A DNA stretch of 64,000 bases from assembly GCA_028532985.1 (NCBI GenBank), contig JANCIK010000004.1, positions 3,224,001-3,288,000 on the forward strand. Reading direction: 5' to 3'. Below, one piece after another: positions 1 through 64,000 of the stretch (its first letter is position 1; every line of letters begins with the position of its first letter). The DNA comes from Stropharia rugosoannulata (taxonomy: Eukaryota; Basidiomycota; Agaricomycetes; Agaricales; Strophariaceae). The notes beneath the pieces are model-generated. The model made no database searches and was not told the origin of the DNA. It saw nothing but the letters and a program-made list of their open reading frames with translations. The translations under genes and the position numbers were made by a program.

Positions 1-5
1 GAGTA

Positions 6-3000
6 ATGCGTAAGCGCCTGACTGGCAAGAATGCCACCACCGTTACGGTGCTCGCAGGAAAGAAGTATAAGCCAGTGGCTGAGAAAGTCAGGCCCGTCTA
101 TCAAGACTTACCAGAGAAGTTTAGAATAGTGAGGGAGATAAAAGGAGACCCACTAAAGGACATGCCGCGATTGTCACCACATCCGCCAGACTTCGTACCT
201 ACAGGTCGGTACACCACTGAGCGCATGGAGGGAATTGACAAGGCGCATGAAGGGGATTTCCTGTGGCCCGAGGAGCGCAAGTTGGTGCATCAAGTTTTCA
301 TGCAGCAGAACGAGGCGTTCGCGTGGGATGACACAGAGAAGGGTAGATTCCGTGGGACTTCTTCCTCCAGTAGACATTCCCACTGTAGAGCACACGCCTT
401 GGGTATTAAAGAACATCCCAATACCACCTGGGATGTATGAGCGCGTATGTGAATTCATCGCGACCAAGATTCGCGCAGGCACGTATGAGCCCTCGAGCTC
501 ATCGTACCGGTCGCGCTGGTTTACAGTGACTAAGAAAGACGGGGTCTCGTTCAGAATTGTGCACAGTCTGGAACCGTTAAATGCAGTAACCATTGCACAT
601 TCAGGACTACCTCCAGCAGCAGAGAGTCTAGCGGAACACTTTGCGGGGCGTGCATGTGGCGGCATCCTGGACTTGTATGTTGGGTACGATGAGCGGCTGT
701 TAGCTGAATCCTCTAGAGACCTGACTACATTCCAGACGCCGTTCGGTGCGCTGCGCTTAGTGACCCTCCCTATGGGATGGACGAACTCCGTGCCCATCTT
801 TCATGAGGATGTCGCATATATATTACGCGATGAAATACCTGAAGTTACAGAGCCCTATATAGACGATGTACCTATTAGGGGACCTAAAACGCGCCACGAG
901 TTAGAAGGAGGAGGATATGAGACGATACCAGAGAATAAGGGAATAAGGAGATTTGTATGGGAACACATGTTGAATGTCAACAGAATCGTGCAGCGCATGA
1001 AGTACTCGGGAGGAACATTTAGTGGAAAGAAGTCCATACTATGCGCGGCTGAGATAGTAGTGGTGGGGCACTTGTGCACATACGAAGGACGAAAGCCAGC
1101 ACCTGATAAAGTGCATGCAATCCTCAATTGGGGGCCATGCAAGAACATCAGTGATGTGCGCGCGTTCATGGGTACAATGGGTCTGCTCCGTATCTACATC
1201 TCAGACTATGCGAAGCGCGCAGAGCACATACAGCGGCTATTGCGTGGGAAAGAGCCCTTTGAGTGGGGGCCCGCTCAGCAAGCTAGCATGGACTCGTTGA
1301 AAGACGGTGCGTGCAACGCACATTGCGTGAAACCACTGGATTACACATTGCCAGGGCCGATTACTTTGGCTGTAGACACATCATGGCGAGCAGTAGGGTT
1401 CTACATTTACCAGCAGGACCCACAAGATTCGAAGAAGAGGGTATATGCGCGCTTCGGATCAATACTGTTAACGGAATGTGAGCAGCGCTTCTCACAGCCC
1501 AAATGGGAGTTGTATGGACTCTTACGTGCGCTACAAGCCTGTTATTATTGGCTCATCGGTGCGTGCAAGCTGGTGGTGGAAACAGATGCCAAGTACTTGA
1601 AGGGCATGTTGGATAATCCGGGCATGGGCCCTAATGCAACTATTAATCGCTGGATAGATAAAATACTTATGTATCACTTCCAGTTGAAACATGTTGCGGG
1701 AAAAACTTTCGGTGCAGATGGTTTATCGCGCAGGGAAGGGCAACCGGGAGATGAGGCGTACGCGCACTCTGAAGAAGACGATGATCAGGAGGTGGGACCG
1801 CTCGAATATGAGAAAGTCTATGAAGACGACCCAGATCCCCTGGACTTTGAAGAATTCAAAGAACAGATCGATGATCGTGGTGGGTATCTATACACCGGAC
1901 TCCTCAATGAGTTGTTTGAAGGTCCCACTGCGCGCAAGTTACCAGAAGCGCGCTCTATAGGCTGTTTCCAGCAGGAGCTCGAGCACGCACGGAAAGAGAC
2001 AGAAGCGGAAAAGCAGGCCGTGCGGGACTTCATACAGAAAGAGAGTGTGCCGCTCGCGCAGCGCGAGTACTTAGAGAAATTCATACTAGCGCATGCGATA
2101 CCCGACTCCAGAATAGAGGATCTGGAGGATGAGGAGTACGATGAGCGCAACAGGACGTCTGCAGGAAAAGATATGGATGAGAAATTGCTGATGATACGCT
2201 ACTGGTTGCAGAATCCAACCACTAGGCCTAAAGGCCTGACAGAGCGAGAATATCAGAACCTTACGAGGAACGCTCGTAACTTCTTCCTAGACAAGGACGG
2301 GCGGATGTACCGGAGATCCATAGATGACGCGCATAAGTTGGTGATAGATCAGGCGCAGCGGACATGCATGCTACGCTCAGCACATGACAGCTTGGGACAC
2401 AGAGGAGCGTATGCTACGCACAAACTGCTAGCTGAGTGCTTCTGGTGGCCTGAGTTGGAAAGGGATGTCTACTGGTATGTGAAAACATGTCATGTCTGTC
2501 AGTTAAGGCAGAAGACGATCATCCAGATCCTGCGCACCAAGACACACACACCGTCTATCTTCCAGCAACTACACGCAGACACTATGTACATGTCCCCGGC
2601 CTCCAATGGGTATAATTACATAGTGCACGGAAGATGTGCGCTGAGCTCATGGGCGGAAGGGCGGCCATTAAAGAAAGAGAATGCCCGTGCAATAGCGCAG
2701 TGGATATTTGAGGACATTATCTGCCGTTGGGGCTGTCTACAAGAAATCATCACAGATAACGGTGGACCGTTCCGCGCAGCACTCAAGTATTTAGAAAAGA
2801 AGTATGGGATTACAGGGATTACTATCTCCGCATACAACTCGCAAGCAAATGGAAAAATAGAGCGTCCCCATTGGGACATAAGACAGATGTTGTGGAAAGC
2901 GTGTGGAGGGACCGAGGGCGCGCACAAGCGTTGGAGTAGATTCTTCTACCATGTGTTGTGGGCTGACCGTATCACCATACGACGAGGATTTGGGTGTTCC

Positions 3001-3645
3001 CCATTCTTCATGGTGACAGGCACGCACCCCATACTACCATTCGACATAGCAGAAGCGACTTGGCTGGTGAAAATACCAGATCACGTACTGACTACAGAGG
3101 AGTTAGTAGGGTATCGCGCGTGCGCACTAGCCAAACATTGCGACACAGTAGAGGAGATGCGCGCACGAGTATCAAAGACGAAAAGAGATGCGATCAGGGC
3201 ATTTGAAAAGAAGCACTCGGCTAAAATCCGTGACTATGTGTTTAAGCCAGGAGATGTAGTGCTAATGAGGAACTCGGGCATAGAATCCAGTCTGAACCGT
3301 AAGATGCTTGCACGATGGAACGGGCCTTACATCATTATCACACGAAAAGATGGTGGAGCGTACTTAGTGGCAGAGATGGATGGCTCTGTGTTGAAGGATA
3401 AGGTGGCGGCGTTCTGCCTCATTCCTTACTTTGCACGGAGGCAGCTGCGCTTACCGGACGGTTTGGATGATATAATTGATCAGACCAAGGAGAACATAGC
3501 TAAAATGTTAGAGGCGCCGGACTATGAGCCAGCTATTCCCAAAGATTATATCTTTGATGAGCCCGGTGTACCCTCGGGTAGCAGTGCGCTTACAGTAGAA
3601 GAGGATGAAGAAGATGATGATGACTGGAGCGAAGAAGACACTTAG
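6..3645 (+). pseudogene. pol: Ty3/gypsy-like pol (RT-RNase H-integrase), one frameshift
   Basis: Frame 3 (6 to about 350) and frame 1 (about 355-3645) align end to end with the single family B pol ORF, so one single-base indel near 350 separates the N-terminal region from RT. The RT catalytic motif is YIDD (codons 856-867) followed by VPIRGP. RNase H follows, with a TDAKYLKGM-like segment near 1585. The integrase zinc finger (two His, then CHVC) lies near 2385-2510, and the catalytic core has HADT, TDNGG and an E in SQANGKIER. A GPY-type module (RWNGPYIII) lies near 3315, and the C-terminal tail is acidic. There is no chromodomain. Apart from the indel the frame is open, so decay is slight. 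The first residues are probably internal to a longer Pol, because the window cuts the element. Confidence 0.85.
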
Positions 3646-3772
3646 ATGCACGAGCACTGTAGGAAGAAAGCGACCACAATATAATATATTGGGTAAAGAA
3701 AATGGGGAATACAAAGAGAGCTAGCTACAGACGCCCCCTTTAAGGCGTGCAGTGCACATTGAGCCAGGATAT

Positions 3773-5089
3773 CTACTGGGCCGGCTTGTCCTCGGTGGCA
3801 GTAACGCCAGTAACGTCGAGGCTGCTCTGCAAGATGACAAGCTGCTCAACGAGGAGCGCGCAGCGCTTGAGGATGAAGTCAACCTTGTGGAGATCACAAA
3901 TGATCTCTGCTTGTAAATCACCAATGAGGCGGCACATCACCAACTCGGAAGGGTTACCCGTATTAAGGGGCTCCTTAAGGAGGTTAGCGGCAGCATCAAG
4001 ACAAGCATTGACCTTGTCATTGTCCAAAACGAGAGAAGTGCCTGAGGAAGAAGGGTTAGAAAAGATTAGTAAGAGAGTGGTGCGGTGCACGCACCTTGCA
4101 TAATAAAAGGAGAGTCGGGGAATGTAGGAACGCCCTCTGAGCCCAGCCTGGCTTTCTTAGGAGAGGCTTCACCTGCGGCGGCGTCACGGAATGAGCGACG
4201 AAGCTTGGTCTGACGATAAGTCATACCTCGACCAAGCGGACGAGAGCGGTAACCGGGAGTGTCTCCGCGCTTGCGCTGGTATTTCTATAAGAATCTAAGT
4301 GTGCGCAGCGGAGACGAGTCAGACACACACCTGCTTGGGAGTATCAGGTGGTGCGGCGCGCTTCTTGTTAGGACTCGGCTCGGGTGTATGCTGCCTGCTG
4401 GGAGGACCTCCCTCAGTCGCGGCTTCAACTTTATTGTCGAGGGCCATCTTTTTGAGGAGCATGTAAAGTTGCATGTTAGTGATGTCTGGTAAAGAAACTA
4501 AGGTTAGCCACACCTTGTCATCGTCAGAGTCAGGAGATGTAGTACCTCCAGGCACGGAGGCGGTCTCAAGGTCCGCAGTTGCGGAACGTGTAAGAACGCG
4601 AACGTTGTGCTGCGCGCACCAAAAAGGGGATTAAGTATAGAAAGGGTTAGGAGAGGAAGATGAGCACACAGGTCCAGTAGGGGTATGGGTGCACTGACGA
4701 GAAGCGGCAGCCTTGGCCTTGAGGACTTGTTCATGCAAGTTGATAAATGCGTTGGCGGCAGGGGAGAAGGAGCGAATGTGGTGGTCAGCCTCGAGCGACG
4801 TATATATGGCGCAAGTCTCATTGAGAATCTCGATAGCTTCATTGTTGTTTATAACACGAGTGATACCGCCGTGCGCATCGCGCCAGCGGTTCTGCAATCG
4901 TGCCAGACGAAGTCAGTAACATACAACAAGGGAACCGCGCGATGCGCGCACCAAATCGACAGCAAGCAGCTCCAGGCTGCCAGTATAATTCGCAGGAGTG
5001 GCAGAGGCCAACCCACGAATGTCCTGGATCAGCGAGAGTTGATGCTTGACATTGGTGAAGTTAAAAAGAGGAGCATGAGTAGTAGCCAT
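3773..5089 (-). CDS. P-g3: antisense multi-exon accessory gene of family P, function unknown
   Basis: Five exons can be assembled on minus: 5089-4925, 4891-4670, 4609-4331, 4284-4095, 4041-3773, giving 374 codons. Introns 2-4 are 46-60 nt with GT/AG ends and consistent phase. The first gap is only 33 nt and contains an in-frame TGA, so it is either a very short intron or a nonsense lesion. A TATA box lies about 60 nt before the ATG. The protein starts MATTHAPLFNF. It has helical N-terminal sequence, a Ser/Pro-rich middle with an NLS-like NKKRA, a basic exon 4 (KYQRKRG, then many R/K) and a leucine-rich helical C-terminus. I recognise no domain. The gene ends 127 bp from the pol stop, so the two are convergent. 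A basic, nuclear, DNA-associated role is inference only. Confidence 0.65.
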
Positions 5090-5148
5090 GGTAGTGGTTG
5101 AGAACAGTAGGAATAAAGTGTGGTGCACTCATACAGAGACAGCGAGCG

Positions 5149-5157
5149 TTTTATATA
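5149..5157 (-). promoter_or_regulatory. TATA box of P-g3
   Basis: TATATAAAA on minus, about 60 nt upstream of the chosen start at 5089. A further in-frame ATG at 5128 would sit only about 20 nt from the TATA box, at the expected transcription start, so 5089 is preferred. The 12-bp palindrome GCTGTGCACAGC lies slightly upstream, near 5190. Confidence 0.6.
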
Positions 5158-5373
5158 GCATTCGCTGGGTTGATCAGTGCTGTGCACAGCTGGTGACTGA
5201 CCGAACAGCAGGCCCAAGGAGTTAAAGGAGGGACTTTACAAAAGGGTCCAGATGGGTCATAACACAGGGCTACACCTGTCTAATGTTACATTCACGGAGA
5301 TTGAGTGGGATGGAAGGGACCTGAATACAAGAGCCCATATAGCAACGAGAAGAAGGGGGAAGATTGTGCACGC

Positions 5374-6339
5374 TGTGAGGGGCTGGGGCTGGCCCCTCGT
5401 GAAAACATGAAAAACCATAAGGTTCAGAACATAGATACACAAGAAGCAACATATCCGCCATAACGATCGGAAACTACTATCGGAAACTGAAAGAACAAGA
5501 AGAAGCACAAAATATGAAGACTGAGATATGAAGATGCAAGTTTATTCGAAGATATGAAATATGTACATGATGAAACAAGAAGACAAGCACATGGAAGACT
5601 CAAGATGTTATTACAACTCAATGGCAGATCAAGAAAGACAACAGCATCAGAGCAATATTGGACTTCTGATACCGACAACATCAGATCAATATTAACAATC
5701 TGATGTAACTATGGACCCACAAGGGAGTCAATCACATGAAAATACTCATACATACGACCTGGGACACAGAGGGGTAACGGATTCCGACGATATGCAGGGG
5801 TTTCCGACGACATACAGGCGTGTGGTAGCAGAAAGCAGAAGAACCTCGACACAAACACAAGGGACATAGGTGTGGAAAGAGGGTTGGAGGAGATGTATGT
5901 TCAGGGGTGAACATGGAGATGATCCGGCCACAGGAAGATTTCTCGTGCTTGGGCTTGGTTTCCGAAGATAAGGAAATTTGTGGCCAAGATATGAAGCATG
6001 CTGTTGTGCAGCATGGTTTCCGACGAGATAAAGTCAGCACAGGCAGTCGGATCTTCGTGGATGTATAAGGTACAATCTGGGCATGGCAACCAAACGGGTA
6101 TTTAAGGAGTAGAATATCTCTGTACTTCCCCAGCTTCCTTCAGGGTTAAATTCTACCTACACACATCATATCAGTTCGCATCGGAAACCGTCATTTAAAC
6201 CTCGTACACTGGAAGCTCCTTGTTATAAAACAAGTAAAACCTTTTCAACGTGCTATCGTTGTACACACGTTGCCTTCGCACATTGTGAACTATAGAGACA
6301 GGCTTTTCAGACCAGTCCAACCTAACTTCGCACCTCACA
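5374..6339 (+). repeat. Solo LTR of family B (copy A)
   Basis: A 966-bp copy of the family B LTR, in opposite orientation to copies B and C. It starts TGTGAGG and ends CCTCACA. It is flanked on both sides by ACGC (5370-5373 and 6340-6343), which I read as a 4-bp target-site duplication. No internal sequence remains, as expected after LTR-LTR recombination. It contains six TTTCCGA/TCGGAAA heptamers. It lies between the promoter region of P-g3 and the 3' end of P-g2. ORFs within it are shared by all three copies and are not considered genes. Confidence 0.9.
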
Positions 6340-6588
6340 ACGCATCGCAGCAAAAGAGTGCGCGCATCAAGGGAGATGCAGGTCTTTCCCCGTTTGGCAA
6401 ATTGATGTCCGCTTTGAGATTGAAGCCGAAAATGCATAACAATGTTACCCGACAGTCTTATTTCAAATACAGGGTCATGACACATGTACCAAGAAATAGA
6501 TGCTAGCTATGACTATAGATAGTTATCAATGGAAAGACAGCAAAATGTCAGTCCGGGAATTAAACATCCTAAGAAGTGATGGTCAGGG

Positions 6589-7657
6589 TCAGCACAGCGC
6601 ACGAGGAGAAAGACCCACAGGAAAGAATTCCTCCTGGTAAAAGACCTGGGCGGCATAGTGGAGTTGTCGGAAGTGTTCAGAGTGAGGGAGGGTGCTGTAG
6701 CGCTCAGCATCAGTAGTACCACACAAGCGCAGGACGAGCTCGCTATAGTGAAGCTGAGCGCACAAGTGCGAGATGCGAGGCGAGTGACAGGTAGCTTCGG
6801 TCAGTGCCAGAGCCCGCTACAAGGATGTCAGAGCCGCGCACGAAAAGGCTGGAGAAGGGGGACATGCGCGCACTGCATGGTCTTGAACGTGACGCATCAT
6901 GTCTAGGCAGATGGTCATGGGAAGCAGCGGTTCAGTTGCAGCCTCAAGAATAAAATGAAGGGCGCCTATGCAGATGCAGCAGACGCACTCATGGTCATCA
7001 AGCGGAATATCAGCTAGCACCCGCTTGGGTAGAGCAGCTAAGCGCAAGAAGGAAGGATCGGACCTCGCGCGTTGAAGGAGATTACTTTCGGTATCGAAGG
7101 AGGGCATGCTGATAAAAGACATGTTCATGGAGGGATCATATATATCACTAAACGATCCATCAGAGCCGCACACGGGCTCAATCGTAGCTAATATCATCTA
7201 CTACAAGGGCAGCGTCGGGATCTACGTCTAGAATGGCGGTCCCTGTTGGTTCCGAGGGTGGGAGATTGTGAAAAGGCATGCCAAGATGGCTGTACCGATC
7301 GAGAATGTGATGAGCGGCGTTGCTGAGCATGCACGCATCGAAATGATCATCGCTAAATCTGCGCTGAGTGCAGCCTTCGTGAAACACGATCGTCATGACT
7401 AAAGGCAGGAATTGGCGGTTGAAGTCGATAAAACGCAAAGGCAGTGTAATCCGATCCTGGAGGAAAATGTCAGCAGAAGGAGCGCTTGCAGGAAATTGGA
7501 AAGTTACCAATGCGCGCACGAGGGACTGAGCAGACTGTAGAGGAAAGTGAAAAGGGCCATTGTGGCAGTCCTCTGCGAGCTCCGCATGAATGGCGAGTTG
7601 TCTCAGTAAAACAGTGAATTGGCAAGCAACAGCAGTGCACTGATATCGGAGAGCCAT
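6589..7657 (-). CDS. P-g2: antisense accessory gene of family P, related to B-a1
   Basis: On minus, an ORF from 7657 to 7178 (159 codons) overlaps by 20 nt a second ORF from 7197 that splices into a last exon (7197-6874, intron 6873-6817, exon 6816-6589; 183 codons). Similarity to B-a1 spans both parts. The strongest stretch is LPKRVLADIPLDDHE, which matches ARHLLEMFPMEDHE in B-a1, so I read them as one gene. How the two frames join at 7178-7197 is unresolved: an unrecognised intron or a frameshift. The intron donor is GTGCGC, as in other family P introns. A TATA box (7697-7703) precedes the ATG. No known domain is recognised. It is mostly helical and cytoplasmic or nuclear by composition, with no signal peptide. 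Confidence 0.6.
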
Positions 7658-7677
7658 AACAGAGAGTAAAGAAACTC

Positions 7678-7715
7678 TCAACTGGGGACAGTTGAATTTA
7701 TAGTGGGGGGGAGAG
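7678..7715. promoter_or_regulatory. P-g2 promoter (minus) overlapping dyad and PPT-like tract (plus)
   Basis: Three signals are packed together. An inverted repeat on + has AACTG-GGGA-CAGTT, extendable to 7 bp per arm with one bulged A. TATAAAT lies on minus at 7697-7703. Seven G followed by AGA occupy 7706-7715 on +. The same order (dyad, TATA-like, G-run-AGA) recurs at 22137-22174 and, for family B, at 11217-11270. The G-run-AGA is the expected form of a polypurine tract for plus-strand priming. Confidence 0.55.
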
Positions 7716-8050
7716 ATGGCCTAGCCAAGCAAGGATAAATCTAGGAGCGTAAGGAGATAGGGCAGAGAGATCAAGAGCTCGGGACATTGGGGGGCACATA
7801 CTTGCAAGTGCGCGCTGGTCATATGCGCACATCGCACTTGTACTCGCTCACTACAGAAAACTTGCTATTAGGGACTACCCTAGGAGATAAAGCACTTAAA
7901 AATCACACAGGAGAGAGACAAGAAAATAATTAAAAGCATATAATAGTAAACAAAAACTACTCTACATATGCTAGATAGAATAGTGAGGAAGGGAACAGGA
8001 ATGAAGTACAAAATGAAAACAAGCACCAAAATGCGCGCCCCGCAGCAAGA
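7716..8050. other. 335 bp without a gene
   Basis: Lies between the PPT-like tract and the stop codon of P-g1. It could hold the start of a family P 3' LTR, but no LTR end or second copy could be matched. It contains one TGCGCGC motif (about 7808) and AT-rich sequence toward 7960. Nothing else is recognised. Confidence 0.4.
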
Positions 8051-10081
8051 CTAGGCCTCCATATTATCGCCTTCCCTATCAACCTCTTCGCCAGCCGAGA
8101 CCTCGGGGCTTGAGTCGTCAACAACGATGGGGGAAGATTTATAAGACCAGACAGGAGCTTTGCCTTTACCTTTACCCTTGCCTTTGCCCTTGGGAATCGC
8201 GGCACGGACTTTGGAAACTTTGGAAGGCTGGGAAGCTGGGACAAAGGAGGAAGGATCTTGATGGGGGTGATCAGGGTGATAGAAGGAAGACAGAGGAATA
8301 AAGTCAGGCGATTGATGTGAGTCCAGCAGTTGGCAGAGCGCATCGTAGGAGGCGCAGAGCTGCGTGAGATCCATAGAACGGAGGGCATCGAAGGTTTCAC
8401 AGTCAGTGAAACGAGAGCCAATGATGACATTAGTGGGCATAGTCGCGGCCATAGCCTGCGCAAGCTGCACGAGCTGGATAAGTTCAGCGAAATAAAGACG
8501 CTGAAGTCCTCGACGAGTTTCTTCTGCGGCACGCGCTTGCTGGCTGAACGTGTCGAGACGGGCAAAAGAGGCCTGTAGTTCTAAGAAAAAGGAGGGAAAT
8601 AATAAGTATTAGAAGGAAAGAAAGGAAAGGGAAGATGTGCGCACCACGGGGGGAGGTGCGATGCCAACCGGAAGTGTTTTCTAACACGCTGTCAAGCTCG
8701 GCACCGGTCATGGTATGAAGGCAAGGGCCTTGGCTGCCCAGACAACAGTTTGAACACTTCCTTCCGGGGCCACGAAGGATGCAGAAGTGTTTTAGGGAGG
8801 GGGAGCTGTCCTGAGGACGCTCGCACAGCGAGCAGGTGAACCCAGGCTAAAAGAAGAAAATCAATTGAGAACTAAAAGAAGAAACAAAGAAAAGGGGACT
8901 CACAATGATGGCCTCGCGCAGCGCCTCTTCAGGAGGCAGGTCAGCCATGCTTATGGCGTCAGGCAAAGGCTCGCCAGCCAGTGCCAGGGAGGCGTGGTAA
9001 ACACCGGGTAGGAGGTTGAAGACGGGGTACGTCGACTGATACTGAGATTTAGAGGAATCGATTCCCCGAAGGCGGGGCAGCTCAGCCAGGTCGCTGGAAG
9101 CGGCCTTTGCGGGAACGACCTTCGTGCGCGATGCGTGCACCTTAGTGGCAGGAGGTGCGTGCTGTCTAGAAGGGCCCGCCACTGCCTCCTGGACCACTAA
9201 AATAAAAATAAAATAAAAGGAGACATTAGATAGGAAACCGAGACCAGTAAGAAATACTGTACCGGGAGTAGTAGTAGAGCACGCACATTTCGCTTTAGGG
9301 ATCGGAGGGACTGGAAGGGCAGATATTGGAACAAGAGATGCGTGCTTGCATTTGGCCAGCGTCGTAGGGGCAGGAACCGAAGGAGGAACTAGCGAGGCGC
9401 GCGTCGAGGGAACTGGGTCGGGGGAAGGGGGTGGCGGAGTTGACGAGGCGCGTGGTGGTTCAGACGGGGGCGCGGTGGTCGTCTCGAGAGGACCTGTGGT
9501 CTTGGCTTCGGGCGCGGCCATCTCCACATCGCGCTCGGACGACTCAGGAGGGATGTACTGGATGCAGGGCTCTGGGAGAGCCCCGGGCGACCAGGACACG
9601 GGAAAAGCGGTGGCAAAGGCAATTTTATAAGAGGGCAGCTGTAAGAAGCGATCAGCGTATGTTTAAAATCAAAAGGAAAAAGAAAGTCAAAAGAAACGGG
9701 GCTTACAGGTTTTAGCTCGGGCATGGGCTCGGAGAACCATAAAGCGTGCTGGGTTATGTCCTCAGAATTCCATCCGAAAACGGGATCGTCGTCACCAGTG
9801 GCCAGGAGGGATAACAAGAGGGCCAATTCGCGCGTTCCTGCGTGGTGAGTGGTGTCGATCGGAAATGCGCGCACATGGCTTTCGACCGCGAGGCCAAACT
9901 GTTCGCGGAGGGACATGAATTGGTCGACGTCCTCGGGGCTCAGCTGGTCGCAGCCGCCCAAGTCCTCGAAAGTGTCGTAGTGAACTAGCACAGGGCGGAG
10001 TCGGTGAAAATGGTCGGCACAGTCGAGTGCGCGCTCTTCCTTTTGAACTTTAAGCAGTTGGGTGACGCCACGGAAAGCCAT
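8051..10081 (-). CDS. P-g1: antisense Cys-rich (zinc-binding-like) coiled-coil protein
   Basis: Five exons in phase: 10081-9707, 9638-9263, 9196-8904, 8846-8645, 8580-8051. All junctions are GT/AG and the introns are 57-68 nt. The protein is 591 aa. Residues 1-125 are a helical N-terminal region (MAFRGVTQLLKV...). Residues 126-348 are a long Pro/Ser/Ala-rich linker. Exon 4 encodes a Cys cluster C353-x2-C356-x13-C370-x8-C379-x2-C382-x7-C390 containing RKCSNC. Exon 5 has a Gln/Ala-rich helix likely to coil, then a run of GK repeats and an acidic end. The Cys module matches that of B-a4 in spacing style and in the R-x-C-x-N-C core, and in both genes it has its own exon. A nucleic-acid-binding role is inference. 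Family B is inserted 60 bp upstream of its TATA box. Confidence 0.75.
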
Positions 10082-10179
10082 GAAGCTGTTATGATCCAGG
10101 GTAAGAAATAAGTGGGAAGCAGTAGGGACTTAGAGAGGGAAGCAAGAGAAAGAAAGAACGAGGAGGGCAAGGGAACTGG

Positions 10180-10187
10180 ATATATAT
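10180..10187 (-). promoter_or_regulatory. TATA box of P-g1
   Basis: GCATATATATCC on minus, about 95 nt before the ATG at 10081. A pyrimidine-rich leader lies between. The family B insertion site at 10247/10248 is only 60 bp upstream, so upstream control sequence of P-g1 is now LTR. Confidence 0.5.
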
Positions 10188-10247
10188 GCAGGAGAGAATG
10201 GCAAAGGAAAATTCTGGAGTATGAGAGAAGCGGACGGTGATGAGCGT

Positions 10248-11216
10248 TGTGAGGTGCGAAGTTGGGTTGGACTGAAGCCTGTCTCTATTGTCTCTATAGT
10301 TCACAATGTGCGAAGGCAACGTGTGTACAATGATAGCACGTTGAAAAGGTTTTACTTGTTTTATAACAAGGAGCTTCCAGTGTACGAGGTATAAACAACG
10401 GTTTCCGATGCGAACTGGTATGATGTGTGTAGGTAGAATTTAACCCTGAAGGAAGCTGGAGAAGTACAGAGATATTCTACTCCTTAAATACCTGTCTGGT
10501 TGCCATGCCCAGATCGTACCATATACATCCACGAAGATCCGACCGCCCATGCTGACTTTATCTCGTCGGAAACCATGCTGTACTACAGCATGCTTCATAT
10601 CTTGGCCACAAATTTCCTTATCTTCGGAAACCAAGCCCCCAAGCACAAGAGATCTTCCTGCGGCCGGATCAACTCCATGTTCTCTCCTAAACACACATCT
10701 CCTCCGACCCTCTTTCCACACCTATGTCCCTTGTGTTTATATCGAGATACTTCTGCTTTCTGCTACCATACGCTTGCATGTCGTCGGAAACCCTTGCATA
10801 TCGTCGGAATCCGTTGCCATATTTGTCCCAGGTCGTATGTATGAGTATTTCCATGTGATTGACTCCCTTGTGGGTCCATAGTTACATCAGATTGTTAATA
10901 TTGATCTGATGTTGTCGGCATCAGAAGTCCAATATTGCTCTGATGCTGTTGTCTTTCTTGATCTGCCATTGAGTTGTAATAACATCTTGAGTCTTCCTTG
11001 TGCTTGTCTTCTTGTTTCATCATGTACATATTTCATATCTTCGAATAAACTTGCATCTTCATATCTCAGTCTTCATATTTTGTGCTTCTTCTTGTTCTTT
11101 CAGTTTCCGATAGTAGTTTCCGATCGTTATGGCGGATATGTTGCTTCTTGTGTATCTATGTTCTGAACCTTATGGTTTTTCATGTTTTCACGAGGGGCCA
11201 GCCCCAGCCCCTCACA
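10248..11216 (-). repeat. 3' LTR of family B (copy B)
   Basis: TGTGAGG at 10248 and CCTCACA ending at 11216 form a 7-bp terminal inverted repeat. From about 10898 to 11216 it is identical by eye to copy C. From 10248 to about 10890 it carries several dozen substitutions and small indels relative to copy C, whereas solo copy A matches copy C there. It is therefore a mosaic, and not a simple age-diverged partner of copy C. Confidence 0.9.
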
Positions 11217-11270
11217 TCTCCCCCCAACTTTTAAAACACCACCCTCCTGGGTGGTCGGAAACCTATAAAT
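11217..11270. promoter_or_regulatory. Family B PPT (minus), dyad, motif and B-a1 TATA box (plus)
   Basis: Adjoining the LTR, minus reads GGGGGGAGA then TGTGAGG, a textbook polypurine tract (11217-11225). At 11239-11254 is CCACCC-TCCT-GGGTGG, a 6-bp dyad. TCGGAAA directly abuts it (11255-11261), and TATAAAT at 11264-11270 is the TATA box of B-a1, about 35 nt before its start. Confidence 0.75.
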
Positions 11271-11302
11271 TTCAGCCAAAAGCGTCGTCGCCATCAAGCA
11301 CC

Positions 11303-12046
11303 ATGGACCCCGCAGCAGAAAGAATATTTCGCTCGCTCTGTTTTGCTCCAGGAAACCGAAGCCATGCATTCGTTGTACCAACAACCATGCATGAATTTGC
11401 GTTGACCATCCGTCACCAACATGAAATCCTATGCCTCGCCATCTACAAGGACATCCGCACCCGCAGCGTACGAGAACTGAACATAATCGACCATGCGCAA
11501 GTGGAAGCATACGTTCATGATCACCTTGATCACATGGTAAGCCCTCGAACCGTTTCTCAACTAACCCTGCTAATAATCGCGCAGCGCTTATTGCTATGCT
11601 CTCGCGTCAACATGCGGCCGTCAAATGAGCGCAAGATTGAGCACATGATTCCACCTGAGTGCCGTTACCTAAGCGCAAGTGCCAGGCATTTACTGGAGAT
11701 GTTTCCGATGGAGGATCATGAAGGATTCGAGTACTGGTCGACCATACTGTGGTTCATGGCGCTATATGCTGAAGACACTGCCGACACAACTAAGGAGAAC
11801 CAAGTCGACTTCAAAGAATTTAATGAATTGGACAGCACCAGTCGCTGGTGGATACAGTTTTCAAACCATGTCAAAGCCGAAGACCCCCTTGAAGAACACC
11901 TGCCAGCATTCAGGCCAGCCGCAACACCTGAAGACACATCGGATATCGAAGAAATCCCAGCGGCGATCTTCCATCTTCAAACGGCCGTGCCCCCCCAGCG
12001 TCCACATGCCAGATTCCGAACATCGGTGCGAGAGATGGATATATAA
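11303..12046 (+). CDS. B-a1: antisense accessory gene next to the LTR, related to P-g2
   Basis: The ORF runs from ATG 11303 (MDPAAERIF...), 39 nt after a TATA box; ATGs further upstream in this frame lie in the LTR and are ignored. A 48-nt segment 11537-11584 (GTAAGC...GCGCAG with CTAAC inside) is probably an intron that happens to be in frame: 231 aa spliced, 247 aa if retained. The sequence is helical with no signal peptide or membrane segment. The stretch ARHLLEMFPMEDHE resembles P-g2. The C-terminus is acidic and then basic. The stop codon TAA lies inside the TATA box of the next gene. Function is unknown. Confidence 0.7.
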   Translation: MDPAAERIFRSLCFAPGNRSHAFVVPTTMHEFALTIRHQHEILCLAIYKDIRTRSVRELNIIDHAQVEAYVHDHLDHMVSPRTVSQLTLLIIAQRLLLCSRVNMRPSNERKIEHMIPPECRYLSASARHLLEMFPMEDHEGFEYWSTILWFMALYAEDTADTTKENQVDFKEFNELDSTSRWWIQFSNHVKAEDPLEEHLPAFRPAATPEDTSDIEEIPAAIFHLQTAVPPQRPHARFRTSVREMDI

Positions 12047-12048
12047 AG
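12040..12048 (+). promoter_or_regulatory. TATA box of B-a2 overlapping the B-a1 stop codon
   Basis: TATATAAAG. The TAA at 12044-12046 inside it is the stop codon of B-a1. The B-a2 start codon is 37 nt further on. Confidence 0.7.
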
Positions 12049-12084
12049 CGTAGAGCACTAGTAGATAGTTCCATAGCACCCACA

Positions 12085-12573
12085 ATGCAGGCACCTTTGC
12101 GTCTATATCTTCAATCCTTAGTGCTTGAGTTGCCCACCGATCTAAATGATTTCCGATCGCGATTTCCGATCCCATATGTCTTCAAACATTGCCTTGATCC
12201 CTTCGTCGACGCCCTAGAATACGAATACACACGAATACTCCAGCTTGACACACTCAACTTGCAGCCTGTCATAACCGATCTCCGGTCCTTCTTGTTCCTA
12301 GGACAAACTATAGCAGTAAGCAACTTCTCCAGGCGACGTGCCGCCCTAACACAATCATAGTATATAGCATGGCATGGTTGTCAGCATGTAGCCATACATC
12401 AATCGCCTAATGAGCAAATCACCATGATCGAATTGAGGGTGTTAATGCGTATGCGATACATGACGATGGCATTTGGATACACTGGGCACGAGATTCCCGA
12501 AATCAAGGAACGCATGGATGATGTTTTCTTCCAGTATCAGCAGGCATGTGTGTGCAGAGTAGGCGACCCATAA
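12085..12573 (+). CDS. B-a2: small antisense accessory gene, unknown function
   Basis: Two exons, 12085-12315 and 12385-12573, are separated by a 69-nt GTAAGC...CAG intron, phase 0, giving 139 aa. The start (MQAPLRLYLQ) is the first ATG after the TATA box at 12040. The protein is helical and Leu-rich, with a Met-rich second exon (MRMRYMTMAF) and a Cys pair near the end (ACVCRVGDP). No domain is recognised. It sits second from the LTR in the four-gene antisense array, with only 38 nt between the B-a1 stop and this start. Confidence 0.65.
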
Positions 12574-12677
12574 CTGACAACCGGCTGTCGGAAAATATCT
12601 AGATAATCTCCAGACAAGTGACATGTAGCCCTGTGCCCAGATCGTCCAATGCCAAGTAGCCCAGCGCCCGAACTCTG

Positions 12678-12684
12678 TATAAAG
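12678..12684 (+). promoter_or_regulatory. TATA box of B-a3
   Basis: TATAAAG, 32 nt before the ATG at 12716 and about 105 nt after the stop of B-a2. Confidence 0.6.
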
Positions 12685-12715
12685 TGAAGGCAACTATTCT
12701 GTCCAAACACCAGAA

Positions 12716-13226
12716 ATGAGCACCACCACTCGATTCACCATGTTATTGACCACAGCTGTGAAGAATCCGACGGACATCATGCAGGTCCTAGAGCATGCCA
12801 TTCGGCCCACCATAGACCAATTGTTATCCGATCAAATGCTATCTCATTCCGCAACAGACACGATGGAAACACATCGGACACTTGCCGCCCTGTGCCATTA
12901 TATTGTAAGTTGACCCACTTGTCCTGTTGAAATCAGACCCAATTGACAATACATATTCTGCACAGAATGACCATTTTGAAGATTATATATCCGCAAAACA
13001 ATTTCGACCCAGGTCATCGTGGACATTACTCTTGCTTCGCCGGATCATGAGTGAATACGGAGCTGTTCTTGTAGACAGCGAGCAGGATAAGGCATTAAGC
13101 CTGCTCAAAGCAGCTGAGAAGCAGTTGCAAGGTTTCCGCCACTGTTACTTGTGCGAGACTGACTTCACCATAGATGGAGTGGAGAGATGGAGGGACTGGA
13201 TTGAAAAACAAGCCGAACAGGCATAG
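12716..13226 (+). CDS. B-a3: small antisense accessory gene, unknown function
   Basis: Two exons, 12716-12904 and 12966-13226, with a 61-nt GTAAGT...CACAG intron in phase 0, giving 149 aa. It begins MSTTTRFTMLL, 32 nt after a TATA box. It is all-helical by composition. A C-x2-C pair (CYLC) lies near residue 123, and a charged end (ERWRDWIEKQAEQA) follows. No family is recognised. Third gene of the antisense array. Confidence 0.65.
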
Positions 13227-13772
13227 ACACAGCTGCCCATAGATGTAAACATGATAGATTTCCGCACACAAATTTGACGTTGCCATACGATGCCGAAAAA
13301 GGCCGAATGAAAAAGGAAGATGCCGAAGTGAAACTGAACAAGCTGCCCAGCCTACACATGCGCCATTACGGCCGAAAAAGCCAGTTGAAAATCCGCGGCG
13401 GCCCAGAGCATTGCTGCAACAACAACCCTCGGACGGCAGACAAAAGAGGTAACGCCATTCCCTAAAGCAGCACGGCATGTCACCATAAAACCGGCGCCAT
13501 CACGCCGTCATACTTGATTAGGCAACGCCGCTTTCCAGAACATGAGCCACGGTGATTTCCGACCTAAAAATAGAAAATCCGAACAAGATTCGCGTCGAAG
13601 TTTATCGCAGTTCCAGTAAAGGCAGCCCAATTGTCCAGCATATAGGACCGAGTCATAGAGAAGAATCCACAGCATTCTATCGGTTTCTTCATAGTGCCAT
13701 CCGTGCATGGTGCCGAACCCATTCAAAGCTAGCCGATTTCCGAAAGCGTGCTGAACCGTGGTCCTAAAAGAA
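13227..13772. other. Gap in the antisense array, motif-rich, no gene
   Basis: About 545 bp with no supported gene. It carries repeated GCCGAA/TTTCCGA-type words (for example near 13300-13360, 13553 and 13737), and reads as the upstream control region of B-a4. Confidence 0.4.
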
Positions 13773-13780
13773 TATAAAAA
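13773..13780 (+). promoter_or_regulatory. TATA box of B-a4
   Basis: TATAAAAA, about 65 nt before the ATG at 13844. A CT-rich leader lies between. Confidence 0.65.
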
Positions 13781-13843
13781 CCCTGCCCATTCCACTCATG
13801 CTTTCACCATTCTTTCTTCCCTCATCCCCCATCTACTCAAAAC

Positions 13844-14839
13844 ATGCCTCCTCGTCGTACTGCTCGTCCCGCTTCCACCTACGAAATTGACATGCGCTGG
13901 GCCGCTCCGCAAATTCTTGGCCTCGCAGAAGGATGGTATGAGTACGACCAAGTAAGTAACTTTAACATATCGAGTTTCCGTTGCTCTAAAAACATTGATC
14001 CAGAGGTGTTCGTGGTGCAAGAGCCACCCCAGCTATATGTGCACTTTGCGATATACCCCACGTTGGAGCCGAGCGTGCACCAACTGCAAGATTGATAAGA
14101 AAAACTGCAGCAACAATACCGCCGCATGTGTAAGTTCCTTATTGTCTTCTTGGTCACTTTCTTGCTGATGGCACCACCTATAATCTAGAAACAGCAGCCG
14201 GGAGATTACTTGACCCGTGCATTAGCCGGCAGCGATTTCGCCTACGACCAACGGTCGTGCACAGTCCACCCAAGCCCCGAAGAAGATAGTGATGACAAGA
14301 GCGACAGCAACCAGAACAACGAGGCCGAAGATGCGGACGAACTTGAAGCAAACGATGCAGTCAACGAAGTAACCTCCCACGAAGCACTAGCTAGCCCTAT
14401 GCAAATTGAGGATGACGGTCCCTTTCCTTTCTTTGATGCGACGCATGTTGTCGAGTACACGGATTCCAACGTCGTGAACCCAAAGGATGTCGGCGAAGGA
14501 ACTTCAGGTGAGCAATTACAATTCCCTTTCTTTAACAAATTTCGGTAACCTTGTTCCACAGGCATTACACGTTCCAGCCCCAGCGCCAGTTCCAGCAACC
14601 CTATTGAGGGTTTACCATCGTATGAACCCTATACGCAGTTGGTGCGGGATTTCCGCGAATGGCAAATGACTGCAGACCCAGCAAATGGGCTCGAAGAACT
14701 AGATGGCCTTTGCGAAAGAAACTTGCAACATTACTCTGACATGGAAAATCGACTTCGCAATCTGGTGGAATTATCGATGGAGCGTATTGAGGAGATCCGT
14801 AAAATGTCCGGGGAAATCAACAGATTCCGCAGGAGGTAA
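13844..14839 (+). CDS. B-a4: antisense Cys-rich (zinc-binding-like) coiled-coil protein
   Basis: Four exons: 13844-13951, 14004-14129, 14189-14507, 14562-14839. Introns are 52-59 nt, all GT/AG and in phase, giving 276 aa. Exon 2 encodes C38-x2-C41-x7-C49-x11-C61-x2-C64-x6-C71-x6-C78 with RACTNC in the core, a likely zinc-binding module. Then come an acidic Ser/Asp/Glu-rich region (about 95-180) and a C-terminal coiled coil (NLQHYSDMENRL through EEIRKMSGEI) ending in RFRRR. The arrangement resembles P-g1 in the other lineage. It is convergent with pol, with 259 bp between the stops. DNA binding is an inference from the Cys pattern. The fold is not one I can name. Confidence 0.75.
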
Positions 14840-15098
14840 AAGGGGATTTATATGTATTTCTTCTTGTTGTATTTCCCTTCGCCCTTCGTCGGAAACCATA
14901 TTGTCATAGTATCTTGTAGTCAATAAATTGTCTTGGTCATGCACATTTAAGTTTGAAAGCAATAATTTCATAATCTTGTAAAAACAGAAACATAACCTAA
15001 AAGAAAAAGAGTTTATTTAACAAATGAGAAGAAACGAACTTGAAACTGTTGAAGCTCCATTAAGAAATATAGGTTGTGTAAGCGTTGTCGGAAACTTG

Positions 15099-18000
15099 TT
15101 ATTCATCATCAGGCGCCACTTGCGAGTCCTCAGGTACCTCTTCGCGTACCATGCCTTCAATTAGATCCTTGGGTTGAGACAATAGTTCCCATGGTATTTC
15201 AAGCGGTTCTCTTGATATATAAGGTATTAGGCAATATGCGGCGAATCTCTTGTAGGATACGGCTCCACTGAGTTCAGCGCAGATGTAAGACCCCCCTTTC
15301 GTTCGTCGTAACACCATTAGAGGCCCAAAGTATCGCGGTTTTGTTTTCCGATCAAGTGATTTTTCAACTGGTGAATTTCTGACTAGGACCAAAGTACCTG
15401 GTGCGAAATCTTGTAACACGATGCGATGCTTATTGTATTGCTCAAAATAACGAGCTTGCCTCAGCCGTGCTTGCTCCACTTTGTCCTTGACCCTTTCAAG
15501 ATCTTCTGGTCGCTTCTGCAGCATTATAGCTCTTCGTGCTATTAGCTCTTCTTCGGAAATCATTTCAACTTGATCGGGAAACATGAAGGTCGCTTCTGTG
15601 ATGTCAAATGGAAATAATGGTTCCACTCCGTGCGCGATATAGTAGGGAGTATAACCAGTTGATTTTTGTACCGTAACACGTTCAGCCCATAAAACAAATC
15701 GGAGAATTAGTGGCCATATTGATAAGTCGCCTTCACAAGTCTTGACTATTGCTTCCCTAACATCAAGATGTCGTTTTTCAATCAAGCCGTTTGCCTGCGA
15801 ATTATATCCCGAAATTCTGATGTGGTAGATTCCATATTTTTCCGCCAAATAGTTCACGGCTTTAACCCAAGGTGTACCATTGTCTGTCACGATAATAGCC
15901 ATAGCTCCCCATTGCGACATAACATCCAACAGAAATTCTCCTATAACCGTATGGTTTTCCGATGCTACAGCCAGAGCTTCAGGCATTCCCGAAAGTGAAC
16001 ATCGTAGATGAAGACAGAGATGTTTTCCCCCTTTTCCTTTGGGCATAAAGAAAGTATCCGCATGAACCTTGACAAATAGCGACAATGGACGAGCTACTGT
16101 TGGCAGAATGAGGTTCTTTACCCTTGACTGTCGCTGACATATATCGCAAGTCTTCAAATACCACATAAGATCATTACTGATGTTAGGCCACCAAAAACGC
16201 TTCGTGAGCCTATTCCACACAGTAAAATAAGACTTATGTCCTAAGTTATCGTGTACTTCTTGGAGTATCCGAAGCCTATCTTCTTGTTGTACCACTTGTT
16301 TATGTTCACCATCGTCGGACCTTTTCCATAGTTTTCCGTCCAGTATGAAGAATTGCCTTACTTTCTTGAGGAAGCGGTCGTACTCCTTTCTTGTGCGAAT
16401 CCATGCAGGTCTTTCGGGGTCGCCTAGAAATTCTTTGACCTTCTTTAATTCCTCATCCATGTCAGCTCCTCTGTCGGAAACCGGTAACTTAAGTGTTGTA
16501 GTAATTTCCGAACGGTGAGGTACCGATTTAGCTGCAATAAGTACCATAGCCTTGTAAGACAAAGACGATCCCGGTATTTTCTTCTGTACCATGGACATGT
16601 GAGTGAATTTCCGATCGTCATTTTTGTTTAAGACCCAGATTCCGAAGCCGCATGCCCTGTCGATCCAGTCTTCTACTTCTTCTTCGGAATCTTCTTGAGG
16701 ATCTAATTCTGATCGTCTCCTTCTTGACAGACCGTCTGGTGAATGTGATTTTCCAGGGACGTGTTCTAGCTTGAAGTCAAACAAAAGTATGGCGGCTATC
16801 CAGCGATTTATCGTAGCATTAGGTTGTATATCGGGGTTGTTTAACATTCCCTTGAGGTAACTCGCATCAGTCCTGACTATCAAGTTTTCCACTCCAACCA
16901 GGTATATCCGATACGCTCTAAGACTGCGAAATAGGCCATATAACTCGATCTTGGCTTGTGAGTATCTTGATTCTCTTTCATTCCAAGTTATAGAACCAAA
17001 CCGCGCAGGATGTTCCTTTCCGTCTTCTTTAACCTGAGATAAAATAAAACCCACAGCTATGTTGCTTGAGTCCACCTCCATTATTATCTGTCCTTCGGAT
17101 TCATAGTCCAATGCCGTTAATGCTGGAGACTGAATTAAGAGATGCTTTAAACTGTCCATTGCTTCTTGTTCTCTTTGTCCCCATGTGAATTCAATGTCCT
17201 TCTTTGTTAGTTCAGTTAACGGTCTTGAATGCATTGCATAATCTTTTATAAAGATACGCATTACACCCAATGTTCCCAAGAATGAGCGAACTTCTGTCAA
17301 GTTTTCACAAGGTTTCCAATCCCTGATAACTCTGACTTTTGACTCATCAACCGTCCTTCCTTGGATGCTGCACATATGGCCAACAACATTAATTCTTGGT
17401 ACAGCCAAAAAGGATTTCGAGGCATTGAAGGTTCCTCCAGCATGCTGTATCCTTTGAATAATGCGATGTACATTGTTCAAGTGTTCCCAGACAAATCTTC
17501 TGATACCAGGGTTTTCGGAAATCGTTTCATAGACCCCATTCTCATCTTGATAATAAGATCGTGGTCCTTTGACCGGTACATCGTCCACAAAAGGTGCCGT
17601 AAATTCAGGAATCTCCGGCTCCAGGATAAATGACACATCTCCTTGTTGGACTTGAACCGAATTTGTAAATCCTTGTGGTAGACGAGTCAATCTCAGGTTT
17701 CCGATAGGCGAAGAGAACGTAGTATAATCCCTTGAATCTTGATGAAGAACCCGATGGTCAAATCCTACAAACAAATCAAACATGGCATAGATAGTTCTTC
17801 CACCGAAAGATTCCGCATAGAGTTCTACAACTGGCAGTAGAGCTGAGTCTTTTATGGTTACTGCATTCAACCTTCTCAGGTCATGCACTACCCGTATTGC
17901 TCCGCTTGTCTTTGGCACATATAGGATCCTGGACCGATAAGGTGAACTAGAAGGTTCATATACTTTGCTTGCGACTTTATCTTGAAAAATTCTCATGACT

Positions 18001-18635
18001 TCTTTAGCGATGCCTGGAGGTATCAGTATTGGTTTTTCCGCCCATGGTTCATGCGGTACAACGGGTATCTTTAGTGGTTCAAAATAGTCTTCTCTGAAGG
18101 CACCTTTCTCCATCTCATTCCAGGCGAATCCCATCTCATGTTCTTTAATGATCCATTGAACTAGACGAGCTTCATCCGGTGTCAAGAAGCCATCTTCATT
18201 TATGTTCCAGGCGTCCATTCGTTCTTTAGTATAGCATATTCCTGGTTCAATATGGTCCACTTTAAAAGGTAACAGTTTCATATTAGCCAGAGGATCCGAT
18301 GGAATTCTTCTAATAACACGATATTCTTCGGAAAACGTAGTTGACACAGGAAACATCCGTCTCGCCACAGGTTTATATTTTTTCCTGGCTTTTATTATTA
18401 GTGCTCTTTGTTGAAAAGAGTAAGCATAAGTCTTCTGTAAACATTGGCCGATAAATCTGGCTGAAACTTCAAAATTAAAATTAGTAGGGTATATTTCGTG
18501 ATATGATGATCCTCTTTCATCATCTATTCTTGCTGCAAATAAGGGAGTTATAAATCGCCCAAATGATAGTGCTGAAGGAATATCCTTCTTGTGCTGTTCA
18601 TGTCGTTTCTCGTGCACTATATTTAACATGAACAT
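15099..18635 (-). CDS. pol: Family B Pol: RT, RNase H, integrase
   Basis: 1178 aa, uninterrupted. RT has its first catalytic Asp in FDLFVGFD (D287) and FVDD at 349-352, with Phe where YxDD is usual, followed by VPVKGP. RNase H has EVDSS (about 520), IELYG (about 564) and RTDASYL (about 590), and ends near PDGLSRR. The integrase zinc finger is H795, H800, C830, C833, and the core is D860, D918, E953. A C-terminal tail follows, with a GP-containing module (PRYFGPLMVL) and no chromodomain. It begins 14 nt after the gag stop in another frame, with a hairpin between. It is about as long as expected for RT-RH-IN, and protease is in the gag ORF. Copies DNA and inserts the element. Confidence 0.92.
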   Translation of the reverse strand: MFMLNIVHEKRHEQHKKDIPSALSFGRFITPLFAARIDDERGSSYHEIYPTNFNFEVSARFIGQCLQKTYAYSFQQRALIIKARKKYKPVARRMFPVSTTFSEEYRVIRRIPSDPLANMKLLPFKVDHIEPGICYTKERMDAWNINEDGFLTPDEARLVQWIIKEHEMGFAWNEMEKGAFREDYFEPLKIPVVPHEPWAEKPILIPPGIAKEVMRIFQDKVASKVYEPSSSPYRSRILYVPKTSGAIRVVHDLRRLNAVTIKDSALLPVVELYAESFGGRTIYAMFDLFVGFDHRVLHQDSRDYTTFSSPIGNLRLTRLPQGFTNSVQVQQGDVSFILEPEIPEFTAPFVDDVPVKGPRSYYQDENGVYETISENPGIRRFVWEHLNNVHRIIQRIQHAGGTFNASKSFLAVPRINVVGHMCSIQGRTVDESKVRVIRDWKPCENLTEVRSFLGTLGVMRIFIKDYAMHSRPLTELTKKDIEFTWGQREQEAMDSLKHLLIQSPALTALDYESEGQIIMEVDSSNIAVGFILSQVKEDGKEHPARFGSITWNERESRYSQAKIELYGLFRSLRAYRIYLVGVENLIVRTDASYLKGMLNNPDIQPNATINRWIAAILLFDFKLEHVPGKSHSPDGLSRRRRSELDPQEDSEEEVEDWIDRACGFGIWVLNKNDDRKFTHMSMVQKKIPGSSLSYKAMVLIAAKSVPHRSEITTTLKLPVSDRGADMDEELKKVKEFLGDPERPAWIRTRKEYDRFLKKVRQFFILDGKLWKRSDDGEHKQVVQQEDRLRILQEVHDNLGHKSYFTVWNRLTKRFWWPNISNDLMWYLKTCDICQRQSRVKNLILPTVARPLSLFVKVHADTFFMPKGKGGKHLCLHLRCSLSGMPEALAVASENHTVIGEFLLDVMSQWGAMAIIVTDNGTPWVKAVNYLAEKYGIYHIRISGYNSQANGLIEKRHLDVREAIVKTCEGDLSIWPLILRFVLWAERVTVQKSTGYTPYYIAHGVEPLFPFDITEATFMFPDQVEMISEEELIARRAIMLQKRPEDLERVKDKVEQARLRQARYFEQYNKHRIVLQDFAPGTLVLVRNSPVEKSLDRKTKPRYFGPLMVLRRTKGGSYICAELSGAVSYKRFAAYCLIPYISREPLEIPWELLSQPKDLIEGMVREEVPEDSQVAPDDE

Positions 18636-18639
18636 CTTT

Positions 18640-18663
18640 CCCGACCGTGTTAATTCAGTCGGG
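18640..18663 (-). promoter_or_regulatory. Stem-loop spanning the gag stop just before the pol start
   Basis: CCCGAC (6 nt), a 12-nt loop, then GTCGGG on minus. The gag stop codon lies in the loop and the pol ATG is 4 nt after the stem. This geometry suits termination-reinitiation, because gag and pol are in different frames with no overlap. Confidence 0.5.
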
Positions 18664-20632
18664 ATTCTGGAAAATCCGCTGACTCTTTTTCGGAAACCTT
18701 ATTCCTGGGCTGAGTTGGAATAGTAACCACCTTCTGTGTGTTGGGGCAAGTCAAAGTGATTTCCTGGTCGCCATTTGTATAATCCCTAGTAGTGCATCCA
18801 GTATACACAAAGAACGGTCGTCCTATCAGAACTTGAAAAGGGGCTTTATCCACGACATGTACTTGAAAATAGAGTTCAAGGCTTCCAATAGTGATTTTAA
18901 GGTTTTCACACATTCCATCCGTTTGCGATAATTCCGTGTTGGCAGACTCCATATATATTTTCCTTTCTGGGTTTATATTGTGAGACAGTTTCCTCCATAT
19001 GTGCTTGTCCATTGCCATGATTTCCGATCCTTGGTCCAAGACACATTCTGCCGTGAATTCTCCGTTTAGCAACGTGGGTATCACCCTGAGTTTCATAAGG
19101 GGAGAAGCCGTCAAAAGGACTCTATCTGATGGCCCATTTTCCGAAGCGAATTGTAGCACATAAGACCCTTCATTTTCTTCACCATGGACATAGCTAACCG
19201 TTGGAATTCTCTTTGGTGTAGTTGTTTCCTTGAAATATTTCCGAAGTTCTCCAGAAATAGCCAACAACTCTCTTTGAGAAATAGTAATTTCTGCATCCAA
19301 AGATTTTGATATGACTTTCTTAAGAAGATCCAGATTTTCCGCTCCTGAGGTGAATCTGTACTGGGGTCCTTTAGCCGGTTCAAATCTTACATGTGCTTCT
19401 GGTATTGTCTTTTCCGATTTCCTTTCGGTAATCACAACTTCAGGGACTTTTTCATAAGCAGATGAGTTTTTGCCTGGTCCAGGTTTGTCTTGGGGCGAAG
19501 ACCTTGTCTTCAGATAAACCTCACCAATTTCTTCGTCAACTTCTTCGAGTTTACTGGAAGAATTAAACAAGGTTTCAGCCGTAGTACAGGAAAACATCAT
19601 CGTGGTAGCTGGCGACAGGTGAGGGGGTACATCTCGAGCACGTTGCAGTTTGAGGATGTTTTCAATCCTTTCTTTTATTGTTCCAGTTCCATTGATCCAG
19701 TCGCCGTTAGCCATTGTGAATCTACCATTCGGTCCTTGTTTGATGATTCCCTTGTTTATAAATTCATCCGGCAAGTTGCAAGACCTCATAATATGATTAA
19801 TGTCTCCGCAAAACAAGCAACCAGGGGTGTAGCGCGGAGTGGAACGATACATAGGTCTATCTTGTGTCGGAAAAGATGTATTAGGTTGGCCTTGCATGAA
19901 CATCTTTATTGATCCTAATTCCGAAGTCATTTTCCTTAGCATGAGCTCAAGAGCAGTTTCTTCGGTTTTCGTCTGTTCACGAGGTGTGTCTTCAAGGCCA
20001 TACCTGTCAGAATAAGCGTTATCTTGAAGAACATATCGAGCCACGCGATTAACTTGAAGATAATCATGAACCAGGCCCGGTTTCCGCTTCGGGTCTTCAG
20101 CCGTTAATTGAGTAAGAACCTTCGCCCTGAATTCTTTTGGAAGACCTAGAACATAGTTTCTGTTGATGTTGTCTCTTGATGATAATTGCTCCTTCTCCAG
20201 ATAAGTAGCTATAATCATGAATTCACAATGATATTCTGCTAGAAGTTCTTGATTATCCATGGGTTTGCTTGAATACTTCTGTATTAATTTATGCAGATCG
20301 TTGACTGAGTATTTGTAGAGCGAATCCAACCCAGGGAAATATTCCAGTAATATTTGTTTATTCTCCTTCCAGGATTTGTTTTCATCTAGAATATTCTTCC
20401 ATGTTTCGTGGTATCGGTAATCCACATACCACAGGGTTTTTGTAATCCGTGTGATATCCAATGTGTCTCCCCTGTCTTTGCATAATTCCTCGATGTCCTC
20501 TAGGTATCGATGTAAAGGAGTAGTGGGTCCTGTAAACGATGGAGCATCTTTTGAGTTGCAATTTGGGTAAGGCTTGACTTTGGGCGCCACGGTTTGAACT
20601 TCAAAAGGGTTTGCTTCGATTCCGTGATCCAT
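18650..20632 (-). CDS. gag: Family B Gag with zinc knuckle and retropepsin-like protease
   Basis: 660 aa. The N-terminal capsid-like region (about 10-220) shares a pattern with the gag-only element at 27948 (W...W, FPG-D, Y-DL-L, then LG). A CCHC knuckle, CLFCGDINHIMRSC, lies near residue 275. An aspartic protease domain starts near 520, with the active-site segment VLDQGSE, i.e. DQG in place of the usual DTG/DSG, and IGRPF later. The start at 20632 is the first ATG after the PBS region in this frame. The protein forms the particle and processes Gag and Pol. The DQG variant is unusual, but the surrounding pattern argues that it is the true active site. Confidence 0.88.
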   Translation of the reverse strand: MDHGIEANPFEVQTVAPKVKPYPNCNSKDAPSFTGPTTPLHRYLEDIEELCKDRGDTLDITRITKTLWYVDYRYHETWKNILDENKSWKENKQILLEYFPGLDSLYKYSVNDLHKLIQKYSSKPMDNQELLAEYHCEFMIIATYLEKEQLSSRDNINRNYVLGLPKEFRAKVLTQLTAEDPKRKPGLVHDYLQVNRVARYVLQDNAYSDRYGLEDTPREQTKTEETALELMLRKMTSELGSIKMFMQGQPNTSFPTQDRPMYRSTPRYTPGCLFCGDINHIMRSCNLPDEFINKGIIKQGPNGRFTMANGDWINGTGTIKERIENILKLQRARDVPPHLSPATTMMFSCTTAETLFNSSSKLEEVDEEIGEVYLKTRSSPQDKPGPGKNSSAYEKVPEVVITERKSEKTIPEAHVRFEPAKGPQYRFTSGAENLDLLKKVISKSLDAEITISQRELLAISGELRKYFKETTTPKRIPTVSYVHGEENEGSYVLQFASENGPSDRVLLTASPLMKLRVIPTLLNGEFTAECVLDQGSEIMAMDKHIWRKLSHNINPERKIYMESANTELSQTDGMCENLKITIGSLELYFQVHVVDKAPFQVLIGRPFFVYTGCTTRDYTNGDQEITLTCPNTQKVVTIPTQPRNKVSEKESADFPESRLN

Positions 20633-20799
20633 TTCCGATATATGGCTGAGTACTGAAGATATTTGGCTTCCTGACAGTGTCGGTCTTTTCCTTCTTCTCT
20701 TGATGGGTGCTTCCGGAGGTTGTAGGGGTATAGCAAATTCTGCAGCAAGTTGACGAGTTATCCGACAGTCTGGAACAGATGGATCTATTGTGAACTGTA

Positions 20800-20819
20800 G
20801 ACCCTCGCGGTGGGCTCCA
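20800..20819 (-). promoter_or_regulatory. Primer-binding site of family B
   Basis: TGGAGCCCACCGCGAGGGTC on minus, 3 nt inside the 5' LTR. Its complement ends in TCCA, as a tRNA 3' end would. The first 17 nt recur exactly at 27599-27615 in the gag-only element. The tRNA is not identified. Confidence 0.75.
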
Positions 20820-20822
20820 CGT

Positions 20823-21788
20823 TGTGAGGTGCGAAGTTGGGTTGGACTGGTCTGAAAAGCCTGTCTCTATAGTTCACAATGTGCGAAGGCAACGTGTGTA
20901 CAATGATAGCACGTTGAAAAGGTTTTACTTGTTTTATAACAAGGAGCTTCCAGTGTACGAGGTTTAAATGACGGTTTCCGATGCGAACTGATATGATGTG
21001 TGTAGGTAGAATTTAACCCTGAAGGAAGCTGGGGAAGTACAGAGATATTCTACTCCTTAAATACCCGTTTGGTTGCCATGCCCAGATTGTACCTTATACA
21101 TCCACGAAGATCCGACTGCCTGTGCTGACTTTATCTCGTCGGAAACCATGCTGCACAACAGCATGCTTCATATCTTGGCCACAAATTTCCTTATCTTCGG
21201 AAACCAAGCCCAAGCACGAGAAATCTTCCTGTGGCCGGATCATCTCCATGTTCACCCCTGAACATACATCTCCTCCAACCCTCTTTCCACACCTATGTCC
21301 CTTGTGTTTGTGTCGAGGTTCTTCTGCTTTCTGCTACCACACGCCTGTATGTCGTCGGAAACCCCTGCATATCGTCGGAATCCGTTACCCCTCTGTGTCC
21401 CAGGTCGTATGTATGAGTATTTTCATGTGATTGACTCCCTTGTGGGTCCATAGTTACATCAGATTGTTAATATTGATCTGATGTTGTCGGCATCAGAAGT
21501 CCAATATTGCTCTGATGCTGTTGTCTTTCTTGATCTGCCATTGAGTTGTAATAACATCTTGAGTCTTCCTTGTGCTTGTCTTCTTGTTTCATCATGTACA
21601 TATTTCATATCTTCGAATAAACTTGCATCTTCATATCTCAGTCTTCATATTTTGTGCTTCTTCTTGTTCTTTCAGTTTCCGATAGTAGTTTCCGATCGTT
21701 ATGGCGGATATGTTGCTTCTTGTGTATCTATGTTCTGAACCTTATGGTTTTTCATGTTTTCACGAGGGGCCAGCCCCAGCCCCTCACA
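20823..21788 (-). repeat. 5' LTR of family B (copy C)
   Basis: 966 bp, TGTGAGG...CCTCACA, in direct orientation with copy B. It differs from solo copy A at very few positions by eye. It is followed by GCAT. Confidence 0.92.
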
Positions 21789-21965
21789 GCATATGTCGAG
21801 TAAACTTACCGGTAATATGCTAGAACAGTGTAACGCCAAAAGAAGGTCCAGCAAGGTTCAGAAAAGGAAAAGAAAAGGCCTGGTTAGGCAAAGGACCCAA
21901 GAAGGAAGTTAGCGGGAAGTGCAGTGCGCGTATGAGCACAGTGGCGGTTGCCTAAAATAAGCTAG

Positions 21966-22076
21966 TCAAAGAAAAGTCAGGCGGGGATACCTGAAAAGGG
22001 AGCAAAAGAGAATGGATAGAGAAAGTGACTCGGGCGGAGGCGCTGTAATGACCGCATAAGGCAGTAGCTGAGCCAT
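21966..22076 (-). pseudogene. P-g0: possible first exon of another antisense gene
   Basis: ATG at 22076 (MAQLLPYAV...) opens 36 codons, downstream on minus of a promoter-like block homologous to that of P-g2 (22137-22174). A GTATCC...TTTTAG segment near 21990-21940 could be an intron, but no long continuation is found before the family B insertion at 21789. It may be a remnant or a gene too decayed to assemble. Confidence 0.3.
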
Positions 22077-22136
22077 AGTGCAGGAAAACGGGATAATAGT
22101 GAATTGCTATCAAAGAAGCGATGCGCGCATCTAGAA

Positions 22137-22174
22137 TTGACTGAGGACAGTCAAGATTTTTAGTGGGGGGGAGA
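22137..22174. promoter_or_regulatory. Second family P dyad plus PPT
   Basis: TTGACTG-AGGA-CAGTCAA is a perfect 7-bp dyad at 22137-22154. It is followed by AGTGGGGGGGAGA (the G-run is 22165-22171) and then TGACAGG, a plausible LTR start. It has the same order and spacing as 7678-7715. Confidence 0.6.
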
Positions 22175-23665
22175 TGACAGGGCTGCTTTTTGGCTGCAGG
22201 TGTAAACAGTCAGAAGTTCCATTAGTGGGATAGCTGCGCGCGGGAGACACAGAGGGACTAGAGTGGAGCCTGCCTCGTAGTCTATAGCTATCAGCGCTGA
22301 GAGGTCTGCCGCGGGGCTAGACTCGAATCACAAGAAACACAACACACACAACCCCAGCAGAGCGAGATCCTATCCCTTAGATCGAGCGACGCTCTTCAGC
22401 TAAGCAGATTATAGATGTCTACACTTCCCCTGGTCCTCTCCACTGAGCGGACTGTGATGTTTAAGAGTCTCGTAAGTTCAGTCCAGATGTCCGCTGTACA
22501 GTGCCTGCAAGTTTGTTTTTAAGGAGGGGTTTAATTCTAGAAGTCTCAGGTTAATGTCTGGGCAACCTCTGCTGAGCGCCGGGTATCAATAGTAATGTAT
22601 AGTTTTGATGGTGGCTCCGCAGGGCTTATTCTGCTGAGAGGGTTTGAGGTCCGATGACCGATGCAGATGCTCACACAAGCTGGTATTCCAATTGTGCCTT
22701 GCTCCGCTGACTATCCAAAGTCGTTCCGCTGGGACTGTCCAAAGTCCTATTCCGCTGAGGCTATCCAGAACCTCGTTCACCCGGTGGTGCAGTCTCAATT
22801 CACAAAACACTACAGCGCGAGTTTTCGTACACGGTTGCACTGACTCCCTGCTGAGCTCTCCAAATGACCCGGTGGCCAGAAGCTATCCAAAACTTCTATG
22901 ATTCACAATACACTTCACAGTAAAGACCCTAACAAAAGCTAAACACAGCCCGCTGACGGTCTGGGACGGAGCCCAACACACAGATCTAGTGGGTAGACAA
23001 TTGCTTGATTTCCGTAGTTACAATTACAAGTTTATATAGACGCGCGTTGTGTACTAATTTAGGTGGAGAGTAAATACTAGCAACGCCGGACCAAAGGTCC
23101 ACTGAGCACGACCTGACCTCGTTGTGTTGCCAGCCTCCGCCGAGAGACACCATTGAACTCTGCTGAGCGGTTCCTTCTGGGTTATTGAGATCTGGTTACT
23201 GCTGCCAAAGTTCCCCAGCGGAGTCTGTGCTGTGTGCATTAGTCATTCCCTCGGGCATCACACGCTCCAGTGCGTGCACCACAGTCACCTGACGAGTGGA
23301 CTTAGGCAAATTTCGCCTTCGTGATGTGTTCCGCTGAGCCCCATTGAGACGCCGTCTACACAGTCCTGCTTGTTGCCTTTGATATTTTCCGCTCAGCTGT
23401 ACTCCTGCCTTCCGCTGGGACGACAGTAACCGTTATGTGCTCCGCTGACTGCTATTCCGGGTACTTTAGCTGTGTACTTATGGCCTGTACAGTCCGCTGA
23501 ACCCCACACAACCGCCCGCTGAGCACACGCGTGATGATTTGTGATGCATGCGCTGAGCGCTGAGACGGCTGACCAGGCTAGTCACCGCTCTGCTGCACCC
23601 TTGCACTTTAGCCCAAACTGCCCGCTGTGACCACTTACAGCCTTGGTGTAAACGCAAGCCTGTCA
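22175..23665 (+). repeat. Candidate family P 3' LTR
   Basis: It begins directly after the PPT with TGACAGG and ends CCTGTCA (23659-23665), a 7-bp terminal inverted repeat like the 7-bp one of family B. Nearly all copies of the CCGCTGA-type motif cluster fall inside these limits. There is no second full copy to confirm the ends, and the interval overlaps the left arm of the large inverted repeat. Confidence 0.35.
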
Positions 23666-24770
23666 GCACGCTTTATAACTATAAGCGCCTGCGTGCACCG
23701 TATCACGAGAGGGAGCAGTCAGCGAACTGCACAGCTCAAAGTGCATAGTCTGGCTATCCGTGCGAGCGATCGAAGAGGCGCAGAACGGTTAAGCACCAGT
23801 GAAGTGCGGTGTGAGTACAGCTGAGTGGGTACCAAGGGCAGTGTGAAGGGCTGTGCGCGCATCTCATGTGCATGCATCGCAAAGGCAGAATTTGCCTAAG
23901 TCCACACATCATGTGACCGTGGCAGTGCGCATCAAAAGACGTGCAAAAGCCCGAGGGAACGACCGACATGCGCGCAGCAAGTGCCAAGGGACCAGGACAC
24001 TAAAGGGAAGCCCAGATGCGATGCGCGGACCTTTGGCCGCACGTTGCTAGTATTTACTTTACCCTATTAATAGTACACATGTGTGCATCGCATATAAACC
24101 TGTATTCTTGTCCATAGTAATTTAAGCAATTGTCTACCCACTAGATCTGTGTGCTGGGTTCTGTCCCAGGCCGTCAGCAGGCTGTGTTTAGCTTTTGTTA
24201 GGGTTTTAACTGTGAAGTGTTTGTGAATCATAGGAGTTTTGGATAGCTTCTGACCACCGGGTCATTTGGAGAGCTCAGTGAGGAGTCAGTACAACTGTGT
24301 ACGGAAACTTGCACTGTAGTGTTTAGACTGTGAGACTGCACTGCCGGGTGAAAGACTTTGGAGAGTCTTGGATTGATTGGACTTTGGAGAGTCTGCGCAT
24401 CGCACGAGGTCACCAGACCCGGAAGTGCGCGCAGCGAAGCCGTTCGCTAAAACAACTTATTTCATTCATCATTTTTGCCTAGCACACGCCACTAGCAACC
24501 GGGCTCTATCCGAGATTTACTAGAATTAAACCCCTCCTTACAAACGAACTTGCAGGCACTACTTGCTATTACAAAGACTAGAGGACACGAGGTGCGCGCA
24601 TTGCACGCCCAGAACAGGAACCAGAGCAGAGCACAGATTATACTAGCCATTTAGTTGAGAGCATTCGCTCGATCTAGGGGATAGGATCTTGCTCCGCTGG
24701 GTGTGTGTGTGTGTTGTGTTTCGCGATTTCGAGTCTAGCTACGCAGTAGACCTCACAGCGGGAGTTGAAG
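22290..24770. repeat. Large imperfect inverted repeat with outward-facing TATA boxes
   Basis: The left arm from about 22290 and the right arm ending about 24770 match as reverse complements through many anchors. Examples are TAGACTCGAAT/CTCGAGTCTAG-type ends, the words around 22530 and 24540, the AGATCTAGTGGGTAGACAATTG block at 22983 with its inverse at 24126, and GGACCAAAGGTCC with its inverse near 24030. The centre is near 23560. TATATAAA on minus (23031-23038) and TATAAA on plus (24093-24098) face outward at equivalent positions. The arms have diverged substantially. They look like two related LTRs or leaders placed head to head. Confidence 0.7.
22482..23625. repeat. Dispersed CCGCTGA-type motif cluster
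   Basis: About twenty copies of TCCGCTGA/CCGCTGG/CTGCTGAG-like words, about one per 60 bp (for example 22700, 22727, 22753, 22849, 23330, 23441, 23490, 23514). The equivalent right arm has almost none and instead carries TGCGCGCA or related words at some aligned positions. Confidence 0.6.
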
Positions 24771-24901
24771 AAGACCTGAGGGAAAAAGAAGCGAGAGGAG
24801 AAAGAGGCGTGCTGATAACCTAAAAATAAATAAGATAACAAAAGGCTTAAAAGACTCAGAACGGACGTCCATCCCCAACAAGCCTACCAACTCAATAAAA
24901 G

Positions 24902-26542
24902 ATGACCTCCTCCACCTCTGCTCCATATGATGCCAGCTTTGAAAACACCCTCTCCTGCTTTGCCAATCAACTCAACCCCTATACCGACGGGAGCTACTGT
25001 GCTGGAGAACGGGCCTGCTACGTCACATTAGGAAGGATTATGCAATACTGTCTGGCACTAGCTACAGACGAAATAACCCCTCCCAACTTAAGTGAATGGC
25101 CTTACCCTATGCCCGAAATCACAGCTGTGTATGGTACTCCCATTCCACTAGATCCACCCCAGATCGGACATATGTGCTCGCAGTTCCTACAAGCGAGCTA
25201 TTGAGAAAGACTAAACGAGATCGAGTACCTCCTCTCTCTTGTCAACCAGGCATTCGAACCCAAGTCACAAGAAAACCTCGCACATAGGTTAAACCTATGC
25301 ACCACCCTCACCAGAGTCCGCCTGTACATCCAGGCAAATCAAAACCAACTTACCCTCGATGATGATGAACAAACTGAAATCAACACCCCATCTCCCATGT
25401 CCATCCCCATCGAATCTCCTGACCTGTATGTCTCCCTCGATGAATTCATCGAATTAATCGACGCCAGAAGGAGCTTTCAGACCCTAACCGCCCGAATCCC
25501 GGGTGTACTGATTGCTACAATGAACCATTTGGACGACATCAACAGGACGATTGAAAGGTAGCGAGTAGAATCAACCATTCTCACTCGAACAAGGGAACAA
25601 CTCTGGCAGGAATTAAATCAAAATCCTGACTTCCAAACCCGCGTCCTAGCCGAACAACGTGCCATCCGCATCACCACTCCCACAAGACGAGACCCCGTAG
25701 TGTGATACTCGCAGAGATTCTTACACCATCCCTATCCCGACTTTGCAAACACAGAAGAATCCTCAGGAGAAGAAGATGCCCCTATCAGCATCATAACACG
25801 ACCCTATGTTGCTACACCCAGATGCTGCACCACTCCATACCCCCAGGATCGAATTCAAAGGCTAGAGGCAACCGAAGAAAACCTGTTGGAAGACTCTCCG
25901 TCCCCTTCCCCCGTACCCCGGCTAATTCAACTCTCACCCTGCCCAGAAGAGATAGAAAACAGGTTCCTGTACGAAATCCTAACCCAGGTACCACCCATGC
26001 ACGCCCCAACCTTACCGGTTGGCTTAGAACCAACACCCTATACGGAAATGGTCGAAAACCTGCTAAGAGAAGAAGTAGGACGGGTAATGCTCCCTGGCCA
26101 ATATCGACAGATCACCTGACGACACTTGCTCCCCCTGCGCAACCCAAGATCCTCGCCCAAACCCGGACAGACCATGTGCATCAACTGCAGATCCTACGGC
26201 CACCCAATGCACCTATGCAGACAACCATGCGGAAGCTGCAATCAAATCAGCCATCTCGTCCTTACGTGCACCATACTCCCCAAGGATTGGAAACTCCCCC
26301 CTTGAAACCTACTCCCCCAGGAAAGGGTCCATCAGTGCTCCCCTCCGACTCTGAGACCCATCGAAATACCCTCAAGAGGGTCATCTCCCTTCTTCACCCC
26401 CGCCGAAGACATCAGTGATCTTATTGCTCAACTCGAACACTCACCAGATCACACTGACTTGCTGATAAACACCGAAGAAAACCCCGGCAACAGCCCCCAG
26501 ACCCTCTATGACCTCCTCGCAGAGTGGACCAACGATCCTTGA
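24902..26542 (+). pseudogene. gag: Gag-type pseudogene kept in one frame with five internal stops
   Basis: A single reading frame of 547 codons stays in register, broken only by TGA 25202, TAG 25559, TGA 25703, TGA 26117 and TGA 26303, before the final TGA at 26540. Near the end, two back-to-back canonical knuckles are visible: CINCRSYGHPMHLC and CGSCNQISHLVLTC (C-x2-C-x4-H-x4-C). The upstream part is helical and the middle is Pro/acidic-rich, as in Ty3-type Gag. No protease or pol follows; the next feature is a purine tract and an LTR. Nonsense changes without indels suggest cytosine deamination (CGA to TGA) more than drift, although recoding cannot be excluded. Confidence 0.75.
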
Positions 26543-26545
26543 TCC

Positions 26546-26576
26546 ATGCAGAGCATTAATCCTAATACGGGGGTAA
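26546..26576 (+). promoter_or_regulatory. PPT of the gag-only pseudo-element, with a small dyad
   Basis: ATGC-AGA-GCAT (26546-26556), then ACGGGGGTAA directly before TGTTACAG. The dyad is short and could be chance. Confidence 0.4.
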
Positions 26577-27105
26577 TGTTACAGACTTGTACTATCTTTT
26601 CTTGAACCCTTATCTTATTTCGATATGATCTTCTTTATCTTATCATAGCACCTCCACTTTCTCTTTACTTAAGCGAACGATCTCGCACTTGTAGTACTAC
26701 TTACCTTCTCATCAGAAGAGAGAACAATTACTAGTTCTCCCTCCCACACTCGTGGAACCTTGTCTCACACCCATGGCAGAGAGAACCGAACACTACTCAC
26801 TTCTTACTTTGATACCTTTCCCCTTTGGACTCCATGTACACATACAGCTATTTATACTATACATCAATAGGTATATAAGATGTAGTAGCTACCGAGCTAA
26901 CTCTCCAGTTAGTTCTTTAAGAATCTTACCTCTTATACCTTTCTTCGACTTAGGGCTCATAAGTCGGCTAACTCTCTCTTCACGACTCTGTCTCATCACG
27001 CCAATAAGACATTCATCAAGAGATTGCTTTGAAACTCTGATTTAATGACAAGGAGATTAGATCAATTGTGCAGGACTTATAGACTCTGTCTTCGAAGTCC
27101 TAACA
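26577..27105 (+). repeat. LTR following the gag pseudogene
   Basis: 529 bp starting TGTTA and ending TAACA, placed right after a purine tract. It has TATA-like TATATAAG near 26873. No partner copy exists in the window, so the element lacks its left LTR here or extends through unrecognised sequence. Confidence 0.55.
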
Positions 27106-27261
27106 TATACAACTAACCTGTATCAGTAGTATTGGCATATGATAGTCATATATAACCTGAAGGTTGACTAAATGGGGACCCAATGAATCGACCCATTTAT
27201 CCAAAACCTCCGAAACCAACCAAGCAACATCACCACAGTGAATTTGTAAGGCTTTTACTTG

Positions 27262-27596
27262 TGTAAGGAGCGCTATTTGCGTGCGCTTGGATCCGGCCAA
27301 TTTGTGGTACAATTTTCCAGTGGTACGATTTCTTTAGAAATAATCTGCGTGGTGCATCGGAGTCAGGAGATATTTCTACATATTAATTTGTATTTAAGGA
27401 CATTGTGTACACGTAGATAGGCAGTTAATTTACCACCCACCTTCATTTACGATCCAAGAAGCTCAGTATAGCTACCCATAAGATCCAGTTCATCCAGCAC
27501 AGTCATTCTTTCATTCTCTCACCCTTTTCTTGAGCAACACCCTCAAGACGACCCCACCAGTCGTCGCTCGCACACACACACATACACAATCTTACA
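27262..27596 (+). repeat. 5' LTR of the gag-only element
   Basis: 335 bp. TATTTAAGG near 27391 could serve as the TATA box. A CA-repeat tract lies close to the 3' end. It is the same sequence as 29767-30101. Confidence 0.92.
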
Positions 27597-27598
27597 AC

Positions 27599-27615
27599 TG
27601 GAGCCCACCGCGAGG
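27599..27615 (+). promoter_or_regulatory. Primer-binding site of the gag-only element
   Basis: TGGAGCCCACCGCGAGG, 2 nt after the LTR, identical to the first 17 nt of the family B PBS. Confidence 0.8.
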
Positions 27616-27947
27616 GGGGGTTGTTTAAGGAAGAAATATTCATTACACGGACGCCGAAGCATTACACGAAGTCGTGCAATAGTTTGCGGACCCAAATCTG
27701 GAACTTCTAATACGGGAATAGTACATTTGATTTAAATATCTCCGAAGCTAGCCGGCGCCAAGTATTTCCGAGTTCCGACATATACAGGCAGACCTATCAG
27801 TGAGAGGCTGTAATACTGCTCAACTGCGAAGCTACGGATACACAAGGTTTCAAAAATCAATAAAGACACAGACTCAGCACACGCACGAAGACTGTTATTC
27901 AACAGGAAGCTTAGCATAAGCGCCCAGGGTGACACAGCAAATCAATT

Positions 27948-29609
27948 ATGGCGTCGATGACAGCACCCACGTTGCCCTTAATGCCTGGACGTTCACACCC
28001 ATCAGCACCGAAGTTCACAGGAGTTCCAGCACATCTTGATATGTTCTTCGACGAGCTAGAGATGCTCTCACAAGCATGCAATTTAACAGTTGCACAGATG
28101 ATCAAGTGGACAGTGCTGTATGCACCAACAGAGGACTATGAGCTGTGGAAATATGCAGAGCAGCAGCAGATCAATGAAGACAACAACTGGGAAATATTCA
28201 AGGCACATGTCTATGGCTTCTATCCAGGGTCTGACGATGATCGGAGATACAGGCTAGCTGACCTCGAGGCACTTAGCGCACGGCAACAGCACAAGACCAT
28301 GGATACACTAGACGATTTTGGTTTATACTACCGTGAATTTTACAAAATCTGGTACTTTCTCAGATGCCGAGATCGCGTAACCGACAGGGAGGCAAGCAGG
28401 CTTTTTATTCTAGGATTTAATGCACCATTTATGACCAAGCTCAGGACGCAGCTCAAGCTTCAGTATCCAAGGCATCATGAGGACGATCCATTTGGACTTT
28501 CAGAGTTATATGATGTGGCAATATTTGTTATCTCATGCCGCTTCCCAGATCTAGAGGCAGTCAAGCAGGATTATGGCACAATAGACCAGACATTTCACAG
28601 CAGTATGGATCAGAGCACACCCAGTCCAGATTTGTATAATCAACATCAACTCAAGCAGGATAATGAAACACCTTCTGTAATGCACCAGGCTGAGAAGGAG
28701 TTGTCAAAGCAAGCCCCTTCTGGTGCGCTATACAGCTCATTTCTTGCACAGACGACAACTACACCAGGGGACAATGGATACCAACAGGATGCAGACAACA
28801 TGCTCGCATCGACAGTGGAAATATGCTCAGATCTCAAGATAAGTACTGGGATCAATTCCAAGGAACAAACAAACGATGTGCAGAAGGAATTGTTGTTTAA
28901 CTCAGAGACAGAAAATGTGAAGCCAGTATCGCAGAAGCGTAGTACCTTCCCACATTCATGGCTAAAGGACGATTACATGAACCCATCGGAACATGAACAA
29001 GCTAATCTGGAGAAAGTATATGTCTTAGCATGTGCCACAGTATCACAAACCGACCAAAGCTTGTACAGTGTACATCCACCGAATGCAGCATCTCTTTCAC
29101 ACACAAATATCAGCCCAGACAAGCAAGACAAGACTTTAACATCTGATTTAAACAACAAGACTGCCCATACACTCGATCCTTTTCAGCCGGCTAAAGCTAT
29201 GTGCATACACATGGCAGAGTGTCGGAAGAGTCATGATTCCCGACCCCAGTCCCAAATACTAGCTGCAACTCGCGACATGCCGGCGATTTCGTATTCACAG
29301 TCACACGAAGTCAATCAAACGCAGCAAGTGCGGCAAGACACTGACAACACACATCTTTGGCAGATGTCAGGTACTCGCAACGCTATTGGCTCAGGTTGTG
29401 GTGGCACAATCAAGTCACGGCATGGATATGATACAGGTAGTCATGCCATCCTTCGACAGTCCAACACACATGCACAGGACTTTGGAAACCAGTGGTCACG
29501 ATGCTATCAAGACGACAAACTGTCGAATCCACAGAGAACGAGGTATCCCAGGAAGAAATATGGATATTACAGAAATATAGCTGGCCGAGGTTCATGCACA
29601 TCGACCTGA
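27948..29609 (+). CDS. gag: Gag-like protein of the non-autonomous element
   Basis: 553 aa, intact. Residues 1-200 align in pattern with family B Gag: PKFTG, a W-rich helical region, YPGSDDDRRY, then DLEAL and FILGF. From about 210 the protein becomes Ser/Thr/Gln-rich and low in structure, with no CCHC knuckle, no protease and no RT. A likely role is particle assembly, or recruitment of the element RNA into particles made by a helper. The start at 27948 is the first ATG of the frame, about 350 nt after the PBS, so the leader is long enough for packaging signals. Confidence 0.85.
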   Translation: MASMTAPTLPLMPGRSHPSAPKFTGVPAHLDMFFDELEMLSQACNLTVAQMIKWTVLYAPTEDYELWKYAEQQQINEDNNWEIFKAHVYGFYPGSDDDRRYRLADLEALSARQQHKTMDTLDDFGLYYREFYKIWYFLRCRDRVTDREASRLFILGFNAPFMTKLRTQLKLQYPRHHEDDPFGLSELYDVAIFVISCRFPDLEAVKQDYGTIDQTFHSSMDQSTPSPDLYNQHQLKQDNETPSVMHQAEKELSKQAPSGALYSSFLAQTTTTPGDNGYQQDADNMLASTVEICSDLKISTGINSKEQTNDVQKELLFNSETENVKPVSQKRSTFPHSWLKDDYMNPSEHEQANLEKVYVLACATVSQTDQSLYSVHPPNAASLSHTNISPDKQDKTLTSDLNNKTAHTLDPFQPAKAMCIHMAECRKSHDSRPQSQILAATRDMPAISYSQSHEVNQTQQVRQDTDNTHLWQMSGTRNAIGSGCGGTIKSRHGYDTGSHAILRQSNTHAQDFGNQWSRCYQDDKLSNPQRTRYPRKKYGYYRNIAGRGSCTST

Positions 29610-29730
29610 TGTCATGATTATCTCAATCACGATTGTGCATACTTTACTTGGCGAACATCGATCTGCCACAACACAAGGAAAATCTTGAAACAAATTTCAA
29701 TTTATTAAGTTGCAACCAAGTCACAACGCG

Positions 29731-29766
29731 CTGAGATGGAACTCAGCATTTAATGTGGGTATGGGA
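29731..29766 (+). promoter_or_regulatory. Dyad and PPT of the gag-only element
   Basis: CTGAG-ATGGAA-CTCAG (29731-29746), then GTGGGTATGGGA immediately before the 3' LTR. Confidence 0.55.
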
Positions 29767-30101
29767 TGTAAGGAGCGCTATTTGCGTGCGCTTGGATCCG
29801 GCCAATTTGTGGTACAATTTTCCAGTGGTACGATTTCTTTAGAAATAATCTGCGTGGTGCATCGGAGTCAGGAGATATTTCTACATATTAATTTGTATTT
29901 AAGGACATTGTGTACACGTAGATAGGCAGTTAATTTACCACCCACCTTCATTTACGATCCAAGAAGCTCAGTATAGCTACCCATAAGATCCAGTTCATCC
30001 AGCACAGTCATTCTTTCATTCTCTCACCCTTTTCTTGAGCAACACCCTCAAGACGACCCCACCAGTCGTCGCTCGCACACACACACATACACAATCTTAC
30101 A
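29767..30101 (+). repeat. 3' LTR of the gag-only element
   Basis: 335 bp, identical by eye to 27262-27596. Followed by the CTTG target duplication. Confidence 0.92.
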
Positions 30102-31249
30102 CTTGCATATTGGAGAACATAATTGCATAGAGTTTCACAATTGTATTCTGTTGGTTGTTGACTCTGGGAATTCGGAACTGCAATGCCCAAATGTTAGCAA
30201 ATGCATTGGTGCAGCTGGAAAGGCGATGCTGTCGGTAGAAACTAGTAAAGTCTTCACAGAATTGGAGCTGGGTTGCATATTGGTCCAGTGATGTCAGCAA
30301 AGGCATAGTGTTTCAGCTTGCTAACCAAGCCTTATATCCCAACTGCCAAAAGACACCTCCTGACTTGTAGCTAGGCAGCTCCCAAAACAAAGCTTCTAAA
30401 ATAATATCCCGAAGCTCAAAGGGAACTATTACATTTCACTACATAAGAAAGTATATCACAATCCAAAATAAATACAACATACTTTTCATCCATCCAGGAG
30501 CAATAAGCTCCTGAATCTCTTGCAGTGTTGAGGATAATATGTATAGCCATGAAAATATATAAGCTATAAGGTGAATGCTATGTATTCCAACTAATAGCAG
30601 CAGATACGATCAGTAAAGCTTATATTGAGCTGGCATATAAACATACACTTAGAAAACAGTTCAAAATACACCTGGTGGGTTTGCTGACTAGCTACTATGG
30701 GTATTTTGATAGAAAGACAAGAAGTTGTTATAGACATTGTAAGAAATGTATGGGTCAATTGAAACAGCACAGAATATAGTAAGCCTACAGCAAAAAACAT
30801 TTACTGTTTGTGTAACTATAATGATCACCTGATTATTTACCCAACTTTGCTATACCAGTACATAATGGGTATTGTTCATGTTAGGTAGTATGTGTAAGTA
30901 TGTTCTCTCAGATGTCAACTAAAGAGTAAACGGCTGAATATATATACCTGTTAGGTAGTACGTGTAAGTACGTTCTCTACAGGTAGGTAAATAAGTAAAT
31001 AAGTTTAGTATAGATATGTTGAAGATACGCACCTCAGATGTCGACTAAAGAGTAAACGGCTGAGGTGGGTATTCGTCTGGATGGTGAAAATATTCAGAAG
31101 AAACATAACATATGCAAATGAAATGGAGGTAAAAGGTCGTAAAAGGTAGTGTATGGGTGAGGCTGAGGGTTCGATCCTCGACAGTTTGCAACCATAGTAC
31201 AATAGTAGAATGTACTTTGTAGATAATAATGACTAGGAGCTTTAGTCTA
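30102..31249. other. AT-rich spacer without a supported gene
   Basis: Short ORFs only, none with introns, codon bias or recognisable motifs. It includes the duplicated segment described separately, and a weak tRNA-like fold at 31113-31190. Confidence 0.4.
30882..31072. repeat. Duplicated segments with hairpin ends
   Basis: GTTAGGTAGTAYGTGTAAGT occurs at about 30882 and 30950. The word GACTAAAGAGTAAACGGCTGA or its variant occurs at about 30918 and 31039. The last is framed by CACCTCAG and CTGAGGTG, an 8-bp inverted repeat. Possibly a small mobile or recombining unit. Confidence 0.5.
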
Positions 31250-31392
31250 CTAATTATCACCTTCGTGATTCAAAGGCCCCTCAGCTTCAACTTCATCAAC
31301 CATATTCTCAAACTCCTTTCGGTTTACCTTTCCCTCACAATACTTCCTCCAAGCTGCTGCTAAAGTGTTTGATGTCAGAAACTCCCTAGGCC
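31250..31392 (-). pseudogene. Fragment of a coding 3' end (possibly of a Tet-like gene)
   Basis: On minus, an open stretch ends LAAAWRKYCEGKVNRKEF, then an acidic tail and TAG. It has the look of the C-terminal tail of the Tet-like 2OG oxygenase family, and it lies on the same strand as the decayed gene at 37516-38955. It is cut off at the edge of the CCTGATCA element. It could be the displaced end of that gene or part of another copy. Confidence 0.35.
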
Positions 31393-31494
31393 CCTGATCA
31401 TACCGATCATGGCCGTTTAGACGTGCCGGCCTGATTATGCCTGAACAAGGGACAAGTCACCATGATCAGATAGACGGTTTAGTCTGATCAGATA

Positions 31495-32819
31495 CTCGTG
31501 GTCACAAAAAGTGATGTCGCCGTCACTCAGTTCCCACGGATGAACTTAAAGTACCTGTCATTGTTCATGTCTTTACAAAGGTATTCACAAGTAAATACAT
31601 GACAAAAATTTATAGAACACATTATGAGATGTATGAAAGTGTGAAAGTAAAACTAGAATCTTGTATGACTGCCTTTAGCTGCTAAAACAGCCTGAACTCG
31701 ATCACCCATCTTCCCAATGTGCTTATTGATGGCATCAATTGGGATCTCCTCCCAAGCAGTATGGACGGCGGCAATTAGTTGATCAACTGTGTTGGGAGGG
31801 TGTGGAAGATGCCGTAGAATATTCTTGAGGTCGAGCCAGACAGGCTCAATGGGATTAAGGTCCGGAGAAGATGCTGGATGTGGGAATAAATTGATATGGT
31901 TGCAGGAAAACCATTGCATTGTTGATTTGCTTCGGTGGCTTGCTGCACCATCTTGCTGAAACTTCATTGGACCTCTCTCCTGGGTCAAGCGAGTATAAAA
32001 GTCAAGTAAAGCACCTTGAAGTACCTGTTCCTGATAGCGGGTAGAGTTCATTCCCCCACCTTTTCCTCCAGAATATTCAAGAACCACCAAAGGTCCCTTT
32101 TCTCCTTCGACAATGCAGGCCCAGACCATGACCCGTATTGATGATTGCTTGAATGTTGGAACAAGGCATTCATCGATAAATTCCTCGTCAGCTCGTCGTG
32201 TGATGTAAATACGGCCTCGATTATCACCCAGATAAATATAGCATTCATCTGAGAAAATAACGTGCTTCCAATGATGTGGCTGCAAAACTTTGTTGATGCG
32301 CGCCCAGTTAAGTCTAGCTCGTTTATGACGAGGGGAGAGGTAAGGGACACGACATGCAACTCTGCGGTGGTATCCGTGCCTTGCAAGAACATTTCGGATA
32401 GTACTTGTGCAAACATTTACTGCAATTTGGTTGGTAATTTGCCCAAGGGCAATACAGCGCTGATTTCGGGCCAAGCAAATGACATGTCGCACGTCATAGC
32501 TGTTAAGCTTCGGAGGACGACCTGAACGCAGTTTATTTGACGTGGAACCAGTTTCTAGGTACCGTTTAACTATGCACTGTGCAGTGCAAGGATTGACATT
32601 TTCATGCCGGCTAGCTTCGGCTGCATTTCCTGTTGCAATGGCATATCCAACAATTCTATTCTTTTTTGGAGTATCGACTTCTTGCCGAGAAGTAGCACTT
32701 TGTGACATTTGGGAGGGAACAAGTAAGTGGTTAGTGATGTACAGCGAAACAAAGGTTCAACTAAATCGGCGCACTGACATGTTTATTACATAAGCGACAT
32801 CACTTTTTGTGACCACGAG
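31495..32819 (-). mobile_element. Tc1/mariner element, structurally intact
   Basis: Perfect 26-bp terminal inverted repeats (31495-31520 and 32794-32819, outer end CTCGTGGTCAC). TA lies on both sides (31493-31494 and 32820-32821), the hallmark target duplication of this superfamily. Length 1325 bp with one full transposase ORF. It is inserted between two copies of a 22-24 bp repeat, TAGACGGYTTAGTCTGATCA. Confidence 0.95.
31653..32708 (-). CDS. Tc1-family DDE transposase
   Basis: 351 aa, uninterrupted. An N-terminal helix-turn-helix region (about 15-110, with GRPPKL as the hinge) recognises the inverted repeats. The catalytic triad is D154 (VIFSDECY), D253 (QQDGAASH) and E288 (SPDLNPIEPVW), i.e. 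DD34E as in Tc1. The C-terminal helical region follows. It cuts and pastes the 1.3-kb element at TA. All key residues are present, so the copy could be active. Confidence 0.95.
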   Translation of the reverse strand: MSQSATSRQEVDTPKKNRIVGYAIATGNAAEASRHENVNPCTAQCIVKRYLETGSTSNKLRSGRPPKLNSYDVRHVICLARNQRCIALGQITNQIAVNVCTSTIRNVLARHGYHRRVACRVPYLSPRHKRARLNWARINKVLQPHHWKHVIFSDECYIYLGDNRGRIYITRRADEEFIDECLVPTFKQSSIRVMVWACIVEGEKGPLVVLEYSGGKGGGMNSTRYQEQVLQGALLDFYTRLTQERGPMKFQQDGAASHRSKSTMQWFSCNHINLFPHPASSPDLNPIEPVWLDLKNILRHLPHPPNTVDQLIAAVHTAWEEIPIDAINKHIGKMGDRVQAVLAAKGSHTRF

Positions 32820-33570
32820 TAGACGGCTTAGTCTGATCATACATAATATTAGCAGTCTGATTATGGTCATGGCTATGTCGGCCTGATTAGCCTGACTGAT
32901 CAGGGTATGATCAAGCTTACATAATCACCTATGGTGATCAGACAGTACTTCAACACGTCATATCCTATCAGTTTTATTCTCTTACTTGACACTTTATTGC
33001 TTATAGTTACTGATATTGTAGTCCCTTCACTTATTTGTATTAATACTTGGATGTTGATTTAAAAATTAGATAGGAAAATAAATTTATATTTCACTAATTA
33101 AACACTACTGTAATACATTGTCTGTACATTGCAGAGACTAAAGCAATTACTATACTACATGATTTCACTAATAATACTACAATTTAACTACTAAACATTC
33201 TTTCGACACTCGACTCAGTAAAGGAACAGTGGGGGGGCTCAGAATGCAAGAGGTGACACAAGTCAGCCCCCTTTATACATTTTCCATATGCCACACCCTA
33301 AAGAATGTCTCGTGATATTTAATAGGTTGGCTGACTGGGTTGTCAATTCAGACTGGGCTATAAATAGTCACCTTTAATCTCCACTAAGTAGTAAGGAGAG
33401 TAAGGTGTACAAAGTGCTATGTGTGGTGGGCTCAGAGAATCAGAGGTTACAACTTACCAGCCTCCTTCGGAAGGTACACATGCCTACAAGTCCTAATAAG
33501 GAAGTACAACTAAACTTCATTTAATTGTAGATGTGAAGTAAATTAACATATGTGCATCAGATCTGTAAGT

Positions 33571-36500
33571 TCATTTGCCACTGCGCCCACGAGTCGACTT
33601 TACGTTTGCACCACACTGTGCAAACCTAAGTCTCATGGCAGGTGCATCAATGGTAGGCTGTACAGCTAAGGTGGAGGCGGCCGGCGCTGATGGAAGTTCA
33701 TTTGTCGAGATGCAGCCATCAGTCAAAGAATTTGTCAGGTTGACAGCCTGAGATCTAGTTTGATTGCGACCTGATGATTTGGCAGGCAGACTGCTAGGTA
33801 ATGTGCGAGACTCTATGGAGTCGGAGCTGTTACCCAAGTGCTTGTCCTTGGCCTGTGGTGGTATAGAGACCTGTTCAGGTATGTTACCGCTATTATCAGT
33901 GATGATTGAATCAATAATTGATGGGGATTCCATCAATGCTGCTATATTTAGGTCTGCAGCTGTGTGAGTCAGGGTGACCGATGGCTGCTCCTCAGAGCTT
34001 GGTGGATCTAGAGATTATTAGTATGTTATATGTCTTGTTAATAAAGAATTGTGAATACCATTAGAAGGCCCAGTATTAACTGTTATGGCTGTGGTAATAG
34101 AATCAGGGGCTGTTGCAGTCGAAGGGGAATCCAATAATGCAGGATCTGACAAGTACATGTCATCTGTACTGTCATTTTCACTGATGGGCGACATCTTGAC
34201 AAGGGCTCCCACAGTGTTCTCAGTGCCCTCTGTAGTGCTGTTTAATGTGATTTGACTTAATATAATAAGGCAAATGTACTACATACCTTCCATTTGCAAG
34301 CTAAGCATGTGCATCTTGGACTCAATAGAGGCAGAAGCAGTGAGAATTTGAGTGGTTGAAAGTGACTCCTGGCTGGATCCGCTGAGATTGACAGTTCCCG
34401 AGCCCGATGCATGAGGATCAAGGTTCCCCTTGATGGTGTTGTGGCTTAAAAATACCTCAGTATCCCAAGTGTGCAAAAGATTCTTTACCCAGACTGGATT
34501 ATGTACAGTTGCTTCAATGAGGTACTGCTTGTAGTAGTGATAGTCCTGTGCATAAGTAATGCCCGTTTGTGGTCCGATGCCTGTGATTGTGTCAAAGACT
34601 TTGTCAATCAAAAGAACATAGCACCCCTGATTCAAATCTTTAGTCATCAGAACTAAAAATGTTATCTATGACGACAGTGTACTTGCCACGGTTGAAACCC
34701 ATGCAACAAATCCAAATGTTGTTGCAGGCACTACATCATTGCACAAGTACATGCTGGCCTTTCTCGAAACAGCACTTTGTGTACTGAATGTTGCTCCTTT
34801 ACCAGAGACTACAGTGCAAGCAAGCTAATATCATAGATAATGTATGTGTGCAATCATTTTAATCAGTGTGTAATACATGTATAATATTTGTATACTTACC
34901 ATGAACAGTTCATCTCGGAGAAAGTATCTGCTTATGTTAGTTGTATCACCATTTTTGCATAGAAGCGGTGGGAAGCATGCATAACCACCTGAGCTGTCTT
35001 CACCCTCGGTGCCATGTCCAAGAAGTTCCATGATCTCGGGAACAGTGCTTCGCAAGAATGACTTATCTTTGAAATATTTTCCCTGCATGGAGAAGATTCC
35101 AGCTGCGGATTCACGTAGCCTTGTTATTGTAGAAGAGCGACTAGCAGATGATGCAGAAGAAAACTAATTTACTCACAGCAGTATCAGCATAATTGTTCAA
35201 AGCCTTCAAAGTTTAATAGAAAATTATGCTTACTATTTTGAAGTAGTCGGACTGGTATCCAGGATCAGACAGCATGGCCATGATGTTATAGTAAGCTGGG
35301 GGGATGGCCTCGCAGAATTCAGCAGCATATCCTGCACGGATGTTCTCTGCAGAAGTGTAGCAAATTGGATTACTGGAGAGAAACAATGGGCAGGGAGTGG
35401 TAGCAATTAATGGGTCAATGTACAAATTGCAAAACAAGCCATAATGATTTCCAAGTTTCTCAGCATTCTTCTGAATTGCTTTAGGAGTAGTCATAGATGT
35501 AATCTTGAATGTATTGAGCCCTTCTTTAGCATCAGCAGAAACCTTGTTCTCGAGAGAGTCAATGTGAAGTTGCAACTTGGAAATATGACGCTTGAGATCC
35601 TTGTTCTCCATTTGAGCAGTGCACATATTGCGAAACGTCTGCATATATATCTTGAAGAATTAGGACACAGAGATCATATTTAGAGTATAGTTGGCGCTAT
35701 TATAATTAAGGGATGTACCCCATAAAGTTGAGATATGTCATGAAGATTGGTTGGCATTTTGAATGGAACAGGTTCACCATTTTCTCCGGTTCTGTGTATG
35801 TATGGCTGAGCAGCAGGTGAGTTTGATTGTCCGGATAGAGATGGTGAGGTTGATATATGATCAGCAAGCAAGGTGTCCGTAGAGCTGGCCGACAAAGAGG
35901 ACTGAGAAGACTGAGAAGACTGCCACTCGAGAAGGACAATTGAATATTTCCAACTCAGTAAGATATGGAGACAATCCTAGTCACTGGTTAGATTATAAGA
36001 GACGGTTAAACATTATTACAATACATACCTGCATCAAAGAATATTTCATTGATTGTGTAAACTCCAACTCCTCCAAATACCTCATTTGCTCCTCTGATAA
36101 CAGTACATGCATAGGATAATCTTCTAGAATTGGCCAAGTCAAGCCTGGATTCAATCCAATTGGCAACAACTTGAAGAAAGTCCTTGAAATTGTATACATC
36201 TGCTGGCAGTAATTTGAGCCCTGACTTTAGCATTGCCTATTGCGGCTAAGACAGATACTGTAAGTAAATACTCATGATAAACATAATAAAGATACTACAA
36301 ACTTGAAACAAGTTATCAAGAGAAAGAAAGGCTATGACACTATTTGGAAACTCAAATGCTATAGCAATTCTGTACCCTTGCCTTGCATTTGGAGTTATCT
36401 TGACAACATTATTCCAGGTGTCTTTATTGTACCATTGGACGGATGTATGAGTTAGGTAGGCCAACTGTAAAATGGTGGTTATTTTTACTAGCATATAAAG

Positions 36501-36863
36501 ATTTAATAAGCTTACTTGAAATACTTGAGAAGTAAAATCCAAGATAACAGATCTTGGAGTCGACCATAAACCTCTCCATACAAGTGTGTTAACCTCCGGT
36601 GGATTTGGGTTGCTTTTTGTAAGAAGTAGAGCTGGAGGAAAAAGACTAGCCATATTATACTGGCTGCCTCGTTTAGCAGTAGAGGTATTTTCTAAAGGAG
36701 TGACTAAGCTGTTTTTGTTATGCTGTTTCCCAGTACTAGTTTTAGGCTTTGTTTCATCTGCCCACAATTGTTGAACCGAAAGATCATAGCCTTTATCTTT
36801 CATGTAGTTGAAGGCTGATTTCAAGTATAAATAATGAGCTAAGCACTCCCAGTATTCAGGCAT
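33571..36863 (-). CDS. Large multi-exon gene of unknown function inside the CCTGATCA element
   Basis: On minus, about nine to ten coding segments are separated by 50-110-nt AT-rich introns with GT/AG ends. They run from MPEYWECLAHYLYLK (36863) to a C-terminus ending STRGRSGK (33571). One clear intron is GTAAGC...TTTACAG near 36517-36467. The N-terminal half is helical and globular (W and F rich). Then come a Ser/Gln-rich linker, a coiled-coil stretch (KDLKRHISKLQLHIDSLENK, about 35580), and another globular part with GYACFPPLL. A long Ser/Thr-rich disordered tail follows, with a basic end. I cannot name a family. Exon limits are approximate and small lesions cannot be excluded. Confidence 0.55.
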
Positions 36864-37089
36864 AGTACTAGTATGATGTGGGGGGAAAGAAAGAAAGCAT
36901 ACTATTCACTGAAGCCAGTGATATGAAAGCAGAGTAAAGATAGACATCAGATAATACAACATGACATGAGACTTATCAAGTCAGTACACGTGAAGTTATT
37001 GATTTAAATAGTAGGAAAGCAGGGGTTCTCTATTCAACTTGAGAATAATGTACATATACTACTTAGAATAAACTATAGCACTTCTCTCA

Positions 37090-37345
37090 TAATACTGGTC
37101 CCTAACAAGTGAGCTACAACATGAATGAGGTTGGGATGAGTGCTATTCAGCTGCATCAAAGTTACTTTCACACGGACTGCCAATGGACTTCACATCATAG
37201 TCACAGAATCATTAGTAAGTTTGAAGGACTAGACATGGAGGGGTCCTCTATTAAACTACATAGGGATATATATCTAGTGTACACTAGCTGGTATGTAAAG
37301 TATCTTGTAATACTGGTCCTTACCTGGTGAGCTACAACATAAATA
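37090..37345 (+). repeat. Short direct repeat, two copies
   Basis: TAATACTGGTCC, then a variable stretch, then GTGAGCTACAACATRAATRAGGT, occurs at about 37090-37135 and 37308-37350, 215 bp apart, just outside the start of the large gene. Confidence 0.5.
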
Positions 37346-37515
37346 AGGTGAGGTGAAGGTCAATGTGTGGGAATGTCCGACTTCAATTATGCCTATTTAT
37401 ATCCCTTGCTTAATGATTAGATCGACCTGGCATGATTATGTGAAATCTCAGCTAATCATGGCCTGGCACTAGTCTGATCAGCCGGAGGACTGGCCTGATC
37501 AAGGGACTTGCCTGA

Positions 37516-38955
37516 TCAGGCTAGTTTGAAGTTTCCGACAGAAGTGACGATAGCAGCTTGTTGCTGCTGGAAATCAGGGTCTTCAGTGGTCGGATCAACA
37601 TTGGGGACTCCTGTTCCATGAAGCCTTTTAGGCTGCCAGACAATACAAGTGTTCGTTGCTTGCTGGATATGAATCCCATATTCTGGAAGAAAGAAGTTTC
37701 CTCCATAAGACACACAGTTATGGGAACAATGCAGGGTAAGCATTGCTCCATATGTGTGGGGGTGACCTTCCTTATGCATATGCCTATAAGTTAAAGTGGA
37801 TGATCAGAAATGGAGATATAGCGACAAGAGAAATATACCTTGAATAATTTCTTGTGATAAAAGCTCCTGGTGGGGCAAGACCAGTACCAAGGAAATCATA
37901 TGACTCATGGGGCAGAGACACAGTATACTTTGTAACATCAGTAGTTGGAGCCTCCGAATCACCTTCTTTCATTGTCCTCATCGATGATTCTTCATGGCAC
38001 TCCTGGTAGTTGTTACCTTCTCCATCGTTTGAAGGAATTCCAAGCACCTTTGAAAAGTTCTTGATATCAGTTGTCACCTCCCCAGGAAGCTGTTTCTCCA
38101 TAAGCTGCCATATAAAGGCAAACAAATTGGAACCCTTGATGTTGGCCTCAACCCTTTTATCGCCCAAAAGTTTCTTCTTTGATGCAACAATGTTTTGGAC
38201 CCAGCCAAACTTGCATCAGCTTCTGGCACCTGCAGACCAACCAAGCTGAACAAGCTCCCCAGGATCTTCTTTCTATAAGAAATATTAGTATAAGTTACAA
38301 AGACAGTAAACAAGAATACCCTAAGATTTTGGCGAATGTTAGTCTGAAACTCAGCAGTATCCTTTGCCCATTTGAGAGCACCCTTATGCTTGCAAAAGCC
38401 ACGAATAACAACCCCAACAACTTTGCCAGTTTCAGAGTCTTCGAGAATCACATTCTCATCAGGACCAATGTCCAAAGAAAGTCTAGAAGGATCGAGCAGA
38501 TGTAATGGCTTTCGAGGAATCCTAGCATCGGCCTGTTTGCCTACTGTAAAATGGTCCCTCCATTTGTCCACGATTTCCTAATTCTTGGTGATGATATGCA
38601 TAGGGGGGGGGTAGTAGTCGCTTTCAGCCAGTTTCTGAACCTTTACCCTCTTGATGCCTTTAAGAAACTTGTCCTGATCCTCGTTAGTCCAGTTAAGTCT
38701 ACTTGCTTTGGTAAAGTTGGATTTTCTCTTTTTATATGACTTTGCTGCAGTTTTTCCAGCATTATAGGCAGCAAACAAAGTAGGGAAGTGGGTATGGCGA
38801 GGTGGAAGAGCAGATGTGATTGTTTCATATATGCTGGGAAAGGAGCTGAACAGAAAGAGTATACTCGAGGACGAGTACATGATTTGAAGATACATGGAGC
38901 ATATACAAGGGCAAGTACCTAGCCTAGTCTGACTTGGAGCCTTGATTTCTGACAT
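37516..38955 (-). pseudogene. Decayed Tet-like 2OG-Fe(II) oxygenase gene
   Basis: Coding segments on minus run from MSEIKAPSQTRLG (38955) to a stop inside the CCTGATCA repeat (37516). The C-terminal part has the family look: HMHKEGHPHTYG (H-x-D/E-like), GGNFFLPEYGI, then WQPKRLHGTG with the distal His. Introns with GT/AG ends fit near 38287 and 37840-37780. Two in-frame stops break otherwise good coding sequence: TAG 38578-38580 and TGA 38216-38218. The usual HxD appears as HKE. Members of this family oxidise methylated bases or are of unknown substrate, and in basidiomycetes they are often expanded beside transposons. Family assignment is from remembered motif patterns. Confidence 0.5.
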
Positions 38956-39056
38956 AGATTTTAGGATTCTGACAGCAACATGTATTCACACCCTGCTTTG
39001 CCTTTTATTGCCCGTGAGCTGTGCTACAAAAAGAGTTCTAGCTACGGCCGAGGAAC

Positions 39057-39749
39057 CTATGCAGATGAGTATGGGCCGCTTTTTCCACTTAACTTAAAGC
39101 TAGCATTGATAACTTTCCTGCACTCCTGGACTATAATTACTAGATAGAGACTCTGTTTTATGCTATTTGCTTTGAGCTGCAACTCCATGATTTTAGTCTT
39201 GTGCTGTGCCAGAAGGTTGCCTTGACTGGCCAATGACTCACACAGGCCCAAAATTTTCTTATCTTTTTGGGTACTGGATTCTTTAAAGGTCCCGACTTTG
39301 GATGCTAGTTTCCTAATTCTAGCTCTTGTGTTCTTGAGTTCAGTGTGGAGCTGCTTATTGGTTTCTTTCTGCCCATCATGGATCCCTTTGGCCTGTCTGA
39401 GGCAATATTTGAGGTTATCACAGCTCTGGCAGATTTTTGCATGTTTGGATTCAGCCTCTTTCATTTTGGTCTGTTACACCTTTGCATCTATTTCCAAAGC
39501 AAGGACTTTTGTCTCCAAAGCATTGATTCTGACCAGAGTTGGTTACCAATTCAGACATAGTGTCCAGTTTGGCTGTGTATTTATTGAGCATGATCTCATA
39601 TCTTTGGAGAGTAACCTCCCTCTAAATTAGACACAAATTAGCCCAAATAAACCCAGTATCATAGTATAATCAGAGGATTGGCCTACCACATTGATATTGG
39701 TATTATTTGGGTTTGTGGAGCCAGAAATGTTATCCTGATTGGCAACCAT
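39057..39749 (-). pseudogene. Coiled-coil protein gene, frameshifted
   Basis: MVANQDNISGSTNPNN starts at 39749. A GTAGGC...TTTAG intron of about 65 nt follows, then REVTLQRYEIMLNKYTAKL. The frame then shifts near 39545 and continues as heptad-rich sequence (ALETKVLALEIDAKV, a TAA stop, then QTKMKEAESKHAK). It ends at 39057. The Leu/Lys/Glu periodicity is that of a coiled coil. Family unknown. Confidence 0.5.
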
Positions 39750-40000
39750 AATGATTCAGATGGCATTTGGTAGTAGTAGGTGTGAGATGTTGGAAGTGGG
39801 ATATTAGAAGGTGTGGAATGAATGTAAAGCTTTTATCTGGCATCCTCCTCCTCTAGAATCCACAATGTCTATCTATAAACTATATGATCATGCTTTAATT
39901 ACTTCTATGTCTGTCTACCCAGTGTATCCAAACTTACAACTGACCTAAAAGGTCTTTATTATTAATGTTTCATTAGGTTTATTATGGTACTGTCATGTGA

Positions 40001-40135
40001 CCAAAAGCCCGGGCTCAAGCCCAGTGCTCGGGCTTTTGAGCACCTCAAGCCAGGCCCAAAGCCCGGCCAAGCCTGCAAAACCGGGCCGGGCCGGGCTTGA
40101 GCAGGCTTTGGGCCTCAAGCCCAAGCCTGCAAATC
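40001..40135. repeat. GC-rich low-complexity block of CCCGGGC words
   Basis: Repeats and inverted repeats of AAGCCCGGGCTT-type words over about 135 bp. Strong hairpin potential, very different from its AT-rich surroundings. Confidence 0.75.
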
Positions 40136-40568
40136 ACTAGTGGTTGGTACTACTGATTATAAAAAAATAAGTACAGTAGTAGTGGTGGTCCAGTATAGAG
40201 AGCAACTCCGCGAATTCCCGCGCATTAGGCGAGAACAGTTGGTGATTAGGGCCGGAGCCAAGCTGGCGTCGTATCCTACACAAGAATAGAATGCAAAGAT
40301 ATAAGATAGATCAGATAAGGATTTCATATATGCATTATTAAAAGCTGTTATCTATTATCATTCTCATTATCTGACACATTGCTAGAACAATCTGAATCAG
40401 AACTCCCATAAGACAAATATTCATCATCGTTTACTGGTTCTTCTGTGCCATTCTGTCGAGATTCATCATGGGACTTGCCCTGATACTCTGGAAGCTTTCT
40501 GTTTACGTGTTAAGCACTCCAGAAGTCTGTCGAGCTTCAAGCTTCAAGCTCCGGGATTTGCCAGCCTA

Positions 40569-41764
40569 ATGGTGACTGTAAAACCATTTGTAAGTGGTAG
40601 CATAAGTAGCTACACTGTCCTGTGTGTTGGTATCGATTCTGATCTCCTTATCAGTATTATGTCTGCTCAGATCGTGAAGGCATTCAACGCATTATCGAAG
40701 ACCACTGGGTCCTCTGGATTGTGGCATTCAAATCTTCAACAACTGTGTTATGCCCTTTATCGAGCACGAACAACGGGACCCGCGCTCCGAGCTTTTACGA
40801 ACAATCAAGCTAGTCGAAGAGGAACCAGAAGAACTGATAAAAGAAGAAGCAGATGAAGGTGACCCGTTCGCTGCCTTTGACTATGGCATATGGCTCTTCG
40901 TCGGCTTGAAATGCAACCGCCACTCGCACGTTACTATGTTGTCAAAGCCGCTATCTCCTCTAATGCAGACGAAAAACTCAAGGCTGCGGCGCACAGTTTT
41001 CTCGTTTTCTAGCTCACAGAATCCACCAGGACCGATTTCAGAAAGCGTTACATGCTAGCTGCGACACATCATGCAAACAAATCCACCGTTCTTTGCCGTG
41101 CCGTACCGCGAGCGGTAGCTGTGCCCGATCCCATGCCGGCCACGACCATCCTCTGGTTTATGAAGGAATGGTTCGAACGGCAAGTTGTCTCTGTGCCTGA
41201 ACTTCGGCTATTCTGCAAAGATGGCATACGCGCTGTAGCTGAGAGGAAAAGGCAGATTGATAGAAGCCAACAGAAGCTCCAGACAAAGAAGCTGAAGACG
41301 CCCCTTCGATACCACTGTGCCACGGTCGGATGTGGTATAGAGGCAGACAAAGGCAAGCTGCTTTCTCAATGTACGCGTACAGCCTGCCTGCCAATTCTTG
41401 GTACTAATTATGTTCAGGCGCTGGGAAATGCGATATGGATAAGAAGCCGAGCTACTACAGCAAGGAGTGCCAGAAGAAAGATTGGGTAAACCACAAACCA
41501 TACTGCCGACCAGGAGCAGAATGTTCAGTTATTGACGATGGCTCTACGGTCCCTACGGAGGCGTCAAATAAGATCAGGTCGTCAGAAGGCGCTCTTCATG
41601 TGCCAATCCAGTTGCAAGACGGATCAACAACCTACCTGAGCTCCACAACTATCGACGGAGAGACTCTCAAGGAAATTAGGGATAAGGCAAAAGATGCACT
41701 GGAAACCCACTCCAGGCTTAGAACGTTGATGAACAGCGGACAAATACTTGAAAGATATGATTAA
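40569..41764 (+). pseudogene. MYND-type zinc finger protein, degenerate
   Basis: Coding similarity to itself across frames: CGIQIFNNCVMPFIEHE and DPFAAFDYG in frame 1, then LARYYVVKAAISSNADEKL and TDFRKRYMLAATHHANKS in frame 0, with a TAG between (about 41009). An intron at 41371-41417 (GTACGC...TTCAG) joins to the MYND finger. Seven of eight ligands remain: HCATVGC, SQCAGKC, SKEC and NHKPYC. The codon at 41456-41458 is TAC (Tyr) where the family has Cys. Frameshift, stop and a lost ligand together say pseudogene. Its ancestor would have mediated protein interactions through the finger. Confidence 0.65.
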
Positions 41765-41831
41765 ATAGATATACTGTATCACCACCACAAGTGATGTTGA
41801 AAATATATTGCCTCGTCTCTCTTGCAGTCAG

Positions 41832-44277
41832 CTACCCGTTAACAAGGCTGACTAGCAGTGGCATCTGATTCTGCTCTTCCGAGTCTGCTGTCAGCAGCAC
41901 TGGGCGACTAGTGACACTTGCTTTCCGCCCAATGTCTGTCGCTGGAACAGCGAGATCAAACTCGAATGCTCGTACTAGTGTGAAAAGAAGCGCCTTCATC
42001 CTTTACGCTACGAGTTAGAACGCAAATAAATAATGTCACTGTTGACGAATCGACTCACTCTACAAGGGAAAAACGATACCCAATGCATGCTTTGGGTCCG
42101 CCGAGGAAGGTCATCATGTTGCCCCATACGCCTGGAATTGCCGATATGGCGTCGGGAAGGTTTTCCCATCGCTCCGGTCTACAAAATAAAATGGTCATTG
42201 ACGGGGATTAGACGGAATCAAAGAAGTATAACATACTTGAACTCCATGGCGTCTTCTCCCCATAGATTCAGTGCTCTGTTAATTGAAACGATTGGAATGA
42301 GCACGGTCTGCCCTTTCTTTACTCTGTAGACATCAACAACGCATGCGCCGACGGTGATTAGTCCGACCGCTTAACTAGCAGTAGCGGAATAGTCAAACTC
42401 ACAGAATGGAGTCGTGCGTTTCCCCCTTCTTATCTGTATATGACTGGCTGAGGGGAACAACGTCATCCTTCGTCGCCACACGCATAGTTGCGGGGACAGG
42501 GGCATGAAGCCGCAGCGTCTCGCGTACAACGGCCTCAAGGTATGGCAATTCGTTTAGTTCGTCCATGGTTGGATTGTCTGTCGATACAGTTGATATCTCT
42601 TTCCTTAGTTTGTCTTGCACTTCTTTAGCTTGGGTGAGAGCGAATAGCGCCCATGTTGTTGCGACACTGATTGCGAAGAGAAGATTAGCGCCCGGGGTCT
42701 TTAGTCAAAGATAGGGGCCTATTTCACACCTAGTCGTTTCATGTCCCGCAACCAAAAAAGTTGGAATCTCTGTAAAGTAACGGCGGTTCCAATATTCAGC
42801 AATATAAATGTAGCGAAGGTAAATCTCTTACGATCCAGCACGTCTTCATCATTCAATTTTTGGCTGTCGGGTATATCATCCATAGAATTTGCCCGGACCA
42901 GGATAGACAAAATGTCGCGGGCTTGTTTGGCTCTTTTCTCTTCCTGCACAGAAGAGTTCAATTGCAGTGTAGCCTTGCTCTGCGCCAGAAGCTCACCGCC
43001 GATGCGGCGCATGGTTCTTTTGGCTAGTTTTGCCTCGGTGTCTCCTTGCAGGGGCTATGATAATAAGGATCGATAATCTCCAGCTTAGAATGACCTATGG
43101 GTTCCAGTAGACTTACAATCCATCTGAGGGGTCGTATCATCCCTCGCAGAGCAGAGATAGAGTTGAGGGTTACAGACGTCTTGAATAAGCGGGCAAAGGC
43201 ATCGCTGAGCTCATTTTGGTCGGAAGAGCTGGCTAGGGAGTCGAAACTATAATTGAAGCCTAGGATCACAGGAATCAATAGACAGTAGGTAGACATGTGG
43301 AGAAAAGCCAACCTGCTAGGCCAATCACGTCGAGAGTCATGCGACTTAGCCAGGAGAGTGCATCGATGTGTACCGGTCTATCATTCTCAGTTTGAGTCCG
43401 GCTACTAGCTATTAACTTGATCCAGGCGTCTCGGAGCTAGTAGGTAATGAATACAGATCAAGCAAGGAGCAAATGGATCATGCAGGTTTACTTCGACAGA
43501 TTTTTCGACAAATATTTCTGTCAGATCACGAATCTGTTGTGGTCCAAAGCCTGGATTCTGAGAAAGTAGGTTAGCGTAGTAGGATAGGACGCGGTGAGTA
43601 GATATTTACGAGGAGTTTTCTCTGCAGGAAACCGGAAGAGAAGGGAATCAGGTAGGTACTAGTCAATATGTCATACAAAAATAGACGAACTTGCTTCCTG
43701 TGGACGTCTCCCTCGACCAGAAGGAGACCTAAAGTATGATAATTTAGTGCCAGGGCCGATCAAAATACTTCAATCTACGCACCTTTACCGACGACGCGTT
43801 TGAGTCCGTAAGTCGCGACTTCCGGCTTATTATAGTTATAGTCATTAGTAAGGAAGTGATTAATAGCTTTAAGGTCCGTAGTGTAGAGCCGTGATGACTG
43901 CGGGGAAATCGGGCTATTAGAAGTTTTCACTGAAGGAAAGGAATGCCTACGCCGAAAAATGCTTTGTATTGGAACGTTACACCATATTCTCTGCTCCATT
44001 GCTCTAGCAGAGCAGACCCGTCCTAGATGACCTGTCAGTCGAGTTTTGAAAAGAGAGAAACTTTTTGGTGACGAACTCCGCTAAATAGGTCCTTGAAGTG
44101 CCCGAAGAACCAACTCTTGCTCGGTGGTCCTGGGAGGTCGCGCAACGGCGAGGTAAGTTCTTCATATACCTGCGCGACTACCTTGTATACGCATAAGACG
44201 CCAAGTAGTCCAAAAACTATGGTCATTAGCTCCCAAGGATCACATAGTAGTAAGGAGTTGGAACTGAGTCCGAGCAT
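41832..44277 (-). CDS. Cytochrome P450 monooxygenase, multi-exon, intact
   Basis: Assembled on minus from ATG 44277 to stop 41832-41834, about 562 aa over some 14 exons with introns of 40-65 nt. An N-terminal membrane anchor (about 15-38) is followed by the hinge [14 protein letters not shown] micro-exon of 12 nt encodes RKLL, just before [12 protein letters not shown]. The I-helix is [13 protein letters not shown], the K-helix ETLR, the meander PERW, and the haem loop [13 protein letters not shown] with the Cys ligand. All landmarks are in order. It acts on the ER with a P450 reductase, and the substrate is unknown. It resembles the large basidiomycete P450 families with many introns. One acceptor before the last exon (TAAAG) is weak. 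Confidence 0.9.
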
Positions 44278-45591
44278 GGCGCAGTAGGGGGTTGCCGTGG
44301 GACGTGGTGAGGATGGGGTACAGGCACTAAGCGTAGCCTTGGTGTGGTTACCGACAGAAAATCACCAGGGCTGGCAGATGTCGCGCGTGTTGGATAAAGG
44401 CTATTAATCAGAGGAAAAAGATCTATTCTGGGAAAGACAGGTCCCAGGCCCAGCAGCAGTACGTTCCATACATAGACCTAACACGGCATATAGTAGACTC
44501 GTGGTCAATCGACAACTACGGAATGAATTTCACAGGTCGTCGAGTTCCTCTGTGCAAGTCTTCTTCGAGGCTATCACCCACCTTCCACGTGGAAATGTAC
44601 TGGGAGGCCTATTTCAGACGGCATTCGGAAGGAGTCGGTGGGAATAGAAGTATGTGTGCACATAGTACTAGAGGAGCGGAAGACGCTGAACATTGTTAAG
44701 ACTTGGGTGGCGGATATCTCGGGCATCGTTCAATCAGCCATGAAGTAAGTGGCGGAGCCTCAAGCACGGACGATAAAGCAGCATGTACAAGATTACGGGG
44801 GACCAGCTTGCCAATTGATCACAAGGTGCTCTTTAAGGTTTTAATTTTCGAGCAACATGATAACAGGAGACTTTCCTGGTCAACCCGGAGTCCCCGAACA
44901 TACTCTAATCAAGAGGCATGGGAGTCTAACGATCCAGGTGAGCAACATATCCAATACAAACCTCAACCTTCTCTGCAGATATGGCCATTTCATGAATGTC
45001 GAGAAAACGGTCTAGAAGGCGGCATAAAAACAGAATGATATTCTGGATCATAGCGCGTGTACCGTAAGACATGAGCTCGCTATCGGCGTAAGCCAATGCA
45101 TCATAAATACCTATTAATACACATTAAGGATTGAGAAGGGTGGATGGACCGTTTGCTGCGGGAAGGGTAGTGTAAAGCTGGAAAGACTGTAAAGTTTATG
45201 CATGGTCAATCAGGCTTGGAGATGGTCGGGATCAAGATGATGGGGAGCATATTTGAAGGTGGGAATAAATAATGATATAAAGAAGAAGAGGAAAATCATG
45301 CCAGTAGTCGACGCCAAAACAACCATTTGAAAGGGTAAAAGAAATGTCCGCAGGCATGCTGGATCGACAAGGCTTGCATACCGTCGTCACGGAAGAGATA
45401 TCGTTTTTAAAATCATGTGTACATGGTCGTGATCGTGGTCGTATGCGATAATTTGTCGTCTACATTGGAGAACTTGATGTAAGAAAAGGTATAATTTTGG
45501 AGATGACGGTGGCTCAAAAAACACTCGGCTTGCGAGATGACTAAGCCGTCGGTCTTTGTTTGAACGTGTTGTTAAAGAGGCGCAGAAATCA
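44278..45591. other. Intergenic region upstream of the P450 and downstream of the CBM21 gene
   Basis: 1.3 kb between two genes on minus. Only short unsupported ORFs. It should contain the P450 promoter and the CBM21 gene terminator. No repeat recognised. Confidence 0.5.
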
Positions 45592-48143
45592 TCACAGAAG
45601 CAACGGCGAGGGGCTGAAAACAGCCACGGACTCCATTGAGCGTGCCAGCGCCATACGTGAAATAGTGGGCGTCAAAGACCCACTTCGATTGAGAGTGAGG
45701 TCGTCAAGACTGGGGGAGCGTGAAGGCGAGTTTTGTTCCTCTGCTCCGACCGTCGGCAGATGGGGAGGCAAACCGGAGAGAAACTCTTCAATGTCGGAAG
45801 CGGAATGCGTCCGAGGCAGTTCGGCGGCAGGATCGTGAAGAGTGGACACTGGCCCAGTGAAGAAACAAAATCTGAACGATTCAAATATGCATTAGCAAAA
45901 TAGAACGCATATATGCACTCAAGCTCAAATACGCACTTGTTCAAAAACTGGCGGTAATGAGTGTCCGGGCTCAGATTGACTTCACCGCAGAGTTCCGTGG
46001 GCGAGGGAGACGGCGTACTCTCCCTAGATGAAGAGGGCGTCGCCATGGAAGGAGTAGACAAGTCGCTGCTATCGAAGTACTCCGAAGCAGGATCAATGAT
46101 ATCACCATTTGGCGGCAACGAATTGTACCTCGACGGCAACGGAAGCGGTACACCAAAATCGGACGGTGACCTGGGGGTACCTGGGGGTGTGCGTCTAAAC
46201 GTCGCTGGCAGGTTCCCTAAAGGGAGCGCCAGGTCGAAGTACCCTCGCTGGTGATTGCGCTCTACTGCATAGCGCGGTTGCGGTTGTAATGGACTGCTCG
46301 TGCTGTTGACGACTAGCGGCTGGTGCGCAGGCGCTGGATCAAACGAATCTGTGTCATCCAAATCTCTTGGCGAACCAAAAACTTTCGATGCTGTGACGGT
46401 GGTATTGGTGGGTGTTCGGCGCAATGCATATGGGTCAGACGGGCTCGTTTGGGACAATGGCTTTGAACGGGCGTTCCGCGAGACAGGGAATGACTGCGTG
46501 CGACTGTGCACGGCGTGGATGGGCGCAGCTGGCTCCCAGGAACTCTTGAACGACTGGGCAAAATCGTAGCGGGCGGCGAAGGTGGAAGAACTGCGGAACG
46601 TTGTTGTGTCTGGGTCCGCAGACGCCGGGTATGGCTGCTGCATACTTCGGGAATTGACAGGAGTTCGCGATGAATTGGTATGTGAGAACGCCGGTCCGGT
46701 GCGGTCATTGGTGTTGACCACTTTTTCCAGTTTACTTCGAAGATCCATCATATCCGTCGACGCCTCGTCATCGGAGAGAGTGGTCGGGCGTCTCGCTATT
46801 GGGGCGCTGGAAGGCGGGGGGCATACTGGGTCTTCGGCCTTGACCTTGCTGAAAGTAATCAGATAATTCTCCCCGCCGTTGTTGTCCCACATTTCCCGCC
46901 CTTCAATCGAATACCGCACTGCCAACAAGAGTGTCTTACTTTCAATGCGTGCCAACAAATCGTTAAGCCGGATTGTGAAGGTAAAGCGATCGAATTCCGG
47001 GGATGGGGAGTCGAGGTATTTGCCGCTCACTTCGCTTGTCGTTTGCCACAAGTCGAAAGTGAAGCGGACGGCTATCCACTTGGCGAAAGCTAGATTGCGA
47101 ACGCGTACCCTGCCATGAATGCTTGTGCCGTCGGGAGCAAGGGAGAGGTCTTCGATCGCGACATCGTCCATATATGGTGGCACCCGATTAGGCATGTTGA
47201 CGACCTGCATGACGAGTTTCTTCTTCGACGCCCGCCTCCCGTCGCCCTCGCTGTCGGCCCCAAAAATAAAGTGAGGAAAGTCGCTGTCCGTGCCGCTGGT
47301 GTCATCTGTGGGGCTTCCATCTCTCGAGACGGCCAGTGGTTTCTGCTCAGCAAGGAATAACTTGACATGCTCCAGCTTCGAGTCAAAGTGGACGGCTTTG
47401 CTTGTCGGTGTTGTGGGCTCGCTCTTGCTTGATTGACCCGCTGTGAACACAGAAAGACCGCCGCTGCGCGAGGAAGAACGAGACGACTTGAGCGAGGACT
47501 TGACAACCTGGCCAGACTTCTTGCGAACCATCCTGGCTTCCGTCAAAGTTTCACATAAAGCTGACGCGGACTTGGATCCGAACTGGCAAACTGCTTCGGT
47601 TGAAGCTGAGACATAGCTGGACTCTGAAGTATTTCGCGACGTGACCCCACACGATCGGAGAGACATCCCAGGCGTGTACAACATCGGCCGCACAGGAGCA
47701 GTTTGTGCAACGTCGCCTGTTTTGGTCGGAAATACATGTTGTCTCGAGGCAGCTGAGACCACAGTCAGAGTGGGCGGCGGGGGTGAAAGTTCGGACGGGA
47801 ATGTGACGCCACTAGTGCGGACGCCCCGCACACGCCTTTTGCGAGCCGTTACCCTTGTTCCGTCGGAAGTACTAGAAGTGCTGGAGTCCGAGTCGTTCGT
47901 GGGCAAAGCCAAAGTCGAGACCGTTGAACTTGAGCTGGAAACGATTGTCACCAAAGAGGAGGCGGACGCAGAAGACCGCACAGGTAGAGGCATAGAGGGC
48001 GAAGGGGTCAAAGCAGGACGCGACGAAGAGGTCCGTCGCGGGATGAGGGGCAAAGGAGCGCCCGCCGAGTTAGCACTGGGCGAGAATCGCCTATCCAACG
48101 CCTGTCCCGCCCTCGAAGGTTGCATGGTTATGGTCGCAATCAT
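45592..48143 (-). CDS. CBM21 protein phosphatase 1 targeting subunit (glycogen-binding)
   Basis: Exon 1 is 48143-45937 and exon 2 is 45871-45592. The 65-nt intron is GTGCGT...TTCAG, and splicing gives 828 aa. Reading through instead replaces the conserved FCFFTG continuation with unrelated residues, so the intron is real. The N-terminal 230 residues are Ser/Thr-rich and disordered. KAVHF (249-253) is an RVxF-type PP1-docking motif followed by LEHVKLFL. The CBM21 domain spans about 310-433 and carries the signature WDNNGGENY (419-427). A long Ser/Pro-rich tail follows. By family (Gac1/PPP1R3 type) it brings PP1 to glycogen and promotes glycogen synthesis. A second in-frame Met at residue 7 is also possible as the start. 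Confidence 0.92.
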
Positions 48144-51100
48144 CTAAACTCGCTCTGGATGGACAAGAGGAATCTCTTTGTTGAGTGAGCAAAAGTGGCT
48201 GACTAACAGTCGGTAAAGGCGGCTCACGTATGAATATCTAGGAGGAATGGACCAGCGATAAATGCGCCGCGTAGTTATGCAGGCCCTAGAATTGAGGCGC
48301 AGACTAGCACTCCTGATGAATAGCGACTTGGATATACTGTCATTGGTGAGCAGGGTTCTTATTCCAATAACGGCGGGGTGACCATACCCAAGACGTTTCT
48401 CCTATCCGTAGAGGCTGATAAGGCCTGGAGGTAGTATCTGCAGCAATATAAGGTTTGGTGAGTACTGATTTGTTCTTCTGGTCATAAAAGAGGACAATAT
48501 TTACGATGACAAAGGGACGGGGGTAGCCGTTGTTGGGGGAGGGGGAGAGCAGTGGCCATTTGCATGGGCCGTTAGATTTAAATGTCCAGCCAACTATGGG
48601 CCAAGACTATTTTTGGAAAGTCAACCGGAGATCTTGCCCAATTTGACCTCAAAGTTTCAAAACTGATTTGACCACGCTCTTGTTCCTGATCTTGCTCCAC
48701 ACCGCTAACGCCGGATTCTGTTTTGACTCTGCTCTTCACCTCCTCTTAAGCGTAACCCTCTCCTGCTTTTTACTCGCTTTCGCCAAGTGTACGGTCTGGG
48801 GACATTCGACTGCCTGACATGGACATAATTACCATTGTTGGAGGAACGTTCCACACCACCAATGGCAGCATCAATGCTCTGCGATACCGTCTGGGTAAAC
48901 AAGGCTTTCTGAGGTCATCGATGATGAAAGACATTATCTGACCGTTGTGAATGCGCGCTGTTAGGAAGCGCCGTGGGTACGCGTCTTGGTCATTTGTCTA
49001 TTTGTCTCCCCGGTTGGTATCATTTTTTTCCTGGAGCCCTTTAGCCGACTGATACAAGTGATTTTCTTTGGGGCGGTTGTACTACCTCAAATTTTTGCAT
49101 CCCGGCCTTGCACCAAGAACATAAACTATGTCGAGCGCTGTAAATATTTTGTGTAGGCCTTTCTAAGCTTCAAGAGGATACTGCTGGCATTTACGACGCT
49201 GACGACCATCACACTCTGGCACATTTCAATGATAGATGAAGATGTAACTGATATCATTCACCCTGGTCATAGTATCTAATAGTATTTTCCCGGCGCTTCA
49301 TATATGCATGTAATGCTACACTGCCGAAATTTCACTCTCTCCACAATTCTCCCCACTAGGCAACCATGGAAGCATTCATGTCCCCGAAGACGTTTCTTTT
49401 ATTTCCATTCTGGCGGCCATTCGGACTATATCCCGATGCTCTGCGCTATTTGAATAGGCAATCGTCTTGTAAGCAATACATTTGTTCTTCGTGTATCCCA
49501 GGAGAGTTTATCTCTTCCCAGCTCATTGTAGCCAGCGTGGTCACGCATGATAGGTTCTTCAACGCCTCACCGCGGATTTTGTAGATACGTGTACACAGTA
49601 TGGTGAAATTTACTGTCCAAGCTGTCAGCCCGTCGGTAACACGGTAATCTTGGCACCTTGTCTCTGAAGTTACAGAATGTTCCTATCGACGTGCATAAGC
49701 AATCTTACGCGGCTGACGCAACTTAGTCCATCCAAAAAAATACTCGTATCTGGCGACATTCTAGGGTAATAAGCCGTAGAAGCTACCCGAAGCACGTTAT
49801 CTACCTGTGTAATCCTCTAAGAACAACTCTGCATAATTCATTTGTCAGCGCAATGACACTGCAACGTCCTGCTAAGCTTTGCGACTTTCTTGATAAAAAT
49901 TTCGTGCGTATTGGTTGAAACTTGCATTGCGGGCTATTATTAATGGGGAACTTCGGCGTGTGTATTGCGACCTTGCCGCAAACATTTGCCGGTACATATT
50001 CAGATAGCGGAAGATATGCATAAAATTAGTTTGATATACGAGCTCGTTGATCAGCACAATCGACCAATGCTAATGCATTGACGGGCCTTTTGCGAGGACT
50101 TAATTAGGCACTGTTATAAGCAGACGGATATAAAATTTGTTTGCTTCTCTGCAGGCCATGTTTGTCGGAATTGCGACAGCATAGTACTGACACGGACAGC
50201 GAATACTAGATTTGATGCAATCCCGATCCATCTGCTTGGCTGGGAACATATCGAAGAATCCAAGAAGAATCCATGCGCTTAGTGTAAAGCCTGATATGAT
50301 GTATGTACTCGAAATCCGCTCGATTCACCTGTCTCTGTTAACTACTCGTAATAGCAGCTCTTTCCTAAAATTGGCGATGTGATGAGTCTATTACCCCGCA
50401 CTCGATTGAGATAAGGCGGTCACGGAAAGCAGTATCTTTCGAAGTGGAGCACTTACGCGTATTCGTGTGAGAATAGGCGTGCTATGTAATTGCACCATCT
50501 CGGAACCCGCATCAAACCCATATCCGCATGATCTTACCAGGATTGTGGAATACTTGACGTCGGAGGAAGAAATACATAGACGTATATACATTATACTCTA
50601 TGTACCCTTAGAAGAGTTTAATTGCCTAAAATTTCGTTAGGAACGATATAATGCGCTTAGATGAGTCGAGCGGATACACACGCTCCAGCCAGGACCCAGA
50701 GTCCCAATGGGCACTGATGGGCCAGGGGCATCGGGGCGGAACCATTGCGCCCTATTGTGCCTCCCAAATAATGTTTACTAGGCAATAAAGCGCAGGACTC
50801 TAGAGGGCTGCGAAAGAGGCTGAATTGGGCGCAAGGCAGCGCGTCCCGACGCGCATTCTAGGCTGTTTCCCCGCGGCCTAAGGCCTAAAGACGCGCCCCG
50901 GCCCCCAGGTTTCCGGCTACCCCAGGATTTCCGTGAGCCGGCGTCTAAGAATGCATCCCAGAGCCGAATTCACCCTACGTCGGCTTTTGACAACACCTAT
51001 GACCTTCTCGTGCTCCCAAGATGCGCAGTGGCCCACTTACAACCGTCGCCACCGGTTTTGTTGACATGCTAGCCTGTGCCACTCAACAAGACCCGTCCGA

Positions 51101-54100
51101 TATCCATGACACTGGAGTCGCACAGCGCCTAACCGTCATCGATGATTACACCGTTCATTATGATGCTGCCCCGGCGTGTATTATGGGCTGTGTCTGTCGT
51201 AAGTAAGTATTTTTTACGAACGTGCTTTCGGAACCGTGTTGCTATCATTTATTTTTTTCCCTTCACGTTAGTTGCACCCATGCTCCTCCTCGTCATCTCC
51301 TCTACACCACTTGTTTACTGTCGTGGCGGTAGTAGCCTGCAGACAGGCTGAACCATACCTGACCTCCAGTTGGGGTTAGGCAGGTTGACGTCTGATACTC
51401 AGTGGGAGATATTTTCCTAGGTGAGCAGTCGTCCGTGGACATCAACACATCCGGGCAAAGATAAGATGGTATGTAGCTACCCCGTGTCGGTGTGTCATTG
51501 AGCTATAAGGTTTTCGCACTGAAATGTGAACGAATATAACCAGAACTCAATTAGGCATCTTTAAAGACAAAAGCTGGCCGTACATCCTCGGCATCTACAT
51601 AACCCAGTGGCAAAAACCGTCGCCTGACTTGTGGCGACATCGCTAATACGCTGAGTGCACTTTTGGTTTTCAGTTCACTGTGAAGCGGTCTAAAGTTTAT
51701 TCATGGCATCCTCAATCTACCCATTCCTACGAGTCTGTTTTAAGCGATGCCACTAATGAAGGCCAAACCCACGCTCCCTTGATTGGCTAATCGATAATGC
51801 ATGTTTGTGTTGTACATCCATACATGCCGTCGTCATCCTAGGTCATCCTACTCACTCTCGCGCCACATACGAGTAGTACGCTCTATTCTGCTTGCCAAAC
51901 GTGGTTGGGTAAACAACCTCAAAAGTCGCCTTCATACACATCAGTTTGACTTTTGTCATATTTTTATTGGTGCCGCCACATCTAACCTATCAGCCTGCAT
52001 TTGTGACATCTACCAAGCCTTTCCAAAACAACAACACGCTACCAATCAATAAGAACGGATTTGCTCTCGGCGGAGTCTGGGACTGTCTGGGACTGGTTTC
52101 TTCGCGCGAAGTGGTCGGAATCACTTCATTATCAATCCTACAACTTCCTATAGCCAGCGCTCTCTCACATGATATACGGAAGCTCTACTTACCGCCGGCA
52201 CCCTGCATTCACGCTTCCCATGCCTGTTAAACTGTCAACATCTATATGTACTCTGAATTCTTCCGCCGCGGTGTACGCTTTCAATCTTCAATGGTGCGCA
52301 CCGCGGTCCACGTCTACGCCTATATGATCTGCGTACACTTTCATTCTCGGATCTTCAACTGGACAACTCTGCATGCAGAGCGCGCGCTCGGGTTTTTAGC
52401 TTTTATCGACGATCCTCGAATAAGGAGAAAAAAATGATATTTGCTTAAACTTGTTGGACCGACGAGGAAAACTTGGGCTCCGCCTATATATATTTGCCAG
52501 AGTATTATGTGCTCACTCTGTAGCACGACCTCAGCTGGCTAGTTGTACATAATGGAGTACTCCGTCTATATTCTGGAAATGCAATCGTGCATTGTAGCGT
52601 GCTTATGTAGACTATGCTAGCGGCATGCGCGCAGTCTTACGGGGAGCGGGGAGAACGTTCATGGTATCAGCGTTTGACCAGCACCAATTGTACATGTACG
52701 TATACAAAGCCAGGACGACCGCTGTGCTCTGCCCTGGCCCGTCACTAACATTACGGTGGTCCGAAAGGATAGAAGGAGTGTATTGACGTTCGTCTGTCCG
52801 TTTCTCTACGGAGCAAGTCTGGATTTGAAAACACTTCTTGCTCTGCATAATTAAGTCCGGGTTCAGCTGCACTTGAGTTTAGCAGACTCGGACAAAGTTA
52901 GTGCAAGTAGGTGCTCGTCCACTCACCCGAATGCTAGGTCGGACAGTCAGAATCCGCGCCCATCTCGAGAGTGCTCAACAGGAAGCTCGACCGCTTGTGA
53001 GCTTTGAAACGATAAAGGTTTTTCACTGTGTCGGTTGTTGTTCTCAATCGACGCGGGTTGTCTCTGCCTTTAGGCTTATTTGTTAGATTGCTTCATTAAA
53101 ATAGTTGCACACTCGCCAAGATGCAAAGGCAATGATTGTAATCTTTCAAATAAGCACGAAAACGGCAGAAAAATGTATGCGAAGATAGAGCAGTTGTGTA
53201 ACTGCTGAAACCAAAAATCCGTCGATTCCCCTCTCCCTCACACTGCTGGCGCCCATCAATTTATGCTAGGTAAAAATGGGATAAAATGTATTTTATCTTT
53301 CTCAGAAATATGTATTTCAGTTAGATTAACATAAGAAATTGCCTCGGGCTTGCCTGAAATAGGAAGCCCGATACCTTTTTCTCTAGTAAATGGCTGGTAA
53401 AAGGGATTCTTTTAAACATATTATACAATTTTTTACATTTTTCGCAACAAATAACTGGCTACTGCCAGCAGTGTCAGAGGCTGATGTGTTGTGGCACTAT
53501 TGAAGAGGTATAATAATGCTCTTGGACTATCGGTCACCGGTCACCGTTTACAGCAGTTCTGATACTCTGAAGCATGTAACTGACTACGTACACGACTATG
53601 CACGTGCGCGTGGGCCTGGCCTGGAAACATGAGTACCACATACAGCAACTGGGCTGCCTTATTTGGATATCGTGTATGACGTCACGCGGCGCGCACGGAC
53701 TCGGACAGACAAATAACGCCAAGCTTTGGGGAGTATAAGAAGGGCGCGCAGATACGTTTCGTGTCCAGCCTCCTTTCTTTCCTACCCCCATCCTCTCTAG
53801 TGCTTTATCCTTGCTGTAGACTACAACAATGGAAATTCCCCGAGCCTGGTCACACGCGGCCTAACCTTGATACCATACCGGATGCTGTTCATGTATTTGC
53901 CGTCATGAAAGCAGCCTTCCACTCGCTGCGCAGAGCATGCATTGGTGCATATATATTCTGAGTTAGAATAGCTAGTGACGGTAACGAAACCGGGATGGAC
54001 GACGGCCGACATCTCGAATTTCGTCTAACACGGAGTCAATGGTGTAGCTATACTGGGTCGTGGTACAGAACAGCTTGGTATGTTTCCGTATACTCTGCTT

Positions 54101-56067
54101 ACACACGTTGTGATGCTGTCTTTCAGAAGATTTGGCCTCGCATTCGAGCCTGTTAAATTATACTTGGGACGATATGTGAATACTGGCATGTGTTTTGCAA
54201 GCTTATACTTGTGGTACTGTAACATAAAGTCTTACAGGAACATTCTAATGCAGTTGCTTACAAGTCAAAACTTGGCTATGAAAGAGCCCTACAGTCACAG
54301 TGTTGATATTTATAACTCCATTGAATGAAAAATGGATCCTGAAGACAACTTATTGCCAATTTCTCTCTGGTTTGAAGCCAGAAAAAAATAATGTCTATAG
54401 AGTAAGTCTGCTTCACAAGCCCTTGTGCGTCCGACATCAATCTTGAAAAAATGCAGAAGACATTTATCGGATCAAACAATGGACTCCCAGGAGTGTTTTG
54501 GCAGTCAAACGCCTATGCTCTTTATTTTTTGAGTTTTTTGAAGGTATAGAGTATGACGCATAGTTTGGTCTGGTTTATCTATAATGAGTACAGTGTATTG
54601 GTATCCGTGAGCCTGGAGACATACTGTTCTTTCTTACAAACTTCTAGAGTTCTTTCAGTGTATTCACCTTCGCAGGACCAATAGCGCTCCGTGTATACTA
54701 TAAACCGGATATATGGAGGTTTTAGTAGGCTTGAAGTTTCGACTCATTAGTCGGATATCAACTGGCCTGATAGAGCTGGACGGTGCAATGATGACGTGAA
54801 CCAAGCCAGCCGGGTTAGTTCGTCAGAGAAAGAGGAGCCAGACTTCATATCTTGGCCTACTGATGCGGTACACAACTGTGATCGCATAGACTACTCGCAT
54901 TCTGAATGATCTTCAGCAATAAGGAGCTGATAACTTGTTTCATGTGCTAGTTTCTAGGACTTTGGCCTACTTTGGCTCGCTAGACATAGTGCTCTGGACA
55001 TGTTTCGATATACGACAATCATTAGAACTCCATAACATAACGACATCAAGTACATAATTTATGCGGTGCACAAGGTATTCATATAGATTATCAACCTTTA
55101 TCGATCCACGAACGCCGTGTTTAAGCTGTCTGGTGCTGATTTGACAAATAGAGATGACAAGTGAGCCATGTGAGATGGTGGTTCTAGCAAGGTTTTAGCT
55201 GAAATCCTTTTTGTTTGCTTTTTATTTACTAATGAAAATTTACAAGAACTACTAAAAGTTATACAGTCTGCCTCTGGCACTGATGCTTTCAAATGTTTGT
55301 TAGTGATAACTCATCCACCAACTCTATGTAGCTCTGTGTAAAGTTGAATACCATGTACTAGGCCCTCCTGGACAGTCCTGGACTCATTCGGTGTCTATAG
55401 GGAAACACTGCAATGAAAGGCACATCAAATCATTGTTATGTTGTTAAGGGGCAACGGAAGACAGCATTTCAATCGCTTTTCGCGTGGAACGGTTCCGAAA
55501 AGCTCCAGTAACACAGTCTAATAGAGTGCGAGATGTACACTATACAATATGCGACGGCCTTCACGCTCATAATAGGAGGATTTGCACTGTTATGGAATTA
55601 ATGTTCCTGTAGCATGGTTCGAACATGGTGTTACTATCTTTCTCTCAGTACGTCCAAAAAGAATGTAATAGAGACTTACAGCTTCTACTTTGCAGCTCGA
55701 ACCGCAATTTATTTGAGTGCATGATCAAACCGGCACTCAGTACTTTGCAGCACTGTGTGCTTACTATCCCTAATTTGATCGTTAAGCGCCCGCGTCTATT
55801 ATGTAATGTTTGGTTGATGCCCACATGTAGACGCTGGTCAACCACTGCCGAACCCTGATTCTTATCGCATGGTAGCGGAGTAATTCGAGAATTAGATTGC
55901 CATTGGCCTAATCCGGTGTTCTTTCTGCGGTACCAGGTGAAAACATCCATCTTTTCTCTGAAAACAAGCAACAATTTGCCGCTTTACACCGGCTTTTTTG
56001 TTAAACAGGGGTGGATGTAGTATCAGGTTGTATCCGAGGTGGGACACTTTCTGTGACGAATCGCTTC
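48144..56067. other. Gene-poor region, about 7.9 kb
   Basis: No ORF with coding character, introns or motifs could be supported. The longest candidates (49366-49584, 51021-51206 with a GTAAGT just after it, 51946-52230) are short and unconvincing. The first few hundred bases should hold the CBM21 promoter. A GC-rich island is listed separately. The remainder probably consists of old, eroded repeats. Confidence 0.5.
50690..50980. other. GC-rich island in the gene-poor region
   Basis: Rich in CCCGG, GCGCC and AGGCCTAA-type words (ggcctaaggcctaaag near 50875), in contrast to AT-rich flanks. No ORF or known element recognised. Confidence 0.4.
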
Positions 56068-56496
56068 TGTAAGGAGCTAGCAGGCTTCAGAAGTGATGTC
56101 GGCACACGGTGTTGTGTGTTGTTTAAGTTGATGTTAGTCGAGTGTCGAGTTGTGGGTGTTGTTCACGTTGGATAGAACGGTTGTAAATCCAAATTGATTG
56201 TCTACTACCGAGCAAAACATCAACTATTTATACATGCAGAGGTATTACTTTAGTTGGAAGTGGTAACGTGTAATATACGTAGTATGGACGTGTACAAGAG
56301 CAATAGGTCATAGTGAGTTCATAGGAGCATAATGGTGACATAGTAAATGACAGGTAAATGACGAAGAAGAACACGTACTCTTGTAAAGACAGTGTAATAC
56401 CTACCGGAGTGTACTTACCTTGAGCGGCAATGGTTTGTCATTCCGTGAAGTGTGAGAAAGTGCCGGCCCGCGCAGGTGGCTATGCCAGGTGTTACA
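56068..56496 (-). repeat. 3' LTR of the chromodomain element
   Basis: 429 bp between TGTAA and TTACA on +. It begins (minus) TGTAACACCTGG right after the PPT. TATAAATA on minus near 56228 is a good promoter box. No partner LTR is in the window to confirm the ends. Confidence 0.65.
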
Positions 56497-56527
56497 TACG
56501 CCCTCCTGGCGCTTCGAAGACGCGCCA
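56497..56527 (-). promoter_or_regulatory. Dyad and PPT of the chromodomain element
   Basis: On minus, TGGCGC, a 9-nt loop and GCGCCA, then GGAGGGCGTA directly before the LTR. Confidence 0.6.
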
Positions 56528-56532
56528 CTAAA

Positions 56533-57318
56533 TTAGAGACGACGGTGGGAAGTAGTGGCCACTGAGTGGCGGGATGAGCCAGCACGCGATTCCAAGCGAA
56601 TGGTCCTGACAGCGTGCGAGGTTCGAGATGATCCACCTGAGTTTTCGGGAGTGGATTGGCCGGTGCAACTGGGAAAGACAGACTTCAGTGGAATGCCGAA
56701 GTCTGATAAACGAGGGGAAAGTCCGTCAGCCACTGTCTGGCCTGTGGTGCTGTCAATGACTGCAAAGAATATTCCCTGCCTCAAGTACTTGGCAACAGAG
56801 TTGAACGTGTAGGCAAATGTTGCATAGCCGTAAGGAATGATATCTGTTTTAGTTAAACCTCGTCGGATGTTGGCATCGGCCGCAATGTATAGAGCAATCT
56901 GGCCGAAATGGATGGAAAGGTTATGCCCCGTAGACGGGTCAGTTAAGTTGACAGTTACGAGAGATGACCGTTGTAACAACGGGTGTGTATCGATCAAACC
57001 AATGTGAAGCTGGAATGAGGAATTGTTATCAACGGTCTGGAGAACAGTCAGGTTGTGTGTGCCAAAGATAGGCTCAGATAAGCGAACCTGATATTGGTTG
57101 TGTGATGCTGGTTCGGTGTTATCTGGTGCAACAGAGTAAATAGCAGAATGATGACCAGCCGGAATGAACGGTTGTGCTGAGGCATTTAAGCCCTGGGGTA
57201 CAGCACCGGTCGCCGGGTGAGGAGTCGCAGAATGATTATAATGTGCAGGATCCAAATCCATTCCGTTAAACGAAGAAGGCGTAGAAGGCGGCGTAGGAGG
57301 ATAGAAACTTTCATGCAT
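56533..57318 (-). CDS. Extra ORF between integrase and 3' LTR, unknown function
   Basis: 261 aa, same strand as pol, starting 82 nt after its stop (MHESFYPPTPPSTPSSFNGM). The first 60 residues are Pro/Ser-rich. Residues about 75-215 look like a compact beta-rich domain (SEPIFGTHNLTVLQ, SLVTVNLTDPSTGHNLSIHF, YGYATFAYTF). The tail is Ser/Arg-rich. No signal peptide or membrane segment, so it is not a typical envelope. It occupies the third-ORF position seen in some LTR elements. It could equally be a captured host gene. Confidence 0.7.
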   Translation of the reverse strand: MHESFYPPTPPSTPSSFNGMDLDPAHYNHSATPHPATGAVPQGLNASAQPFIPAGHHSAIYSVAPDNTEPASHNQYQVRLSEPIFGTHNLTVLQTVDNNSSFQLHIGLIDTHPLLQRSSLVTVNLTDPSTGHNLSIHFGQIALYIAADANIRRGLTKTDIIPYGYATFAYTFNSVAKYLRQGIFFAVIDSTTGQTVADGLSPRLSDFGIPLKSVFPSCTGQSTPENSGGSSRTSHAVRTIRLESRAGSSRHSVATTSHRRL

Positions 57319-59997
57319 TTAAGCGTTTCAAATGAGTAGTTTAAGCTTAGATTGGGACGTGTATTTGTTGGGGAAAGGTGTTGCGGCTATGACAGGTTTT
57401 TATAGTGTCCACTTGTTGTTAATATTGCCGAGTTCGAGTTGAACATCATTTTGTGGCATTGATGTGGTTCCAGACGGCAGTTCTTCGATGGATTCAACAT
57501 TGAGGAGCTGTAAATATTCCATAAATGCGTTCAAGTGGTGAATTTTTGAGTATGGAAGCCAAGTAATATCCCCTGCTTTCCACTGAATCTGAAAATGAGC
57601 GTCATAGCCTCGCCCTGAATGTCCAATAATTTTTTCGACGGCCCACTCAGGTTCTGATTCATCTCCATACCCCAACTGATCCACTTCCCTTCCAGGGAAT
57701 AGTCTGTCGTCGTTTGGAATGTGTATGCGTAATAAAGATGCATGAAATACATCATGAACTCCTCTTTTCTTTAAATGAATAGGCAACTTGATTTGGTAGG
57801 AGTAATTGGCGAAGTCCTTGATGATTTCATATGGTCCAATAAATTTTGGAATTAACTTTCGAGCTAATCCCTGAGGAAATGATATATTCTTGGTTGAAAT
57901 ATAGACCAGATCACCTTGTGTAAATGGTGCAGGTCGACGGCGCTTATTGGCATCCTTGGTCTGCTTCACCCTTGCTGCCAGAATTGCATCATGTGCTGCG
58001 ATTATAGCCAGCTTTCGTTGGAGTGCAAAATTACGGATGCTGGGGTATTCAATTTTCGAAGCAGACATCCATATCATTGGTCGAGGCATTTGCCCCGTGC
58101 TCAAGAAGAATGGAGCGTAACCGGTGCTAGCAGATCTAGCCGAGTTAAGTGCGAATTCCAAACTAGGTAGTTTCGATACCCAATTGGTTTGTTTGTCATT
58201 CACGCACTGTCGCAACATTTGGGTAATGGTTCTGTTAGCACGTTCGGTTGATCCGTCGCTTTCTGGGTGGTATGCACTTGAGAGCTTCAGTTTGGTGCCA
58301 ATTAACTTGTGCAGTGTTGTCCAAAACGTACTGGTAAACAGTACATCTCGGTCACTGACAATGTGCGTGGGTAATCCGTGGAGCTTATAGACGTGTTCAA
58401 ACATTAGCTCCGCCATATCCACTGCGGTATAGGTGATCTTGCTTGGTACAAGGTGAATCATACCACTAAAAAGGTCGATAATTACGGTGATTTGATTGTA
58501 AGTGCTGTCTCTGTTAACTGATTCGGGTAAAGGCCCCACGAAATCAATGCCTATCGCTTCCCAGGGTCGAGTGGGCACTTTTAATGGGTTGAGCAATCCA
58601 TACGGCTTGTTATTGCTTGGTTTGCTGCGTTTGCACGTTACACAGGTCATGCAAAATGCTGCAACGTCTGCAGCCATTTCTTTCCACCATACGTGCGCTC
58701 GTAGGTAGGTTAATGTCTTGACCGTGCCCAGATGTGCTAGGAGTGAATGTGCTTCGGAAATTATAATTTCCCTTAAGTTTCGACCCTGTACAATAATGCG
58801 TGGTATGCATAGAGTAGTTTCCCCGTTTTCCTTTAGATAAATTATGTCGTCTTCAATGCGAAAGTTTTTGTAATGCTTTGGAGCTTCCAGAATCTTTTTG
58901 AAGAAAGAGTCTTCCGAGTAGCGGCCTTTAATTTCGTCTTCAAGATTAAGTCCGCCCTCCGCTTGTGATAATACTTTCTGCAGCATTTTTTGGTAAGCCT
59001 CAGACTCCACCACTGTACTGTTACCTTGCTGATTAGTTGGATCCGTAAACTCTTGATTGTTACTCAAATCTTGAGCGGTTGCTGCTTCTCGTACTTTGTT
59101 TATTGTCTTTTCTTTTGTTCCTCCCTCGCCCTCCTTTCGTTCTCTAGGTCCCTTGAGAGCGAAACGATTTTTCATACGTGCTGCAAACTCTCGGCTGGTT
59201 TCTGGCCGTCCAGTTTCGGCCGGAAGTGGCTTTGTTCTGGGCTTACGCTGTGTACGCCTAGTGTCCTGCTGACGTGTGGTTATGGCATGCACGGCATTTG
59301 ACATGTCAGGTGAGTTATTGCGATCTGCGAATGTGGCATACTCTGACGCATCACGAGGCACGCCGTGAGCGTCATTTGAATATATTCGTGATAGTGCGTC
59401 TGCCACAACGTTCTCCGAACCGGGGATATACAGAATGTCGAAGTCAAAAGCTCCAATTTTTTCACACCACCGTGCTTGTCTTCCCGACAAATTTTGCTGG
59501 CGCAATAAGTGAATTAAACCCTTGTGGTCGGTGACCCACTTAAATTTCACGCCTTGTAGGATGTCCCGGTGGCGCAGCATAGTTTCCACACCAGCTAGCA
59601 TTTCTATCTCATGCACAGGATAGTTTTGCTGGGCGGCTGTTAATTTAGCCGAATAAAACGCGGCTACTCTGGCTGTCTTCCATTCTGGGCCCTGACTGAT
59701 GACGCCAGAAACACCTGTCGCACATCCGTCAGTGATCATCCAAATGGGCGGTGCCTGTGGTCCGTATTGTAATGGCACGCGGCAGTGTTCTCGCGCTTGG
59801 TGCGTAAGCGCTTTTATTTCGTCAAAGGCACGCTGATGTGTAGGCTCCCAACGGAATGACACTGTGTCCCCTGTTAATGCACTCAGGGTACCCATTGGTA
59901 TGCGTACGTTGGGTATATCATCAGCTAGATAACCCACGGAACCGAGAAAGCCTCGTAGTAAGTCACGATTTGTTGGTGCCTTCCAATTCAAGACTGA

Positions 59998-61245
59998 CAT
60001 CAGCAAATCCAACCATTTTCTCATAGCATGTCATAATAATACCACATGATCTCATAGAACGGCATAGTAATACCGTACAATCTCATAGCATGTTATAGTA
60101 ATTAGACTAGGCTTATAATGGCGCATAGTCACGTAGCACTATATAGTATAGTTATAATCGTTATATAGCATGTTGTAGTACTCTATAATAGGCTCTGCAA
60201 GTCATGCCATAAATACTAATCTAATAACGACTATAGTTACAGCTTCAGCAGTTTTCAAAGTTCGTAGATCTTGTTATGTCTTTGGCTCATCTTTATATCT
60301 TTCCAGGCTTTCGAACCGCTATATACTAAGTTAAATAAAGTATACTGTGTGTAGATATAATGATATCGACATATCGTACAAGTTACAACCAACAGTAAGC
60401 CAAATTTCATGTATGCTAACTTATTAAAAAATGCGACCAGCAAGAATTGAACCCCAAGCCTCAAGGGAATTATGTAATAGAAGGCCGTAATAAACCACCT
60501 AGGCCATACCACAATTTATTTTGATTGAACTAAAGAATACATATACCGCTTTTTCTCGGCTATTTCCGAAGGCTGTGTCAAGGCTGTGTTATGGATATTT
60601 CTTGCCACGTCGCAGCCGTTCCCTCTTCATCCACTACCACCACCATGCCGAATTCCCCTTCCCTCTCCCCCATAGTGCAACCACCCTAACAATGTTGACG
60701 ACGCCAATGACGCCAATGACAAGATGACGATGAAGCTGCAGGGAGCAGGGAACAGGCACGAAAAGGGGTGAAGCATAGGTGAGTAACCGAATCCCCCAAT
60801 CTGTCCATGCAGGTCCCACTGCCTCGTATGTCCCAACCACCCCATGACCCTGCCACATTGAAAAACGACTACCACGAGACCCATGCCATACCATATACGA
60901 CCCCACTGCATCACGAAACAGCCCCTGTCTAGCCCGTGCTCTTAATGTACTTACATATATATATATAAGTTTAATATTATGTTGTTTGTAATAGACGTAA
61001 AGTGTGAATAAGTAATAAACAATATTATAGCCCTTGATCTACCTAAATGTCGCTCGAATTTAAGTACTGGTACTGTACTATGTAATTCTACAGAGTGTTA
61101 TATAATACTACATAATGTAGCCGAGTTACTATGTAGATATGAGCCTATGCTATGCCGTGCTAAATAGATAAGAACCCTTACTATGGTGCTATGGTATTAT
61201 ATAATGCTAGTAGGTACTATATAGTAAGTCCCAGATTTGCTGATG
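59998..61245. mobile_element. 1.25-kb element with 12-bp terminal inverted repeats inserted in pol
   Basis: CATCAGCAAATC at 59998-60009 and its inverse GATTTGCTGATG at 61234-61245. GA lies on both sides, and removing the insert plus one GA restores the pol frame. The interior is AT-rich, with many CATAG/ATAGTA words near both ends and a tRNA-like unit in the middle. No transposase ORF, so non-autonomous. A 2-bp GA duplication does not fit Tc1/mariner (TA). Confidence 0.7.
60432..60512 (-). tRNA. tRNA-like remnant with pol III boxes
   Basis: On minus, an A-box-like TGGCCTAGGTGG (60495-60506) and a B-box-like GGTTCAATTCT lie 40-45 nt apart, in an 81-nt unit with a GGCC...GGCC D-arm. It ends at six T (60426-60431), a pol III terminator. 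Anticodon and acceptor stems do not pair well. It is a decayed tRNA (Ser/Leu length) or the head of a SINE, not a confident functional tRNA. Confidence 0.3.
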
Positions 61246-62545
61246 GAATCCACTTTGTTCGGGTCCATGCATATGCCGTTGTCGTCCACTATGCGTCCAA
61301 GGATTTTGAGCTCCGGCTCCAGGAAGTGGAGCTTACTTTGACTCACATACAATTGTTCCTTCTTAAGTATGTCAATAATAAGTTTGACGTGTTGCATGTG
61401 TTCTTGTAGAGTATTTGAATAAATGATTATGTCGTCGAGGTAAATGTCCATGAAGCGGCCGATGTAAGGAGAGAATATGTGATTCATTAAAGACTGATAT
61501 GTTGCGGGAGGGTTGCAATCACCAATTTGAATGACAAGGCTCTCAATATTACCATCTGGAGTAGTTACGGCTGTATGGTCCACATGCGAAGGTTCAATGC
61601 GGATCTGCTCGTAAGCATCCTTACCATCCATTGAAGACCGAAAGGGATGCGCAGCGGTGCGTCTTAGGATGCCCTCTGGATCAGGAAGAGGTGACGTCAT
61701 TTTATGTGTGTTGTTATTACGTTCTCGTAGGTCAACAACTGTACGCAATGCTGGTGGTTCCCCCTTTCCTCTAGGCTTTGGAATCATCATCATGGGGACT
61801 GTATTGCGTGAGTTAGTGATGCGCCATCTTCCTGTCTTGAGATAAGCATTACGCTTCTCACCCCATTCTTTGCGAAAAGCGTCTGGACATCGTGATGGAC
61901 GCCATTTATAGATACGCTCCTTGTCAATCAGTGGTATCGTGTGATTGATGGCTCGTAAGGGCGGTAGTCCGGTTTCAAGTGCTGTTTTACAGAGTGGTTT
62001 GGCATAGCGCATGAGTTCTTCACGCGCCTGGAGAATGTGATTTTGTGGCATGGTTAGTACGCGTGCCGCAATTGATGCGGTTGTGTCGCCAGCCATAGGT
62101 TTTGCCTGCTGGCTTCCAATAATAACAGAAACAGGGTTCATTGACATGCTGACGTTGTGCTGATATAGCCACGGTGTTCCAAGAATAACATCGTACTGTG
62201 AGATGTTAATAATATCAAAGGATCGCTCCTCAGATATTGTTTCATATTCTAGGTGTGCCGTGGTTCGAAAGTTAACACGAGATCGAGATCCTTGTACTGC
62301 AAGTTGAACAGTTAAAGGCTTCTCTAGTTCGAGTTTCTTGAGGTTTAATTGATCTACAATTGTAGAGGAGACAAAGTCTCCTAGTGATCCTGAGTCCAGT
62401 AGAGCACGCACAGGTTGCCGATTTAATGTAATGGTTATGATAATAGGTTTGGGTACAATTCTTGCAGCCTTGACTTGTACCGCATTGCGCTGCATGGCGG
62501 GATACATACCTCGTGGGATTTGTGCTCCGGATAGGGGAATTGCAT

Positions 62546-63985
62546 TCACAGAGTGTCGTTGTAAAGATTTGTCCGGTTTAATCGAAAAACCGGTATGTTC
62601 ACACGCTCACCTGCCTCATTGGATATCTCGGTATGTGTTTCCACACGAATGGCGTGTTCTTCGCTCATAATAGGGTTGTATCGCACAAAGAAGTTGTCAT
62701 CTGTTCCTGGTACAGATGTGTACAACAGCCGTGCCTGGTACCATCCTTCCAGGTTCAAGTTGGTATGTGTGATATAATGTCTTGGTATACCCCATACCCG
62801 TCGGCATATTTGATCTTCAAACAAGATTTGTTGTACATCATTAGGGTCCCAATGGACTAGGCATCGTTGGCGACGGATCGCGGGATATGGTTGGTCATGT
62901 AAATAAGGTCGTCCATATTCAATAAGTTGCTCCAGTTTTCGTTCGAGTAGCGGCCCTACAGCTTCATGAGGGTCTATTCTCCAGGATTCTGGTAGCGGTT
63001 GTCCTTCGAAAATAGCACAGCGATGTGCATATTCTAAGGCGGGTTGGAAATCAGGGTATATCATATGCTCGTTGTCGAAGAAGGTGGTAATATTTCGCTT
63101 CTTATCTTTAACCAGGTGTCCCTGTGGCGTGTAGGCGTCGATCACAAACCTATCTTCATTAGTCCAATGTGTGAGATCGCCAGGGTAGCGCCCACCGGTC
63201 TCCAAGATCTTGATTAATAAGGGTGCGATGATATCACCTATAATTGTGTCTGGACGTAGGACACGACCTTCAACGCCCAAGTGCCAGGCATATGCTTCGT
63301 CTGTGGGAAAATCTCGTCGTTCAGGGAATGGTAATTCAAGTATATCACCTAATGAAATCTCCTGTGGGGTTGTCATGCTGTCAAGTAGTGCTTGTCGAGG
63401 TACTTGCACAATAAAGGATTCATCAGATCCTGACCTGGGTGATTGCTGCTGCATGGGTGAATTGTCTGGACTGTGAGGTGTGTCCTCACCATGGACGTGC
63501 CCGTTTACATGTACTGAGTGGCATATGATCTGTGAGAATTTTTCTCCAAGATGTGGGTGCGTTAGAGTGCTACTATTATCTTCGTCTTCAGTGCTGATGT
63601 CTGATTCAGACATGTCAGAGTTGTCATTATCTTCCTCTGTTTCGGTTACTGTTTGTAATCCAGGCATATCTGGATCTGTGTGGTTGCTTATTTCCGACTC
63701 GCTATCACTGCTCGTGATTACAGAATCAGTATCCCAATGATTAAAAGAGTGACTTCGTTTGTGTTGATACCATGCACATAAGTCAAACATTGGGTTTGCG
63801 AGTTCTTGAATAGAAATGTGTATTGGGTCTTCGTAGTCTTCATCCTGAATTGTCCATCGCATGAATGCACTTGGGGTTACTGTGAAACGAGTTTCGTTAT
63901 CAATGCTCTTGCGTCTGGATGGATATAATTCTGTTATGCCGCTTCGTAAAACCAGCGCAGCATTATATCCGTAAGCGTCTCCCAT
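62546..63985 (-). CDS. gag: Gag-like first ORF of the chromodomain element
   Basis: 479 aa, ending just where pol opens in the -1 frame. An N-terminal globular part, a strongly acidic Ser/Asp/Glu region (about 85-145), then a globular region rich in Trp, Tyr and His (for example HWTNEDRFVIDAY). No CCHC knuckle is visible. The position next to pol supports a Gag role, but sequence alone is not diagnostic. The ATG at 63985 is close to the window edge, so an upstream extension is possible. Confidence 0.65.
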   Translation of the reverse strand: MGDAYGYNAALVLRSGITELYPSRRKSIDNETRFTVTPSAFMRWTIQDEDYEDPIHISIQELANPMFDLCAWYQHKRSHSFNHWDTDSVITSSDSESEISNHTDPDMPGLQTVTETEEDNDNSDMSESDISTEDEDNSSTLTHPHLGEKFSQIICHSVHVNGHVHGEDTPHSPDNSPMQQQSPRSGSDESFIVQVPRQALLDSMTTPQEISLGDILELPFPERRDFPTDEAYAWHLGVEGRVLRPDTIIGDIIAPLLIKILETGGRYPGDLTHWTNEDRFVIDAYTPQGHLVKDKKRNITTFFDNEHMIYPDFQPALEYAHRCAIFEGQPLPESWRIDPHEAVGPLLERKLEQLIEYGRPYLHDQPYPAIRRQRCLVHWDPNDVQQILFEDQICRRVWGIPRHYITHTNLNLEGWYQARLLYTSVPGTDDNFFVRYNPIMSEEHAIRVETHTEISNEAGERVNIPVFRLNRTNLYNDTL

Positions 63986-64000
63986 CGTGAGTGAATACTT

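Follow-up and report, generated by a model that had tools for sequence, protein, structure and literature searches.

A Ty3/Gypsy LTR retrotransposon, here called element B, spans positions 10245 to 21790 of the window, the whole stretch of 64,000 nucleotides from Stropharia rugosoannulata (contig JANCIK010000004.1) that was analyzed (Table 1). Its classification is based on the LTR pair, gag, protease, and the order of reverse transcriptase-RNase H followed by integrase in Pfam comparisons, in which the RVT_1 and protease scores of B were under the cutoff, yet their positions were as expected in this order. The integrase zinc domain was clear, while the integrase core (rve) gave no Pfam match at an E value of <0.1 in the pol of B or of its neighbor, element A. 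Between the end of the pol open frame at 15099 (minus strand) and the 3' LTR of B sit four genes, a1 to a4, on the plus strand, opposite to gag-pol, and element A (window 1 to 10244) has an antisense cassette of its own.

Table 1. Features of elements A and B and of the adjoining sequence (window coordinates)
Feature	Position	Strand	Details
pol open frame of A	157..3645	+	A interrupted further right by B
x1 of A	3773..5089	-	antisense; ~six exons, modelled by eye; TATA-like box near 5157
Solo LTR of family B	5374..6343	+	within cassette of A
y of A	6616..7128	-	antisense; two exons, modelled by eye
z of A	7178..7657	-	antisense; intron ahead of exon at 7456, modelled by eye
w of A	8051..10081	-	antisense; ~five exons, modelled by eye; Cys-rich stretch 8843-8652
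3' LTR of B	10245..11216	-	~95% identical to 5' LTR
37 dispersed TTTCCGA/TCGGAAA	10245..21790	both (21 vs 16)	over LTRs, cassette, pol, gag
TATA box of a1	11264..11269	+	TCGGAAA (11255-11261) ends 2 nt upstream
a1	11303..12046	+	exons 11303-11536, 11585-12046; intron 11537-11584; 231 aa
TATA box of a2	12040..12047	+	overlaps a1 stop
a2	12085..12573	+	exons 12085-12315, 12361-12573; intron 12316-12360; 147 aa
TATA box of a3	12678..12683	+	
a3	12716..13226	+	exons 12716-12904, 12966-13226; intron 12905-12965; 149 aa
TATA box of a4	13773..13779	+	TTTCCGA at 13737 upstream
a4	13844..14839	+	exons 13844-13951, 14004-14129, 14189-14507, 14562-14839; introns 13952-14003, 14130-14188, 14508-14561; 276 aa
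pol open frame of B	15099..18698	-	RVT_1 under cutoff; RNase H and integrase zinc domain over cutoff
gag-protease open frame of B	18650..20866	-	DUF4100; Asp_protease_2 just under cutoff
5' LTR of B	20820..21790	-	
F1346-type LTR	22295..23665	+	89% identical; has TCCGCTG copies; inside LTR of A

The products of a1 to a4 had no relative in Pfam at an E value of <0.1, and this included the TRP28 domain, the VANC-type DUF1985/DUF287 domains, and any dioxygenase. In a4, exon 2 is Cys-rich, the middle part acidic, and the C-terminal part charged. No relative of a4 was found among PDB sequences at an E value of <1, and the structure predicted for its Cys exon was of low confidence (mean pLDDT of 70), with no PDB match to the predicted fold. 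The fungal Zn2Cys6 DNA-binding domain follows the pattern CX2CX6CX5-12CX2CX6-8C, which the spacing in a4 (CX2C-X7-C-X11-CX2C-X6-C) comes near but misses by one. Considering this spacing and the negative Pfam, PDB sequence, and fold comparisons, an identification of a4 as a Zn2Cys6 protein was rejected.

The cassette region had 36 matches in the genome, from which 23 long copies (19 whole and 4 with a divergent end) were aligned, with seven fragments with loci and six rows without loci left out. A TATA-like box was found at all four places in 23/23 aligned copies, the box of a3 reading CATAAAA in three of them, and GT..AG was likewise retained at all six introns in every copy, with the three a4 introns varying in length (50 to 52, 59 to 61, and 52 to 54 nt). 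The doubtful a1 intron bears a 1-nt deletion in two of the 23 copies and is supported by these deletions, since one such copy is scored open when spliced and has an unspliced length that is not a multiple of three. Moreover, the pooled pN/pS values of a1 to a4 were 0.11, 0.24, 0.27, and 0.23, respectively (66 pairs among 12 representatives of the 23 copies), whereas a1 exon 2 read in its two shifted frames, as a control, gave 1.86 and 2.17; a1 to a4 evolve under purifying selection. The genes were scored open in 17 (a1), 19 (a2), 20 (a3), and 14 (a4) of the 23 copies, and all four were open in 7/19 whole copies. Of the nine a4 rows counted as broken, three are sequence slices that end before the stop. 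The 59 genome matches to a1 all had 79 to 100% identity, the range to be expected if only B copies were matched. Chance antisense frames were ruled out by the pN/pS values, the shifted-frame controls, and the conservation of the splice sites. These results bear out the preliminary description of the locus, which had placed four antisense genes between the pol stop and the 3' LTR, each with a TATA box and GT/AG introns (including a possible one in a1), and had named conserved introns and a dN/dS below 1 as support for function. We also judge sound its argument that introns on the antisense strand survive retrotransposition, whereas the separate antisense mRNAs that it deduced are putative. That description of the locus mentions neither the dispersed family word treated below nor the antisense cassette of A.

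Element B is also marked by a short word, TTTCCGA, which was found 37 times against 2.98 expected and only 6 times in the remaining 42 kb of the window. It occurs in coding and non-coding sequence alike and reaches its highest density, 6.2 per kb, in the LTRs; TCGGAAA precedes the TATA box of a1, and TTTCCGA that of a4. Compared with synonymous-codon shuffles, pol has 10 words against 1.04 and gag 7 against 1.13, counts that 0/2,000 shuffles reached in either frame. Unlike the sites of Arabidopsis VANC, the words also occupy coding sequence. One 2.5-copy tandem array in an LTR, which holds TTTCCGA, was the sole array found in B. The observed/expected CpG ratio was slightly low in B (0.85), compared with 0.96 in host DNA and 0.89 in a chromovirus. 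In the B cassettes, CpG transitions were 2.6 times those at other C/G positions, a pattern as under methylation. Across the cassette copies, the CpGs of the motif (9 sites) were lost in 2.9% of cells versus 19.1% for other CpGs (231 sites), and in non-coding sequence alone the losses were 3.6% versus 18.1% (6 versus 58 sites; P = 0.0024).

The cassettes of two related families, A and F1346 (F), are homologous to each other, and each has a Cys-rich gene, w, which resembles a4. A search of the A cassette exons against the B cassette by tblastn revealed no homology at an E value of <0.01, the lone match (w exon 1) lying in flanking A sequence of that locus, so that a4 and w resemble each other only in the spacing of Cys residues and in their place within the cassette. 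Each of these families has a word of its own. That of F is TCCGCTG (52 found versus 3.2 expected), and that of A is GCGCGCA, which matches 66 times when the strands are counted separately (at 39 places, of which 27 are palindromic) versus 10.6 expected, and for which the Poisson value overstates the excess because the word is nearly palindromic. In the loci examined, TTTCCGA, GCGCGCA, and TCCGCTG are nearly exclusive to their own families. The aligned part of A and F contains 20 A matches (at 13 places) and 15 F sites, and only one A match overlaps an F site. In each of the four F frames of ≥300 aa that were tested, TCCGCTG is more frequent than in codon shuffles (0/1,000 each), whereas the coding excess of the A word is weaker, being reached by 1, 1, 21, and 3 of 1,000 shuffles in four frames. 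The flanks of the words are diverse, and one small word-bearing array in an F LTR was the sole array found in locus L041. The orientation of the F word is strongly skewed (78 versus 17), a feature that a reader of double-stranded DNA would not need, and some TCCGCTG copies lie at the branch-point region of introns predicted from the F sequence.

Between A and F, the exons of x1, y, and z are 61 to 88% identical and the Cys exon of w is 39% identical. For w exon 3, identities of 63% and 44% were obtained. In the 6 of 14 compared exons for which pN/pS was computed, it was ∼0.75 in the w Cys exon versus 0.08 to 0.22 in four x1/y/z exons. The Cys-rich gene is thus the fastest-diverging cassette gene between A and F. 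A tie of the w allele to the word within family A was not supported, as two A copies have the same word, yet their w Cys exons are just 57% identical; w and word are therefore not in lockstep.

No comparable word was found in the chromovirus, host DNA, or family E (best log10 P of -3.4, -4.0, and -5.1, respectively), family E having an antisense ORF candidate after pol, yet no word. Family 1294 has antisense ORFs and a weak word (CGGGCA, 13 versus 2.1). Families 1217 and 1271 showed neither word nor cassette in stretches of 6.0 and 5.0 kb, respectively, that begin within pol, 0.3 kb before its end, a weak control because these are post-pol pieces without element ends. A strong word was thus found in three families, those with a multi-gene antisense cassette and a Cys-rich gene, among the few families examined and with partial cassette-free controls. 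A fourth word, CTGATCA (31.4 to 37.8 kb), was set aside, considering that its sites are near-palindromic and many are close to a Tc1-type transposase.

We propose that B carries its own regulatory cassette in antisense orientation, made up of four small spliced genes, each with a TATA-like box that presumably directs its transcription. The family word would be bound, as double-stranded DNA, by one or more of the cassette proteins, with the Cys-rich a4 (w in A and F) as the likeliest candidate, and this binding would activate copies of that family only, or shield them from CpG methylation. Because related families have a Cys-rich cassette gene but other words, each family would recognize itself; that is, each may make proteins that recognize and look after its own copies. 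Such a system would act like VANC of the Arabidopsis VANDAL elements, to which no kinship is evident. To this reading, in which the cassette supplies regulators of the element itself and at least one of them reads the family word to keep copies of the family active, we assign a probability of about 0.47. A wider proposal, which we offer tentatively and with the odds somewhat against it, is that a basidiomycete Ty3-type clade independently evolved self-recognition through spliced antisense regulators and a private CpG-containing word across the element, with protein and word co-diverging and each family lifting only its own silencing.

The words could instead be sites for a host transcription factor, e.g., a zinc-cluster protein, driving each family, with the cassette serving an unrelated role, such as a particle or envelope-like one. 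CCG is typical of fungal zinc-cluster sites and is included in both TTTCCGA and TCCGCTG, and the density of B words in the LTRs and their placement ahead of the a1 and a4 TATA boxes would fit as well. We consider this explanation unlikely, though a serious competitor, since a host factor needs promoter sites, not words across gag and pol above codon expectation, and since, within the few families and partial controls above, strong words occur in those with a Cys-rich multi-gene antisense cassette. Distinctly less probable is a role of the words at the RNA level, in the packaging, reverse transcription, or splicing of element transcripts. The 78:17 orientation of the F words and the branch-point positions of some of them speak for such a role, but in B the two orientations are about equally common (21:16), in A the word is close to a palindrome, and words are spread over gag, pol, LTRs, and antisense genes alike. 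Neutral spread by tandem duplication or biased mutation might be read from the word-bearing arrays in the LTRs of B and F; with no further arrays found in B or L041, diverse flanks, counts above codon shuffles, and resistance to CpG decay in the B cassettes, it is very improbable. Captured host genes or chance frames, compatible with the negative Pfam search at an E value of <0.1, can practically be dismissed, given the retention of the cassette and its splice sites across the 23 aligned copies (19 whole), the pN/pS of 0.11 to 0.27, the a1 matches that all look like B copies with no host relative found, and the multi-gene antisense cassettes in two other families.

Even without word reading, a selected four-gene spliced antisense cassette means that the "extra ORFs" of fungal retroelements can form a whole gene module. 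If cassette proteins do read the family word, as we propose, LTR retrotransposons would join the VANDALs in private anti-silencing, which would then have arisen a second time, in a different kingdom and a different class of transposable elements (TEs). The joint change of a TE and its recognition word would then be testable in at least three families with different words in one genome, and sequence-specific tools for editing fungal epigenomes might follow.

Among the systems with which the cassette can be compared, VANDALs are plant DNA transposons of the Mutator type, and HBZ of HTLV-1 is a gene whose splicing is known. HBZ, likened here by description, is a regulatory gene that a retroelement carries in antisense orientation close to its 3' LTR, but it is a single gene driven from that LTR, whereas B has four genes with their own TATA-like boxes (PMC11963269, PMC7264820, in the parts drawn on). 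Fungal DNA transposons with a TET/JBP dioxygenase gene are alike in being fungal TEs with a gene thought to counter DNA methylation; the sections of that source used here report no retrotransposon with such a gene (PMC12730594), and a1 to a4 match no Pfam dioxygenase. Comparable too are the plant Ty3 retrotransposons Retand, Grande, and RIRE2. For these, the cited portions of the literature establish ORFs in antisense orientation past pol and ahead of the 3' LTR, two or more of them in some Retand elements, and describe this region as long and as bearing antisense coding genes in the majority of copies, along with an antisense promoter of its own in Grande and a product suspected of DNA binding in Retand (PMC7264820, PMC11963269). 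These elements differ in their host and in encoding TRP28 (PF04195), compared with four spliced genes in a row without Pfam match and a dispersed word in a fungus. Thus, the novelty claimed in the preliminary description holds in part: antisense ORFs in this position, even several per element, are known in plants, but a search of open-licence literature found neither four spliced genes each with a TATA-like box, nor such a cassette in fungi, nor a comparable anti-silencing cassette system in fungi. A further parallel is VANDAL/VANC, in which, according to the cited portions of PMC5735166 and PMC10398659, a TE likewise has several genes with introns, a fast-diverging protein accompanies a conserved transposase, and related proteins go with different short words that are enriched in one family and rare in its sisters, as with the three nearly exclusive words here; a tie to DNA methylation is common to both. 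Most VANC words are located in tandem repeats outside coding sequence, whereas those described here are dispersed, mostly non-tandem (one small array in B), and present in gag and pol as well, and the binding and hypomethylation proven for VANC are here inferred (PMC5735166, PMC10398659). The antisense cassettes may therefore represent, with putative word binding and anti-silencing, a parallel to VANC/VANDAL in fungal LTR retrotransposons.

A search of the 48-Mb assembly (20 contigs) with the antisense cassette of the Ty3-type LTR retrotransposon B, that is, four plus-strand genes (a1 to a4) between 11217 and 14839, returned 36 matches, of which 23 were aligned (19 whole cassettes and 4 with a divergent a4 C-terminal part). 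The preliminary description had read these as four antisense genes, each with its own TATA box and introns, and had named conservation in other copies and selection below 1 as checks. A TATA-like box preceded all four genes in 23 of 23 aligned copies (the a3 box being CATAAAA in three), and GT and AG were retained at all six introns in every one of them. With 12 representative copies (66 pairs) pooled, pN/pS was 0.11 for a1, 0.24 for a2, 0.27 for a3, and 0.23 for a4, compared with 1.86 and 2.17 in shifted frames of a1 exon 2. Frames were open in 17 (a1), 19 (a2), 20 (a3), and 14 (a4) of the 23 copies, with three a4 rows counted as broken being slices that end ahead of the stop, and all four were open in 7 of the 19 whole copies. 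Since boxes, splice sites, pN/pS, and open frames are kept across copies, the original observation stands, and the cassette is real, selected, and of wider interest than first supposed. Six copies of B (L013 to L018) were mutually 99.5 to 99.8% identical, several with scattered 1- to 2-nt deletions, reflecting either a recent burst followed by decay or assembly errors.

Layout of element B and the neighboring retrotransposon sequences
Feature	Position	Strand	Remark
Element B	10245-21790		gag-pol on minus strand
LTRs of B	10245-11216 and 20820-21790		pairwise identity ~95%
gag-protease frame of B	18650-20866	minus	
pol frame of B	15099-18698	minus	
pol of element A	157-3645	plus	
Solo LTR of family B	5374-6343		splits A
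LTR of third family (F1346 type)	22295-23665		within LTR of A

B is inserted in another Ty3-type element, A. The solo B LTR shares 99.6% identity with the right LTR of B versus ~95% with the left one, and no clear target-site duplication was seen by eye at the flanks; given both, B may be a recombinant. Elsewhere in the window, a 558-aa open frame with no Pfam match lies between two identical 335-bp direct repeats (27262-30101), perhaps a young, short LTR-like element, and near-palindromic CTGATCA sites are clustered at 31394-37801, many near a Tc1-type transposase.

Element B carries its own word, a short 7-mer scattered along the element. TTTCCGA occurred 37 times on either strand (21 versus 16), against 2.98 expected from a second-order Markov model built on B itself, with 6 per LTR, 9 in the cassette, and the others in pol and gag, versus 6 in the 42-kb stretch right of B. 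Synonymous-codon shuffles gave a mean of 1.04 in pol and 1.13 in gag, and 0 of 2,000 reached the 10 and 7 seen, respectively. No tandem arrays were found beyond a single small one. The word ends 2 nt upstream of the a1 TATA box at one site and 29 nt upstream of the a4 box at another. Each of the 23 aligned cassettes held 6 to 10 copies.

These cassettes showed more transitions per cell at CpG (0.083) than at other C/G positions (0.032), a pattern that would fit methylated copies, and CpG observed/expected was only slightly low in B (0.85, versus 0.96 in host DNA). The highest CpG decay of the 23 copies was found in L027 (89 C-to-T or G-to-A changes at CpG, versus 13 to 78). CpG was lost in 2.9% of cells within TTTCCGA (9 CpGs) versus 19.1% elsewhere (231 CpGs), and 0 of 5,000 random CpG sets had a loss as low. 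In noncoding sequence only, the loss was 3.6% (6 sites) versus 18.1% (58 sites; P = 0.0024), and 83% of TTTCCGA words were intact as a whole, versus 61% of other CpG-bearing 7-mers (P = 0.010). Thus, the word is constrained in B, being held in place, at the few sites available, though it is built on the most mutable dinucleotide.

A genome search with pol gave at least 104 matches in several clades (104 scored of 316 candidates), and post-pol regions of six loci, with upstream regions for three of these, were fetched. Family A (L042 and L043) carries antisense genes w, z, y, and x1, and homologous genes occur in family F1346 (hereafter F; L041 and L044), whose LTRs are 99.6% identical. Both families have a word, and all three words contain CpG: GCGCGCA in A (66 strand-wise matches in 9.6 kb versus 10.6 expected; 39 places, 27 palindromic) and TCCGCTG in F (52 in 9.7 kb versus 3.2 expected). 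The words are nearly exclusive, with 66 GCGCGCA versus 4 TCCGCTG in L042, and 51 TCCGCTG (within 1-kb bins) versus 3 GCGCGCA in L041. TCCGCTG exceeded codon shuffles in all four F frames of ≥300 aa (0 of 1,000 each); the coding excess of GCGCGCA was weaker in L042 and L043 (reached by 1, 1, 21, and 3 of 1,000 shuffles), with 0 of 1,000 reaching the count in the window copy of A. In the alignable part of A and F (73.5% identity), A had 20 matches (13 places) and F 15 sites, with a single overlap between them; thus, the word sets hardly share positions, a divergence that need not be recent, as silent sites are close to saturation.

No comparable word was detected in the chromovirus at 57400-62606 (best log10 P, -3.4), host DNA at 40000-56000 (-4.0), or family E (8.0 kb in two pieces; -5.1), which has a candidate antisense ORF downstream of pol. 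A 2.4-kb repeat including the end of pol in E (L039, 1044-3453; L045, 1-2406) suggests that the element is tandem or recombined. In family 1294, antisense ORFs are accompanied by only a weak word (CGGGCA, 13 versus 2.1). Families 1217 (L046, 6.0 kb) and 1271 (L047, 5.0 kb) showed neither such a cassette nor a word, and are weak controls because the pieces cover just the final 0.3 kb of pol and the sequence beyond it, element ends not being found. By eye, minus-strand ORFs past the 1217 pol resemble fungal protein kinases of the FunK1 type. The cassette-word link therefore rests on the three families having both (A, B, and F).

With one representative each, a1 to a4 matched no Pfam family at E < 0.1, and no PDB sequence matched a4 at E < 1. 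In the genome, a1 gave 59 matches, all 79 to 100% identical, and the a4 Cys exon gave 27 (26 strong and one weak, E = 0.11). In a4, the pattern CX2C-X7-C-X11-CX2C-X6-C, which is similar to the Zn2Cys6 pattern but does not fit it, is followed by an acidic central part and a charged C-terminal region. The Cys exon was modeled at low confidence (mean pLDDT, 70), and the model had no fold match. Identity between A and F was 61 to 88% for exons of x1, y, and z. In w it was lower, at 39% for e1 and for the Cys exon, 44% for e3, 58% for the coil, and 27% for e2, where the match is probably due to chance. The corresponding pN/pS values, rough because silent sites are near saturation, reached 0.75 in the w Cys exon and 0.49 in the w coil, versus 0.08 to 0.22 in four x1/y/z exons. 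The Cys gene was also far deeper in silent divergence than its neighbors, both between B copies (a4, 13844-14839; 0.53 versus 0.12 to 0.15) and between A copies (w, 8051-10081; 0.75 to 0.76 versus 0.13 to 0.29), as if old alleles had been exchanged between elements. Considering both kinds of divergence, a4/w is the best candidate specificity factor among the cassette proteins: the cassette would be transcribed, perhaps as separate mRNAs, and a4/w may bind the word and release the element from silencing. Against such a role, two A copies with w Cys exons only 57% identical share the same word, and the likeness of a4 to w lies in the Cys pattern alone.

The open-licence literature searched yielded no antisense gene cassette or family word in fungal LTR retrotransposons. 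TRP28 of plant antisense ORFs has a suspected DNA-binding role (PMC7264820, PMC11963269), a brown-algal Sola1 DNA transposon is reported to carry, on the opposite strand, a gene for a protein with DNA-binding and methyltransferase domains (PMC12477816), and a fungal parallel is found in TET/JBP genes carried by DNA transposons (PMC12730594). VANC proteins of VANDAL transposons are word-specific anti-silencing factors, and the likeness extends to a recognizer more divergent than the transposase and to sister families with different words (PMC5735166, PMC10398659).
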